The notes beneath the pieces were generated by a model. The model was not told the DNA's origin, did no database searches, and saw only the letters and a program-made list of their open reading frames with translations. Both the position numbers and the translations under genes were made by a program. A DNA stretch of 64,000 bases from the NCBI GenBank assembly GCA_002049455.2, contig KV918826.1, positions 1 to 64,000 on the forward strand, in the 5' to 3' direction. Every line of letters starts with the position of its first letter. Position 1 is the stretch's first letter. This document shows, one piece after another, positions 1 through 64,000 of this stretch. This stretch comes from Porphyra umbilicalis. Lineage: Eukaryota > Rhodophyta > Bangiophyceae > Bangiales > Bangiaceae.

Positions 1-766
1 TGCCGTGCCCATTGTCGTCCACGTTGGCGCGGTAGGGGGAGCCTGGCGCCGGCAGGGACCGCGCGCGGCCCCCATACTGCGGGTGCGACGCGGTGCAGCC
101 CGTGTCAACGACGTAGACGGTGACGCCAGCGCCGGCCGACGGGTAACACGGCGTCGCGTCGTTGCCGTCGAGGGGGAGTGACCGCTGGTTGATGCGGTCG
201 AGGCCCCACGGTTGCACCGTTTGGCGGACCGTCGAGTTGCTGAGCGCGTTGGCGTCGCCGCCGCCGTCGGCGGCTGCTTCCGCCTCCGCCTCGTCGTCGC
301 CCGCGGGGGGCTTGTCAACGACGATCGAGTCGGGGATCGTCTCGAGCACGTCGTCCATGTCGCCGAGAAGGTCGCTCAACGACGGCGCCGCCGCCGCCTG
401 GCCGGTGGCGGCGCGGCCCTCGGCGTCGGCGGACGCCGCGGTGCCGAGCAGCGGCGGCGGCGAGCCGTCGTCCCCACACGCCACTCGCACCATGCGGAGG
501 TGCTCGAGCACCTCGACGGTGTCACAGCGGGTCCGCAGGCGCGCCGCCACCGCCGCCATGCGCGGCCCGTCGCACGCCGCGTCGAGGACGATGAGCTGCG
601 TGCGGCGCACCGACGCGGCGAGCGCCACCTCCTCCCGCTCGGCGGCCGACAGGTCGACCGACGGCGGGGTGGGGGGCGCCGCCGCCGCCGCGCGCACCAC
701 GACGGCGGCGGCGGCGGCGGCGGCGACGGCGGCAGCGGCGGCCACCGACAGACGCGGCCACGCCAT
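1..766 (-). CDS. Secreted subtilisin-like serine protease (S8, proteinase K type), N-terminal part
   Basis: The frame opens with ATG at 766 and runs off the left edge, giving 255 residues. Residues 1-30 are Ala/Val-rich after MAWPRLS and look like a signal peptide. Residues 50-100 resemble an inhibitor I9-type propeptide (RTQLIVLD near its start). After an acidic/Ala-rich linker comes the mature start, with the family phrase WGLDRINQRSLPLDG. The catalytic Asp lies in YVVDTG (residue 221, bases 104-106) and the catalytic His in DDNGHG (residue 254, bases 5-7). The 33-residue spacing is normal for the family. The catalytic Ser and the rest lie outside the window. No stop or frameshift is seen in the visible part. 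By family knowledge this is an extracellular or vacuolar endopeptidase made as a zymogen. The substrate is unknown. It was absent from the supplied ORF predictions on this strand because the frame is open at the edge; I translated it by hand. Confidence 0.88.
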   Translation of the reverse strand, partial: MAWPRLSVAAAAAVAAAAAAAVVVRAAAAAPPTPPSVDLSAAEREEVALAASVRRTQLIVLDAACDGPRMAAVAARLRTRCDTVEVLEHLRMVRVACGDDGSPPPLLGTAASADAEGRAATGQAAAAPSLSDLLGDMDDVLETIPDSIVVDKPPAGDDEAEAEAAADGGGDANALSNSTVRQTVQPWGLDRINQRSLPLDGNDATPCYPSAGAGVTVYVVDTGCTASHPQYGGRARSLPAPGSPYRANVDDNGHG

Positions 767-2559
767 GATCACGGGGTGTGGGGGCGGCGGACGGGGACGG
801 GGGAAGGGGTGCACCACGGTCGGGCGGCGGGAGCCGTGGGCGAGGCGGGACGACGCCCGTCCACGTTCCCGTCGCTCGACTGGTGTGGGCCGTGAGGGTT
901 GTGCGGGCTGCGGTGCTGAGTCGTGTCGGCCGTGGATGGGTCCTTTCTCTCCTACCCCGGGGGGCTTTTATGCCGCACGCCGTGGCCGCGGAGAGGCGAA
1001 AAGGTGGCGCCCGCTGCGTCACCGCCGCTCTGCGGGCGTACGCGCGGCGTGCACCCGCGCCGCGGGCGTACGGCGCCCCCACCGCCGCCCGTGCGCGCCA
1101 CGGCCACGGGCACCACACGACGGCCAAGGCCCCGCCGCATGCGGCGACAGTGGCGCCTGGCGGGGGCAGGTCGACCCATCATGGGATGATCCCCCCCCGG
1201 AACAGCTGCCCCCCCCCGGGCGGTTGCCGCCCGCGGGCCCGTCGCAGACTACCGCTGCTGCGCGGGACGGCGCAGCGATCATCCATACGCACCCCCTGGG
1301 CGTCTTCCATACGCACCCCCTGGGGGGGCGAGCGCAACGTACCGCGCCGCGGTGGGGGGGGCGGAAGCAATGTCGGCGGTCCCGCCGCGCGCGACGTATG
1401 GCCGCCCGCCGCCACGGGGGGTGGTGGTTGCCGCCTTGGGGTGAGGAGGTGTCAGAGGGCGCCCGCGTCGCCCTGTCGGCCGGCAGCGTGATCCATGGGG
1501 GAATTCCCTCCCTGCCTCCTCCCCGGGACAGCCCGGCTGGCGCGCGTGCGTCAGCAACGAACGTAGCAAGGGCGACCGGGGCGCGGCGCCCAAAACGGCA
1601 GCACCGTTTGCTGGAGCTGCTGTCAGCGGTCGCCCACCCACCCACCGCGCAGCTACGGGCAAGACAACTGCGGGGGAGCGCGCCCCCGCGATCGGCGCGT
1701 CGCCCGCACACCCCCCGGCGCGATCCGAGGCGACGCGTGTGAAATGGCATTGCAAGGTAGGCAATCCATGGACGGCACACCGCCGGCGGTGGGGTGGGCC
1801 GCAGTGTGGTCGATAGCAGTCGGGACGGCTGTGGTCAGGGGTGGCCGGCCGTGCCCCACAGGAAGTTACCGCATTTACTCTAACATCGCGGAAGGCCGGC
1901 TCGGGGTCGTCCCACCCGAGGGCGGTGAGCGCCCCAACGTAGCCACGCCTCGCTCCGCCTCGGCCTGTATACGTAGGTGCCGTTGCGGTCTGCCGCACGG
2001 GACGCGGCGAGGGCAGGGGGATGAAAGGGGGACGCGCTCGTGCAAGCGCACCGCGCAGGGGCCTGCCCCTGTCTGGCGCGCCACCTCCGCGTGCGGCACG
2101 CGCCGGCGGGTGGTACGCGGCGCGACGAGGCGCGGACGCGGCGAGGTGGCGCGGCGCGAGGACCCGCGTCCGCGCGCGGCGTGTGCGACGGAGCGGGCGC
2201 CGCCGTCGCGATCGTGGCGGGTCGCTGACGTTGCAGAAAGCCGCGCGGGACCCCCACTGCGAGGCAGTAATTCAGATCTATCCCCACCTAACGGGAAATC
2301 GGGTGGGTGGGGGGGCTAGGAGGGAAGGACGTCAGGACGGCACCTGGTGCACCCACGTGGCACCTCGGGCCCGGACGATCGGGACAGCGCCCGGCCGGGC
2401 CCGACACAGGGACGTACTTGAGCGTGGGTGTGGCCAGTCCACCCTGGCATACTTACCGCCTCTGGCTTCATTTGGTCCTTGACCCAAGCGCTCCTATTCC
2501 TCACCCCCTGGGAGACCATGCCTTCCCCCCTACCTGGTGGTGCGTACCGAGGCAGACCC
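767..2559. other. GC-rich stretch without a recognisable gene
   Basis: This is the upstream side of the subtilase gene. All six frames contain long low-complexity ORFs expected from high GC, and none shows a domain. The only structure noted is a short direct repeat: CCATACGCACCCCCTGGG occurs at about 1283 and again 25 bases later. Confidence 0.5.
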
Positions 2560-3043
2560 GGCCGTCTGCCGCCCCGTGGCCAGTCGCCACCCCCGCTCTC
2601 CGCTGCCCCCCCGTCGCCCTTCTCTGGCGGCTATCTCCCCGTCGCCTCGCCCGCCAATCCTGACGCCGCCCGCCACCCCCGCCGCCGCCCACCGCCCCAT
2701 TCTCGCCCGCCGCCCCCGCCGCCGGCCACCCACGCCGCCGGCCGCCGTCACCGGCCGTCGCCGCCACCCCCGCCTGCTGCCTTCTCCGCTGGCCGCTGCC
2801 CCAGTCACCAGACGCCACCCTCACCCCGCCGTGCGCCACCGCTACCCGCCACCTCGTCTACCGGCCGCCGCCCTCGCAGCTGGCCGCCGCCCCCGCCGCC
2901 ACTCGCCGCCCCCGTCCCCGCCTGCCATCCCCACCCTCACCCGCCGCCTCCGCCGCTGGCCGCCGCCTCCGCCCCCGCTCACCACCCCTGCCGCTGGCTG
3001 CTGTCCCCGCCGCTGGGCACTGCCCCCGCCGCTGGGCACTGCC
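2560..3043. repeat. C-rich low-complexity DNA (left flank of palindrome)
   Basis: The plus strand is a long run of CCGCC/CCGCTGGCC-like words with almost no purine blocks. The Pro/Arg/Ala reading frames here are composition shadows. It mirrors the G-rich stretch at 4623-5660, so the whole 2560-5660 block is a compositional palindrome, although only 3044-4622 matches base for base. Confidence 0.7.
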
Positions 3044-3379
3044 CCCGCCGCTGGGCACTGCCCCCGCCGCTGGCCATTGCCCCCGCAGCCGCCCGCCATC
3101 CCCACCGCCGCCTGCCGAGGCCGACCGCCGCCGCCGCCCCGGCCCGCCGCCTCCAACCCTGTCTGCCACCCCCACCCCCGTCCGCCACCCCCACCCTCGC
3201 TCGCTGCCCTCGCTGCCGTCCGCCGCCCCCGCTCCCGCCCCCGCCCGCTGCCCCCGCCGCCGCCTGCCGTCGCCGCCGCTGGTCGCCGCCCCCTCCGCCG
3301 GCCGCTGCCCCGTTTTGTTCTCTCAAAACAGTGGTTCCTGCTTCGAGATGACAGTGCGTGTTATAGGTAGTCAAAAGGT

Positions 3380-3739
3380 ATGTTGGTCGGCGTTGAGTGG
3401 ACCCCGCAGCCTCGGACTGCTGGCATCTTGCCTGACAGAAAAAAGCATGACGGGTGGTTTTTTACGCCAAACGACGCGTACCATCGTGACCAGCGCACCA
3501 GAAAGCACTATGTGGGTTCCTTTGCAGAGGATGTATGTTTTAGTCGTTTTGCTCATCTTTCACCGGGATGTGCCCAATGCACCCCCGGGAGAGACACAAC
3601 TGCGGGCTGGTACAAACGAGGAGAGAGGTCCAACTGCACAGTTTCTTCTCTGGCTGTAGATACTCAGGAGGGATGGAGTACCCCACAGGAGACAAGTGCA
3701 TGTGCTTTTACGTGGAAAACTCCAAGGGAACTGCCGTAG
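3380..3739 (+). CDS. Hypothetical ORF in left palindrome arm
   Basis: This 119-codon frame lies in the only normal-complexity part of the arm. The protein is Cys/Trp/Thr-rich (it contains SPGCAQCTPG and ends near FTWKTPRELP) with no domain that I recognise. An overlapping frame from about 3568 also looks protein-like (HPRERHNCGL, GDKCMCFYVENSKG), so the true frame may involve a splice or frameshift. I cannot assign a function and am not sure it is expressed. Confidence 0.25.
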   Translation: MLVGVEWTPQPRTAGILPDRKKHDGWFFTPNDAYHRDQRTRKHYVGSFAEDVCFSRFAHLSPGCAQCTPGRDTTAGWYKRGERSNCTVSSLAVDTQEGWSTPQETSACAFTWKTPRELP

Positions 3740-3926
3740 GCGCGACGGGAAGCGCAACCGAGAGAGGCACTGGACCGTACAGTGTCAGCTGCGCATTGGC
3801 CAGTGTCAGAACCGATCTGCGGATCAGAACCGATCTGCGGATCACGCTGGCCAATGCGCAGCGCGTGTGGCCCACAGCTGACACTGTACGGTCCAGTGCC
3901 TCTCTCGGTTGCGCTTCCCGTCGCGC

Positions 3927-4286
3927 CTACGGCAGTTCCCTTGGAGTTTTCCACGTAAAAGCACATGCACTTGTCTCCTGTGGGGTACTCCATCCCTCCT
4001 GAGTATCTACAGCCAGAGAAGAAACTGTGCAGTTGGACCTCTCTCCTCGTTTGTACCAGCCCGCAGTTGTGTCTCTCCCGGGGGTGCATTGGGCACATCC
4101 CGGTGAAAGATGAGCAAAACGACTAAAACATACATCCTCTGCAAAGGAACCCACATGGTGCTTTCTGGTGCGCTGGTCACGATGGTACGCGTCGTTTGGC
4201 GTAAAAAACCACCCGTCATGCTTTTTTCTGTCAGGCAAGATGCCAGCAGTCCGAGGCTGCGGGGTCCACTCAACGCCGACCAACAT
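3927..4286 (-). CDS. Mirror copy of the hypothetical ORF in right palindrome arm
   Basis: This is the reverse-complement duplicate of 3380-3739 with a single noticed amino-acid change (KHHVG instead of KHYVG). Its presence follows from the inverted repeat and is not independent evidence of coding. Confidence 0.25.
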   Translation of the reverse strand: MLVGVEWTPQPRTAGILPDRKKHDGWFFTPNDAYHRDQRTRKHHVGSFAEDVCFSRFAHLSPGCAQCTPGRDTTAGWYKRGERSNCTVSSLAVDTQEGWSTPQETSACAFTWKTPRELP

Positions 4287-4622
4287 ACCTTTTGACTACC
4301 TATAACACGCACTGTCATCTCGAAGCAGGAACCACTGTTTTGAGAGAACAAAACGGGGCAGCGGCCGGCGGAGGGGGCGGCGACCAGCGGCGGCGACGGC
4401 AGGCGGCGGCGGGGGCAGCGGGCGGGGGCGGGAGCGGGGGCGGCGGACGGCAGCGAGGGCAGCGAGCGAGGGTGGGGGTGGCGGACGGGGGTGGGGGTGG
4501 CAGACAGGGTTGGAGGCGGCGGGCCGGGGCGGCGGCGGCGGTCGGCCTCGGCAGGCGGCGGTGGGGATGGCGGGCGGCTGCGGGGGCAATGGCCAGCGGC
4601 GGGGGCAGTGCCCAGCGGCGGG

Positions 4623-5660
4623 AACAGCTGGTGACGGCGGCGCCCGGCTGGAGGGAGGTGTCGGCTGGTGGCGGGGACGCAGGCAGCGGCGGGGGCGGGG
4701 ACCAGCGGCAAGGGCGGCGTGCGGCGGTGACGGCGGCGTGGGGCGGTGGCAGCCAGCGGACGGGGTGGCGGCATGTGGTAGGGGCGGCGGCAAGCGGCGC
4801 GGGTAGCGGGCTGGGGCGAGAGAGTCTGCCAGCGGCGGGGGCGACGGTCGGCAACGGGGGTGGCCGGCAGCGGCGGCGGGCGGCGGAGTTCGGGGTAGCG
4901 GCCGGTGCCCGGGTGGCGGCCAGCGGCGGGTTTAAGCGCGCGGCGGCTACTGCAGCGGCCAGCGGCGGGGGCATTGTCCAGCGGTGGGGGCAGTGGGCGG
5001 GGACGTGGGCGGGGCTGGCGGCCCGCGGCGGTGGAAGCTGGCCGGGGCGGGGGCGGTCGGCGGGGGTGGGCGTGGCGACCGGCGGCGGGGGGGGCGGCTA
5101 ACGTCGAGGGTGGGGGGCAGGGACGAGGGTGGCGGGCGGGGGCGGAGACGGCGGACGGAGGCGGTCGCGGCGGGCGGCGGCTGGGGCGGTGGGCGGTGGC
5201 GGCTGCCTGTGGCGGTGGGGTTCGCGGCCGGATGCGTGGGCGGCGGTCAGCGGCGGGGGCGGTGGACGGGGGCGGCGGCGGCGGCCAGCGGCGGAGGCAG
5301 CGGCCAGTGGCTGGGGCAGCGCGCGGGGGCGGGGGCTGCGGCCAGCAGCGGGGACAGCGCGCCGGGGTGAAGGCAGTGGCCAGCAGCGGGGGTGGCGGCC
5401 GTGAGCGGGGACGGTGGCCAGCCGCCGGCGGGGGAGGCGGGCGTGCGCGGGGGCGGGGGGCGGCCGCGGACGCGGGGGGCGGCAGCGGGCGCGGGGGGCG
5501 GCAGCGGACGCGGGGGGCGGCAGCGGGTGCAGGGGGCGGCAGCGGGTGCAGGGGGCGGCAGCGGGTGCAGGGGGCGGCAGCGGGTGCAGGGGGCGGCAGC
5601 GGGGGCGGCAAGTGGGGGTGACGGTGGCGGCCAGCGGCAGCCTGCCGGCTGGGGCGGTGG
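4623..5660. repeat. G-rich low-complexity DNA (right flank of palindrome)
   Basis: The plus strand is built of GGCGG, CAGCGGCGGG and GCGGGTGCAGGGGGCG words. From about 5515 to 5605 there is a clean tandem array of a GCAGCGGGTGCAGGGG-type unit. All ORFs here are Gly/Arg/Ala composition shadows. Confidence 0.7.
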
Positions 5661-5960
5661 CTGCCTGTTCTTAAAAGCGGGTTAGGAACACGAGCACTGG
5701 GGTTAAGGACAAGAGGCCGGCGAGCCGTTAAGTTGCTAGGGGCTCAGCAACTCTATCCCGAGGTGGCAGCACATGCGGTGCCCAGCCCCTCTACCACTGG
5801 CTCGCAGGGCCGTGTTGTGGAAATGTCGATCTCCGTTTTAATCTGGGAGTCGGGCCCGGGCCCCAGGCCTGGAAGAAAAGGTGTCGCATGTGTGCCGCCA
5901 CGTGTGTTGCGCAGAGGGCGTCTCCCGATCCGCGAGGAGCTCTGAGAAGACAGCATTGGA
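5661..5960. other. No gene seen
   Basis: This stretch has normal complexity and lies between the G-rich block and the first MITE. I find no domain, RNA gene or repeat end in it. Confidence 0.4.
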
Positions 5961-5990
5961 CCCCACCTAGCCGAATTCGGTTAGGTGGGG
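5961..5990. repeat. 30-bp palindrome at MITE insertion site
   Basis: CCCCACCTA, then GCCGAATTCGGT, then TAGGTGGGG. The 30 bases are self-complementary except for one G/T pair position. The right half supplies most of the 10-base target duplication of the adjacent MITE. Confidence 0.8.
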
Positions 5991-5992
5991 AT

Positions 5993-6372
5993 AGGGTTGC
6001 ACACGACGCCCCTATTTCGGGGGCGTCAGAGGCGCGCGACGGATATGAAGCCTTACTGACGCCCCATTAGGCAGCCAAAACGCCCTCACGACGCCCCAAG
6101 TAGCACCCTCAATATTCGCCATATCGTTCAAGAAGCACCCATATCGCGCTCTCATATATCATTTTTGTGTCCAGACAGGGTGCCTGTCCCCAACCAAGGT
6201 GCACAGCCGCCACCTGCTGAATCATGTGGACCCCCCTGAAAACTTTCTCTTCGCGACGCCTTGCTGACGCCCTTTTGAGTTCGGGCGTTAGGGGCGCACG
6301 CCGCCCAAATGACGCCCTGGTGACGCCCTTAACGACGCCCTTAACGACGCCCCGGGCGTTCTGAGCAACCCT
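5993..6372 (-). mobile_element. Mutator-type MITE, copy 1 (380 bp)
   Basis: It is bounded by inverted ends AGGGTTGC and GCAACCCT and by a perfect 10-base target duplication AGGTGGGGAT (5983-5992 and 6373-6382). A 9-11 base duplication is the mark of Mutator-like transposases. Both subterminal zones are packed with GGGCGTC/GACGCCC words, which could be transposase-binding repeats. It has no coding capacity. Orientation is assigned opposite to copy 2. Confidence 0.85.
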
Positions 6373-6382
6373 AGGTGGGGAT

Positions 6383-6614
6383 GATTGTCGATTACTACAT
6401 GCCCACTGCGTCGATGGCGCAGTGGTCGTCACCGACTCGGCGAATGATTGGTTTAGAACGAGATCCTTCGTAAATACAGTCAAGACCCCCTCGTCAGTGA
6501 AGTTTGACTCGCGATGCCGTCTGTCGATCGGAGCGATTGCTTCTCATTCGTGGACAACACAAGCAACTTCAGACTTAAGGTGTATGTCACGCATTGGTGC
6601 CTGTCGCCTCGACT
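6383..6614. other. Spacer between two MITE copies
   Basis: This is 232 bases of normal complexity with no recognisable feature, between oppositely oriented MITE copies. Confidence 0.4.
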
Positions 6615-6994
6615 AGGGTTGCTCAGAACGCCCGGGGCGTCGTTAAGGGCGTCGTTAAGGGCGTCACCAGGGCGTCATTTGGGCGGCGTGCGCCCCTAAC
6701 GCCCGAACTCAAAAGGGCGTCAGCAAGGCGCCGCGAAGAGAAAGTGTTCAGGGGGGTCTACATGATTCAGCAGGTGGCGGCTGTGCACCTTGGTTGGGGA
6801 CTGTCACCCAGTCCTGATACAAACATTACACGTGAGAGCATAGTATGGGTGCCACTTGACTTATATTTTGAGTATTGAGGGTGCTACTTGGGGCGTCGCG
6901 AGGGCGTTTTGGCTGCCTAATGGGGCGTCAGTAAGGCGTCTTATCCGTCGCGCGCCCCTGATGCCCCCGAAATTGGGGCGTCGTGTGCAAGCCT
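6615..6994 (+). mobile_element. Mutator-type MITE, copy 2 (380 bp)
   Basis: It has the same length and sequence family as copy 1, inverted. The left end is AGGGTTGC and the right end GCAAGCCT (one change). The flanks CGCCTCGACT and AGCCTCGACC agree at 8 of 10 positions, consistent with a decayed 10-base target duplication. The GGGCGTC clusters are conserved. Confidence 0.8.
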
Positions 6995-7683
6995 AGCCTC
7001 GACCCATGTTCAACCGCACCAATAGAGGAGTCAAACAGGCCGCAAGAAGAACTTCCTGGCATAGAAAGATAGAGTGACTCATCAGCTTCAAAAATATATG
7101 CTCCGTGTTGCGCATTGGGCGCCAGGTCTGTGTCTTGATGGCCGTACGAAAAAAGTAGCGTGCCGATTTTAGCAGTTTTTGGGTGCACTCGAGGCTGTAC
7201 AGACGAGGGTATGGTGTTGGGTGACGTGACGACCCCTGCGCAACTGCCGATTGGGCCTTGACGAGCCTTTCGGGCAACTGTTTGCAAAAAAGGACCAATA
7301 TTGAAGCCTTGTCGGACAGCGAGAGAAGTGAGGCGCCGGCTCTGTAAACCGGTCCGATTCCGGGAACTTGGCCAAATGTGATGAGGGGGGCTACCGTTCG
7401 AATTAGCTTGCCCGCCTGTTTTTTGGGCAGCCTGATCTGATCAGACTTGATCCGTGTCACTTGCCCGCCTCCGCCTCCATGATCCGCTGAATCGGGTTGG
7501 GCTGTGCCCATTGCCCACTGTCGAGACCGGGCGGCGCGTGTCATCCCCCCACCCCCCCTCGCTCTGCGGGCTCACCTTGTGGACCTATCCAGCATCGCTG
7601 TGCACACCCACCTTCCACGCCCCCCCCCATCCACTGAGACGAGCAGCCTGTGGGCCTCTTTCGTCGCCACATCACGGGCAGCG
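6995..7683. other. No recognisable gene
   Basis: Overlapping minus-strand ORFs exist (the longest is 6993-7544), but they lack any domain and run into the MITE end, so I regard them as chance. The sequence may include the 5' end of the following transposon. Confidence 0.35.
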
Positions 7684-9692
7684 ATGCGGCGTACTCGTGC
7701 CGTGGCCTCGCCCGCGAGCACTTGTGCTATGCGCACTTGGGTGACGAGGACCATTCACGGTGGCGTCGCCCGCATTGTTTTCAGCGTCAAGGCGCGCTTT
7801 ACCCGCAAGCGCAACGAGGGACGCACCTTATTGCTGTCTCGCGTCGTGAAGCGCACTGCGACAGCGACCGGACTGAGCGTGTCGGCCATCACCCACTTGA
7901 CCGAGGAGGGATGCGCGGCTCTGCCAGCTGATGGGACTCCCGAGGCGCCCAGTTCACAGAGGCGCGTCCCTGAGAAGGAGCTGGCGAGGGCACGTGAGGT
8001 GATTTACAAGCAATACCACATTCCTATGCTTCATACTTTGGACAGCAACTTGGAGCTTCTCAACGCACCTGCGGACGGAGCTGATGGCGTTGGCGAGAGC
8101 TACGACGCGGGCAGCGGCTCTGGTGGACTCCATGTAGCAGAGACGGGCAGCGGTCCGGTCGGCGGTAGCGATGGGCCCAATGCGCTGGAGGCGGGCAGCG
8201 ATGACCCGGTTGGCCGCAACGGTGGACCAGAAGCAGAGGACTTACCTGACGGCTTTGCTGGTGAGCGCGTGGATAGGAGCACCGCTGCGAGCACGGGGAC
8301 TGGTATGACGACGCCATCTGGCGCACGTCCTACGCGGCAGTCCTCTCCGTTTCCCCGCGGCCCCTCCTCTTCGCTCCTTCGTGGTGGTCGCAGGACCGCG
8401 TCGCTGCGCTGAGCCACATCGGCGAGCCGCGTGCGTCAATCTGGCGGGCCTGCCAGCCGCGGATCGAACACTGGGGGGGGGGTGGCCCGGGGGCCGCGGC
8501 GGAGGAGATGACCGATGAGGAGGAAGCCAGATATGTTTGGACGCGTGCGACCTTGCACTGCGCCATGCAGGATCTCGGTTTCTCCTTCAGTCGTGGCCCG
8601 AACCATTACAATTTCGCTCGTGAGAAGCCATCGGTACGGAAGCAGCGAAACAACTTCATCGACACAGTGCGCCAATATCGACCTGCCGGGCGGACCATCT
8701 TCTACACTGACGAGACGTGGCTGAACAAGAACATGACTACATATCGCAGCTGGAATGGTGGTACGTCGAATGCCAGACTGAATGTGCCCTCTGGCAAGGG
8801 CGGGCGTATCATTGTCACACACGTAGAGTCCCGGTCGGTCGGGCCTGTCGAAGGAGCTGCCTGGGTCTTCATCGGCAACAAGAAGTTGGCCGACTACCAC
8901 AGCCAGATCACTTCTGCTTCAAGGCTGCAGTGGCTGGAGGAGTCGGTCTTACCGAAGATCCGCGGCGGTGTGCTCGTCATCGATCTCGCTCCGTATCATG
9001 TCGTTCGTAACGAAGCTACCCGACCGGCTGCATCGAAGCTACGCAAGGCAGAGTTTTCCGATTGGCTGGAGAAGAACGACCTCGTTTTGCCTGAGTGGGG
9101 CCCGGAGTGGCGGACTACTTGCACACGGGCGGTGCTCCAGAAGCGGGCAGACGAGAACCGCCCGCGCCCCCGCTACCTGGTCTAGGACCTAGCGGCGCGC
9201 TTCGGAGTTTCCATCCTCATCTCTCCCGTGGCACACCCGGAGCTGAACCCCATTGAGATGACTTGAGGCACTGTCATGATGGCGTTGAAGCGGGCCAACC
9301 TGATGTTCTCTGTCGCTCCGCTGCGTGGCCTGGCGGAGGCCGAGTTCGAGAAGATCACTGCGGAGGTGTGGGCTCGCTATGAGGACCACGCTATCAAGGT
9401 GGAGAACAACTATCGAGCTGTCGACGAGGTATGCACTGATGTAGAGGCCGCCTTCAATGGCGACCGGGACGACGACGAGGTCGAGGGTGGTGATTTGGAT
9501 GGGGCGAGTGACGCGGAAGAGGATGCCATGTCTGAGAAGGCGCGTAGATCAATCACTGGAGCTCAAATGTGGAAGCGAGGGCCCTGGTTTTCGTCTTGTG
9601 CGGACTGGGGCTTGTGCTGGGTAGACAATGGACACTGCGATCTCCTGGATCATACCGCTTCCGATGCATCGGTGTCGCGATCCAAAAGGTAG
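7684..9692 (+). pseudogene. Tc1/mariner-superfamily (IS630-like) transposase, broken
   Basis: The N-terminal piece (from ATG 7684) carries a helix-turn-helix-like segment (TATGLSVSAITHLT). After a long acidic Gly/Ala insert the frame shifts between 8412 and 8508. The second piece holds the catalytic core: YTDETWLN (first Asp, about 8705), VIDLAPYHV (second Asp, about 8980; relatives usually have DNAPYH) and HPELNPIEM (Glu, about 9255). The core frame is interrupted by TAG at 9183-9185 and TGA at 9264-9266, the latter at the position where relatives have Trp after NPIEM. An acidic C-terminal tail follows to 9692. By family, it would cut and paste at TA sites. The frameshift and two stops make it non-functional as read. 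No terminal repeats were located. Confidence 0.8.
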
Positions 9693-9987
9693 TACCCTTC
9701 CAAGAACTTTCTTGCGAGGTAGCACCCGTCTGAAATATTTTGACGATCTGAATTGGCCGTCACGAAGTTGCAACGCGTGATCCGCGACCAGAAATCGGAA
9801 GCAGCGCTTCACCCGTCACGCGCGAAAGAGCGTAACTCAGGCGCTACTCCGAGTCGAAGAGCTATTTTCTCTAGAGGTAACCGGAAGCCTCCTACCCCCG
9901 TTCTGTGAGAGTTTAGAGACTCTAGCGTAATTTCTCACACTTCCAGGGCAAAATCGAGAGAGGTTTTAATGCGTGAGATACACCTTT
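9693..9987. other. No gene seen
   Basis: AT-richer spacer between the broken transposase and MITE copy 3. Confidence 0.4.
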
Positions 9988-10933
9988 AGGGTTGCTCCGA
10001 ACGCCCGGGGCGTCGTTAAGGCATCGCGAAGAGAACATTTTCAGGGGGGTCTACATGATTCAGCAGGTGGCGGCTGTGCACCTGGGTTGGGGACAGGCCC
10101 CCATTCCTGACCAGGGGTTCCCAAGCGTACCAACAAAGTGCGTATACGCGCGTAAAATTTAGTGCGTAGATACTCACACGCCCAAGAACATGGCCGAGTG
10201 GCGATTTTACGCCACCCAGTATTCCTCGTCAAAATCTTTGCCCAGCACGCTCGGAAGGGACAACCAAAATGCGTACCAACTCGCGACTGCCAGTCCAGAC
10301 CAGCAAGCTCTCCCGCGTTGCCAACAAATGGCGTAGCTGTGCACACAGATTTCGTGTGGTCGCCGCTTGGAACAACACGAAGAAGGCATCGCGGCGCCGG
10401 AGCGGTCAAAAGCGGCAAACAGTTCAATGGAATCCTTGCATGGGCGGGGAGAACACAGGAACTGATGGGTAGAAAAAGTGACCCCCACTGCAAAGCAATC
10501 AATATAAACGAAGAATGGGGCTTTTTTACGTACTTTGGGGGGTTCCCTTTGGTTGTGACGTTCTTCAGACGCTCACGCAACACGATCACGACACTTCGCT
10601 TAGAACGCTTACTGAAACACACAATAATAGAAATTTATGTTTTACTCGTCGCTATTAAGTCTCCTGGGCTCAAAACTCCGACGCAGTCAGATTGACCAGG
10701 CGGCGTTACGCAACGCTACGTGAAAACCCATGCGCTTGGGAAGCCCTGGTCTTGACATAGAAAATGACGTAAGAGTGTACAGTATGGGTGCCACTTTACC
10801 CACCTTGTGAATACTGAGGGTGCTACTTGGGGCGTCGTAAGGGCCTTTTGGCTGCCTAATGGGGCATCAGTAAGGCGTCTTATCCGTTGCGCGCCCCTGA
10901 CGCCCCCGGAATAGGGGCGTCGTGTGCAACCCT
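9988..10933 (+). mobile_element. Mutator-type MITE, copy 3, interrupted
   Basis: Ends AGGGTTGC (9988) and GCAACCCT (to 10933) and the internal sequence match copies 1 and 2. Compared with the 380-base copies it lacks about 80 bases of the GGGCGTC-rich left part (after the phrase GGGGCGTCGTTAAGG). It also contains a 645-base interruption (the nested hAT-type element plus its duplication). No clear 10-base target duplication remains around it. Confidence 0.8.
10112..10748. mobile_element. hAT-type non-autonomous element nested in MITE copy 3 (637 bp)
   Basis: The ends CAGGGGTTCCCAAGCG and CGCTTGGGAAGCCCTG are inverted repeats with one mismatch. The 8-base flanks TTCCTGAC (10104-10111) and GTCTTGAC (10749-10756) match at 6 of 8 positions. 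Copy 2 preserves the uninterrupted site (GTCCTGAT), which supports insertion here. The CAGGG start plus an 8-base duplication is the hAT pattern. Internal ORFs (for example 10041-10622 minus) cross its ends and show no transposase domain. Confidence 0.75.
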
Positions 10934-11101
10934 ACTTCAGACGAGGGGTCGTCAAGTGTACCCATTTCGGAATAGCGTCTGCGTATTCTGTCTGATCCAT
11001 GACAGCGTCCGCGTATCTTGATGGCGAGAGGTCAGGTTCAAGCGTACTTTCCAGCCAGCAACGGACAAGCGCACATTTCTTCGTATTTTTTGGACTCTAT
11101 T

Positions 11102-11640
11102 CCCTGGCATTTAGGACAGGGTGCTCTCAAAGTGTATGTACAGTCTTTCTCCATTCCTGTGACATCCTTTCTTGGGCACGGTGTCTAGTACCGAACGACG
11201 ATCGACCGCGAAGGATCGCACAACCACTGCAATCGTTCTTGTGTCGATTGGACAGAATACTTTAATCAAATGAAGCTGTGGCAATTCCACTTTTTGTCAT
11301 ATTTAAAGGAGACGAGGTTGCTCCCACCGTCGTCGCATCCACCTACCGTCGTCGCACCCACCACCATCGTCGCGCTGACCGTCCCCGTCACCCTCTCCAC
11401 CCCCCCCCAACCCTGTCGGACCCCACGCCCTCACCCCCCCGACGATCGGATAGCCCGCCAATTCCCATTCCCACCCCACTACAGTCTTTCTCCAATGCTG
11501 GGCACCCTTTCTGTCACGAAAGTAGCCTCGGTTCCTCGTGCAGAAGACAGCTTGATTGGCCCTCACGGCATCGAAAAGCTGTCCTGTTACTGGGCACCGT
11601 GCCCAAGAAAGGATGTCACAAGAATGGAGAAAGACTGTAC
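11102..11640. repeat. Repeat-family fragment with 46-bp inverted repeat
   Basis: CCCTGGCATTTAGGAC, followed by AGGGTGCTCTCAAAGTG (11102-11134), is shared with the left end of the element at 32189. Next to it, 11138-11183 and 11595-11640 form a 46-base inverted repeat with one mismatch. A partial third copy (ACAGTCTTTCTCCAATGCTG) sits near 11480. The right arm overlaps DNA just upstream of the pogo-like gene. I cannot tell whether these are that transposon's ends or an unrelated MITE. Confidence 0.6.
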
Positions 11641-11705
11641 CAACATCCGGTACCGCTATTGCTGCCACGGTTGAGGCTGCGTTTGAGAGGGCTGTACCTG
11701 GTTTG

Positions 11706-13584
11706 ATGCATGAGTGGAACTATGCTGTCCGGGACGCGGCAAGGGCGGCGGCGGCGACGTGCGATGGCCTGCTGTCGACGGGGGAGGACCAATTAAGGCG
11801 CAACTACGATGGGGAGCCTTGTAACGGCCCACGGCCTGCCACCATGACCGCCGGTCGCCGGCGGCGCAAGGTCCGCCAGGACATTTCGATCGGCGACAAA
11901 AATCAGATCGTTCATCTTCAGGTCGCCAATAGTACGTGGCCGGTGGTTTTGCAGCAGCTCCCCGTCCCAGTTTCCATGCGCGATGCGCAGAAGATTACGG
12001 CGCACGCGGCCGTGTACCGGGAAATGCCTAACGACGCACGCACGATGAGGCGCAACAACCGCAGGGTGGGCAAATGGCCAGAACTTGACACCGTCGTATA
12101 CGAGTGATATCTGGCTATTTACGCCCTCGGTCACCGCCGAATCCCCATCACCACTGCGCTGCTTCAAGAAGGTGCAAAAACAATTGCAGGTCGCCTCGAC
12201 ATCACGCAGTTTGCAGCCAGCCACGGTTGGGTCCGGGGCTTCCTCAAAAGGTTTGATATTTGCAATGTGGCGAGGCACGGGCAGGCGGGGGAGGCGAACT
12301 TGGCGTTCGCCGCCACTACCATGGAGGAAATCCGGCGCAAGCTGGAGGCCTACCCCCCTGACCGAATATAGAACATGGATGGGACCGGGCTGCTGTACTG
12401 GTGTCTGCCCTCGCACTTCTATGTGCCACGGCGGGACCGTAGACACGCGCGCAGGACAAGGGCCATGCGTCACATGGACCGCGTCTCCCTGGTGCTCTGT
12501 CCGAATGCGACGGGCACCCAAAAGCTCCCGGTGGCAATGATCGGCGAGCCCGTCAACTTGCTGTGCTTCCGCGGCGAGGGCAACGAGTGCCCGCTGCCCT
12601 ACGTCAACCAGAAGAAGGCGTGGATGGACAAATACGTGTACGCCAGATGGTGGAATACGGTCTTCCTACCGGCGGTGCGGGACCGCCACGGGGGCGCCAA
12701 ATGTGCTTTGATTATGGACAACTCATCCACACACGACACTGCACTAAGTGCTGACTATGTGGAAATTTTGGTCCTTCCCCCAAACGATACGGCCATCTAC
12801 CAGCCGATGGACGCCGGGGTGATCGTGGCGCTCAAGCGGCGCTACAAGCGACACTTATTGGCTGTCCTCGTGCGGTGGTTTCCGTTGCCGTCGCGGCTGC
12901 AGCCCCACCCCACCCCCCCCGACCCCCCCCTGCAAGGCCCGCAACGCCGCCCACCCCCCCACCGGCTGAACCCCCGCCGCCCTCACCGCCGCCGTCTCTT
13001 TGCGGGTTCCGAGCCGGGAATGATGTGTTATAGGTGAGCCCGACGACCGAAGTGCTACAGGAGTATGAGGCCTCGCGGATGGCGGGGCTGGAGGTCATGG
13101 ACAACGAGGCGGACGCTGCGGCGCAGACGGAGCTGTTGATCGCCCTCCTCCCCCCGCCAGACCAGGGGCCCGGCCTGCGGAGGAACTGTGAACTGGCCGG
13201 GCGCGGCCAGGCCCACCTCATGGACGCCGCGACGTTTACTTTTGAGGAGTGGGAGCAGGTAACGCGAGAGTCGATTGTGCATTGCTGGGTGAAGTCGACT
13301 ATTTTGCTTGCGTCTATGAATGCGTCAGTCGTGCACTCTGAGTATAGACAGGAAATTGCCACTGTGAAGGAGGATGTGGATGAGGTACGTTCTCTTTGAG
13401 GGGGACATCTCTTGGACGGGAGGTGGTGGGTGGTGAGAGCGAACATGACGCGCGCGAGGGTATGCGTGCTTGGCTGGCTGCGGAGGATGAAGAGGAAGCC
13501 ATCGTGGACACTGCTGATTTCATTGTTTTTCCACCTGACGAGGCCGCAGCGGACGAGTATGAGCCCTCTGGTGATGAGAAATAA
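11706..13584 (+). pseudogene. pogo/Tigger-like (CENP-B type, DDE_1) transposase, broken
   Basis: The order of parts is typical. Basic N-terminus; a Tc5/CENP-B helix-turn-helix (ASHGWVRGFLKRFDI, about 12220); first catalytic block NMDGTGLLYW (12372, where relatives have DET); ATGTQKLPVAMIGEP; LIMDNSSTHD (second Asp, about 12716); LPPNDTAIYQPMDAG (third, about 12775); and a C-terminal block with LMDAATFTFEEWEQV. In-frame stops are TGA at 12106-12108 and TAG at 12369-12371, directly before NMDGTG. A C-rich insert near 12880-13020 shifts the frame. A possible 38-base intron (13385-13422, GTACGT...AG) joins the acidic C-terminus ending at TAA 13582. It is dead as a catalyst both by stops and by the Glu-to-Gly change. 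Confidence 0.82.
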
Positions 13585-13585
13585 A
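13580..13585 (+). terminator. AATAAA overlapping the pogo-like stop codon
   Basis: AATAAA spans the TAA stop of the preceding frame and is a plausible polyadenylation signal. Confidence 0.4.
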
Positions 13586-14178
13586 CTACTCCATTGTATT
13601 CAAGTGTCTGGCACAGGTGGTCGCGACGACGCCTCGGGCGGGACGCGCCGGTGTGGGCAACGAACGACAGTAAAGACGCTGTGGAAGTGGCAACTCGGGC
13701 TGGGCCTGGCGTGACGTGTGGTTGGCCAAGGTGCTGGGTGTTGACACTCGGACGGAACCCGTCGTTGCGCTTGATTGGACGCGGGAGAACCCTGGTGGGA
13801 ATGTCACTCGGGCGGGGCTCGCGGTTTCGTGTCAGTGGACGGGAATGGAGGTAGATGGCAGTGGAATAAGAACCAACACGAGCAGCATTCATGGTTTCGC
13901 TGAGGCGTGAGTTGAGCCGGAATCGGGTCACGCCTCGGGCGGGGCTCATTACTTGGCTGGGTGGGTGGGTTGGATGCGAAGCGGGTCGCGCCTCGGGCGG
14001 GACTCGCCTCGTTGGGTGGGCGGTGCTAGCGGGGAAGGGTGGTTCGCCTCGGGCGTCGCAACGCTTCTTTTGGGGGGGGTGCACGGTGTGGGTACGGGGA
14101 GGAAGACAGTATCAGGGAGTCGCTGGCTGCCTATAAGGTGAAGACACAGGGAAATGTGTACAGAGAAAGAAGCACAAG
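13586..14178. other. No gene; scattered GCCTCGGGCGGGACTCG repeats
   Basis: The phrase CGCCTCGGGCGGG recurs at about 13626, 13933, 13990 and 14048 in one orientation. No domain is seen. It may be the 3' end of the pogo-like element. Confidence 0.4.
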
Positions 14179-14183
14179 GTACA

Positions 14184-14576
14184 TGTAGCATATCTCTGCT
14201 ACCAATTGGCAATTAGCCACGAGTAGCCCCCTTGACTGGCCGAATCCACGGATGTGTGTGACTCGGCTTGTGGCACGCCCTTTGGGGGGTTACTTCCGCA
14301 TTGTTTATTTTTTATTGCTTGTTTGCTTGCCTGTCTTATCTGTCTGCCGGCACTCATTACGATCGCTTGATCGGATGGTCGATCGACCAGTGCCGTTGTT
14401 TGTATTAAACCACCGTGGGTCCGTGGTCGCCGTCGTGGGCACCACCCGGCTCCCCATCGGATGCCCTTCAACAAAAGGTCTTCTTCCTCGCCACGACGGC
14501 GATAGAACTCGCTTTATTGCTTGGCTACGGTCGGTCTCAGTACACTGGTAATTGAACTAACGTTATTAATACCACA
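14184..14576 (+). repeat. 5' LTR of chromovirus
   Basis: 393 bases, TG...CA ends, apparently identical to the 3' copy. A relic LTR of the same family lies at 30026-30417. Confidence 0.95.
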
Positions 14577-14600
14577 TTTGGTGGAGCAGCAGGGGATACC
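14577..14600 (+). promoter_or_regulatory. Candidate primer-binding site
   Basis: TTTGGTGGAGCAGC follows the 5' LTR directly. The other LTR element has TTTGGTGGATCATC and the relic has TTCGGTGGAGCAGC at the equivalent place, so a TGGTGGA tRNA-complementary start is conserved. The tRNA was not identified. Confidence 0.55.
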
Positions 14601-14805
14601 CTCGCCTTCAACGTGCTTCACGGCGCGGTGTTACCGAGGACTTTCTCGCTGCCTTGTGGCATTGTGATGGTGTCGATACGGTCGCTTGGCGCGCGGGGCG
14701 TAAGCCATCGACTTGTGGGCGTGGTGCCGGGGGCATCACGGTTGAGATCTCCGACGTTGGCGCGCAGGGCGTAAGCCAAGTCGGAACACTTGTTCAGGTC
14801 CCAGT

Positions 14806-16452
14806 ATGTCTACTGGTGGTACCGGCGGCACTCGGCGAGCCAGAGACGGCAAGTTGCCATCTGGCTACCGGCCGCCGGGCGGGGGACAAGGCACTCCTGC
14901 CGCCTCCGACGCCCCAACGGACGGTACTCCAACTCCTCCCATCCCTGCGGATCAAGCCGCCTCTGGGCAGATGCAGGTGGTGGAGAGCCTGAAGGCGGCC
15001 GTTGAAGCACTTCAGCGACGCCTAACGGCCCAAGAACAGACTAACGAGTCTCTGGCGCGAGCCAATGACAAGTTGGTCGACGACGTCGAGGCCCTGCGCA
15101 AGGTCGACTCCCATGAGGAGGAACGCCGTGTGGCTAAGTCTCGCCGCCAGTCGGGCGACAAGACCAAGGACGTCAAGAAGACGAGCAAGGTGATCAAGGT
15201 CAAGTCCGTCCGCAAGGACGCTCCGGCTAACGCCGCGCTTTCCTCATCTTCCGACGATTCCGCGTCTGGGTCAAGCCCGACGTCGTCAGACGACGACAAC
15301 CCCAACGCGACGGACACGTCCTCTTCGGACGATGGCCACGGGCCCCCACACCCGCCGTCGCCCCCAAGTGGGTTCTCGCCGAGCGAAAGCTCGAGCGAGT
15401 CGGACGCGGCCGCGCGCAAGCGCCCGACGCCCCCCACCAAACGGAAGGAGCTACTTGAAAAAGCCGATAGGATCAAGGTGATCCGCCCGGCTAATAGCCG
15501 CTTCAAGACACTCCTGGACTACAGGACGTACTTCCTGATCCGCCGTCAACTGACGTATACGCCTAAAGAGGCACAGCAGTCGCACCGTCTCAACAAAAGT
15601 TTGGACAGAGCGTTCCATGGGCAACAGCCATTCACGGGAGCCCTGCCCTTGGGCATGTTCACGTTCTTGACGACCTTTCGCCGCGCGTGCGACGTGGCTG
15701 GGCTGACGCACGGTCAAGCCCTTCCGCTTATGGTCCTTCGACTAGCCGGCAACGCCAAAATGGCCTTCTCCGGCGCGCTTAACAGCACCCTCGGACGTAA
15801 GCGTTACGCCATCCGTACCTACGGAGATGCCGTCAACTGGCTTCTTTCGAAGTATGCGACACACGCCACTATGGCTAACGCCTATCAAGACGTCATTACG
15901 ATGAAGCAACAAGATAACGAGGCGCCCACGGCCTTTGGTCACCGCGTGGAAACGCAATGCGACCTCCTGAACGGTTTGTTCGACATCCAAGACGTTAAGG
16001 ATGTCTTCATCACTGGTCTTTCGGACCTTGTGCAAGCGCACGTACGGGTACTGAACGACCAGTTCCCCGACCGAGCCCTGTCTGAGACAGTCGCCACCGC
16101 CCAGATGTACTGGGACGGTACGAACAAGTTGCGTTTGCAACTCAAGATGACCCGCTCAACGGCGATCAAAGTCGCTTACGCGACACAAGACCAGCGGACG
16201 ACGACGGATCGACCGTTCACACCGGTTCGCACCCCGCCGCCCCCTCGGGCCGCCGTCCCTCAAGCCAATCGGGCTGACATCTGTTACAACTGTAACAAGC
16301 CGGGGCACTTCGCCGCACAGTGTGCCGAGCCTTATCGCCCTCGCGAGCGTCGGCAACCGCCTATCGGCGTTCATGCCCTTGCCGACGGTAACGTCGAGGA
16401 AGACCAAGTCGAGCATCCGGCCGACGCCGTGGACGACTCGAAAAACGTCTAG
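14806..16452 (+). CDS. gag: Chromovirus Gag
   Basis: 548 codons from ATG 14806 with no internal stop. The N-terminus is Gly/Pro-rich, then a coiled-coil-like stretch (MQVVESLKAAVEALQRRL region). A Ser/Asp-rich acidic linker comes next, then the globular capsid region (about residues 230-450). Near residue 493 is a CX2CX4HX4C zinc knuckle, CYNCNKPGHFAAQC. It would form the intracellular particle and package RNA. The stop TAG at 16450 is followed by pol in the -1 frame, so Gag-Pol probably needs a -1 frameshift. The N-terminal part is homologous to the relic at 29446-29632. Confidence 0.92.
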   Translation: MSTGGTGGTRRARDGKLPSGYRPPGGGQGTPAASDAPTDGTPTPPIPADQAASGQMQVVESLKAAVEALQRRLTAQEQTNESLARANDKLVDDVEALRKVDSHEEERRVAKSRRQSGDKTKDVKKTSKVIKVKSVRKDAPANAALSSSSDDSASGSSPTSSDDDNPNATDTSSSDDGHGPPHPPSPPSGFSPSESSSESDAAARKRPTPPTKRKELLEKADRIKVIRPANSRFKTLLDYRTYFLIRRQLTYTPKEAQQSHRLNKSLDRAFHGQQPFTGALPLGMFTFLTTFRRACDVAGLTHGQALPLMVLRLAGNAKMAFSGALNSTLGRKRYAIRTYGDAVNWLLSKYATHATMANAYQDVITMKQQDNEAPTAFGHRVETQCDLLNGLFDIQDVKDVFITGLSDLVQAHVRVLNDQFPDRALSETVATAQMYWDGTNKLRLQLKMTRSTAIKVAYATQDQRTTTDRPFTPVRTPPPPRAAVPQANRADICYNCNKPGHFAAQCAEPYRPRERRQPPIGVHALADGNVEEDQVEHPADAVDDSKNV

Positions 16453-16457
16453 GCCGG

Positions 16458-19400
16458 GTGCCCGACTTGGGGTTGCCCGGCGGAACGCGAAAACGTACGG
16501 TGAAAAGACTCTTACGTCGTGCCCTTCGGCACTATGAGATCGCAGCCACGTTAGGCCCATGCCTGCGCGTAATGCGAAGCTGCCGCCCTGTCTTAGACAC
16601 GGGCGCCGGGGTGAACATAGTGCGAACTAGTGTTCTCCCTTCGAACTGGATGGCTTACGCCGAAGAGTTGACTACGCTTCCGCGCATCCGGGGTGCAAAC
16701 AACAATCGTCTTGTGACGAAGTATGCCATACATCTGTATGTAGACACCGGAGGTGTGCGTCTATTTGACCGATTCCTCGTTGCCGACAACTTGTCAGTCC
16801 CGTGCATTCTTGGCACCGAGTTCATTGAACAAAACATCGAGGGAATTCTGCCGCGCTTGCGCAAGATCGTCTGGCAAGAGCACGTGCGATGCACGGAAGA
16901 GCAACCTCGGCCAACGCCGATCTTAGCTTGTCTTAACGACAGCGCGTGGGACCGCCACTGGCAAGATAAACCCGCTCGGGTTCGAGCCTGCAAACAGGTG
17001 CATGTCAACGGACACAAGGAGGAGTGGATCATGGCCACGTACGACACGCCTGGTATGGTTACCATCACACCGAACATTCGGCTGTGCCGACACAAGTCCA
17101 TGGCAGTCGCCCGCGGCATCGCCATCGTCAAACCGGACGAACCATTCCTGGTCAAGTTATGCAACTTCGGCAAGGACCAAGTCATTGTTCGCAAGAATTC
17201 TACCTTGGGGTTTGCGGAACCCTACCAAGGGCCGATGCTTTCCGCCGTCTTAGATGACAACACCCCAAAGGGTGGAACCGATAACTCATCGGACGACGCG
17301 AGTCGTGACCCACTCGAGGACCTCGACCTCAGTGAGGCCCCCGAGTACCTGCACAAGCAGATTCGAGACATGCTGAAGACGCATTCGTCTATGTGGGATG
17401 GAACCCTTGGCGTCATCCGTGCTATGGAGCATGCCATCGTCACTCCTCCCGACGCTCTGCCCATACGGGCCCAACCCTACCGAACCGGGCCGTTCAAACG
17501 GCAGATCATTGCTGATCAGATCAACAAGATGTTGAAGCTCAACGTCATTGCCCCTAGCCATAGTGCTTGGGCAAGCCCCGTGGTAATTGTACCAAAGAAG
17601 AACGGCAAAGCCCGATTCTGTGTCGACTATCGTCGGTTAAACAACATCACCAAGAAGGATGCTTATCCCTTGCCTCGGATGAAGGACTGCCTCCACTCCT
17701 TGGGAGATGCCCAGGTGTTCACGTCTCTCGACTGCACCGCGGGGTACTGGCAAGTACCCTTACGCAAGGACGACCAAGAGAAGACGGCGTTCACGACGCA
17801 CTGTGGTATATACCACTGGTTATCCATGCCGTTCGGCTTGACAAACGCGCCCGCTACCTTCCAGCGCGCATTGGATATTATCCTCTCGGGTTTGAAATGG
17901 CAGATATGCCTTGTCTACTTAGACGATGTCATCATCTTCTCCGCAAACGCGGAACAACACGTCACAGACGTTGACACGGTTCTTCACCGTCTCCGAGAAG
18001 CCGGAGTCACCCTCAACTTGGAAAAGTGCACGTGGTTCTCCGATGAGGTCGAGTACCTAGGACACATTGTCCGCCCCGGGTAACTGCACGTGCACAACAA
18101 GAACGTGGATGCTCTGAAGCATGCCAAGTTCCCAACCACAAAGACCCAGCTGAAAAGCTTCTTGGGCATGTGCAACGTCTATCGACGGTTTGTCAAAGAC
18201 TTCGCCAAACGAGCAAAGCCCCTGAACGCCCTGACTAGGGCCGAGATCCCACCGGATTTACCACCACCGACGGACGTGGCTATCGCCGCCTTCGAGGACC
18301 TTCGCAACGCACTGTTGAGCCCACCAGTACTTGCCTTGCCGAAGGCCAATCGGAAGCTCGTCGTTGACGTGGACGCATGCGCCGACCAAGTTGGTTGTAC
18401 CCTCCTCCAAGAGGAGCCGGGCGAACTGCTTCACCCTGTCAGGTATTGGAGCCGAGGACTCACTGCTGCAGAGCAAAACTACTCCACCACGGAGCGAGAA
18501 TGCCTCGGCGTTGTGTGGGCTGTCCTCAAGTTGAGGCACTTCCTCGACGGACAACGGTTCCTCATCCGAACGGATCATCAAGCACTTAGCTGGATCTACA
18601 GCACGACCGACTCAAGCGGACGCTTGATGCGATGACGACTTCGCCTCTCTGAATACACATTCGATATGGTTTATAAACCAGGTGCATCGCACCACTTGCC
18701 CGACTTCCTGTCGCGCGCCTCTACGGTGGCGCCGCCAGAAGATATCCACGATGATATACCTTGTCTGGCGTTGGCCGAGACGGCCAACGGCTTAAGAACG
18801 GGGAGGTACACGGGTACCGACACACCGGAACCGGTGGAGTTCGACGATGTTGTCGAAGCACAACAAACAGACGACTTTTGCGTCGAGATGTCCACTCGCG
18901 TGGAGCGCGGAACGGCCAAGGCCTTCTTCCGCGATGAGCACCACGCTCTGTACCGTCGTGCGCCTTACGGCAATCAACTGGTTATTCCAAAGTCGCTACG
19001 CGAACGCGTGTTGACCCTCGAGCACCACGCAACCGTGGCCGCCCACCCTGGTATGAACCGGATGTACTACACAATGCGTAAGGCATACTACTGGCCTTCA
19101 ATGGTGACGGATATTCATTCGACCATCACCAAATGCACAACGTGTGCGCAAAACCGCCTCGCCTTACGGCGAAACACCACACCCTTGACCCTGTTCCAGG
19201 CTACCGAGCCTCTCACGGAGCTATCCGTTGACATCTTTGGGCCCATCCCGGCCTCCAAGAAGGGCAACCGCTTCATCTTGGTTATCACCGACCGCTTCGC
19301 CAAGCTCACCAAGTGCGTCGCCTTGCGGCGAATCACGGCTATGTCAGTGGCGTCAGCCATCATCGACGCGTGGGTGTCAGCCTACGGGTCACCGGACCGG

Positions 19401-20909
19401 ATCCTATCGGACCAAGGGCCCCAGTTCATGTCGAACTTCTTCATCGCTGTGATGAAAATGCTTGGCATTGAAACGGTTCGCACCACGGCGTATCATCCCC
19501 AAACCAATGGGCAAGTTGAACGGTACAACCGTACCATGGCTACGCAGCTGCGACACTACGTCGCCGACGACCCATCACGATGGGATGAGCTACTCCCGGT
19601 AATCACCATGGCGTATAATAGCCAACCACATCGGTCGACGGGCATCGCCCCATTTGAGCTTGTTATCCCAAGGCGGATCCCCAACCTCACGGTTCGCAAC
19701 TTGCCCCCGGGCACTCCGCTTACCAATAAGGGAACGCTCAAGGATGGGTCACCCCTAGCTCGCAAGCGCGAGTTCATGGCCCGCCTGCGCAAGCAGATCC
19801 CCATCGTGGTCGAGGCCTTGCGTAAGACGCAACAACGTTACAAACGTAACTTCGACCATCGGGTCGCAACCCGCAATGCGGACGTCAAGATCGGCGACTA
19901 CGTATACACGACCAACCACGATCGGCAAAACAAGCTGCAAAGCAAAGCCATTGGACCCTTCGTGGTCGTTGACGCAGACGCGGACGCCTCCACGTTTGTC
20001 ATTGACATTGACGGCGAGGAGAAACGCGTCAGCAGTGACCATGTCACCCCAGCTCCTCGTCCAACGACGACGGACACGGTTCCACACCCCTTGCTAGATG
20101 GTCTAGACCAACGCAAGTCACCCCCGGCAACTGCCGATGAGTATGTGATCGACAAACTCCTAGGCTTACGCCAGACGGGTGACAGCTATAGCGCTAAGGT
20201 GCGCTGGTTCGACTACGGGTCGAAAGACGACACCTGGGAACCCCTTGAGAACCTTCTCCGCAACCTGGTAGTGCGTTTCCTTCGACAGAAGAAGAAGCAT
20301 GTACCGGGGTACGAGTGGCAAACGCCTACACGACGAAGTCGCCGACAGGCCGGGCTCACAACCGTGGCCAACATCGTCATGGACTCCACGTGGATACCCA
20401 CTATCCAACATGTCCATGTTACCGGTGACGGAGTTATCCATGCCGACGTCTCGTGGACAGAGTCAAGTACAGACGTTGCAATTAAGGAAGTAATTCCTGT
20501 TGCGTGGCTCAAGACCACTCTGCCGTCCATGACGCGCAACTTTGCGTATGATCCGCAACTTGCCTTGCGGCATTTCCCTCGGCTGAACCGTGTTTACGGT
20601 CCGTACACATATGTGTGGCCGAAGTCCGCGCAGGCGACACTGATCGGGAGCGATCCCCCTGTACCAGTGCTCCCCAACGGGTTTCTGGTACCTCTGGTGC
20701 AACATTTGGACTCAGTCCCTCGACGCTTGGTAACAACCACAGAGGAAGCAACCGTGGTAATGCCACAATGGACCAACACCAGTTGGTACGCTACTGCCAT
20801 ACGTGCATGTTTCGAGTACGAAGTGCTTTTATCAGCAGACTCAAGGGATGCAAATCCCACACCATGGGCCATGCTGGCATGCCACTTCCTTCATCGCTGT
20901 GATGACTGA
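16458..20909 (+). pseudogene. pol: Chromovirus Pol (PR-RT-RNaseH-IN-chromodomain), two stops
   Basis: One reading frame broken by TAA 18081-18083 (after HIVRPG) and TGA 18633-18635 (where relatives have Trp). Domains in order: aspartic protease LDTGAGVNIV; RT with FCVDYRRLNN, SMPFGLTNAPATF and YLDDVIIF (about 17915); RNase H VVDVDACADQVG; integrase zinc module with H-H and CTTCAQ; DDE core DIFGP, LSDQGPQF and HPQTNGQVERYN; and a chromodomain (EYVIDKLLG to KDDTWEPLENL, about 20140-20250). Some 220 residues follow the chromodomain, an unusually long tail with no domain I know. There is no ATG at the start; expression would be as a Gag-Pol fusion. Confidence 0.92.
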
Positions 20910-22293
20910 CAGGAAACTGCGAAGTGATACGCCGAGTGTACGCGCGAGCGCCGTTGCGGACGCAAATGTCGTACGGACTCTGGTCAGCAATGACCGGGAT
21001 CCCATCGACCACCTCGGTCGGGCCAACGTGCGCGCAGAACGAGCCTCGAGGCTGAGGCGAACATACATCTCCGGGTCGGTGGACCAAACGACATCGAGTC
21101 CGTCACCCGCAACGGCGTGAGCCACGTGCGCCGCGCCGCCGGCCGTTGCCGCCCTTGCCCGTGTTGCCGGCCCACGACGCCCGCGCCGCAAGGCAAATCG
21201 CCCGCGTCGCCGGCCGTTGCCACCCTTGCCCGCGCCGCAAAGCGAATCGCCCGCGCCGCCGGCTGTTGTCACCCTCGCCGCAAGGCAAAAACCGCCCGCG
21301 CCGCAAGGCAAATCACCGGCGCCGCCGCGCCTGGCCAACGGGCATGCCGCCCGCACAGCCGGGCGTGCCACCATTGCCGCCGCCGCGCTTGGCCACCGGG
21401 CGCGCCGCCCGCACCGCCGGACTGGCCGACCTTGCCGCCCTTGTGCCTTGCCGCAGGGCGCGCCGCCCGCGTTTCCGACCTCGCCGCCCTTGCCGACCCT
21501 GTCTTCCTTGCGCCTTGCCGCCCTTGCCGACCTTGCCTTCCTTGCGCCTTGCCGCCCTTGCCGCCGTCGCCGCCGGGCTTGCCGCGCTTGCCGCCGTGCG
21601 CGCCGCCCCCCCCACCCAGCGCAAACCCACACTCACCGGGCCCACCACCTCGCGGTGTGCCACGTTGCGGCGGCGCACCCCTACTCAACCTTGCCGTTAG
21701 GCCTCAACCTGTGCGCGAGCACGATGACACGGGATGGCCCCGTACCGACAATCGCAGACCCGTACAAGACACGGTGGTCACCGGCCGCAGGGTACGCACC
21801 CTTCCCCCCCCCCCCCCCCCCCCCCCTTCCCCTCGGCAACAAGCACCCGCGTCCCGGCTTTCGCCTTCTCGCCGGGGTAGTCAAACCCCGACGAAGCTGG
21901 CGCCACACGGCACCGACGATGGTCACCCCAGCACGTGCTGCTCGACGCGCCGCCGCGAACAAGGGTCTTAACCCTGGCACCCGCGCCCGCCTCCGCACCA
22001 ACGTACCCACACGCGTGGAACCGCCCGCGCCGGCACGCCTACGCATAAGCGTCGAGCTGACCCGCAGATCAACCTGCCCGCCACGCACGCCCGCGCGTGC
22101 GTGATCGGACGGTCGCGGCCGACACCGGCGAACCGCCACCTCCCCCCAATCGGGACTGAGCGGCGCGCCCCTTCGCGACTCCCGCCGCCCGGGCAGTTAC
22201 GCCCGCGCGGGCCCGTAAGAGTCCGCGATTGCCCCATCGGGTCCCACCATCATCGGATCTCACCGGGACGGTTCGAATCTCGCGTTGGAGGTA
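20910..22293. other. 3' non-coding region of the chromovirus with GC-rich tandem words and a C23 run
   Basis: From about 21120 to 21600 the strand repeats phrases such as CGCCGCAAGGCAAATCGCCC and GCCGCCGGCCGTTGCC. A run of 23 C occurs at 21804-21826. The minus-strand ORF 20841-21632 is a repeat shadow. The polypurine tract before the 3' LTR is weak (GGAGG at about 22288). Confidence 0.6.
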
Positions 22294-22686
22294 TGTAGCA
22301 TATCTCTGCTACCAATTGGCAATTAGCCACGAGTAGCCCCCTTGACTGGCCGAATCCACGGATGTGTGTGACTCGGCTTGTGGCACGCCCTTTGGGGGGT
22401 TACTTCCGCATTGTTTATTTTTTATTGCTTGTTTGCTTGCCTGTCTTATCTGTCTGCCGGCACTCATTACGATCGCTTGATCGGATGGTCGATCGACCAG
22501 TGCCGTTGTTTGTATTAAACCACCGTGGGTCCGTGGTCGCCGTCGTGGGCACCACCCGGCTCCCCATCGGATGCCCTTCAACAAAAGGTCTTCTTCCTCG
22601 CCACGACGGCGATAGAACTCGCTTTATTGCTTGGCTACGGTCGGTCTCAGTACACTGGTAATTGAACTAACGTTATTAATACCACA
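22294..22686 (+). repeat. 3' LTR of chromovirus
   Basis: 393 bases matching the 5' LTR, followed immediately by the target duplication GTACA at 22687-22691. Confidence 0.95.
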
Positions 22687-22691
22687 GTACA

Positions 22692-23123
22692 TGCGGCAAC
22701 AACACGTGATGTAGCACTACAGGAGACAGAAGCGACTCTGCTTCCCCCCCCTCCTTCACACCAGGCTTCTCATTGTCCTTAGTGCACGTCACCGCTACGT
22801 CCCGAGGCCAACCTTCTTCACAGAAACTATCCTCTCTCAGCCGCCGACGAATAGCCCCTCCTCCCACCCCCCTCCCCCCCCTCTCTTCCACCCCACCCAC
22901 CTTGCGCCGCTGGAGCACGAGCACCTCTGCTCACGAGACAACCGCACCTCAAAAACCACCACGGCGCCGCCGCCCGTGTCAGGGACACACCGACTGTGTT
23001 CTATCGCGCACCTCGCCTTGTTTCTTCGTCGTCACGCACCGCGCACGACGAGAGCGTGCTTCTTGCACGGCTTCTAGCGTGCCGCGGTTGTGACCTTCTC
23101 TTTGCTCCACGCGCTGGGCGTGT
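22692..23123. other. Upstream region of Harbinger-like unit
   Basis: C/T-rich DNA without a recognisable gene. It continues the DNA interrupted at 14183 and presumably contains the 5' part of the following transposon. No terminal repeat was found. Confidence 0.35.
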
Positions 23124-24236
23124 GTGTCTGTGCTCTATCGAGCGATGGTGTCTGCACGCAGAGAGGAGATTCATCGCCTCCGGGTGCTGCTGAAGCGGGC
23201 GACCTTTGTCGTCGCGTTGCAGCACTCGGGCGCAGTTTCACCGCGGCGTGTCCTTGATGAGTTGGGGATGCTGTTGGTTGCGGCGCGCACACACCAGCGC
23301 CTCACTCACCTGCTGGCGACTCGGTAGATGCTCTCCCATCGCAATCGCATTCCCAAGTCTGGGGACTGGAGAGATAAGGTGCTGCACGCACTGCCACCCT
23401 TGTACTTTCGCGCGCATCCGCGTGTAGAGGCGAGCACGTTTGAGTACCTTGTGTCTCGTTTGGACTTGACGGCGTCTGATTTTTTTATCCGCCGTCCGGA
23501 CGGCCGCAACTGTCCGTCCGTATACAGCTCGCAATTGCTCTGTTTCGGTTCGGCCACTATGGCAACGCGGCGTCTATCATAGTCGTGGCTTAGCGCTTCA
23601 GGGTTTCCCCAGGAACTGTAGTCAATGCGACTAAGCGGGTTTTGTCTGCCATTCTGCGTTGCGAGGCCGACGAAGTCCGTTGGCCTACTGCTGCCGAGCG
23701 CCAAGCGCATGCGCGGTAGTCCGGGAGGTATGGGTTTAGGGGGTGCATTGGTGCGGTTGATGGCACTACCATTCCTTTTGCGTAAGCCCCTAGCGTTGAC
23801 CCGTGGTGTGCTTTCGACAGGCACAAGCGCTATAGCGTTAATGTACTGATTTCCTGTGATTGGGACCTACGGATCACGAGCGTGGTGCAAGGCTGTACGG
23901 GCGCGGTGCCCGACACGGTGGTGCAAGCAGCTGCCCCATGGCATATTTACCCAGAGCGGTACTTCTCCCCTGGCCAGTGCCTTTTGGGTGACAAGGGTAT
24001 GCTGGGTTCTGTTCCCGTGCTTCTACCTCACAAGGGGCCAGCGGCCTATATCCGTGCCAATCGCAACTGCAACTACCAGCATGCGCAGCGCCGCATTTCG
24101 GCCGAGAAGGTCTTTGGTGTACTCAAGGGACGCTTTGCAAGTCTCAAGGAGCTACGGGCACCAGTGGCGTCGGATGCTGATTTTACCAGACTAATGGAGT
24201 GGGTGGCGGTTTGCGCCACGCTCCACAACGTTTGAA
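23124..24236 (+). pseudogene. PIF/Harbinger transposase (DDE_Tnp_4), broken
   Basis: Pieces in order: N-terminal part ending at TAG 23325; LPPLYFRAHPRVEASTFEYLV (about 23390), typical of the family N-terminus; a frameshift near 23580; then CIGAVDGTTIPFA with the first Asp (about 23750), interrupted on either side by TAG near 23718 and TAA near 23782. Next come GQCLLGDKGM (second Asp, about 23990) and AQRRISAEKVFGVLKGRF (Glu, about 24110), ending in CATLHNV. The spacing matches Harbinger nucleases, which make 3-base target duplications. At least three stops and a frameshift inactivate it. It converges on a second ORF at 24473-26422. Confidence 0.85.
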
Positions 24237-24463
24237 TTCGGCTTGGCGACACGTCCCCTGAAATGGCCGTGGACGCGGCCGACGTGGCCAACGCGGCACC
24301 TGGATCCGCGGTGCCTCTCCCCGCTGCCGCAAGTGCCGCGAGAAGCCGGAGGCAGCAGAAAGTGTTGCAGTACATGATTGCCATCGGCCGCTACCACTGG
24401 TGATGTGTCTGATTGGATGTGTTTTTCTTTTTTCCCGCACCAGCATATTGCATGAAAAATAAT

Positions 24464-24469
24464 AATAAA
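24464..24469 (+). terminator. AATAAA downstream of Harbinger transposase
   Basis: AATAAA lies about 230 bases after the transposase stop, within the 3' end of the convergent ORF. Confidence 0.35.
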
Positions 24470-24472
24470 ATG

Positions 24473-26422
24473 TCAGTGCCGATGAGCTGCCATCTCGGCA
24501 GCCATGTCTTTAAACATCTGGTTATCCGGCTCGGCCAGGATGAGCTTCGTCAGGTTGGCCACACGCGCAGTATGCCTTTTGTCCGACTTGGCGCACAGCT
24601 CGCGGTCGGGCGCGTCGACTGCTCTCGATCATGTTGGCCGTGACCGCCGTCAACACCTCCCCCATGGCCTTGTCCGCCTGGGTGGCCGCAGCTGCGGGCT
24701 GAACGTCACGGCCAGACCGTCCACTCGCTCTTCCAGGGGCAACAGCAAGCGGTGGCTGCAGCAGAGCAGCCGCAGCTGCCCGCCGTCCCCAGTATGGCAG
24801 ATCCATGGTGCCTCCCCCCGGAGATGCGGTCCCCCCAGAGCATTTGGCGCCCCCACACAATGCCCGAACGCCGACCCAGTCCCGATAGAAGGCGCCCCCA
24901 CCAGGGCCTCCTCCTCCAGGCCCACGTCCCCCTCCATCAAGTCCTTCTCGTCCGCTCCGGCGTCCTCGTGGTTCTCACACACGTCCGACGTGTCCTCAAA
25001 CATGCTGCCGCCCGCGTCTTCTTCTGCCGCTGGCGCCCTCCCGGATGATGCTGGTGGAGCGGAAGGTAGGGCACCGCTGACGCGGATGCCCGACCTACGT
25101 GGGGTACCGACGTACCGCATCGTGTTGTCAGCGAGTTTTAGAATCTCGTCAACATCTTTGACCAAGCCATGCCAATCTCGAGCCTTCTTCAGAACAATTT
25201 GGCGCATGGCGGCCGTCTCCTGCTCCCCCGTCGTCCCCATCATGCCCCGCACCGACTCGGCCGCGGTGTGAAGGTCTTGTGCAGCCCTGACCTTGCGGCA
25301 AAGCGCCAGCGAATCCCGGCCAATGGAGTCCAGCGTCATGGGCGGCTCGGCCGCGTCGCTGCGTGAGGCCTCGAGGCCACCCGCCGCAGACCCAGACTCA
25401 GCGTGCCCGGCGTCCGCCACCGCTGACGCCGCCGTCGCTCCAGCTTCTGACCCCGACGCACCGGCGGAACGTCGTACCGCCGATGATTCCAGCGTCGCTG
25501 CCGCCGCGGACACGGCGGTGGCCGCCGCCTCTTGACCGTCCATGTCCGCTTTCAGCAAGTCGCCCATAATGCTGGACAAGTATAGTTGGAGGCTTCCAGA
25601 TGATGATTCGTGGCACTCAACGCGAAAATCCACCTCATCTGCCAACTTGGAGACGATAAACAGCCGCTCGTCCATGGTCACCATGACCCCACGAACTGAG
25701 GCACCGTCGCCGGGTTCGTCATTGGCGCCGCGTTGCCCACGACTGCGGCCGCGCCCAGCACCAACTCAACCATGGCCCCGGCCGCCCTCGCCTCGTCCCC
25801 GTCCACCACCACTGCGGCCGCGTCCGCGGCCGCTGCCGCTGTTGGGAACACTACCGGCGCGGCGGGCAACGCCGCCTCGAGACACGCCCTTCGGCGGTCC
25901 GCCGCGCCCGCGGCGGGCTGCAACACGTGAAGAGCGCTCGTCATCTTGACGCGCCGTGGCCCGAGACCCCGCCACATTCTCGTGAAACATGTCGTCCTCA
26001 TTTTGTGAGGCGAAGTCGTTGATCGTGCGGAAGCGACGCGCCACGCGGGCGTCCCCGTCGCTGTCATAATGGTGTGCATCATCGACGTCTGGCGCTCGCG
26101 TGTCTGGAAACCCATGACGAGGGGGATCTTTGTGGTCGTCGCTATCACCGCCACGAAAGCAGGGGCAGAGCCTTGCAGCGACAGCCGACGGAGCGGCTGT
26201 TGGAGCGGGTGCACCACCACCAACGTCGGTGGTGGTGGTGCCACCAACCCCGCCCCCCACAGCCGCCGCCGCCGCCACCGCTGCCGCCGCCGCCGCGGCC
26301 ATCATTTTGTACGACACCATGCACCACTTCACCACCAACGCCCGCTGACCTCCGTAGGTCACACTCTCTCCCCTCTCGCGACACCCCTCAAACGCATTGG
26401 CACGGCCAGCGCGAGCGTGCAA
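24473..26422 (-). pseudogene. Probable second ORF of the Harbinger element, broken
   Basis: One frame from 26422 to 24650 is interrupted only by TGA 25766-25768, inside an Arg/Gly-rich block (GRGEGGRGHG before, VGAGRGRSRGQRG after), so the stop probably replaces an Arg codon. Near 24640 the frame shifts to one ending LTKLILAEPDNQMFKDMAAEMAAHRH and stopping at TGA 24473-24475. The protein has an Ala-rich N-terminus, an acidic middle and helical Ala/Glu-rich segments. I do not recognise a Myb/SANT domain. Calling it the Harbinger partner rests on its convergent position next to the transposase. A host gene is the alternative. Confidence 0.5.
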
Positions 26423-26601
26423 CCAGCGTGGGAGACAATGGCACGCACGAGGGACGGGGAAGATTCAGAAGTAATACGTGTTCTCGATGCACCAGGCCTT
26501 GGCACGGCCAACTCAAGCGCTCAGCCAGCGTGAAATACAATGGCACGCACGGGGTACGAGGAAGAATCTCAAGCAATATGTGGTGGCGATGCACCAGGGT
26601 G
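26399..26601. repeat. Two tandem 102-bp repeat units
   Basis: GGCACGGCCA starts at 26399 and again at 26501. The two units share the order CAGCGTG, ACAATGGCACGCACG and GATGCACCAGG with moderate divergence. They may be subterminal repeats of the Harbinger-like element. Confidence 0.7.
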
Positions 26602-27034
26602 GAGAGGGTGCCAGCAGTTCTGTGATAGCGCACGCCTTGGGGGGGGTGGTGTGATGCCGCCGGAAAGGGGAGAGGGGGGAAAGCCGACGTCGCAAGAAAA
26701 AGCACCAGTACATAAATGGGGGGCGCGGGAACTAGACGAGAGCCAGGGGGGGCGGGGAAACAAAGTGGTGTGAAAGGAAAGACACGATACAAGAGGTGGG
26801 CAACGAGTGGAACACCAGCCAGGCTCGTGCTGAAAAAGCGCTCGTGGATCTACAGACACGCCGGTAGACCGCTGCGCTTGATGCTACCGCCGAACAGCGC
26901 AGGCACCGACGCAACACCGGGCCACAGGTACGAAAAAAGACAAAGCTGCGTGTGCTCGTACAACCGGGCCGCACGAGACATCATGCTCGCTGCACGCGTC
27001 CGCTGCAGGCGGAGTAGATCAGCCGCGCACCGTC
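26602..27034. other. No gene seen
   Basis: Moderately GC-rich DNA with short ORFs on both strands and no domain. Confidence 0.35.
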
Positions 27035-27586
27035 ATGTGCGCCTGTGACGGCTGTTGGGGTGCAGGTGGTTACACAGGCGACTCGAGACGCATCCGCACG
27101 GCGGCTGTGCGGGGGGCGGGGCACGGTGGCGACCCGAAACCCGTCCGTGTGGCGTCTTTGGGGGGTCCGGGGCGCGCTGACGACCCGCAATCCGCGCGTG
27201 TGGCGGCTGTGAGGTACATGGAGCGCGGTGGTGTTCCAAAACCCCTCCGTGCGGCGGTTGTGACGGGTACGAGGCGCTCTCAGGACCTGCGATCCGCGCG
27301 TGTGGCAGCGGGGAGGTGCGCGGGGCGCGGTGGCGACCCGAAACCCGTCCGTGCGGCAGCTGTGGGGGGTGTGGCGCGTGCCGGCATTCGGGACGGCTGC
27401 GGGGCACACCGGCAACCCGTGGTGGGTGGTGGGGCTGGCGCAATTGCTATCCGCCTCCCCTGTGTGTCCAAACCGTGTGGGCCGCAGAGCGGATCGATGC
27501 AGGCCACGGTTTCCATATTGGAGGGCTGCCGTGTGGCCATGCAAGGAACGCTTGCGCAACCAGATTTATCGTCCTTCCTGCCCTAG
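27035..27586 (+). CDS. Hypothetical protein with 17-residue tandem repeats
   Basis: 183 codons from ATG 27035. Residues about 15-116 consist of six 51-base units starting at about 27077, 27128, 27179, 27230, 27281 and 27332. Each encodes a 17-residue repeat of the type GGDPKPVRAAAVGGVAR. The period is a multiple of three, so the frame is kept. The minus strand is also open across the array, so the coding strand is uncertain. No known domain was recognised, and function is unknown. It could equally be a non-coding minisatellite. Confidence 0.35.
   Translation: MCACDGCWGAGGYTGDSRRIRTAAVRGAGHGGDPKPVRVASLGGPGRADDPQSARVAAVRYMERGGVPKPLRAAVVTGTRRSQDLRSARVAAGRCAGRGGDPKPVRAAAVGGVARAGIRDGCGAHRQPVVGGGAGAIAIRLPCVSKPCGPQSGSMQATVSILEGCRVAMQGTLAQPDLSSFLP
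27077..27382. repeat. 51-bp minisatellite, six units
   Basis: Phrases GGCGACCCGAAACCCGTCCG, GACGACCCGCAATCCGCGCG, GGTGTTCCAAAACCCCTCCG and relatives recur exactly every 51 bases from 27128 to 27332. Confidence 0.85.
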
Positions 27587-28039
27587 AAAATCAGAGGGCG
27601 GCCTCGGAGATCCACGACTTCCACTGACCGTGCCCTCATTTGCATCTCCTCGAATTCAAGTGCGGACTGCATACCCGTACGCGTGATCCTACATTTAATT
27701 CTGTTCGTATTTAGGAACCCTTGAGGACCCCCTGAAGTGGTCCAGCGACCCCTCCAAACAGGGCTTCAACCGTTGTTGAACCAGCCTAGTAGAGGGGGGC
27801 ACGTAGACAGCTCTTGGGCCACTCCTTCGCGCACATCGGCAGGCCATGATGGCTGAGGGTGACCGTTCGACCAGCATGACTCAGCCTCAAAGGCCTCGCA
27901 CAACCTGAGAGGTTGCGACCGCAACACACGTCACGCACTCGAGCGGATTCGATCCACATTGGTACCAAAAGGCCTCCACGTGTCTCGCTAGATTGCCTTG
28001 ATTTGGGCGCTTCGGGCAGTGTTCATACGCTTTCCGTGA
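27587..28039. other. No gene seen
   Basis: Normal-complexity DNA without domain or repeat end. Confidence 0.35.
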
Positions 28040-29200
28040 CATCGTCACCGCCGGCAGAATCCCCATCCAACCGGGTTTCAGATGGGCCTTGGATGTTGTC
28101 TCATCACTCTTTGGATGTTGACGGATGGGCGTCACCCGCTCATCCAAGCCCATCCATCAGAGTTTTCGATGGGATACCGCTGGGCTTTGGATGGGCTTTG
28201 TATGTGCGTTCTGAGATGATGGCGTAGTCCCGAGTTCCGCCCGTGAGTTCTTCGAGTCGAGGTGGCCCGCTCGAGAGACAGCGTGTGATCCTCGGCAGGC
28301 TCGGCCGTTTCATTTTCAGAAACCCCAATGTACAACCAAGAGACCATGTGATTGGCTACCAGTCGCACGTGGTTTGGCCACACCGCGCAGCAGTTTGGGC
28401 CGATGCAATTGGTCTGCTGGTACCACAAGTACTTTATTGTGTAGCATGCCGATTGCACGTGCCCTGATTGGAGCCCGCCGTCCTCACGACCGACTCCGAA
28501 TCCAACGAGGTGAAGTCGCGGCGGAGGCAGAGCTGCAGCGTTCGTGACTCCGGTGCCACGGCGCTTGCTTGGGCGACCTCGCAATGGGCTTGCGGCGTCC
28601 ATGACTTCGAAAAGCACTGTGCAAGTGACGGATTTTTTGCACTCTCAAAGCGAATAGCGGAGCGCTGCGTGGAGCACGGCGTTTTGCGATGTCTCCGACT
28701 CTTCGCGATTTTCGAGGCCAAGTCATCTCCTGTCGCTGTCTGTCGGCGTGAAGAAGACGACCGTCGGTCTGGTCGTGTCGTCGACGACGCTGACACAATC
28801 TACAAGATTTGAATGTCAATTACTATGAATCGTGGGAGTTGCATCGCAGAACAGCAAGAATCGACCTCGTGCCGCCGACGCCGCCGAGCACGGCGGACAG
28901 GATGGGACTGGTACGGGGGCTACAGTTAACAAGGGCCCGCCACAAGAGTAGAAATGATGCTGGCCCAATGAGATGGCGGAATTTCTCCGCGGCCGTGACG
29001 AGGGCCGGAAAGAAACGGCTGTGCTGCACAAAAACCCGATGACTTTTGACTGGCCACGGTCGAGGAAGCCCATCCAAGTAACTCTTTGGATGGGGAATCG
29101 GGGGGCGCTCACAGACGTCAAAAACGCCCATCCATCAGAGTTTTGGATACGGATAGGCTTTGGATTGGGACGGATGGGGATTCTGCCGGCGGTGACGATG
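28040..29200. mobile_element. 1.16-kb relic bounded by 29-bp perfect inverted repeats
   Basis: The 29 bases 28040-28068 (start CATCGTCACCGCCGGCAG) are the exact reverse complement of 29172-29200. Inside, CCCATCCATCAGAGTTTT occurs near both ends (about 28148 and 29126), together with many GGATGGG/CCCATCC words. The middle contains CCAAT-type boxes (about 28350-28420) and a 114-codon plus-strand ORF (28468-28812) without a domain. No target duplication was identified. A non-autonomous DNA transposon is the simplest reading. Confidence 0.6.
28468..28812 (+). CDS. Hypothetical ORF inside TIR-bounded relic
   Basis: 114 codons, starting MEPAVLTTDS and ending VVDDADTIYKI. No domain is recognised. 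Equally long ORFs exist on the other strand, so coding is doubtful. Confidence 0.2.
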   Translation: MEPAVLTTDSESNEVKSRRRQSCSVRDSGATALAWATSQWACGVHDFEKHCASDGFFALSKRIAERCVEHGVLRCLRLFAIFEAKSSPVAVCRREEDDRRSGRVVDDADTIYKI

Positions 29201-29445
29201 CTCGGCACGTATTCGACGGACGCCTCTTCACTTCAATACTTGCGACGACGCTGATACGTGTCCTTCGTTGGCAACCACCCACTGCGGCCAACAACGCCGA
29301 GGCCAACGGCACTCAGATCTTCGAAAGGTAGCCCACTCTATTTCACCCATTACATTGCCCGTTGGCAACGCCTTGGCCCGTTGGCAACTGACCACTCGCA
29401 GGGACACACGTAGCGGTTTCATTTCACCGTTTCAGACAGTTGGCC

Positions 29446-30417
29446 CGACGTTGGTGGGAATGCTCTTAGCCACCCGGCATTCCTCCTCCTGTGAGTCGAC
29501 CTTGCGCAGAAGCTCGACGTCGCCGACCAATTTGTCATTGGATCGCGCCAGAGACTCGTTAGTATGTTCTTGGACCGTCAGGCGTCGTTGAAGCGCTTCA
29601 GAGGCCGCCTTCAGGTTCTCCACCACCTGCAACTGCTCAGAGGCAGCTTGATCCGCAGGGATGAGAGGAGTAGGAGCACCGTCCGTTGGGAAGTCGGAGG
29701 CGGCAGGGTTCCCATGTCCCCCCGCCGGCGGCCGGTAGCTAGCTGGCAGCTTGCCGTCTCTGATTCGCCGATTTCCGCCGGTTCCACCAGTAGACAGACT
29801 AAGACCAGAACAAAGTGTTCCGACTTTGCAGACGCCCTGCGCGCCAGTCGAAGATCACAACCGTGATGCCCCCGGCACCACGCCCACAAGTCGATGGCAC
29901 ACGCCCCGCGCGCCAAGCGACCGTATCGACACCATCACAATGCCACAAGGCAGCGAGAAAGTCCTCGGTAACACCGCGCCGTGAAGCACGTTGAAGGCGA
30001 GGGTATCCCGTGCTGCTCCACCGAATGTGGTAGTAATAATTGTGTGCAATGAGTGTATTGGGACCGACCGTAGCCAAGCAATACAGCGAGTTCTATCGCA
30101 GTCGCGGCGAGGAAGAAAGACCTTTTGTTGAAGGGCATCCGATGAGGAGCCGGGTGGTGCCCACGACGGCGACCCCGGACCCATGGTGATTTAGTACAAA
30201 CGAGGGCACTGGTCGATCGGCCGTCCGGTCACAAGCGATCGTAATGAGTGCCGGCAGAGAGAGAGGCCAGGCAAGCAAACAAACAATCGAAAATGAACAA
30301 TGCGGAAGTAACCCCCCAAAGGGCATGCCACAAGCCAATTCGCACAGTACCTGGATTTTGGCCAGTCAAGGGGGCTTCCTGTGGCAATTTGCCAATTGCG
30401 GGCGAAGATATGCTACA
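29446..30417 (-). pseudogene. Truncated relic of the chromovirus family: 5' LTR, leader and gag start
   Basis: On the minus strand, 30417-30026 is a diverged copy of the 393-base LTR (TGTAGCATATCT start, CCACA-type end). It is followed by a primer-site-like GGTGGAGCAGC, then the Gag N-terminus (29632-29446: NLKAASEALQRRL, ESLARSNDKLV), homologous to the element at 14184. Homology ends abruptly near 29446. There is no 3' LTR. It is clearly older than the full copy. Confidence 0.85.
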
Positions 30418-31936
30418 GCCGGGCTGGCGGTGTCCACCAAGCTTGCCATCCCGGCGGCTCGCATGCATACTCGGTCGCTGTACGACGACCTCCGAGAGGG
30501 TGCCCGGGCCGGCGACGGGCGGCCCGAATTTGTGGACGATCAACCCCAATTCGGAATCTTAGATCGCTCGGATCGATTGTCCGACCATCAGCGACCCCCC
30601 CTCCCGAACCACGCGCCCCCCGGACACCTTTCCAGCCTCAAGACCTTTCCCACAAGCTCCGCCCATACTTGCCGGCGCTATGTCGTCAACTACCCCTTGC
30701 CCTCTGTCGCCGCCGCCTCGACCACGCGCCTAAGCCGCGTTGCCGCGCTGTCCCCGCCACCTTGCTCTTCGTCGCCGCCTCCTTGGCCCCCGTCGCCACC
30801 TCCTCGCCCGCCTGACCAAGCCGTGTTGCCCCACCGTCCCCTTCGCCGTGCGCCCCGTCGCCACCGCCTCGCCCGCCCGTTCAAGACGCGTTTCTCCGCC
30901 GTCGCCGCCGCCTCGCCTCCCCGTCGCCGCCGCCTCGCCCCCCCGTCGCCTCTGCTTCACCCCGCTGTCGCCGAACGCCGGCAACGGCCACAGTGTCGCT
31001 TTCTGCGATAAGGATGCCGGCTTTTGCCCCCACCGGTGGCCGCTGTCAATGGTCGAAAGACGTCTAGGGGGGGGCGGGGGGGAAGAAGGCGGAGGGGAGC
31101 CGCGCGGGAGGCAGGGACGGAAGGAAGGGGAGGGGGTGGGTGGGCGATGGCGCTTGGCGTGGAACAGCAGGCGTCCGCGTGGTCGACCATCGATGCAGAG
31201 GGCTCGACAGGACTGCTCAGAATCATGATCGCCATCTGTTATCAAGGAGCCTGTGTAAGCAATTTGATTGTGATTGATCCATCTTCGCGTCGCTGTAGTA
31301 GCAAAAAGACGTCAATGACACACAACTTCGGTATAAAGGAAGGGCAAGAAGAACGGAGAGAAAGGCAGCCCATGCCTTAAGCCAAATAACGCTCTCCTCA
31401 CGGCCTTCTCATATCTGCCTTCAGATCTCTTTTCTGCTAACATTCAACGACGCTATACTCCATAGCGAGAAAAGTGATCCAAACACGCGTCAGGGACAAT
31501 ATGTAGTCCAGCAAGGGCACGAGACAAGGTTTATAGTACGGCCCCGGAGAACGCCTGGGGTAGGCAAGAAACGTAGCACTCTTCCTAGGCCATAAACGTA
31601 GCACCCTCAATGGAATGAGCGCTTTGGATTTGTGATTAGATAACCGCGACCTCCTGGCGGTGGCGAGGATGTATTCTCCCGAGATGAATGGGAAGACCAA
31701 GACATACCCATTTCAATGGCGCGTCGTAAATTCGCACTCAGCAGCGGTTTTCTGCTGTCACAGTCATTTCACAAAAGCCTAGCACTCAGCCGAAATCTAG
31801 AGTACCACCACATGTTCCTCGTTTCGCGTAAACGTGGCTGAGAACCAGTGACGTGTCAACAAACACTTCTCAAAGGCGCTTTTCTGCTGGAAGACTTCGG
31901 GTGGTCAGACACACGAGGAAGCACATGCCAGCAATG
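30418..31936. other. No recognisable gene; C/G low complexity at 30700-31130
   Basis: GCCGCC/CGTCGCC words fill the middle and create Ala/Arg ORFs on both strands. The DNA becomes AT-richer after 31240. No domain, RNA gene or repeat boundary was found. Confidence 0.35.
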
Positions 31937-33075
31937 AGCCCTCCATCGCTCTTTCTGGCCCCCCACATCGTGGAGCCGGGCCCTTCGGCCATTCTGGGTA
32001 GTCCTTAACTGGGGGGCGTGCCAGGGGTCACTTGTCCCGTTGGAATTTCTGATCGCGGAGGCGGGTCCGTCGGCCAATTTGGCTGACGGCCCAGTGCGAG
32101 GTGGACAGGGACCAGAAGATCTCCTGTTGCGCGCTTTTTTGGGACGATGGCAAGCTCATTGCGAAATCATCGGGAATCACAGCATATTCCCTGGCCTTTA
32201 GGGCAGGGTGCTCTCAAAGTGCAGGGATGCACACATATACTTATATCAAGGGACTTGCTCTCCGTTTCAGAGGTGGCAGTCTGCATTCGTGTCCTCAGGG
32301 ATCTGAGGGCGTGTCAGTGTCGGAAGGGTCGCGAATACGCTAAAAGCGAATGGAGTTACATGGCTGAGAACGACTGTCCTGCCACAGTGGTCGCAGGGCC
32401 CGGACGGCGCCTGCCCCCGTGCCCCCCCCAAAGCCCCGAGTTGCGCGCGGTGACCGCGCGCAGCGACTTTCGGGGCTTGACGCGCCCACGATGACCCGCG
32501 GGTGATCGTGCCTGCGCGCCGTCTTCTGTTGCGGCGGCGCGTCGGCGGTTGCTGACGCCATCTAGCGGCGCGGTTACAGGCACCTCGTCGCACGTCGATC
32601 ACTCCCACCCGCCCGCCCATGCGCCGTGTTGGCCGCCCTGCCCGCTGTGAGCAGGTGCGCTGCGCGGCGGAGTGATGGCCTCGCCCGTGGGCGTCGCGCG
32701 ACGCCGGCGGGCCGCCGCCGCTGCGGTGGCGGAGGCGGCACCCCTTTCCCCGCTCGACGCCCCCCCCACCACGGCAACGTGGCTGTACGTGCCCCCGTGC
32801 GCGCTCGCGGCTATGGTGTGCCCGGTGTCGATGCGTCGCCGAGCGCGCCACCGCCCTTAAGGCCAGGGTATTGCACGCACGTGCCTGGAATCTTGATCCT
32901 GCTTTGATCCCTGAACAATGCCGCGACGGTCGAGATGATGGGCCCGTTCTCGGTCGCTCAAAATTGCATTCGGAAAGTTGTGACAAGCCGGGCGCATATG
33001 TCTACCGGACGACGGCGTCGCCGATACGGTAGACGTCGCCACCGCGATCCGTTACCCCTCCCCCCCCCCTTGCCC
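31937..33075. repeat. Old repeat, left copy (inverted relative to 55840-56445)
   Basis: Blocks such as GAGCCCTCCATCGCTCTTTC, GGCGTGCCAGGGGTCA, GATCTCCTGTTGCGCGC, TGATCCCTGAAC, GCCGGGCGCATATGTC and CCACCGCGATCCGTTACCCC recur in the same order, reverse-complemented, in 55840-56445. The two copies flank the 22-kb LTR element on either side. The left copy carries an extra element (32189-32868) but lacks the TA-flanked MITE present in the right copy. Confidence 0.75.
32189..32868. mobile_element. 680-bp element with CCCTGGCCTTTAGGGC ends
   Basis: The ends CCCTGGCCTTTAGGGC (32189) and GCCCTTAAGGCCAGGG (to 32868) are inverted repeats with one mismatch, each flanked by TATT. The sister repeat at 56150 lacks this DNA, confirming insertion. 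About 21 additional bases to the right of the core end are also absent from the sister copy, so the exact boundary is unsure. The left end (AGGGTGCTCTCAAAGTG) is shared with 11102-11134. There is no transposase. Confidence 0.65.
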
Positions 33076-33196
33076 CCCCTTCCGCCCTGCACGGTAGTCG
33101 TCCGGTCTGCAGCACGCGTCGCTTCCTCGCCCTCGCCCTTTGATGCCGATCACCGCAGTGGCTGCATTGTCGGTGTTCTCTTTTGCCGTTCGTTTG

Positions 33197-33964
33197 TGTA
33201 GTGGTTTCTGCCCGCAAAGCCGACGGGGCACCGCCCCGTCAGGGAACCCAGCACAGGATGTGGAGCGAAACAAAGGAGTAAGAACACAAACGCCTGGATC
33301 ACAGGGCGCGGAGCGCACCAGAACGCCGGAACTAACGCAAACGCAACGCTGATTTATTCGAGTACGCACGATGACCCCAAAGCATACACTCATATACCCT
33401 CAGAAACAAGACGCAGGACGTGCGCAATCCCGACCTAGGAAAAGACGGTCGTAGGGGGGCCGGGGCCCGGCGGGCAACGGTCCCTGATGCGGGGTCCTGG
33501 TGGCCCCTGCCACGGATCAAGGGACCCCCTTCCACTGGAAGAGAGATATGGTCCCTGGATTTAAGCCAGCTTGGACTGAAATTGCCCAATACATCACTAG
33601 GGACTCATCCCCAGATTTTCAAGTCTCCGATCGAAGTCCTCGTGGGATATCGACAGTGGCCGAGATCTAATCTCGGCCCCGGGTTTTTTCCCCGATCAAA
33701 GGAGCTTCCACAAGCTTCCGGGCCCCTCTAGGGGGCCCGGATCGAGGGGTCGCGTGGCCCCTCGTCCGCGTCAGGCCCTGCCCCCTCTGCCTCTGGGGGA
33801 GGGGAATGTAAGCCTCGGGGGCGGCCCTAAGCGCCACCTGGCATGCGCCCCGAAGGGGCGCCGCACACCGCTCCCTCTAGGGGCATTGCGTGTGTGCTCG
33901 CGGCCCCTCCCCCGGCTCATGCCGGGGGGATCGCGTCATCAGAGGAGAGGGGGTTTCCCCCACA
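33197..33964 (-). repeat. 3' LTR of the 22-kb element
   Basis: TG...CA ends. It is preceded on the plus side by target duplication GTTTG. It is about 99% identical to the other LTR by eye. Confidence 0.93.
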
Positions 33965-33980
33965 TATCCCCCACCTCAGG
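33965..33980 (-). promoter_or_regulatory. Polypurine tract
   Basis: On the minus strand GAGGTGGGGGATA directly precedes the TGTGGGGG start of the 3' LTR, the expected place for plus-strand DNA priming. Confidence 0.7.
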
Positions 33981-34340
33981 ACCTGCGTCTCGCAGGACCG
34001 GGGCCGTGTCCAACGGCCCCCACACTGGCCAGGGGGAGCCCCCGGCGGCTCGTTCGGCCTTGCCCCTCCAGGGCCCCTCTGTGGGATACCCTTGCGGGCC
34101 GCCCCCGGACTCGGGCCCCACGAGGGGCCCGGTGAGCCCCCCCCCCCTGGGCATACAAAACGATCCCCTTCGTTGGGGGGACCGGACTACTCGGGTGTCC
34201 CGCGGGCACCCTCTTCGTCACGAGGTGGGACAGCGCCGTGAGCGCGTGTCCGGGGTTCTTCCCCCCTCTTCGCCGACCTCGTGCCCCGCCCACGGGTGGG
34301 GCTTATCGGACTTCTTTGGGGCCCCGTCTCGCGGGGTCCG

Positions 34341-36344
34341 ATGGCGTCGGCCGATGCGGCCAACGGAACGGCCGTCATGGCGGTCGACAGTCGGGGCGGT
34401 GCTCCTGGTGACGTCCTCGGGGAGGAGGAGGAGATTTACTGCACCTTGGCGTCCCTCCTGTCGGCTTCCTGGCCGACTCCCGCCGTCGTTGACGACTCTT
34501 TTCGCCGGTTCCCCTGGGACCTCGGGGGGTCCCTGGTGGAACAGCGGTATGCGGTCCTTGAGGGCCGCCGCATGGTCAGTCTATGGACGACCATCCGGGC
34601 CGACTACGGCCCGTTGTACGCCGTCCCCGAGGGGACGGCAACGGACTTCCCCTTTCTCCGTCGCCAGGAGGACTGGCGGGTGTGTCGGGTGCTTCGCCAT
34701 TTGGCGGAGCAAGACCTCCCCCGGGAGGTGGGCGACAAGCCCTACTTCTCTTGGGACAATTACCCTGACACCCCCCCCAAGATGGGGGAGGAGGACCGCG
34801 GGTACTTTGTACCCGGCGCCCTGGGGGAGTGGACAATTCGCACTACCCTGGGCGTCCTGGTGCTCCATGAGCAGCGGGAGGTCCGAGAAGTCGCGGTATC
34901 CCGGCGTAAAGCCCTGTATCCGATCGCCCCCCTTTGGTGGGCGTCCCAAGGGGTGCCGCGCGGTATGGCCGCGCGGATGCCCCAGATGGTGGCGCTGCGT
35001 GGCAGCAAGCTGATGGGAGAGGTCCTCGGGGGACCCTACCACATTATGTTGGTAACACTTTGGGCCGTCGAGGTGGCCGACGTCTTCGTCGGCAGCATCC
35101 GCCACCACGGCCATCTGTGGCGTCTTCCACTGGTCCTACGGACGGCTTTGGCTGAGCTCACGGCCGAGCGACTGTGCTCGGCCGACTCGGCCGCTAGGCC
35201 CCTCTTGGAGGCCGGTTTAGAGCTCCTCCGCCTTGTGGAGGAGCTGGGGAAGGAGTCGTGGCTCCTTTTTGATGGGAGCCTCCGAGGGGTCTTCCGGTGC
35301 GCCCAGGTGCTTGACGATGACGGGGTCTTGGTCCTCATGGAGGGCCTTGGTGACTCCACCCTCCCTTATGGGACGGATGTCACTCATGAGCTGCGTCTTC
35401 GTCCCCTTGATCGGGACCTGGCCACAGCCGGGCCTAACCGTTACGGTCCGGCGGCCCTTGTGGCTCTTCCGGCGGCACGGCCGCCGTCGCCTCCCGCGAG
35501 CTCCGCGGGGGTGCCGCATCTGGCCCCGCCCCTTTGGGGGGCGGTCTCTCGTCCTTACACCCCCAGTGGGGGTGGGCGCTATGGTCGGTCGCGTCGTACT
35601 CACCCCGGAGGAAGGTCGGTTCCCCTGATTCGGGGACGTTCGGGTCCGCCGTTGGCGTCCCTTCCCTTGTTCTCTTGGGACGGGGCCGCCCAACTGGGGA
35701 CCCCTCGGCCTGTGCGGCGCGCGGTGTGGGATGGCTTGGCCCGCTTTCTAGGGAAGCTCCCCCCGATCCTCACCAACGGGGTGGATCACACCCTGATGAT
35801 GGCCCTAAGCCGCACCTTGGTGCGGCTTCGCAACGAGATGGCCGTTATTGTGTCACGCCCTATGGGTGACCGAGAAGCGGACGTGCTGTACTCCTTGAGT
35901 ACGGTCGACTTGATCCGCCGCCGCTTGGCGGAGGAGTATGGCGCCGCCGTGGCAGAGACCAACACCGTCTTGGCGGGATGGTCCATCCGCAACCTGGCGT
36001 CGTCCCCGGTTCCGGCCGGGGGTGGTATTTCGCCGGCGACGCCACAGCGTCCGCCGTCCCCTTCCCCACCCCACTACGGGGTGGGGCCTGGCTCTTCGGT
36101 TCCGCCACATTATGGGGCGGCCTCGGGTTCGGTAGCCCCGCCCCCTCATGGGGCGGGCTCGGGATCGGCTACCCCGTCCCACTATGGGGCGGGCTCTGGT
36201 GTTGCTATTCCGGTCCCTTATGGGACGGCGACCGGTCCCTCGGCGACACCCCCGACCTTCTCGGGGCCGGGGTATTACTCGCGCGATGATGATCCCGGTC
36301 AGGGCTATAACCCTGACTTTGGTTCTCGCTCCGGGGGTTGGTGA
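34341..36344 (+). CDS. Antisense ORF of the LTR element, 667 codons, unknown function
   Basis: It is open from ATG 34341 (MASADAANGTAVMAV) to TGA 36342, on the strand opposite to gag and pol, 376 bases inside the 3' LTR. A first, compact region (residues about 30-370) is acidic and Leu-rich with normal complexity (for example WDLGGSLVEQRYAVLEGRRM, WLLFDGSLRGVF). A Pro/Gly/Arg linker follows, then a helical segment (residues about 470-550) containing LMMALSRTLVRLRNEMAVIV. The C-terminal tail has tandem PHYGAGSGS-like repeats. AATAAA follows at 36481. I recognise no domain. Antisense ORFs between pol and the 3' LTR are known in some plant Ty3/gypsy elements such as maize Grande1. The promoter would lie in or near the LTR. 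Confidence 0.7.
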   Translation: MASADAANGTAVMAVDSRGGAPGDVLGEEEEIYCTLASLLSASWPTPAVVDDSFRRFPWDLGGSLVEQRYAVLEGRRMVSLWTTIRADYGPLYAVPEGTATDFPFLRRQEDWRVCRVLRHLAEQDLPREVGDKPYFSWDNYPDTPPKMGEEDRGYFVPGALGEWTIRTTLGVLVLHEQREVREVAVSRRKALYPIAPLWWASQGVPRGMAARMPQMVALRGSKLMGEVLGGPYHIMLVTLWAVEVADVFVGSIRHHGHLWRLPLVLRTALAELTAERLCSADSAARPLLEAGLELLRLVEELGKESWLLFDGSLRGVFRCAQVLDDDGVLVLMEGLGDSTLPYGTDVTHELRLRPLDRDLATAGPNRYGPAALVALPAARPPSPPASSAGVPHLAPPLWGAVSRPYTPSGGGRYGRSRRTHPGGRSVPLIRGRSGPPLASLPLFSWDGAAQLGTPRPVRRAVWDGLARFLGKLPPILTNGVDHTLMMALSRTLVRLRNEMAVIVSRPMGDREADVLYSLSTVDLIRRRLAEEYGAAVAETNTVLAGWSIRNLASSPVPAGGGISPATPQRPPSPSPPHYGVGPGSSVPPHYGAASGSVAPPPHGAGSGSATPSHYGAGSGVAIPVPYGTATGPSATPPTFSGPGYYSRDDDPGQGYNPDFGSRSGGW

Positions 36345-36480
36345 CTTGTCACCGGGGGTGCTTGGCACCCGGGGGTGCTTGGCACCCCTGTCCCTCCGTC
36401 ATTGGTTGTGTTACCCTTCACCGCCCTCTTTAATGGTAGGTGCCGCACTGTGGGGGAGAGTTCGAGAGGGTCCCGTATGG
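36345..36480. repeat. Hairpin-forming direct repeats after the antisense ORF
   Basis: CGGGGGTGCTTGGCACCC occurs twice in tandem (about 36353-36389), and each can fold. GGGGCTTAGCCCCT after the polyadenylation signal can also fold. Confidence 0.6.
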
Positions 36481-36486
36481 AATAAA
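36481..36486 (+). terminator. AATAAA signal of the antisense ORF
   Basis: AATAAA lies 137 bases after the stop codon of the antisense ORF and is the first such hexamer on that strand. Confidence 0.55.
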
Positions 36487-36504
36487 GGGGCTTAGCCCCT
36501 CTTC

Positions 36505-37003
36505 TTTGTGACCCTTCTCTCCATGGCCGCCCGAGCGCACGCCCAGTTAATATACCCCGAGACACGTCTTCTGGGTTTTCAAGTACGTATGAGTTATCCA
36601 TTGGTCATGGCTAGAAATGGAGCCATTCTATTGGCTGAACAACTGGCTGACAACCGAGAATCGGCAAAGCTGTCCCGCCTCGCTGGAGACCCTTGCAGCT
36701 CATTTCCCCCCGCCCTCAGTGCCTCTTGTGGGCCTGTTTTTGTCATCCACTGTTCGGAAGTGCGAAAATCACTTCCACCGAGGTCTCCATTCGATGACCG
36801 TGCGTGGACACGCACGATCGACGTCCGCACCCCGCACCCCTGCCGGATCGACGTTTTCACCCCCACCCACCACGGCCGGATCGACGACCACCTCCTTGCT
36901 CCGCACCTGCCCGCTTGTTCTTCGAATTGTTGCGTTGCTCTCGCCGCCCCCCTTCGACTGCGCGAAATAACCGCGACCGTGCACCATCGTCGGCGGTCCT
37001 GCC
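36505..37003. other. No gene seen; probable start of the nested block
   Basis: Composition changes after 36500, from the LTR-element style to unrelated DNA. No terminal repeat or target duplication was found, so the left edge of the nested insertion is not fixed. Confidence 0.35.
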
Positions 37004-38270
37004 CTAGGTGAATTTTTGGTTCGTTCTTGGCGACACATTGGCGACACACAGCGGTCGAGTGTCGCTAACGTGTCGCGCAGGGGGGCTAACTGTGTCGGTG
37101 ACGGGAGCACCATGGGAGCACGCCGGCAGCGGATAAGCATCCGGCCGTGCCGGATACGGAACAAACATAAGGAGCATCCTGTTCAATTGCCATTTCCGCG
37201 GCAAAAGTTTGGATCTAATATTCCATAAATCGATGACTGACACGCGACCAACAATCTCAGTCAAATGACATTGTGGATCACGCGACAGAAACGCCCCCAC
37301 AGGACATATCTGCAGGTCACCAGCGCCACCCTGCGCCGCCGCGGCCGCCGCCGCCGCCGCGTCGAGCGCGTCGAGAGTAGCGTCAAACAGGGCGGCGTCG
37401 GCGGTGGCGGCGTCGGCAGCGGCGGCGGCGGCGGAGGCGCGATACTGCACCAGCGGGTGCCCATTGGAGACGGCGCCCGTCGCGGACGCGGAGGCTGGTG
37501 GGGGAGACGGGAGGGTGCCCCGCCGCCGCCGCATCCCGCAGCAGCAGACGCCGCGTCGCCCCCCCCCCCCGCTCCCGCACCCGCTCCAGCACCCGGACCC
37601 GACCCTGCCCCCGCCGCGCCCGGCAGCAACTGACACGCCTCCCGCGCGAGCAGGAGCACGAGCACCTGCCGCACCGCCGGCGTGCGGGCGGCGGCGCCGC
37701 CCGGCGCAATCAGCGCGCGCAGCAGCCTGTCGGTGACTGCGGGCACGCACAGCATCCACACGGGCGCCGTCGACGGCACCGCGTCGGCGGGGATGGGGGC
37801 CGCCGCGCCCGCCCCCCACCCCCTCACCGGCGGCACCTTTCTCCCCCCCCCCCCCTTCGCCCCAACTTCCGCTGACGAGGCCAGCCCCCCCCCCCCCCCC
37901 CCCACCGCCGCCGACGAGGTAAGCCCCCCCCGCCGCCCGCCGCGTTGGGCGCGGTGCAAAAGCCGAGCGCAGCATCGTCAGCTACCGCCGCCGTCGCCCC
38001 GCCGTCGCCCGACGGCGGCCGGCCGGGCCGAGGCACAGTCGCCGAGTCGCCGCCGACAATTCGCTGCCCCCGTCGGCTGCCGCGGCGCCGCCCCGCGCGG
38101 GGTGCCTGTCGCCTTCGGGCGCGAACTCCGCGGCAGCTGCAGCGGCGCCGCCCCTTGCCGCCGCTGGCGCCCGCCCGCCACCCGGGGTAGACGCGGCGCC
38201 GGCGACGCCGCCCCCCCCCAAGCCGCGCGCACCTCCTTGGCCGCCAAGACCACCGCCGCCGCCGCGTCGC
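37004..38270 (-). pseudogene. Possible degraded gene fragment on minus strand
   Basis: Three minus-strand frames hold protein-like segments in sequence: GGDSATVPRPGRPPSGDGG and ADDAALGFCTAPNAAGG (about 38010-37930); VWMLCVPAVTDRLLRALIAPGG and VRQVLVLLLAREACQLLPG (about 37750-37620); then HPLVQYRASAAA, LFDATLDALDAAA and LQICPVGAFLSRDP (about 37460-37270). The frame changes coincide with C-runs (about 37845-37900 and 37560-37570), so they may be real indels or homopolymer errors. I do not recognise the protein. On the minus strand, sequence upstream near 38980 has a CATAAAT box and ATTGG. It may be captured host sequence. Confidence 0.3.
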
Positions 38271-38285
38271 TGTCGCCTCCCGCCG

Positions 38286-38800
38286 CCGCGGCTTGCCGCC
38301 GCCGCCGCCGAAACCGCGCACCCCTCCAGCACGTCCACCTTCCCCCCCGCGCCGACAACGCGGCAGCCTCGGCCGCCGACCGTCGCATCGCCGCCGCCCC
38401 TTGCCTCCCCCGCCGCCCTGTGGACTGGCGGCGGCGGCGACGACGCGTGGCGGCGGCCGCCGCCGCCGCCGCAACGCCCGACACCGCCGCGGCTTGCCGC
38501 CGCCGCCGCCGACACCGCGCACCCCCCCCGCACGTCCGCCCCCCCCCGCGCGCCGACAACGCGGCAGCCGCGGCCGCCGACCGCCACATCGCCGCCGCCC
38601 CTTGCCGCCGCCGCCGCCTTGTGCATTGGCGGCAACGGCGGCGACGCGTGGCGGCGGCGGCCGACGCCGCCGCAACGCCCGACACCGCCGCGGCTTGCCG
38701 CCGCCGCCGGCGAAACCGCGCACCCCCCCGCACGTCCGCCCCCCCGGCCCCCCCGCAGCGGGAGGCCGCAGACGCGATCTCGCTCCTTGCAGCCGCCGCT
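38286..38800. repeat. 201-bp GC-rich minisatellite, about 2.5 units
   Basis: The phrase CCGCGGCTTGCCGCCGCC starts at about 38287, 38488 and 38689. Between these, GCGCCGACAACGCGGCAGCC, CGCCGCCCCTTGCC and GACGCGTGGCGGC recur in order. The period of about 201 bases keeps all frames open (67-residue repeats). Confidence 0.7.
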
Positions 38801-40431
38801 GCTTGCCACCTCATCGCAGCCGGCTGCCGACCGCGCCGGCACTCTGAGTCGCGTCCACCGCGCGGGCCGCGGGGGCGGGGGATGACCGCCGGCCGCCAGG
38901 GGTGCCCTTCGCGGCCGCCGATGTTGGCGGTTGGAGCCTCTCCCGCCCCCCCAAGTGCTCTGGGGGCATTTATGGTAGAAGATGTCACCGCCAACCAATC
39001 ATATTGCTGGAAAAGCAAGGATAAACGAGCAGAACAATGAGGACATGGCTCTTATCCAATGAAAATCGTCTCAGCGCACCTCGCCGCAGGGGAAAAACAC
39101 GGTCAGTGTCAGAGTCCTTCTGATACTGTCATCGCAGTGCGGCACCAGCCAATCAGAGGCAGAATTCACCTGCACGATTGCTATGATAGACGGCGGAGGC
39201 CGGTCTGCTGCTGTCCTCACCATTCCGTGCTGACAGTGATCTTGCCTGAGTGCACCAGGGGCGAGGTCCCTCCTGAGTTCGTGAAATTGCATCATTTCAG
39301 TGATACACAAGCCTGGGACTTGGCCGTGTCAGCTTGATTCTCGTTGTCTTAGCCGTTGGACATGCCATCCGAACCGAATAATTGTGTCGCCAGATCCCCG
39401 ACCGGCCATATCAAGTCGTAGGCTGCGGTTTCGATGTGGCACCACACTGTGTCGCCCTCAAATCGCTTGAAAGTAACCAAAGAAGCGCGATGGCAGAACC
39501 GCCGACGATTCCTTCTGGCTCACTATTTCTTGTGGCCTCCTCCCCTCCTGTGACGTCACGCCGGCTTGGGGCGGGGGCTCCCTGCCCGTTTTTGTGGTGA
39601 GCACCGATCATTTCACGGTCTTTTGCCGGTCAGCGGGCCTGGTCAGGTACGGTAAGCTCTCTACGAGCTAGAGACAACGTGTGTTTGTGAGGCTTTTGGC
39701 TGCTGTTTCAGCCTGTTACCGCTTCGCACATCATTATCTCTGTGACCAGACGCTCTCTTACACGTCGATGAACCTGTCATCCTCTCTGCGGCCGGCCGGG
39801 ACGTTTCACTCAGCAATACTCTTTCGGTGTTCTCTGTCGCCACCCGTATCATCTCTTCTTGATTGTGTCTTGTTCAATGCATTGTCTTGCTCTCTCGGGG
39901 CACCACCATTTACAAGATGAAGTACGACTGTTCAACCGAGGCAACAGCAATCAACTCAACAACGCATGATGCTTGACGTTTGAGTTGCAAGAGAGACAAC
40001 GCTCAAGGGTGGCGAGGGAGGAGATAGTGGGGCTGTAGCAGTCCGACGGCCATCGGTGGTTGGCGCTGCAGAGTGGAGCGGGCGTGGGCGGAGGGGGCGT
40101 AGGACTCGTCACCGGATGCACCTGGTGCGGAGCGGGAGAGAGGAGCGTGTTGTGGAGAGGGGGCGAGTGGGTCGAGTCACGGGGGCGCCAGAGGATGCGC
40201 TGGTCACGGCGTCCACGCGTAACACGGCAGGGGTGTGTGCAGCACGTACCATGGCACGCCCCTGTTCTCTACTTGCATGCTTCTCTGCCCCCGCAGTTGG
40301 CTCTCATTGTGTGTGTGGTCACTTTTCACTCTGGAACGCCCACACTCTGGCGACGCGTGCTCCATTTATCTTGCGGTTTCTTGCCCGATTGTCATGTCTG
40401 TTTTTTTTTCCAATCCCCTCTCTCTCGTGGC
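38801..40431. other. No recognisable gene
   Basis: AT-balanced DNA with CCAAT-type boxes (CCAATGAAAATCG near 39057, GCCAATCAGAG near 39147). Only short ORFs without domains are present. The left end of the transposon carrying the two large genes should lie here or further left. Confidence 0.35.
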
Positions 40432-43400
40432 TCATCCTAGCATCAAACCTACAGCAGGGTCCAATTCCTCTTCTTCGAGGTACTCGTCCTCCCCGTCAAG
40501 CGGCGCCACCTGTGGTTGTTGCTTCTTCGTGTATGCATCAATTGTCACGCCTGCCGCGACCGCCCGACCCCGCGCCCACGCCTCCATCTCTGCAATCTCC
40601 TTCTCCCGACCGACTGTCGTTTGCCGGGGTCCTGCTTTGTTTTGTCAGAGGCGTCCGTCGCTTGGCTTGGTCGCCTTCCGCGCGCCGGCTGCAGCAGGCC
40701 GCCGATGCTGGCCGTTGTCCAGCGCTACGTCAGCGGAGGGCTGGCGCTCCAGCGCCGCGCGCTGCACGAATTGTAGGCACGTCCCCAGAAATGAGTCGGC
40801 TGTACATTGGGCTTGCGTGTGGTTAAACCACCCGTGCCACGCCTCAAGGGCCTGTTCCCCGTAGGAGCCGAGGGAACAGAAGCGGCGGAGGAACGCTGGC
40901 GCGTGGTGCGCCAGCGCGTGCAGCTTTGGTGTAATGCTCAGCCACGGGAAGGCAGCTTGCAGCGGGGGGCACAGGCCCAATGCACCCACCTCAAAGGCGG
41001 CTGCCTCCTCCACGGATACGTCCTGGGCCTGGTTGAGGGTTTTGGCGAGTGCCGCCGACGTCACCCACGCAGCGCGCAGGGCTTCCAGTTGATTTGCTGG
41101 CAGGTACGGTGCGAGAGCGTCGCACACGACATGTGACCGCTCCGCAATGCGATGGGAAGCCCGCCCTACAAAGCCACCACCGTGATAGGCGACTGGTCGG
41201 ACGCGCACCTCGTCAAGCAGGGCCAGTCCGATAGCCGTGGCAGCTACCACAGACGATGCCCGCCCGAGAGCTGCGTACGTGGCCTCGATGCCCAGGCGCA
41301 GCAATACTTGTGTAACGCCCAACGTCAAAAGAAGTGGTGCTGTACCGATCTGGCACGGGTAGATGTCTAAAAGGGGGCACGACTCAATGGACAGGTGCTC
41401 CGCGGGCGTCCGTGGGATGGGAAGCGATGCATTGGGACCCGTCTCGTAGGCCAGGATCGCATCCTTCAACTGTTTTCGCGTCCTTAGTTGTGTCGGCGCC
41501 ACAGCCATGGCTTGTATGGAGCCGTACTCCAGCGCCAGAGCCTCGTTGGCCTCGCCCGAGCGGGCCACGACTGGATACCAAGGGCAGGAGCAGCGCGCGG
41601 ATACACCCTTGTGGCCCAAAAACGCCGATAGGAAGGCCACGTCCCCGCCCAAAAATAGACGCACCGCCCGCAACGTACCACCAACCAACAGACCGTGGTC
41701 CAATAGTTCTTGCAGGTCCCCTGCCCATGGACCAATCATCTTGTGGAGATCCTCATTGCTGTCATTGACACAAGGCAGCGTTGACAGGACGATGGAGTTC
41801 GCCCGGGCCATGGGGCGCTCTTGATTGGGAGTTGTCAGAACAAGCTTGGAAGTGGCCGTGCCGAGATTCCCGTTGTCAAGGCTGACGCACACGTGCACGT
41901 CAGCCGTCGAGTCGCAGTGCTGCTCATACGGCAGCTCAGGGCACGGCCGAAAAGCCTTCGTGTGGGGCACGGGCAGGCCATCAAGGCCCCGCACGAGGCG
42001 CTCCCTGAACTGACCGCTGGAAGACAGGTCTTCGAAGAGGCTCTCCAGGGCGGCTCGTAGGCTCACCAGGTGCGCTCCCCGGTCGTCCGACCACACCTGC
42101 CTCCCGGGTTCGTGGGATAGCGCCGACATGGCACTGCGGAAGACCTCCCGCGATGCCCACGCACTGGCGTTGCCGCCACCCGCCTGGCGGAGCTGAGACA
42201 AAGTTGCCGCGCTAAGGTGGTGTCTGACAGCAAACTGGGCCTGCTCCCGAGGAGACAGCCGCAGAAAGCCCCCCACCGGCACGACAGCACCGCCTCTGCC
42301 GAGATGTGCCGCCTCCAGCAGTTTCAGCAAGGGGGCTTGGTGGGCCGACAGGTCAGCTGTCGTTACACCCTGGATGACCGTCGCTGCCGTCCTTAAACGG
42401 CGCTGCATTTGCCGCGAGCGCACAGGCCCTGTTCCCACTGCCGTTGCGAGCACGTAGCGTCGGTTGCCCCCGTTCTCGAATGCAAATGAGATTTCGCTGG
42501 GGCGCGTCGCTCGTAGGTGCGCCGTCAGCAGCGACTCAAACCGCGACAGGGAGGCACAGTCGAAGCTTTCGTACCTGCCTAGCAGCTCTGCCAACATCTT
42601 CTCGGTGAACCAACCAGGGACGCCCGGTGACACCCCAATCGTGAGGGATGGAATGGTGACATGCTCGTGGATGGACCCCGGTAGAAGCGCAGCGACGTGG
42701 CCGCCCACCACTGAGCCTGACGCACCAACCGCATCGGTGACCGCCGATGGCACCGCCGCAGCACCGACCGCGGATGAGCCCGACGGCACAAGTCCACCAG
42801 CCGTCACGCGTGTCGCCTGGTCCGTGTCGCGTGTCCTTGGGGTCACCGAAATGCCCGGAAGAGCGCACACGGTTCTGGCCACCGGCCCGTGGATGGGTCC
42901 AGGAGGCACCAGTTCCGGCGTTTGGCAGCGAGGGGTGGGGCGGGGGAGGGGGGGGGATGGGGCGCTCATGGGTTCTTGGGCCGCAGCAGCACAGCTCAAA
43001 ATCTCCAGTCCCGAATTGTCTGGTGCCGTGCCCACGGGAGCAGTGCCGCCCTCACGGCTGGGAGAACTTGTGGAAGGCGCTAAGGGTTGCATGCGGGACT
43101 GCTTGTTGGCCGACGACCGGCAGCCGGCGCATACTTTTCGCCTCTTGGTCCTTGGTGTCGCCAGCTGTGCTGACAACTCTTCGGGGCCCCACAAAAACGG
43201 CAGTGCAGCCGGGCCTGGGATGTACCGTGCGCGGGACGCGCGGCCACTCTGGTGGCGCATCGACACGCAGGGCTCAAACGCCGAAGGGTCCCGCCCCGCT
43301 AGGGGCGCCCGGCACCCAGTGCACGTCCCAACGACTACGCCGCTCGAGTGATTGTACCGATGTGCAACATTGGCACTGCTGCGCAGCGTCACAGCTACTG

Positions 43401-43881
43401 AATGTAGTCGCACGTCCTCCGGATAAGCACATAAGCTTCCCAGGTAGCTGTTAACTGCTTGCGTGGGGTACAGGAAAGTCTGCGCGCACGGTAGGCACAC
43501 AAAAACCAACGACCTTCCTGTGGAGGGGTTGACGATGTCCTTTACCATGCCAATCAATGCATCCAATAAGCTGCGTGGGGCGAGCAAGGAGAGGAAGACA
43601 CTTCTGTCGCTCCATTTTCCCGTCAGAAACAGTCGCAGTGCCACAGTGGAAGGAAGCCCCCAAGAAAAATACATGAGCCATATCGTAAAAGATGCCCCAC
43701 GCCATGCCCACCATGGCGGTATGCTCAGATCCCCCAGAAGTGCGATGCTTTTTGTTGCTTTTTTCGCTCGAACAGCAACGGCGGTCACCCCCGTCGCCCC
43801 CGTGAACGTACCGGTCGTCTGTGCCGTCGCAACCGGGCTGCTGCGCTGCCATATCTGGGAGGGAAGGGTGTCACACAACAA
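40432..43881 (-). pseudogene. RAG1/Transib-like DDE transposase-related protein A, one premature TGA
   Basis: 1078 codons run from 43881 to TGA 40645-40647. The frame then stays open to 40432 and matches the C-terminus of paralogue B (basic linker, KK, then LEEEEL), so the TGA replaces the Arg of RLRINK in B. The N-terminus has Cys pairs (FVCLPC, GTCTGC, KVCAGC). Core motifs shared with B: VHVCVSLDNGN (Asp 41875-41877), GGDVAFLSAFLGH (Asp 41641-41643), LHALAHHAPAF (HX4H) and QALEAWHG (Glu 40843-40845). The zinc-type CX2C of B is CPWY here, so one Cys is lost. ATG 43852 in another frame, followed by a GTACGT donor, could give a spliced start. Resemblance to RAG1/Transib is inferred from motif order, not from a search. 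Confidence 0.55.
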
Positions 43882-44479
43882 CGAAGGTGCCGGGCGGTGT
43901 CGAGTGTGGCGAGTTCAGGCAACGTCGGTGTTGCTCGTAGCGATCAGCGGCCGGCGGTGTGGAAGGAAGCGTCACGGTGCGTCGCCTGCGCTTTGCGGCC
44001 AGCGGCCACAGATTGACCAGAAAGCGCTTCCAAATAATCGGGCATTACAGAAATCATTTTCAGATTTTCAAGCCAGGAGACGTGCCTTAACTGGGCGTGA
44101 GCGACTCGCAGGTCTTGTACCCTTTTCTTGACTTGGTCAGAGAAGTATACCCCTTCCCGCGTCAAGGCGGGGAGTTTAACTTTCTTCCGGAGACAGTATT
44201 CCCGGAGGGCTTCTCTCGGAAGCACACCCAGTTAAGGCGGGTCTTCTGCGTCTGAATATTTCGAATTATTTCAAATACATCTGGTGGTTGTGTGCCTCCA
44301 GTGTGGTCGTGCTCGCCGTTCTGAGAACCGAGTGACCTCGGCCCCGCCGTCCCCGCACGCCGCTACTATTTTTCCCAGGCCGTCCCCACGAGCCCACGGG
44401 ATTCCGCGCCCCCCAAGTTGTTCTCCCCCTGAGTACTCCCTTGTGTCTCGCATCCCCCCCGACGGCGCTTGCCGTCGGC
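43882..44479. promoter_or_regulatory. Shared divergent promoter region of proteins A and B
   Basis: About 0.6 kb between the two divergent start regions. A minus-strand ORF 43944-44225 (93 codons, MLPREALREYCLRKKVK) is open but unassigned. It could be an upstream exon of gene A. No clear TATA box was found. Confidence 0.4.
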
Positions 44480-47400
44480 ATGGCCATTGACGAGCCGGTT
44501 CCCGACCGCGTTACCAGGTATGTGTACGGAGGCGCGTGAAGCAGAGTGAAGCGTGCACCAGTTTTCTTGTTTTATTCCACCGCCAGGACCAGCACAGGGC
44601 GCTGATCACACTGGTGTTCGAGTGCACAGCGAGATCTGGTCTATGCCACGACGATATGGGCGCTAACGTAATCCACTCTGTGTGCTCCGGGTCTCTTTCT
44701 GGAAGTGCTTTGGACGTAGCTGCTGCCTCAGTAAAGGATATTGTACATTGTGGTTCTGGCAAACACCTGGCCTTTGTCTGCAGATGCTGTGTCAATGCGT
44801 TCCTTTCCCCATCCATGGCGACAGACGAGTGGCTGGCCAGTTTGGCCACACCCAACCCGGCAGATGTGTTGGCACATCGTGTAGCTTCGAGGCTGTTCAA
44901 GAGCAAGCTGCGAGGATCGAGTACACTACACGCAACAGGTGTGGCGGTGGGAATGTGCCGCCGTTGCTGAGCTGCAGAGAGCAGAGCCCAACGGGCGCCT
45001 GTGCCGGTGATGCACGACTGCCGGTCGGCTCGACATGGCAGTGGTCCCCCCGCCAAGGCGTGCTACCGAGAAAGCGTCGGCATTCTCCCGTGGCTGTGGG
45101 GACCCGAGAAGGCAGCTGCTCAACTCGGTTTGGTGCCCACTCAACGGGAGAAGGTTTGCTCACGCTGCAGGACCGCCTGTGAGCGCGCACGGCGCAAGGG
45201 GGCCCCGCCGGTGAGTAGCCTGACGCCTGCCCCCCCCTCCCCTCCTTCTTTTGTGGCACCCATCCCCCTTTCCGCCCCCACGTTTTCGGTCCCTATTCCG
45301 ACATCCACTCCTCCCACGAGCGGCTTGGACCTGCTGGCAAAGGCCGCGGATGAGTGCCGCGACGGGCAGTCCAGGTCTGACACCGGTCGGACTGGAGCAA
45401 GCATCCAGCCCGCTGCGTCCTGCGGACATCTGGCACGGGTCGCCCTTCAACCTCTGTCTGTCGCCCCTGACATAGCCATGCTCCACACTCGGATGGTCGA
45501 CCACCTGCGGGCAACTAAGCCCCGCTCCATCTCCTTTGCTTTCAAGAACGGCGTGACGCGCCAATACGTGTCCAGCCCAATGGCGCGGCTCCCATTCGTG
45601 CAGAAGCGACAGCTGAACCGCAGAGCGGCCCATGCCGCCGCTCTGCTCGCTGCCGCCGCAAAGACCAACGCGGCAACGCACCGGCGCAACGTACAAGCGC
45701 TGTTTGCTCATGCACAGCGGCGAAACGGCGTGTGCGTCGTGCCAATGCATGGCAGGGAGGTGCTGTCACCCGAATTGCAAGCGCGACTGGTGACCAAGGC
45801 CAAGCTGAGTCGCTCGCAGTGGAGCCAGGTGCGTCACGCTCTCGGCGGCAAGGCCAGCGGTCTGGTGAGCAGAGAGGTGGTACGTAAGAAGGCCAGAACA
45901 ATGGCTGGCGAGGCCTCGCGGCAGGTCACTACCGACGATGGCGGGGCTCGCCTCGTGAGCGCACGGGCTGCCCTGCAGTGCCTTGTCGCAGACCTCATCC
46001 GAGTGGGGCTCTTTGTCGAGCGCCACGTACGAGGCGCGGACGGGCGCCCCGTCCCACACACAAAGATGTTTACCCCGCAGCCGGGGCCCTACAAGCAGCA
46101 CGACGATGCGACAGCTGATGTGCACGTTTGTGTCGGGATGGACAAGGGCGATAAGACCAGTACATGCAAGCTGGTGGCAACCGTGGCCAATCAAAGCCAG
46201 CCACAAAAACGGGAGCACTCCATCCTGCTGGCAACGTACTCATGCACGAGCGACGGCCACCCCGAGCTCACAGCGATGATCGGTCCATGGGTGGCTGACC
46301 TCCAAGACCTGCTGACACATGGCATCACTGTCAATGGGCGGCTACGGGCTGTCAGACTTCTCTTCAACGGGGATTTTTCCTTCCTTTCTAACTTCTGCGG
46401 CCACCTGGGCGCCACGTGCCACATGAGTTGTCTCTGGTGCCTGGTGGTGCGGCTGCCGTCAGACAACAGCAACGAGGAGGCTGCTACGTACGGCAACATG
46501 CAACGTGCGGCGGACAAGCCACGGGTGCTCAGGACACGCGCCCACCTGCAGAGCATGGCAGTCGCCTACGTGTCGAGTGGACACGCGTCACTGGCGACAC
46601 CTCTGCCCCTTTCCAAGCATTTCTCCATCGAGCGTTGCCCGGTTTTTGACGCCTACCCCGAGCAGATTGTGCCACTTTCACTCCACATCACATTGGGCGT
46701 GACGTCTTTTTTGCTGCAGCTGGACTTTTCGGCAGTTGTGGAGGGGCTGGGCGAGGCCTGCGGTCGGGCAGCGGCTTTGGCGGTTGGGCGGGCGTTGGTC
46801 GACGATGCTCGGGTCAGGCCCGTGCCGTACCACGGCGGCGGATTCCAAGGCCGTTCATGCCACAAAATTGCCGCCAAGGGTGTCATTGTCTGCGATAAGC
46901 TGGCGCCCTATCTACCGCCTCGGCAATTGGCGGCGCTGCGGGTGGCCTGGGACGCGTCGGGCTTCCTGGCGGGCGTGCTGAACCGCGCTGAGGAGATTTC
47001 TCCCATTGACGTGGCGACGTTTGACCGGAAAGCGGCCGGGCTGCTCCCACCCCTGCAAGCGGCCTTCCCGTGGATCAGCGTATCGGTCAAAATTCATGTG
47101 TTGGCGCACCACGCTCCGGCCTTTCTGCGCCGGTTTGGCAGCCTCGGCATCTATGGCGATCAAGCGATGGAGGCGTGGCATGGGTTTTTTATCCAGCGCG
47201 CCCCCCAGTTTACAGCTGAAAACTTCCTCGGCAGCTGCCTCGCGCTTGTACAGCACGCCGCCATCGCGCGGGACCCGTGCGCCGCGGCCGCGCTTGACAA
47301 TGGGGAGCACAGGCGGCCAGCGGTGCCAGGGGCGCGCCGCGCGACCAAACCCGGCGACATGCGGCTACGTATCAACAAGCCCAACACCGAGCGGGCGACA

Positions 47401-47832
47401 GCCGCGTCAACCAAGCTGGAGGAGGAAATGCAACAGTGGGCCGAAGGGCGGGTTACAAGCGCAGTCAAGTCGGTTGCCGCGTACCGCAAAAAGACCGCTG
47501 CGCCCGAAAAGCTGTTGCGGGCCCGCAAGCGTGCCGCCGCTGCGCCAGCTGACGCTGGTGCGCCGGCGACGGCCTCTGTGCCGGCCGCCGAAGCCGCTGA
47601 GCTGGCCGCTACAGCGGCTCTTGCCATATCGGCTCCCCCGTTAGCCGGCGCACTGCCGGCGCACGCGGTGGCGGCCGCTGGAGCGGCAGCTGACTGGGGG
47701 GCTCCCCCTTTGGCCATTGCGCTGCCGGAACACGCGGCGGCGGACGCCGCGGCGGCGGCGGTGGGCGATTTGGCAGACGAAACCCTGGAGGAGGAAGAGA
47801 TCGACCTCCTCTCGTTTCTTCTGTTCACTTGA
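44480..47832 (+). pseudogene. RAG1/Transib-like DDE transposase-related protein B, one in-frame TGA
   Basis: ATG 44480 gives MAIDEPVPDRVT. A possible 44-base intron (44518-44561, GTATGT...CAG) joins it in frame to a region homologous to the N-terminus of A. One TGA (44968-44970) falls where A has Arg, and the frame then runs unbroken to 47832. N-terminal Cys pairs: FVCRCC, MCRRC, KVCSRC. Core: VHVCVGMDKGDK (Asp 46141-46143), SDGHPELTAMIGPW, NGDFSFLSNFCGH (Asp 46371-46373), CLWC (46429-46440), HVLAHH (HX4H, about 47096), and YGDQAMEAWHG (Glu 47170-47172). The tail is Ala-rich and ends LEEEEIDLLSFLLFT. In RAG1 the same order, Asp, Asp, CX2C, HX4H, Glu, builds the nuclease and its zinc site. All these residues are kept, so apart from the TGA it looks competent. 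Confidence 0.6.
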
Positions 47833-47901
47833 GTGTGGTGCTGCCGCGCGGGTTGGGCGAGACGATGGGCTTTGTTGGACGGGCCGGAGGGGACCGAGTG
47901 C

Positions 47902-50900
47902 TCACGGCTTCGTCGGCGACTCGAAAAGAGTCGCGTATTTTGACGACGACATAATCCTGCCCGCCTCAGACCGTGACACACAGCCGGTCACGTGTCTTGC
48001 GCAATCGAAAGGTGTTCGAAAGGCGCCCTGGACCAATGAGAAGGCGAGAAAGCCGTAAGACTCGTCTGAGTCGGTTTTAACTAGGTGTGGAAGAGAAGAG
48101 GCAAATTGGCACGTGGCTTCCCCTTCGGGAAACCCAAACCATTTGACTAAGAGCTTCAATTGCCCGTCATCATTCCAACCATGGTTGATAAATTTTTGAA
48201 ACACGTATTCGGGACCATCCTTAAGGTGGGTCCCCTCCTTACAGAGGGCTTGTGCCTTCAGGGCACGAGTCCACTTGGCATCCCGCGCCGGGGGCGTGGG
48301 AGCTCCAGTGACATGGTCACTTCTCACCGTCCTGATGCCCCTGGGGCTCTCTATCAGGAATCGGTACCCATCGGTCTGTAGTACCATATAAGGCCCCTGG
48401 GTCTTGAACCCAAGCTTCTTTGGCGAGCGGGAGTGGGCATCCAGATAGACCCAGTCCCCAGCTTTTAGCTGGATATTCTTTTCTCGAGCGCACGCATCGA
48501 AGGCGCGCTTGTACGCTGCCTGGGCTTTCCCCAGATGCTCCCAGACCTTGGGAATGAGGGCCTTCAGGTCCTCAACATATTGTTCCGCCGCCGAGCTGGC
48601 GTCGACGGGTCGTTCCTAGGCTTGTCTCGGCCGAGTCATTCTCTCAATCCCAATGAGTTGGAGCCGCCTCGGGCTCACGAAAGCAAAGGGGATTTCCCCA
48701 GTGCTAGAATGTACCTGCGTATTGTACGCAGACGTCAAGAGGGACAGATGGCTGTCCCACTCGGCTTGGTGCTCCGCCACATAGCAGCGGAGCTGTCGAA
48801 CGAGGGTGCGGTTATACCGCTCCACCTGCCCGTTCGTCTGCGGGTGATAAGGCGAGGTATAGTTCGAAGCTATACCGAGTAAACCCAGAATGCCCTGGTA
48901 ATACACCGAGGCAAACTGCGGTCCGTTGTCCGTAAGGACAGTGTCGCGGATGCCTTATGCGGCAACCCATGTATCCATAAATGCCGATGCCACGGTCAGG
49001 GCTGTAGCTTCCCTCAGGGGGATGGCTCTTGTCAACTTCGTGAACCGGTCACAGATGACCAGGACGTGCTTGTGCCCCCCTTTAGAGGTGGGCAGTGGGC
49101 CCAACAGGTCCATGGCGAGCCCCGAGAAGGGCTCGTCGGCGGTGAACAGCTTCATCACCGTCGTATGTTTTCTCTCTGAGAGACGGTTCTTGGCGCACGC
49201 GGGGCATTGCTCCACGTGCTTGTATACGTCAACGACCATCGTAGGCCAGTACACATATCTACGAGGGGTGTTGTACATCTTTCTTGAGCCGGGATGCCAG
49301 GCTAGCACCGACTGGTGTTGGTGAGTTAGGAGGCGCTTCTTTAGCGCCTCTGGGATAACCACTTGGGTTTCCCGTCCGTACACCGAGCGACGGCAGAGTA
49401 GCCCGTTCTTTTCTCGGAAGAAGAACGCTTGACGACTCCGCGTGGGGTCGGGGGGCGAAAGAGCATCGAGCTCTTTAAACCTGGCCTGGCAAAAGGCGTC
49501 CTCAGCCTGGCCCAGGATAATCTCTCGGGCCGTCAGGGCCCCCATAGGGGCCTCCTCCGGTGACGCTTCTTGTAAGACGTCACTGGCCCGGGTCTCCACA
49601 GCTAGGACGGGGATGTCCTCGTCCAGGAGCGAGGTGTCCAAACCCTCTGTAGGGAGACGCGATAGCGCGTCTGCCACCTTGTGATCCTTTCCCGGCTTAT
49701 GCCGTATCTCATAATTGTACTCCGATAGTCGGAGTCGCCATCGGTTAATCCGAGCATTCGGACTCATACTAGTGAGAACCGATAACAGGGCGCGGTGGTC
49801 ACATCGCACCACAAATTCCGCACCTTCTAGGTAGGACCGTAAATAAGTCACGGCCCAGACGACGCCAAGCGCCTCGATCTCCGTGGCGAAATAGTACTTC
49901 TCCGCAGGGAGAAGTGCACGGCTATAGTAGCCGATGGGGTGGTATTCCCCGACGGACTGTTGTTGCTGTAGGCAACAACCCAGCTGTTCATAGCTGGCGT
50001 CGACGTCGACGATATAATGCCCGTGCCTCTTGGGCAGGGCTAGGATAGGGGCGTCCAATAGACGTCCTCGGAGTATCTGAAAGGCGTCCGTCTCCTTCCC
50101 TGAGGGTGGAGGAAGCTTCTGAGGAAGCTTGGTGCTTGTAAGCGCCGTTAGTGGCTTCGCTATCTTAGCGAAGTCTGCTACGAAGCAGCGGTACACGACG
50201 CACATACCCAGATCTGGGTCTGGGTTTCCGGATAACGGAGACCCCGAAGTGCCCGGAGGTTCTTCTCCAGGACATGTACCCGTCCTGGTCGAATCACATG
50301 ACCAAGGTATTCCACTTCCTCCTGGAAGAAGTGGTACTTAGACGCCTTCAAGGTGACCCCTGCTTTCCCGAGCAGGGTCAGCACCTCATCAAGGTGCTGT
50401 AAGTGTTCCTCGGGGGAACCCGAGAAAACAATCACATCATCCAGATATACCAAACATATCTGCCACTTCACACCGGCCAGGATCATATCCATGGCGCGTT
50501 GGAAAGTCGCAGGGGCGTGAAACAATCCAAATGGAAGGCGCACGCACTGCCGTGAGGTGTTTTTCCTCCTCGACTACTGGTATTTGCCAGTAACCCGCAT
50601 TACATCCAGGGTGGAGAACACCCTGGCGTCCCCTAGGGAGTCAATGCACTCATGCATCCGTGGGATGGGGTACGCATCCTTGATAGTCATCGAGTTGAGC
50701 TTTCTGTAATCGATACAGAAGCGTACCGAACCATCAGGCTTCTGTACCATCACCACGGGGCTAGCCCATTCCCCGCTCGCGGGCTCAATAACGTCCATCG
50801 AGCGCATCCGCTCGACCTCCCCTTTCTCTCTCTCCCGGGCCATTGGCCCAGCCTCGTACGGGTGCTGTCTCACGGGGACAGCCCCAGGCTTCAGTCGGAT

Positions 50901-51818
50901 TCGGTGTTCCACACCTCTAATTAAGCCGAGCTTTCCCTTCTAAAGGGAGGAATGCTTTTGGAGGAGGGCCTTTACGGGCCCCGACCACTCCGCCGGCACC
51001 GAAGAAACATCCACCTTCGGCAGAGGTGAACCCTCTACCCCCTTAGGGGGTGTAGCGAGCTCCTTGAGCTCGCTCTCCGAGACCTCGTACGTCGGGCCCT
51101 CTTGGGCGTCGATATACCCGATGGTCATATCGGTTGTTAGCCGCAACGGCGTAACGCCCAGGTGCATCACCTGGATGGTTATGGGCTCGTCTGCCATCAT
51201 TATGGCAGGGCCTTGGGCGACCTGTAGACCATGCTTGTGGTACAAAGGCGGTCGCCCTCTCACGAGGCCATGCCCCGTGTACGTACTTCTTACGGGAACA
51301 TGGGCTATTGTCCCGGGTTGGACCCAGGTTGTCCGGGCTGGCTTCAGTTGAGCCGTTAGCCCCTCGGGGCAAGCACAGACCGCCGAAATGGAGGGATCGG
51401 GGCGTCCCCTAGGGGCTCCCCTCCTTTTGATCGGCACCTTGGCGCCGTCTAGGAGTTCCACATGTTGCTCCTGTGTTGCAATGTTTTTTGTCGCAACGTC
51501 GATAAAGGAGGTGCCCAAAATAGCTGGGACACTCATATTGTTCACAACTCCAAAGGAGATGTAGGAGGTCTGACCCCCAAGGGTCACACCAAGACAGATA
51601 GCTCCAACGATGGCGATCCAGCCCCCATTGACATCATGGAACATCTTCGCGAGATCACCCAGCGGTTGTAGCGGGGTGTCGACCGGCAATAGCCGCCGGT
51701 CTATTAGCGTTGGGCCACTACCCGTATCCAATATAGCCCGGGTGTTGCTGATCCCCCAATTCTGTCCTCGTCGACCAGGAACGGTTCCTGTCGGTACGGT
51801 TCTTGTGGAACTAGCCAT
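47902..51818 (-). pseudogene. pol: Pol of the 22-kb element (PR-RT-RNaseH-IN-chromodomain), multiply broken
   Basis: Protease AILDTGSGPTLI (about 51730); TAG 50940-50942 where relatives have Trp (before KGKLG). RT blocks RFCIDYRKLN, LPFGLFHAPATF and YLDDVIVF (about 50440), with a shifted and shortened stretch at 50530-50605. A frameshift near 50200 separates RT from RNase H (YIVDVDASYEQLG). Integrase: HQHQ...H and CPACAK, AMDLLGPLP, then TAA 48955-48957, LTDNGPQF, HPQTNGQVERYN and TAG 48616-48618. The chromodomain is at about 48240-48110 (EYVFQKFINHGW to LLVKWFGFPEGE). The first codons of the protease frame lie inside a MITE (51745-52188). It cannot produce a full Pol as read. Confidence 0.9.
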
Positions 51819-52188
51819 CTATTGGTTAAACGCAGCCGTAAACAGCTGCTCAGCACGAATCTGAGGCGTCCTATTGGCTCTCCCTCCGCCACTTCCGTGC
51901 AGAACCGAGATCCTTCTTTTTCTTGAGATTTTCTTTCGCTCCCTTCAGTGCCAAGGGAGCAACCGGCCCGCAATTGTTACGATATCAAGATTCTCTGGGA
52001 GATACGCAGAAAAGGACAGAAAAACGAAGGCGTCGATTGTGCGATTGGGGGCCGTACGGGCACATTCTGTAAAGATCGGGCCGGACATGCACTGCTGTCG
52101 GACTGCTCGACCAATGAGAGATCTGCATTCATTGCCGTTCCACTACCGTTCCGGGGCGATGAGGACAGAATTGGGGGATCAGCAATAG
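51745..52188. mobile_element. MITE with CTATTGCTGATCCCCCAATT-type ends, between gag and pol
   Basis: TTGCTGATCCCCCAATTCTG at 51745 is mirrored at the right end (to 52188), followed on the inner side by GTCCTC(G/A)TCG and GGAACGG in both arms. The same ends bound 56567-57496. The left arm encodes the GQNWGISN residues just before the protease AILDTG motif, so the element edge forms the N-terminus of the protease frame. Confidence 0.65.
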
Positions 52189-52392
52189 TGAGATCAAATC
52201 CTGCCGTCAGGAATAACCGGACGGCTAGTTGGTAACTAGAGGAGGGCATGAACGCGCAAGGCGTCCCCTTTGGGCGTCTCCCTTGGGAGGCCCCCACTAC
52301 TCGACTAGGCCGGTTTCTCCCGGCCCTACGAGATGACTTGCATCTCCGGTCGATTCTATTCGTCTCCCGGACGGGTGGGGCAAACCCACCCG

Positions 52393-54462
52393 CTACTCGT
52401 TTCCCGAGGGGGAATTGTCCTCCTCGTCCTGCTCGGCCGCATCCCTCCCTGGGGGGGGTGAGTCGTCCGAAGACGACCACGGGGGACCATAATGTTCCCT
52501 CACCGCCGCGACCGGTTGTCCTTTACGGACTTCCTCATCCGCCTTGCGGCGCTCTTCGCACCGCTCCAAAAAGGCTTTGGTCAACAGAGCCTTTGTCCCC
52601 GCGTCAAGGCGGGGACACTCTCTAAAGAAATGCCCCCGTATATTACATGCGAGACAGTTATTCGTTCGGGGTCGCCCGGGACGACCCGCTTCTCCCACCT
52701 TGGTGGAGTTCCGTGGGGAAGGCCCTCGAGGCCCTTCCCCCACCTTAGCGGAAGCCCATTGGGTCTGGCCGTGAGGGACCTCCTTCACCTTAGGGGGGCC
52801 CCATCGGGATGGACCCGCTTCACCAACTTTCGGGGGGTCCCTTCGGGGAGGATCCGCCTCCCCCACCTTAGGTGGGCCCCATCGGGAAGGACCCGGAGGA
52901 ACTTCCCCCACCTGAGTTGGGGCTGTTACCGCCGCGGTTACGTATTTCCGCGGCGCTGGCCGAGCAGCGCGACGTACCCGACGGGCCTCGGCCCGTCGGT
53001 CCTCTTCATCCTTTTGTTCCTGGAGGCGTCTACGACAGACGTCCCCCTTCCGCTGGGCATATTGCACCAGCAGGTCCATTGGCATGTTGGGGGTGTTATG
53101 TTCGCGCACATCGGCGCGAATCTCCCAACCAAGCCCCTGCGTATAGCGGCTTTTCATTTGTCCTTCCGTGTGAATGTAACCACACAGGCGACGTAACCCC
53201 CGTAGGCGTACGTAGTAATCATTCTCTGTCTCATCCGCCCCTTGGGCGGCCCCATGGAACAGGGCATCTTGGTCGCTTAGCGACTGCTCATCCGCGTTTT
53301 TGCGGAGGAGCCAGTTGATCAGTTCCAAGTAGGAGCTGACCTCTCCACTCCGCCCTCCTTGGGGGGACGGCATGATCGTATACAACTCCCGTTTAAGATC
53401 ACCCTTAGTGAACTCGGGAAGGAGATACAGGGCTCGGCCCTCCGAGACGTCATTGTCGTCACCCGCTTTTACGAAGCGGCTGAGGAATTCGAAGACGCCT
53501 AAGGCGGGCGTCCCATCCCACTCTGCATCACGGCCAAAAGTGGCCGATACATCCTTACGCAGACGGCCTAGGCCGTGCGCCATGGTCCGGTCGTACCGGA
53601 TGTCGGTATTCGCCAAAGCATAAGTTGCGCAATCTAAGACTTCGGCATAGCGGTCGTCCGCGGGGACGATCTTAGGGGGAATCCGACGGTGGGATTCCCC
53701 TCCCAGCTCGTGCCCTAGGGCACGGGTGACCGATCGACGGGGCACATGGCGACCCCCATCTCCCCCGGAGTACTCCCCGTCCGAGGAGGAGGAACTCATG
53801 CGCCGACGTCGGCGCCGGGACCGTCTAGTGGTCCCGAGGGCTGCCTCTATAAGAAACATTCGATCGTGTAACGGGCTAATAAAAGCGTCCAATGAATCCC
53901 GTAGGGCTGCCGATATGGCAGCCGCGTCTTGGGCCCCCGTTGGGGCCCGGTCACCACCTCCCCGAGGAGGTGTTCTGGGTGGGCCGGCGGCTCTCGCCAG
54001 CCCGTCATATGGGCCCCATGGTAAACGGGGGACCGCTTGGTCCCGCCTACCCGGGGGTAGAGGAGGTGGAGGCGGGAATTCCCCTCCGGCTCCACTCTCC
54101 ACACCTTGGAGGGGAGGAGGTGGGAATTCCCTTCCACCTATGCCCCCCGCACCTTCGGGGGGAAGAGACGGGAATGCCCCTCCGTCTACACCCCCCGCTC
54201 CTTGGGGGGGGAGAGACGGGAATACCCTTCCGCCTGTGCCCCCCGCACCATGGGGGGAAAGAGACGGGAGTACCCTTCCGTCTCCACCCCCGTCGCTCGG
54301 CGCGCCACGCTCCGGCGTGGCGGTGCCGGCTTGACGCTCCCGCCGAGGAGGGATCCCTTCGGGGTCCTGAGACCCCGAGCCCTCGCTCGCTCCGTCACGG
54401 TCGCCCCGTGACGAGTTGCCGGCGCCCGGGGCGCCGGTCTCCGTCACCCCAGTGGTGTCCAT
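52393..54462 (-). CDS. gag: Gag of the 22-kb LTR element
   Basis: 689 codons from ATG 54462 (MDTTGVTETG), intact; a longer frame to 54498 would need a non-ATG start. The N-terminus contains about five tandem repeats of the type VFPSLPPQGAGG. Then an Arg block and Ser-rich stretch, a globular capsid region (about residues 270-480, with LGVFEFLSRF and ETENDYYVRLRGLRRL), a Pro-rich array of KVGEAxP repeats, and one zinc knuckle CLACNIRGHFFREC (about 52640). The acidic C-terminus ends SPSGNE. Pol lies 575 bases downstream, separated by a MITE. An intact gag beside a ruined pol suggests the element may use Pol from relatives. Confidence 0.9.
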   Translation of the reverse strand: MDTTGVTETGAPGAGNSSRGDRDGASEGSGSQDPEGIPPRRERQAGTATPERGAPSDGGGDGRVLPSLSPHGAGGTGGRVFPSLPPQGAGGVDGGAFPSLPPEGAGGIGGREFPPPPLQGVESGAGGEFPPPPPLPPGRRDQAVPRLPWGPYDGLARAAGPPRTPPRGGGDRAPTGAQDAAAISAALRDSLDAFISPLHDRMFLIEAALGTTRRSRRRRRRMSSSSSDGEYSGGDGGRHVPRRSVTRALGHELGGESHRRIPPKIVPADDRYAEVLDCATYALANTDIRYDRTMAHGLGRLRKDVSATFGRDAEWDGTPALGVFEFLSRFVKAGDDNDVSEGRALYLLPEFTKGDLKRELYTIMPSPQGGRSGEVSSYLELINWLLRKNADEQSLSDQDALFHGAAQGADETENDYYVRLRGLRRLCGYIHTEGQMKSRYTQGLGWEIRADVREHNTPNMPMDLLVQYAQRKGDVCRRRLQEQKDEEDRRAEARRVRRAARPAPRKYVTAAVTAPTQVGEVPPGPSRWGPPKVGEADPPRRDPPKVGEAGPSRWGPPKVKEVPHGQTQWASAKVGEGPRGPSPRNSTKVGEAGRPGRPRTNNCLACNIRGHFFRECPRLDAGTKALLTKAFLERCEERRKADEEVRKGQPVAAVREHYGPPWSSSDDSPPPGRDAAEQDEEDNSPSGNE

Positions 54463-54611
54463 GGCGGGAAGACTCCGTCCTCCTGCGGAAACAATCAATC
54501 CTCAAAGACAATCTCAACAGAACAGTCACACCCAAGGGCAAGACAAAGCACGGCAGAAAGACCACCGTGAGAACTGACACAGGGTAGACCCGAATGATCA
54601 AGAAGGGCCAA

Positions 54612-54637
54612 ACCCTGTCCCCCGATGATCCACCAAA
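54612..54637 (-). promoter_or_regulatory. Candidate primer-binding site
   Basis: On the minus strand TTTGGTGGATCATCGGGGG directly follows the 5' LTR. It shares TTTGGTGGA with the chromovirus at 14577. Confidence 0.55.
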
Positions 54638-55405
54638 TGTAGTGGTTTCTGCCCGCAAAGCCGACGGGGCACCGCCCCGCCAGGGAACCCAGCACAGGAT
54701 GTGGAGCGAAACAAAGGAGTAAGAACACAAACGCCTGGATCACAGGGCGCGGAGCGCACCAGAACGCCGGAACTAACGCAAACGCAACGCTGATTTATTC
54801 GAGTACGCACGATGACCCCAAAGCATACACTCATATACCCTCAGAAACAAGACGCAGGACGTGCACAATCCCGACCTAGGAAAAGACGGTCGTAGGGGGG
54901 CCGGGGCCCGGCGGGCCACGGTCCCTGATGCGGGGTCCTGGTGGCCCCTGCCACGGATCAAGGGACCCCCTTCCACTGGAAGAGAGATATGGTCCCTGGA
55001 TTTAAGCCAGCTTGGACTGAAATTGCCCAATACATCACTAGGGACTCATCCCCAGATTTTCAAGTCTCCGATCGAAGTCCTCGTGGGATATCGACAGTGG
55101 CCGAGATCTAATCTCGGCCCCGGGTTTTTTCCCCGGTCAAAGGAGCTTCCACAAGCTTCCGGGCCCCTCTAGGGGGCCCGGATCGAGGGGTCGCGTGGCC
55201 CCTCGTCCGCGTCAGGCCCTGCCCCCTCTGCCTCTGGGGGAGGGGAATGTAAGCCTCGGGGGCGGCCCTAAGCGCCACCTGGCATGCGCCCCAAAGGGGC
55301 GCCGCACACCGCTCCCTCTAGGGGCATTGCGTGTGTGCTCGCGGCCCCTCCCCCGGCTCATGCCGGGGGGATCGCGTCATCAGAGGAGAGGGGGTTTCCC
55401 CCACA
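54638..55405 (-). repeat. 5' LTR of the 22-kb element
   Basis: 768 bases. On the plus side the LTR ends CCCCCACA and is followed by target duplication GTTTG at 55406-55410. Confidence 0.93.
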
Positions 55406-55410
55406 GTTTG

Positions 55411-55839
55411 CTGTGTTGTTGTCTAGGGATTAAATGGGCTCGCGTTATTGTTTGTGGCCTTTTCGTACTGGTCCGAGGGCGCATCCCCCTCTCGCTCTCA
55501 GCGAGTATGTTATGTGCATTGTGGAACGGGCCATGAGAAACGTTGTCGACAAAGATGCGGTGCACTCAAGTGCGGGGACTCCGCTTTGAGTCCTAAGCAA
55601 AAGCTCTCAGACCAGGTGGCAAAGAAAGAAACAACAGCGAGAGTGCTTTGAGTCTTCAGGCGACACAGCAGCAGCCACGTGAACGAGCCAGAGGACAAAA
55701 AGAACGTGCAAAAGAGCGAGGACGCCAGACGAGAGCAGCACCAGCGGTGACGAGCGCATAAAGAATGGGGGGGGCGCGGCGCCGGCGCCGGCCTCGACGG
55801 CGGCGGTGGGGGGGAGGGGCGCGGATCGCGGTGGCGGCG
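55411..55839. other. No gene seen; GC-rich transition into old repeat
   Basis: Flank of the LTR element. G-rich from 55765. No domain. Confidence 0.35.
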
Positions 55840-56445
55840 GTGGCGGGGAGGGGGGGGGTAACGGATCGCGGTGGCGACGTCTATTGTGCTTCTCACAAAA
55901 ACTGGATCGGCAACATCCGCTTCAGCATCATGAACCGCCCCCTGAGCCAATGAAACAGTGATTTTGCAACGGAAGCTGATGCACCGAGGTCCAGTTTTTG
56001 CGAGAAGCACAATACCGGATCGACGACGCCGTCGTCCGGTCGACATATGCGCCCGGCTTGAAACAACTTTCCGAATGCAACTTTGAGCGACCGAGAACTG
56101 GCCCATGATCTCGACCGTCGGGCCATCGTTCAGGGATCAAAGCAAGATCAAGATATGCGATTCCCGATGATTTTGCTATGGACTTGCCATCGTCCCAAAA
56201 TAGCGCGCAAGAGGAGATCTGCTGGTCTCTATCATAGAGACCGTAGATGATTCACCTCGCACTCGGCCGTCAGCCCAATTGGCCGACGGGCCCGCCTCCG
56301 CGCTCTGAACATTCAAACGGGACGTGTGACCCCTGGCACGCCCCCCAGCGGGAGACCAGCCAGATTGGCGGATGGGCCCGGCTCCACGATGTGGGGAGCC
56401 AGAAAGAGCGATGGAGGGCTCATCGCTGTCATGTGCTGCCTGGTG
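55840..56445. repeat. Old repeat, right copy (inverted relative to 31937-33075)
   Basis: It carries the blocks listed for the left copy in reverse-complement order. It contains the TA-flanked MITE 55884-56012, and lacks the 680-bp element of the left copy. Confidence 0.75.
55884..56012 (+). mobile_element. 129-bp TA-flanked MITE, copy 1
   Basis: Ends TTGTGCTTCTCACAAAAACT and the complementary AGTTTTTGCGAGAAGCACAA lie between TA dinucleotides (55882-55883 and 56013-56014). The left old repeat keeps the empty site with a single TA (CGGTAGAC near 33030), which proves the TA duplication. Tc1/mariner-type mobilisation is the likely cause. Confidence 0.85.
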
Positions 56446-56566
56446 TGTAGAGCAGCCCGCGTCTGATGAGGCCATTCCCAAAAAAGGTGAAGGATTCCGA
56501 CGGCACGAACCCGCTGAGTCGTGACCTTCCTCCACGCTATTCGTGAGCCGGTGACAAGTGGGGTAT
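56446..56566. other. No feature seen
   Basis: Short spacer. Confidence 0.3.
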
Positions 56567-57496
56567 CTATTGCTGATCCCCCAATTTTGTCCTGGTGGAC
56601 GGAGACTGACTTGCGGACGGACCCTCTCCACTAATCAGATGCGCCCCTGGGACTGACTTGGTGCTCCTCATTGCTTACATGTGCCCATACAGCCTGGAAA
56701 TTAACATCAGCTCCTCTTTTTTTCTACACTTCTAGCAAGGAGACAGTAGAAATTCCCGAGATCTCGCGTGGGTAGCTTGCTCCGTGCCAAGAAAATCGGA
56801 TCAAGCGGCAGCAAACATCAGTTCTGGTGGATGCAAGGTCCTGCCACCGAATGCGGGCTTTCTATTGGCTTTGATGCCTTCTTACTGTCGTTTTAGACCA
56901 ATAGAGTGCTTTTATTCACAGTCAGTCTCTGTCTCTTGTCCCTCAGGACAACATTCGGTGATCAGCAATATTGAAGGCGCTTTCTCGTTGGTCCACCACA
57001 TTACCGACAAAGTGGGCAGTGCCTCTTAGACCCTCGCCCCAATGAAGGCGCAGAGCCGTGGGAACTAATGAGGCAACAATTTGCCGGCCTGGGCGATAGT
57101 GCCCACCACGTGTGAACGCGGGCGACATTCTGGAGCCATGTCTGCAATGGACCTGCCACGAACGCCGAAGCCGGGCGCGGCGTCGGCTGTCCCCGAAAGT
57201 TTGTTTCAGAAATTTCAAGACCCTCACGAGAGGGTCCCCCGCGACCGCTGGGCGTCTCCTGGAATCGTGGATTGGTCACGTTCAAGGGATTTTCGAGAGC
57301 GCCTGTCCAAAATTGAGAGCGTTGCATCGCAAAAGAGGCACATGTGAGATTATTTCGACATGGTGTCGAGGGCACTATTGATCCCGCCGGAGTGCTAGGT
57401 TTTTTGTGGAACGACTGTATAGACCAATGGTTGGCCTGTTTTACAAAGCAGTCCCGGTCTTGACCGATGAGGACGAAATTGGGGGATCAGCAATAG
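56567..57496. mobile_element. 930-bp element with CTATTGCTGATCCCCCAATT ends
   Basis: The left end CTATTGCTGATCCCCCAATT (56567) is mirrored at the right (to 57496), and both arms continue with a GTCC-type word. The same ends occur at 51745-52188. No target duplication is obvious and there is no transposase. Internal ORFs (for example 57081-57347) have no domain. Confidence 0.65.
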
Positions 57497-57543
57497 TTTT
57501 GGTTTTTCTTCTGGAAAGCCAGTGAAGGCGTCACACGTTGTTA

Positions 57544-57672
57544 TTGTGCTTCTCATAAAAACTGGACCTCGGTGCATCAGCTTTCGTTGCAAAATCACTG
57601 TTTCATTGGCTCAGGGGGCGGTTCATGATGCTGAAGCGGATGTTGCGGATCCAGTTTTTGTGGGAAGCACAG
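57544..57672 (-). mobile_element. 129-bp TA-flanked MITE, copy 2
   Basis: Same length and family as 55884-56012 but inverted. It is flanked by TA at 57542-57543 and 57673-57674. Confidence 0.85.
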
Positions 57673-57674
57673 TA

Positions 57675-58018
57675 ACACGTAGCCATTGGGTTGTTCTGTT
57701 GGATCAATTGGTGAAGATGCCGTTAGATTTGGCGTGTCGTTTGCAGTGCAGGTGTCAGTGCCTCAGCTGCGCAGTGGTGACGAAACCGTCGGCGCACAGA
57801 AGCGCGGTTTTGCCCGATTTTCTTGTGTCACAGCTTGCGCAACGGCGTGTTCTCCACAGGATGTTGATGGGGGTGTCGTACACACGCTCGTTGCAGCTCG
57901 ATTCCTCGATGGTGGCTCGTGGCATGACATGGAATTCGCCTTATATCTCCCAGGCTTATAACACACGATGACCAATCGACATTCAGGATGCAACAAGAAG
58001 CCACCCAATGAGCACGCA
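57675..58018. other. No gene seen
   Basis: Normal-complexity DNA; a 149-codon ORF crosses the MITE and is a shadow. Confidence 0.3.
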
Positions 58019-58021
58019 TGA

Positions 58022-58189
58022 GGGTCATTCTACACCAGCCCGAACGCCCCGAACGTCCGAACGCTGAACGGCCATATCGAAATTCCATTGGGCGACGTGG
58101 CCTCGGCTGGGATGCTTGGCCAATGAAATGTCAATATGGCCGTTCAGCGTTCGGACGTTCGGGGCGTTCGGGCTGGTGTAGAATGACCC
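58022..58189. mobile_element. 168-bp Tourist-like MITE
   Basis: Arms of 56 bases (57 counting the duplicated edge) are perfect inverted repeats, starting GGGTCATTCTACACCAGCCC. The 3-base flank TGA occurs on both sides (58019-58021 and 58190-58192). A GGG start plus a 3-base duplication fits PIF/Harbinger mobilisation. Perfect arms suggest a young copy. Confidence 0.8.
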
Positions 58190-58192
58190 TGA

Positions 58193-60591
58193 CTCGCAGA
58201 CGGATTGCACGGAACCGACGACATGGAAGAGCACACGAGGGCGCGGGACCTTCTTGTTGCAGAGGGCCGCCGAGGACGTCAGCATTTCAGGGATGCTGCC
58301 GTCGACCGCCGCGATCGACGCCGTGCTCGGGGGTGGTGCCACCCACCACACTCCCGACTCCTCCGACGCCAAGTTGCTGCCGGAGAAATTGGAGGAGGAC
58401 CTGATGATGGGGCAGGTTTTTCTGGCGCGTTTGCACACCCCGGCGCTCCTCCCGTGAGCTGCTCGTGACGGTGTCTTGTAGCCGGATATGGCGCAGGCTG
58501 TATCGCGTCTACGCCACTCTCTTCATTGTGCGTTGATTGAGCGTGACGGTGGTGGGGGAGGGGTAGTTGTGCGATCGAGCCTGCGTGGAGGAGAAGGTCT
58601 ATCGAGTTCTGTTAGCTCTGTTCCCTTCTCTTTCTCTCGACCGGACACGTCGACAGTGGAATATGTCGCCTAGACCCTTTTTGGCCCCCCCCTTTTTTTT
58701 CTTTCTTTTTTTTCTTTCTGGCAGCTGACCGTGGAGATTTCCACACCCAGAGCGCGTGCATTGTTTTTTCATCGACCCGTTCACACGCCTGCCGCAAGCC
58801 TTCCTCATGCGTTCTTGCGGCGCTTGCGACATGTCCTTCTGAAGCGCAGTCTTGCAGAATAAAAATGTGTGCGTCGACGACCACATTGTGCGCCCAGTCG
58901 AGACGCTTCGTGTGATCTGATTTTTACATCGGTTGAAAATGCACGACACCGTTGTAAGAGCAGTTGTGTCGAAAATCGCTCTTTTTGACATCACGACAGG
59001 GGTGCTTGCAATTTCTTGCCATCCATATAAGCCCAAAATCGAGGTTGTGTGCGCCCACGGTTTAGTCACCACTGCGCTGGTGCACGCGTGACTTCTGCCT
59101 GTGGCGGTTGACTCCAATCCAAAAGCCCTGCGATGGTCAGAGCATTTGCACCAACGGAGTGAGGCCGGGCGCGAGGTATCAAATGCACCCCGCGAGGGGT
59201 CGCTGCGCACGACTCGCAGTGACCCTCCGCCGTCTGTAAGTCTGTTTAGTGCGCTTGGCGACGGGGGCCTCCACACACGTTTCGCATGTGTGGCCCCCGT
59301 CGGTTGGGATGGCGACCTCGACGCGACACCATGTGGACTGTGAAGCGCTCTACGTGTCTGCCACGGGCATTGCATGTGCCGCCACCGTGGCACGGATGCG
59401 CTGATTGGCTGCAGCTCTCTGGCCCAAGGAGTCTCGAGATCGATGCAGCATGGGCCTGCCAGGAGCGCAGCGGCCGCACGGCGGCCGCACTGCGGCGCGG
59501 CGCGTCGAAGAGACAAAAACGACACTTCGATCCGTCACACCCATGGCCGTCCTTGGGCGTTTCAGCACCCCACCCATCGATACGCGGCAGGGAGAGTGGG
59601 TGACCGGGCCGTCGACGGAGCAGAGAGTCCGCCGCCACCCGCCATCTGAGGGCCCAGGGAGCGCGTGGGGCGGCGTGGGAGCGGACCCGCGCGGCGGCGA
59701 GCACACGCGCGCCGCCGCCGTGGTGGGTGCGGCACGGAGGAGCCGCGGACATCACCAGCCCCCCCCCCTAACGCGCAGGGTTCTCGCCGTGTGTGCATGG
59801 TGACATAAACAGTAGGGGGAGGCGGGGCAAGTGCGCCTCACGAGGCTGCGCCCACGGGCCCACATCCGCACGTCGGTCCAAGTGGCACCCCGCCACAGAC
59901 TGCACACCGGCTGTAGCCAAGCCTGGCGTGGCCGGACCCTTGCACCAGCAATGAGGCTTTCGGCACTGCTGAGCGCGTCCAAGGGGGAGGGGGTTGGAGT
60001 TTATCGTACCTGGCAGCGGCATCAGAGTGCCGCGAGATCCCTAAAAGTGAACCAGAGAGCGTGCGAGCCCACCGTTACCGACGCGCTCTTGTCGAACGGG
60101 ACATCACACTGACTGGTCGCCCGGGTGACTGGCCTTGGAGACGGCCAAAGAAGCACAGAAACAAACTGCGTGGTGCGGACGCTGCGCTGTCATGCGGATG
60201 CTCTGGTATATTAAAAGTTCTGTCTCTTGCTGGCTGACCCCATGGCCTGGACGAAGCATTGCGGGCAACACCTGCACAAAGACACTCCAAAGTCGCGCGG
60301 CTTGACTGATACCCCGTACGCGACCCGCTTATTGGGCTCAGTGTGTCCTTTCCCACCAGCCCATCCGTGTCACACTGCGCCTTTGGCTCATGCACGACGA
60401 CACACGAGGTCCGTGCGCAGTTCAGGCCAGGACGCTCGTGTACGGACGGCATTGTGTCTATTCGGCAGCGCGTGGGCGGGTCCATGATGGCGGTGTGTCG
60501 TGCGCAGCCCTGTTCTCCGCAGCCCCCACAAGAGCCGCCTGTGTAGGAAGAACGATGGTCCATGACCAATACGACAAACGGCATACGGCAT
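58193..60591. other. No recognisable gene
   Basis: A 68-codon ORF at 58254-58457 (MLQRAAEDVSISGMLPSTAA) looks protein-like but is unassigned. A pyrimidine-rich T/C tract lies at 58685-58722. Several 90-300-codon ORFs on both strands lack domains. Confidence 0.35.
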
Positions 60592-60670
60592 GCGATACAC
60601 GATACACGATACACGATACACGATACACGATACACGATACACGATACAAGATACAAGATGCACGATGTAC
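60592..60670. repeat. (GATACAC)n heptanucleotide microsatellite
   Basis: GATACAC is repeated perfectly about seven to eight times and then decays to GATACAA and GATGCAC. Confidence 0.9.
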
Positions 60671-60774
60671 GGCGTAAAACAAACAGCCAACTCGTCGCGG
60701 CGCTGCCATTGTCGGGATTGGTCCTACTGTAGAGGCCCTTCTCTTGTCTTGAACTCCTCATTGTCTCCCCCGGC

Positions 60775-62949
60775 TCACTTTTTTTTGCAAAAGGAGTCCA
60801 ATCGACAAACAAACAAGCACGAAAAAGAAAATACACACACGATCATCCCGCCGCGCGCAACACGCCCGTCGGGTGCCGCCACTCGAGAAAACAGGGTGGG
60901 CAGAGCCGGCCAGCACCCATCGTCACCGCTATACACACACTCCCGCACGGGCGGGATGGCCACTGACGAGCAGACGCTGCTCGCGTGCCTCTCACGACCA
61001 GGCCATGCCGGCGCCCGCGGCGGCGCCCCCCCCCCCGCTACTGCTGGCACGGCCGAGGCCGCTGCCGGCGCCGGGGCCCCTCCCCCCCCGGGGCCGGGGC
61101 CCCCGCCACCCCCCTGGTACGCGTCGTGGTGAACGCCCCGCCCGTCGCACACGCGCGTGTGGGCGGCGAGGGTGTCGACGGCGCGGAACTTTCGGCCGCA
61201 GCCGTTGCACACGCGCGGTTGGCACGCATCGTGCATGACACGCAAGTGCTTCTTGAGGTGGTCCCGCTGCTGCCACACGGTCGGGCAGAGTGGGCAGCTA
61301 AATGGGCGCTGCTTGAGGTGTACCACCCGCCGGTGGCGGTTGAGGTTATACCGCTGGGAGAAGCAGCGCCCGCACTCTTGGCAGCGAAAGCGCTCATCGG
61401 CGGCGACTTGGTCGACTGACCGCGCCGGGGAGGCGCGCCCGGCGGGGGACGGGAAGGTCCCGCCGCCGCCGCCGATGCCGTCGCCCATGGTCGTGGCGTC
61501 GCCACCGCCGCTGCCGCTGCCGCCGCCGCCGCCGACTTGGCCAATGTCCCCCATCGACGCGGGCCGCCCGAGCTGCTCGACCCGGTGCGTTGCAAAATGG
61601 CCCGGCGGAGACGACGTCAAGTGCGTTGGGCTGAGGGTAAAGACGCGTCCGTCGACGCCGCCGGCGGCACCGCCAAGAAAGCCGCCGTTGGGCAACGTGC
61701 CCGCCGATTGCGCGTACGGAGAGGCGGGCAGGAACCGCACCGTCCCAAACTCGTCCGCATCGTGGGGGGTCGGGTAGGCCGGCTGGGAGGCCGAAGACCA
61801 CACCGACGCGCCAGAGCGCCTGCCGGTCGGCGGCGGGTGGCCCCCCGCCACCGGCGGCGGCAATCGGCCGCCGCGAAAGGAGGGGAAGCCCCCGCCCGCT
61901 TGCCGCGGCTGGTGTGGCGCCCACCCGGATGGTGCCTCTACGGCCGCGACTGCCGCTGGCAGCGGAAGTGGCGGCGGCGGTGGCGGCGGCGGTGGTGTCG
62001 ATGGCGGCGGCGGCGGGGCCGCCACCCCGAGCGGCTCCGTTGGCAAGGACCCCACGGTTGCCGCCGGCGCGGCGAGCGGGGATAGCCGCGCCGTTGCCAG
62101 CGATGGCAGCAGCACTAGTGGCGCCGGGAGGCACGTCCCTCCGGCCCCCGCCCCCATAGAAGTGTTGTCAACCCGCCGCCCGTGGCCGTGGGAAAAGACA
62201 ACCGTCGTCGGCAGCTGCGCGATGAGCGGCTGGGGCACGGCCCCCACGGTCGACTGGCCGTCGTGCGCCGCGCCCACCAGACCGCCCGCAGAGGAACTGT
62301 CGGCGGGTGGCTTCCAGGCGGGCGTATCCGCCATCGGCTGCTGGGCCGGCGGCACCCACCCACCATCACGCTGGGGCGGCGCCGCTGCCAGCGCGTCGAC
62401 GGGGCGTGGCCCGTGACTGACGCCGCCCGCAGCCGCGGTGGCCGCGGTGGCGGTGGCGGCGGCGGCAGCGGCAGCAGCGGCGACGGCGGCGGGGGCGGGG
62501 AGCCCCCAACCGCCCCGCGGCCGCCCCCCAGGTGAGGAGTCCGGCGACTCGGCCGGCGACCGCGACGAATCCCCAAACGGCGCCGCCGGCCATCCGCCCG
62601 ACGACCGCGACGCGGCGGTGCGGCGCGACGACTCGGCGGTGCGGCGCGAGTCGGCGGTTCGCCTCGATTCGGCGGCGGCGGCGGCGGCGGGGGCGGGGGC
62701 GGCGGCGAGCGCGGCGAGCGCGGCGGGTGGCAACGCTGAGGCGGCGGCGGCGGCGGCGGCGGCGGCGCCCCCTTCACTGGCGGCGCCCGTGCCGTCGCCG
62801 ACGGCCGCTGCGTCGCCACTGCCGGCGGGTGCGGCGGGCGGCGGCCCGACGGCGCCGTGACCGACGAGGAAGCGGGTGAATGGCCGCATCGTGCCGGCGC
62901 TCGAGGGGGAAGGGAGGGCGGCGGACGGGTGCTTCCGCACGGATAGCAT
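60775..62949 (-). CDS. C2H2 zinc-finger protein, probable transcription factor
   Basis: 724 codons from ATG 62949 (MLSVRKHPSAALPS). The frame stays open to 63309, but that part is a C/G tandem shadow and includes a G23 run, so the inner ATG is preferred. MRPFTRFLVG at residue 20 is another candidate. The N-terminal two thirds are Ala/Gly/Pro/Ser low complexity with short motifs (FGTVRFLPASPYA). Near residues 515-600 are three fingers: CQECGRCFSQRYNLNRHRRVVH would extend past my quoting limit, so key positions are two CX2CX12HX4H fingers (61395-61317 and 61300-61222) and one CX2C...HX3C finger (61215-61150). These bind DNA in this family. The C-terminal 60 residues may be untranslated sequence read through. 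Confidence 0.75.
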   Translation of the reverse strand: MLSVRKHPSAALPSPSSAGTMRPFTRFLVGHGAVGPPPAAPAGSGDAAAVGDGTGAASEGGAAAAAAAAASALPPAALAALAAAPAPAAAAAAESRRTADSRRTAESSRRTAASRSSGGWPAAPFGDSSRSPAESPDSSPGGRPRGGWGLPAPAAVAAAAAAAAATATAATAAAGGVSHGPRPVDALAAAPPQRDGGWVPPAQQPMADTPAWKPPADSSSAGGLVGAAHDGQSTVGAVPQPLIAQLPTTVVFSHGHGRRVDNTSMGAGAGGTCLPAPLVLLPSLATARLSPLAAPAATVGSLPTEPLGVAAPPPPPSTPPPPPPPPPLPLPAAVAAVEAPSGWAPHQPRQAGGGFPSFRGGRLPPPVAGGHPPPTGRRSGASVWSSASQPAYPTPHDADEFGTVRFLPASPYAQSAGTLPNGGFLGGAAGGVDGRVFTLSPTHLTSSPPGHFATHRVEQLGRPASMGDIGQVGGGGGSGSGGGDATTMGDGIGGGGGTFPSPAGRASPARSVDQVAADERFRCQECGRCFSQRYNLNRHRRVVHLKQRPFSCPLCPTVWQQRDHLKKHLRVMHDACQPRVCNGCGRKFRAVDTLAAHTRVCDGRGVHHDAYQGGGGGPGPGGGGAPAPAAASAVPAVAGGGAPPRAPAWPGRERHASSVCSSVAIPPVRECVYSGDDGCWPALPTLFSRVAAPDGRVARGGMIVCVFSFSCLFVCRLDSFCKKK

Positions 62950-64000
62950 GCAGCTAGCGTCGGAAGGCAGGGAGCGGAGGGGGGGGGGGGGGGGGGGGGG
63001 GTGGCCCGCGGGGGCGTTGGCACCAATCCGCGCGTTGTCGCGGCTGTTTGGTTGGTCTGCACGGCGAGCGTTCACTCCCCCGGCGGTCGGCCTGGCGGTC
63101 AAAAGGCGTCGGCGCGGTAGCGCGGCGGCACGGTGGCGCGGTAGCGCGGCGGCACAGTGGCGCGGTGGCGCGGCGACGCGGCGACGCGGCGACACCGCGA
63201 CGCCGCGGTACGGTAGCGCGGCGGGCGCGGTGGCACAGCGGCGCGGGGGCACAGCGGCGCCGGGGCACGGCGGCGCGGCGGCGGCAGCACCGCGCGTCGG
63301 CGCCGGCACGCGGCGGCTGCCGGGCAGTGGGGCGACATTGGGGCGGGGGCGGTAGCGGCAGTTGCCGCGGCCGTGGTGCCTGCGCTTTTAGGCGCCCGCC
63401 CGAGCCGTCCGCCCGTCGCGAGCACCTCTGTAGGACGGAAGGGGGAGCGCGGGGGGGGGGGGGCGGATCCCCCCGGCCCCGGGCGGATTGCGCAGAGAGA
63501 AGGGGAAGGCTGCCCGCGGCCGCGTGACAGAGTGTTTGGTGAAGCGTTGGCGACGGAAAGGTGGCGTGGAGGCGCCCCCCCCCCCATGTGCCCCGCGTCA
63601 CCCGCCAGCCGCCGCCGCGACCGCGTGACCACCGCGACCTGGCCGCTAACGGGCGGCAGGTGGCAACCGCGCGGTCCACCGATGAGCGGCGGCGTGATTG
63701 GCTCGGCGGGTGCGGGCGCCGCCACGCTGCCCCCCCCGCACCCCCCCCCCCCCCACCGTACTGGTTCTGTCGTGCCAAGCGCGAGCCGAGACGAGGCGCG
63801 GTGGTGGTCCCTGCCGTGCAGGTGGCGGTTGGTGCGGCCAACCGGTCCTGCCGGCGTCGCCACAGCTGGTTCCGCCACGACACACCCAATACCGACTACG
63901 TTGTCCAATCCAAACTAGGCACGCATCTTCCTCTGCCCAATCAAACGTCGGCCTTGTTCGGTGCGACCAACCAAGTGTCGAGCACAACGAAGTGCGGTAC
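62950..64000. other. Upstream region of the zinc-finger gene
   Basis: A run of 23 G lies at about 62979-63001, then GCGCGGCGGCAC-type tandem words to about 63290. Past 63640 complexity is normal, with GATTGG/CCAAT boxes (about 63693, 63900, 63945). No second gene is recognised before the edge. Confidence 0.45.

Follow-up and report, generated by a model that had tools for sequence, protein, structure and literature searches.

Vertebrate RAG1 recognises the 12/23 asymmetry of its signals only when complexed with RAG2, and outside V(D)J recombination that asymmetry is credited only to some Transib elements, at least in the excerpts of PMC8355894 on which we draw. Most Transib families have symmetric ends (PMC8289069, in excerpt); those of Subgroup I are asymmetric, as are RAGL transposons (PMC9435367). 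Both Transib and RAGL leave 5-bp target-site duplications (excerpts of PMC7204232 and PMC8289069). An active RAGL transposon with 5-bp duplications, spacers of 4 and 13 bp and a RAG2L has been described in the pelagophyte alga Aureococcus (PMC9435367). Algae were thus already known to harbour RAG1-like elements, though that one is RAG2L-bearing. Chapaev elements are placed within the Transib superfamily in the excerpted part of PMC4411706, and their hallmarks are given as 3- to 4-bp duplications, CAC/GTG termini, and C(2)C, LH and H(4)H motifs (PMC4079192, in excerpt). DUF1280 has been equated with Chapaev, grouped with RAG1 and described in animals (PMC3985635, in excerpt). The C(2)C and H(3-4)H motifs are common to EnSpm, Mirage, Transib, Plavaka, ESTA and Lanisha, the CMCT group (PMC12730594, in excerpt), and hence single out neither RAG1 nor Chapaev.

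The locus described here lies in a 64-kb window (the whole stretch of DNA that we analysed), in which two long ORFs, A (minus strand, 40645-43881) and B (plus strand, 45001-47832), point away from each other. Our main reading, to which we give a probability of roughly 0.85, is that A and B belong to separate, inactivated cut-and-paste transposons, RAG1-like and of the Chapaev (DUF1280) branch, which have unlike ends and sit in one Gypsy retrotransposon. The initial annotation had reported two long, homologous, divergent proteins sharing a series of motifs in the same order. Both points hold: the proteins are 43% identical over 879 aligned positions in opposite orientation, and the quoted motifs can be re-read, in order, in both ORFs. 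The gap between the genes, put at about 0.6 kb, is about 1.1 kb from ATG to ATG, and the position at which the pair was said to begin, 40432, corresponds to the A frame read through an internal TGA to the next stop. Each frame has one such TGA, and tblastn and translation carry both A and B beyond theirs. In A, the second Cys of the CX2C motif has also become Tyr (CPWY). A and B are therefore decayed copies.

Table 1. Features of the two transposons and of the retrotransposon that holds them (positions in the window).
Feature	Position	Strand	Remarks
Element A, DNA transposon with both ends	36538..44099	transposase minus	CACGCCCAGTTAA.. at both ends; nested insertion inside
A target-site duplication AGCG, left	36534..36537		4 bp
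A target-site duplication AGCG, right	44100..44103		4 bp
A gene-downstream end	36538..36575	plus	terminal box; second box 10 bp farther inward
A gene-upstream end	44062..44099	minus	terminal box, short spacer, second box
Nested insertion in element A, ~2.5 kb	36988..39504		missing from C25 copy
Transposase A frame	40432..43548	minus	ATG 43548 to terminal stop; TGA inside at 40645-40647
N-terminal Cys/His region of A	43087..43551	minus	CX2C, CX2C, C-H, CX2C
Gypsy pol remnant between insertions	44104..44218	minus	joined-flank alignment
Element B, DNA transposon with both ends, 3867 bp	44223..48089	transposase plus	end pattern, duplication
B target-site duplication GAAG, left	44219..44222		4 bp
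B target-site duplication GAAG, right	48090..48093		4 bp
Transposase B frame	44656..47832	plus	in-frame ATG 44656; TGA inside at 44968-44970; catalytic core uninterrupted
B first catalytic Asp, D381 (VHVCVGMDKG)	46141..46143	plus	within model strand 214-223
B second catalytic Asp, D458	46372..46374	plus	directly after model strand 288-298
B CX2C (C477, C480)	46429..46440	plus	D458 +19 and +22 residues
B HX4H (H699, H704)	47095..47112	plus	residue spacing
B catalytic Glu, E724	47170..47172	plus	H704 +20 residues; within model helix 562-573
Gypsy pol C-terminal coding region, broken by B	48094..48387	minus	ORF list, joined-flank alignment

The N-terminal Cys pairs picked out in the annotation are present, and B has a Cys-rich region as well, flanking its TGA on both sides. 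Eight ligand-type residues of the Cys/His region are invariant in six sequences (B is outside this set). Chapaev transposases have an N-terminal Chapa zinc domain; Pfam gave no match to the region here, and when it was modelled alone (pLDDT 76, pTM 0.46) none of 37 PDB fold matches had E ≤ 0.001. Any resemblance to the N terminus of RAG1 is at most presumed. An acidic LEEEE tail, at first taken for an extra, is common to several family members and so is nothing of the kind. A protein search listed 18 proteins at E ≤ 1e-3, among them one (P0003) 99.6% identical to B; an alignment-based search listed 16, eight of them new, and reached no named family; a further search listed 49, the query counted in. 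Judged by these relatives and by those in the same genome, the homology of A and B is not chance. On viral contigs, 18 pattern matches included no relative by tblastn.

The catalytic residues of B are spaced, from the second Asp through CX2C and HX4H to the Glu, as they are in RAG1/Transib, and the predicted model of B, the protein with this D, D, CX2C, HX4H and E series, matches the fold of a RAG1-like core. The rows of the VIA-align structural comparison contained neither KDZ nor other transposases, an absence that counts against none of them. Across the family, the LH columns hold L in 66 of 73 sequences and H in 68 of 73. Some members have lost a catalytic residue: the Glu, for instance, is K or V in 3/55, and the second Asp is changed in 6/72. 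A profile search of the PDB gave a weak match, its only hits up to E 10 being three RAG1 sequences (best E 0.02). Pfam, run over 19 members, matched DUF1280 in six, leaving 13 unmatched, the RAG1 model in one (E 0.043) and Transposase_21 in one (E 0.19). B itself scores 23.3 and 24.6 bits with DUF1280, just under the Pfam cut-off of 25; P0040 reaches 27.1, and P0020 and others carry a precomputed PF06918 annotation, while the profile finds nothing in A's ORF, P0012, P0013, P0017 or P0018. The earlier suggestion that A and B are distant relatives of RAG1/Transib is thus supported by the predicted fold, the weak RAG1 match and the residue spacing.

The true ends were recognised only after other copies had been aligned. 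An ungapped terminal-repeat search around A and B gave chance-level matches alone; the end pair of B was in its list, no better than shuffles. Borders came from aligning the fetched loci, with ends of type CACCCCCAGTTAAG, and this pattern, one mismatch allowed, has exactly four matches in the window (36538, 44099, 44223 and 48089). A genome search with B found at least 49 matching places (48 of 8896 candidates were scored, and a single gene on contig C66 accounts for two places); in 33 of the 49 the match contains a stop. Two related transposase places on contig C91 (L026 and L027) lie about 3.5 kb apart and are convergent. We tabulated 35 elements: 15 with a transposase, being those of 30 fetched transposase loci (L004-L033) whose DNA included both ends, and 20 short ones taken from listed facing end pairs. 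An exact 4-bp duplication flanks 30 of the 35, against 0.76 expected from mismatched flanks; seven of the 30 duplications fall within C or G runs, and with these excluded the count is 23/28. Three further transposase-bearing elements, completed later, have a 4-bp duplication too, which makes 33/38, with five lacking an exact one.

The short elements, of 0.7-1.5 kb and with the same ends (on G000 contigs, for example L036-L055), are up to 98.7% identical to one another, which suggests recent mobility. Many of them look like non-autonomous passengers, to go by their ends; the one recognised gene in the family is the RAG1-like transposase. The host was said to have an algal-type genome, which fits: PF00504, a chlorophyll-binding family, has 10 matches in it, and the proteins have a red-lineage look by eye.

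Each end consists of a 14-base terminal box followed by an inner second box, which differs by family (GTCTTCTGG, GGACATCAGG, GGACATGGCG or GCTCTTTTGG). We compared the two ends of each element beyond base 14, with no motif assumed and 40 shuffles for reference. The best offset between them is exactly 10 in 19 of the 20 short elements, and tied in the remaining one; among the transposase-bearing elements it is exactly 10 in 10 of 15 and tied in two more (B and L032). Where the offset is uniquely placed, shuffles do equally well in 0 to 2 of 40. Taken singly it is not significant for B (27/40 shuffles as good), L032 (13/40) or the C25 copy of A (10/40). The exceptions are C25, with an offset of 12, and L013 and L031, without a 10-bp offset; in these last two, which are related copies, the second box of the downstream end is at the short position and none was found at the long one. 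The sign is identical in 12 gene-bearing elements, the long spacer being downstream. Three more elements, read by eye, fit, giving 15/18 transposase-bearing elements in all. In the consensus (13 elements plus the 20 short ones, L013 and L031 omitted), the second box lies near positions ~18 and ~28.

Genome-wide, the pattern CACGCCTAGTTAAG-N(0-28)-CTTCTGGG yields 120 matches, and its reversed form yields 0. Among the 100 matches listed the gap is 6 in 53 and 16 in 47, and facing neighbours within 6 kb, among those listed, are one short and one long in 26/26 cases. The pattern CACGCCCAGTTAAG-N(0-28)-GGACATYAGGA has 104 matches, against 0 reversed; 53 of the 100 listed are long and 47 short, and facing neighbours among the matches listed are one of each in 30/31. 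In the odd pair, L055 contributes its left end and another element the facing one, because L055's own right end is mismatched in its second box; that true right end has the matching duplication. Such counts are not independent events, since ends are passed on from copy to copy and the genome-wide lists contain the short elements again. The stronger argument is that families with different second boxes share the same offset: the sequence of the box has apparently changed at the two ends, and the 10-bp asymmetry has been retained.

How should such a family be classified? It might be RAGL or Transib proper, close to the Aureococcus element AanRAGL and with RAG2L lost. The fold of the predicted model is the same, and the terminal repeat of AanRAGL starts CACACCCA and is bipartite, with 4/13-bp spacers that put the second box near 18 and 27, where our consensus has ~18 and ~28 (PMC9435367). 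We nevertheless regard this as unlikely. The initial annotation expected 5-base duplications, and those found are of 4 bp; matches at 5 bp occur in only 3/35 elements, all in C or G runs, and Pfam points to DUF1280 in six members against RAG1 in one. The second possibility, that the family belongs with EnSpm/CACTA or another CMCT lineage (Mirage, Plavaka, ESTA, Lanisha) instead of Chapaev, seems to us less probable again. In its favour, the motifs are the same across CMCT and most of its lineages have CA..TG termini (PMC12730594, in excerpt), and Repbase has merged Chapaev into EnSpm (PMC4455052, in excerpt). Yet EnSpm, in the excerpted definition, combines CAC..GTG with 3-bp duplications, and 30/35 elements here have exactly 4 bp; the seven that match at 3 bp all match at 4 bp too, in C or G runs, and Transposase_21 appears in a single member. 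The Chapaev hallmarks, for their part, are all to be seen: CAC/GTG termini in A, B and the other two-ended elements (the 20 short ones, chosen by their ends, stand outside this count), 4-bp duplications, including 3/3 in the later elements, and a DDE core with C(2)C, LH and H(4)H. We file the family, by hallmarks rather than by a tree, as a putative Chapaev-type variant with RSS-like asymmetric ends.

The same evidence, brought to bear on the window, explains the head-to-head pair, which the initial annotation had proposed to be one composite element with two transposases. Divergent orientation and 43% identity would fit that idea. A and B, however, have four ends between them and two different duplications. 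When their flanks are joined, one copy of each duplication being kept, they form a continuous stretch that aligns with seven other Gypsy copies (those whose loci were fetched, out of 40 places that include the one in the window) over 817 bases at 94-95% identity. All seven have the empty site for both insertions: they match at 19 or 20 of 20 bases across each junction, and the one 17-base gap in the alignment falls at joined positions 119-134, far from the junctions at 300 and 419. Contig C25 holds a further copy of A (128285-133391; 93-94% identity in three aligned blocks), which has ends and a duplication, CTGC, of its own. In a tree of 72 rows, A and B fall into different, well-supported subclades, A beside P0007 and P0008, B beside P0004 and P0026, so the two are not a local duplication; the 49 places listed include no second divergent close pair. 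Separate ends, duplications and the empty site refute the composite element, and we give it next to no credence. The pair is two independent insertions, 123 bp apart, in the pol of one Gypsy retrotransposon. Equally improbable is that A and B are domesticated host genes with a cellular function: the ORFs are long, but A and B have in-frame stops, A has lost a zinc ligand, 33/49 places have a stop in the match, and the many dispersed relatives keep intact ends and duplications.

The Gypsy struck by A and B spans 48094-54498, and a 507-base piece of its pol matches 40 places (its own included) at 85-100%. A second Gypsy-type retrotransposon (14806-20909, plus strand) has a zinc knuckle, reverse transcriptase, integrase and chromodomain, and its protease match falls a little short of the cut-off; tandem and simple repeats lie at 60571-63316. 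The insertion nested in element A is bounded by inverted ends, CGTCGGCGGTYCTGCC, apparently with a 2-bp duplication (AT), and is probably another DNA transposon family.

How these transposons might have moved can be sketched from the ends and the core. A DDE nuclease of RNase H fold would bind a bipartite end signal, the terminal CACGCCYAGTTAAG box and the second box. Synapsis would bring together one short-spaced gene-upstream end and one long-spaced gene-downstream end, cleavage would fall adjacent to CAC, and insertion at a staggered target would yield the 4-bp duplication. The short elements may have been mobilised in the same way. A tentative proposal, which we rate at somewhat below even odds, is that this amounts to a 12/23-like rule: transposons of the Chapaev branch in a photosynthetic protist would pair two-box ends whose short and long spacings differ by about one helical turn, and would do so without RAG2. 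If true, the RAG1-like nuclease itself would have had the asymmetric-end logic of V(D)J recombination since ancient times, before its partnership with RAG2, and branches with 4-bp and with 5-bp duplications would share that logic. A 10-bp asymmetry with 4-bp duplications, and a single gene in B, would allow the origin of the 12/23 rule to be tested on a simple transposase.

Set beside the known systems, the family is like Chapaev in the DUF1280 profile match of several members and differs in its photosynthetic host, since the excerpted literature describes the branch in animals (PMC3985635); it would thus extend the DUF1280/Chapaev branch to a photosynthetic protist. The short/long spacing of the second box is also absent from the excerpted Chapaev descriptions that we compared. 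Literature searches with a limited set of wordings returned no account of Chapaev with asymmetric terminal inverted repeats and, in titles and abstract openings, none of Chapaev DNA transposons in algae. Transib (HzTransib) is set apart by its 5-bp duplications. RAGL elements (AanRAGL, ProtoRAG) share the RAG1-like core and asymmetric bipartite ends that begin with CAC (PMC9435367 and the excerpted PMC8289069), and differ in having 5-bp duplications, against 4 bp here, and RAG2L. In B's element only 433 bp precede the ATG and 257 bp follow the stop, which leaves no room for a second gene, and no RAG2-like partner was found there. V(D)J RAG1, with its 12- and 23-spaced signals, contrasts with a mobile element in which, for B, no RAG2 was found; the boxes here differ from the nonamer, and the two spacings differ by 10 bp where those of V(D)J recombination differ by 11.
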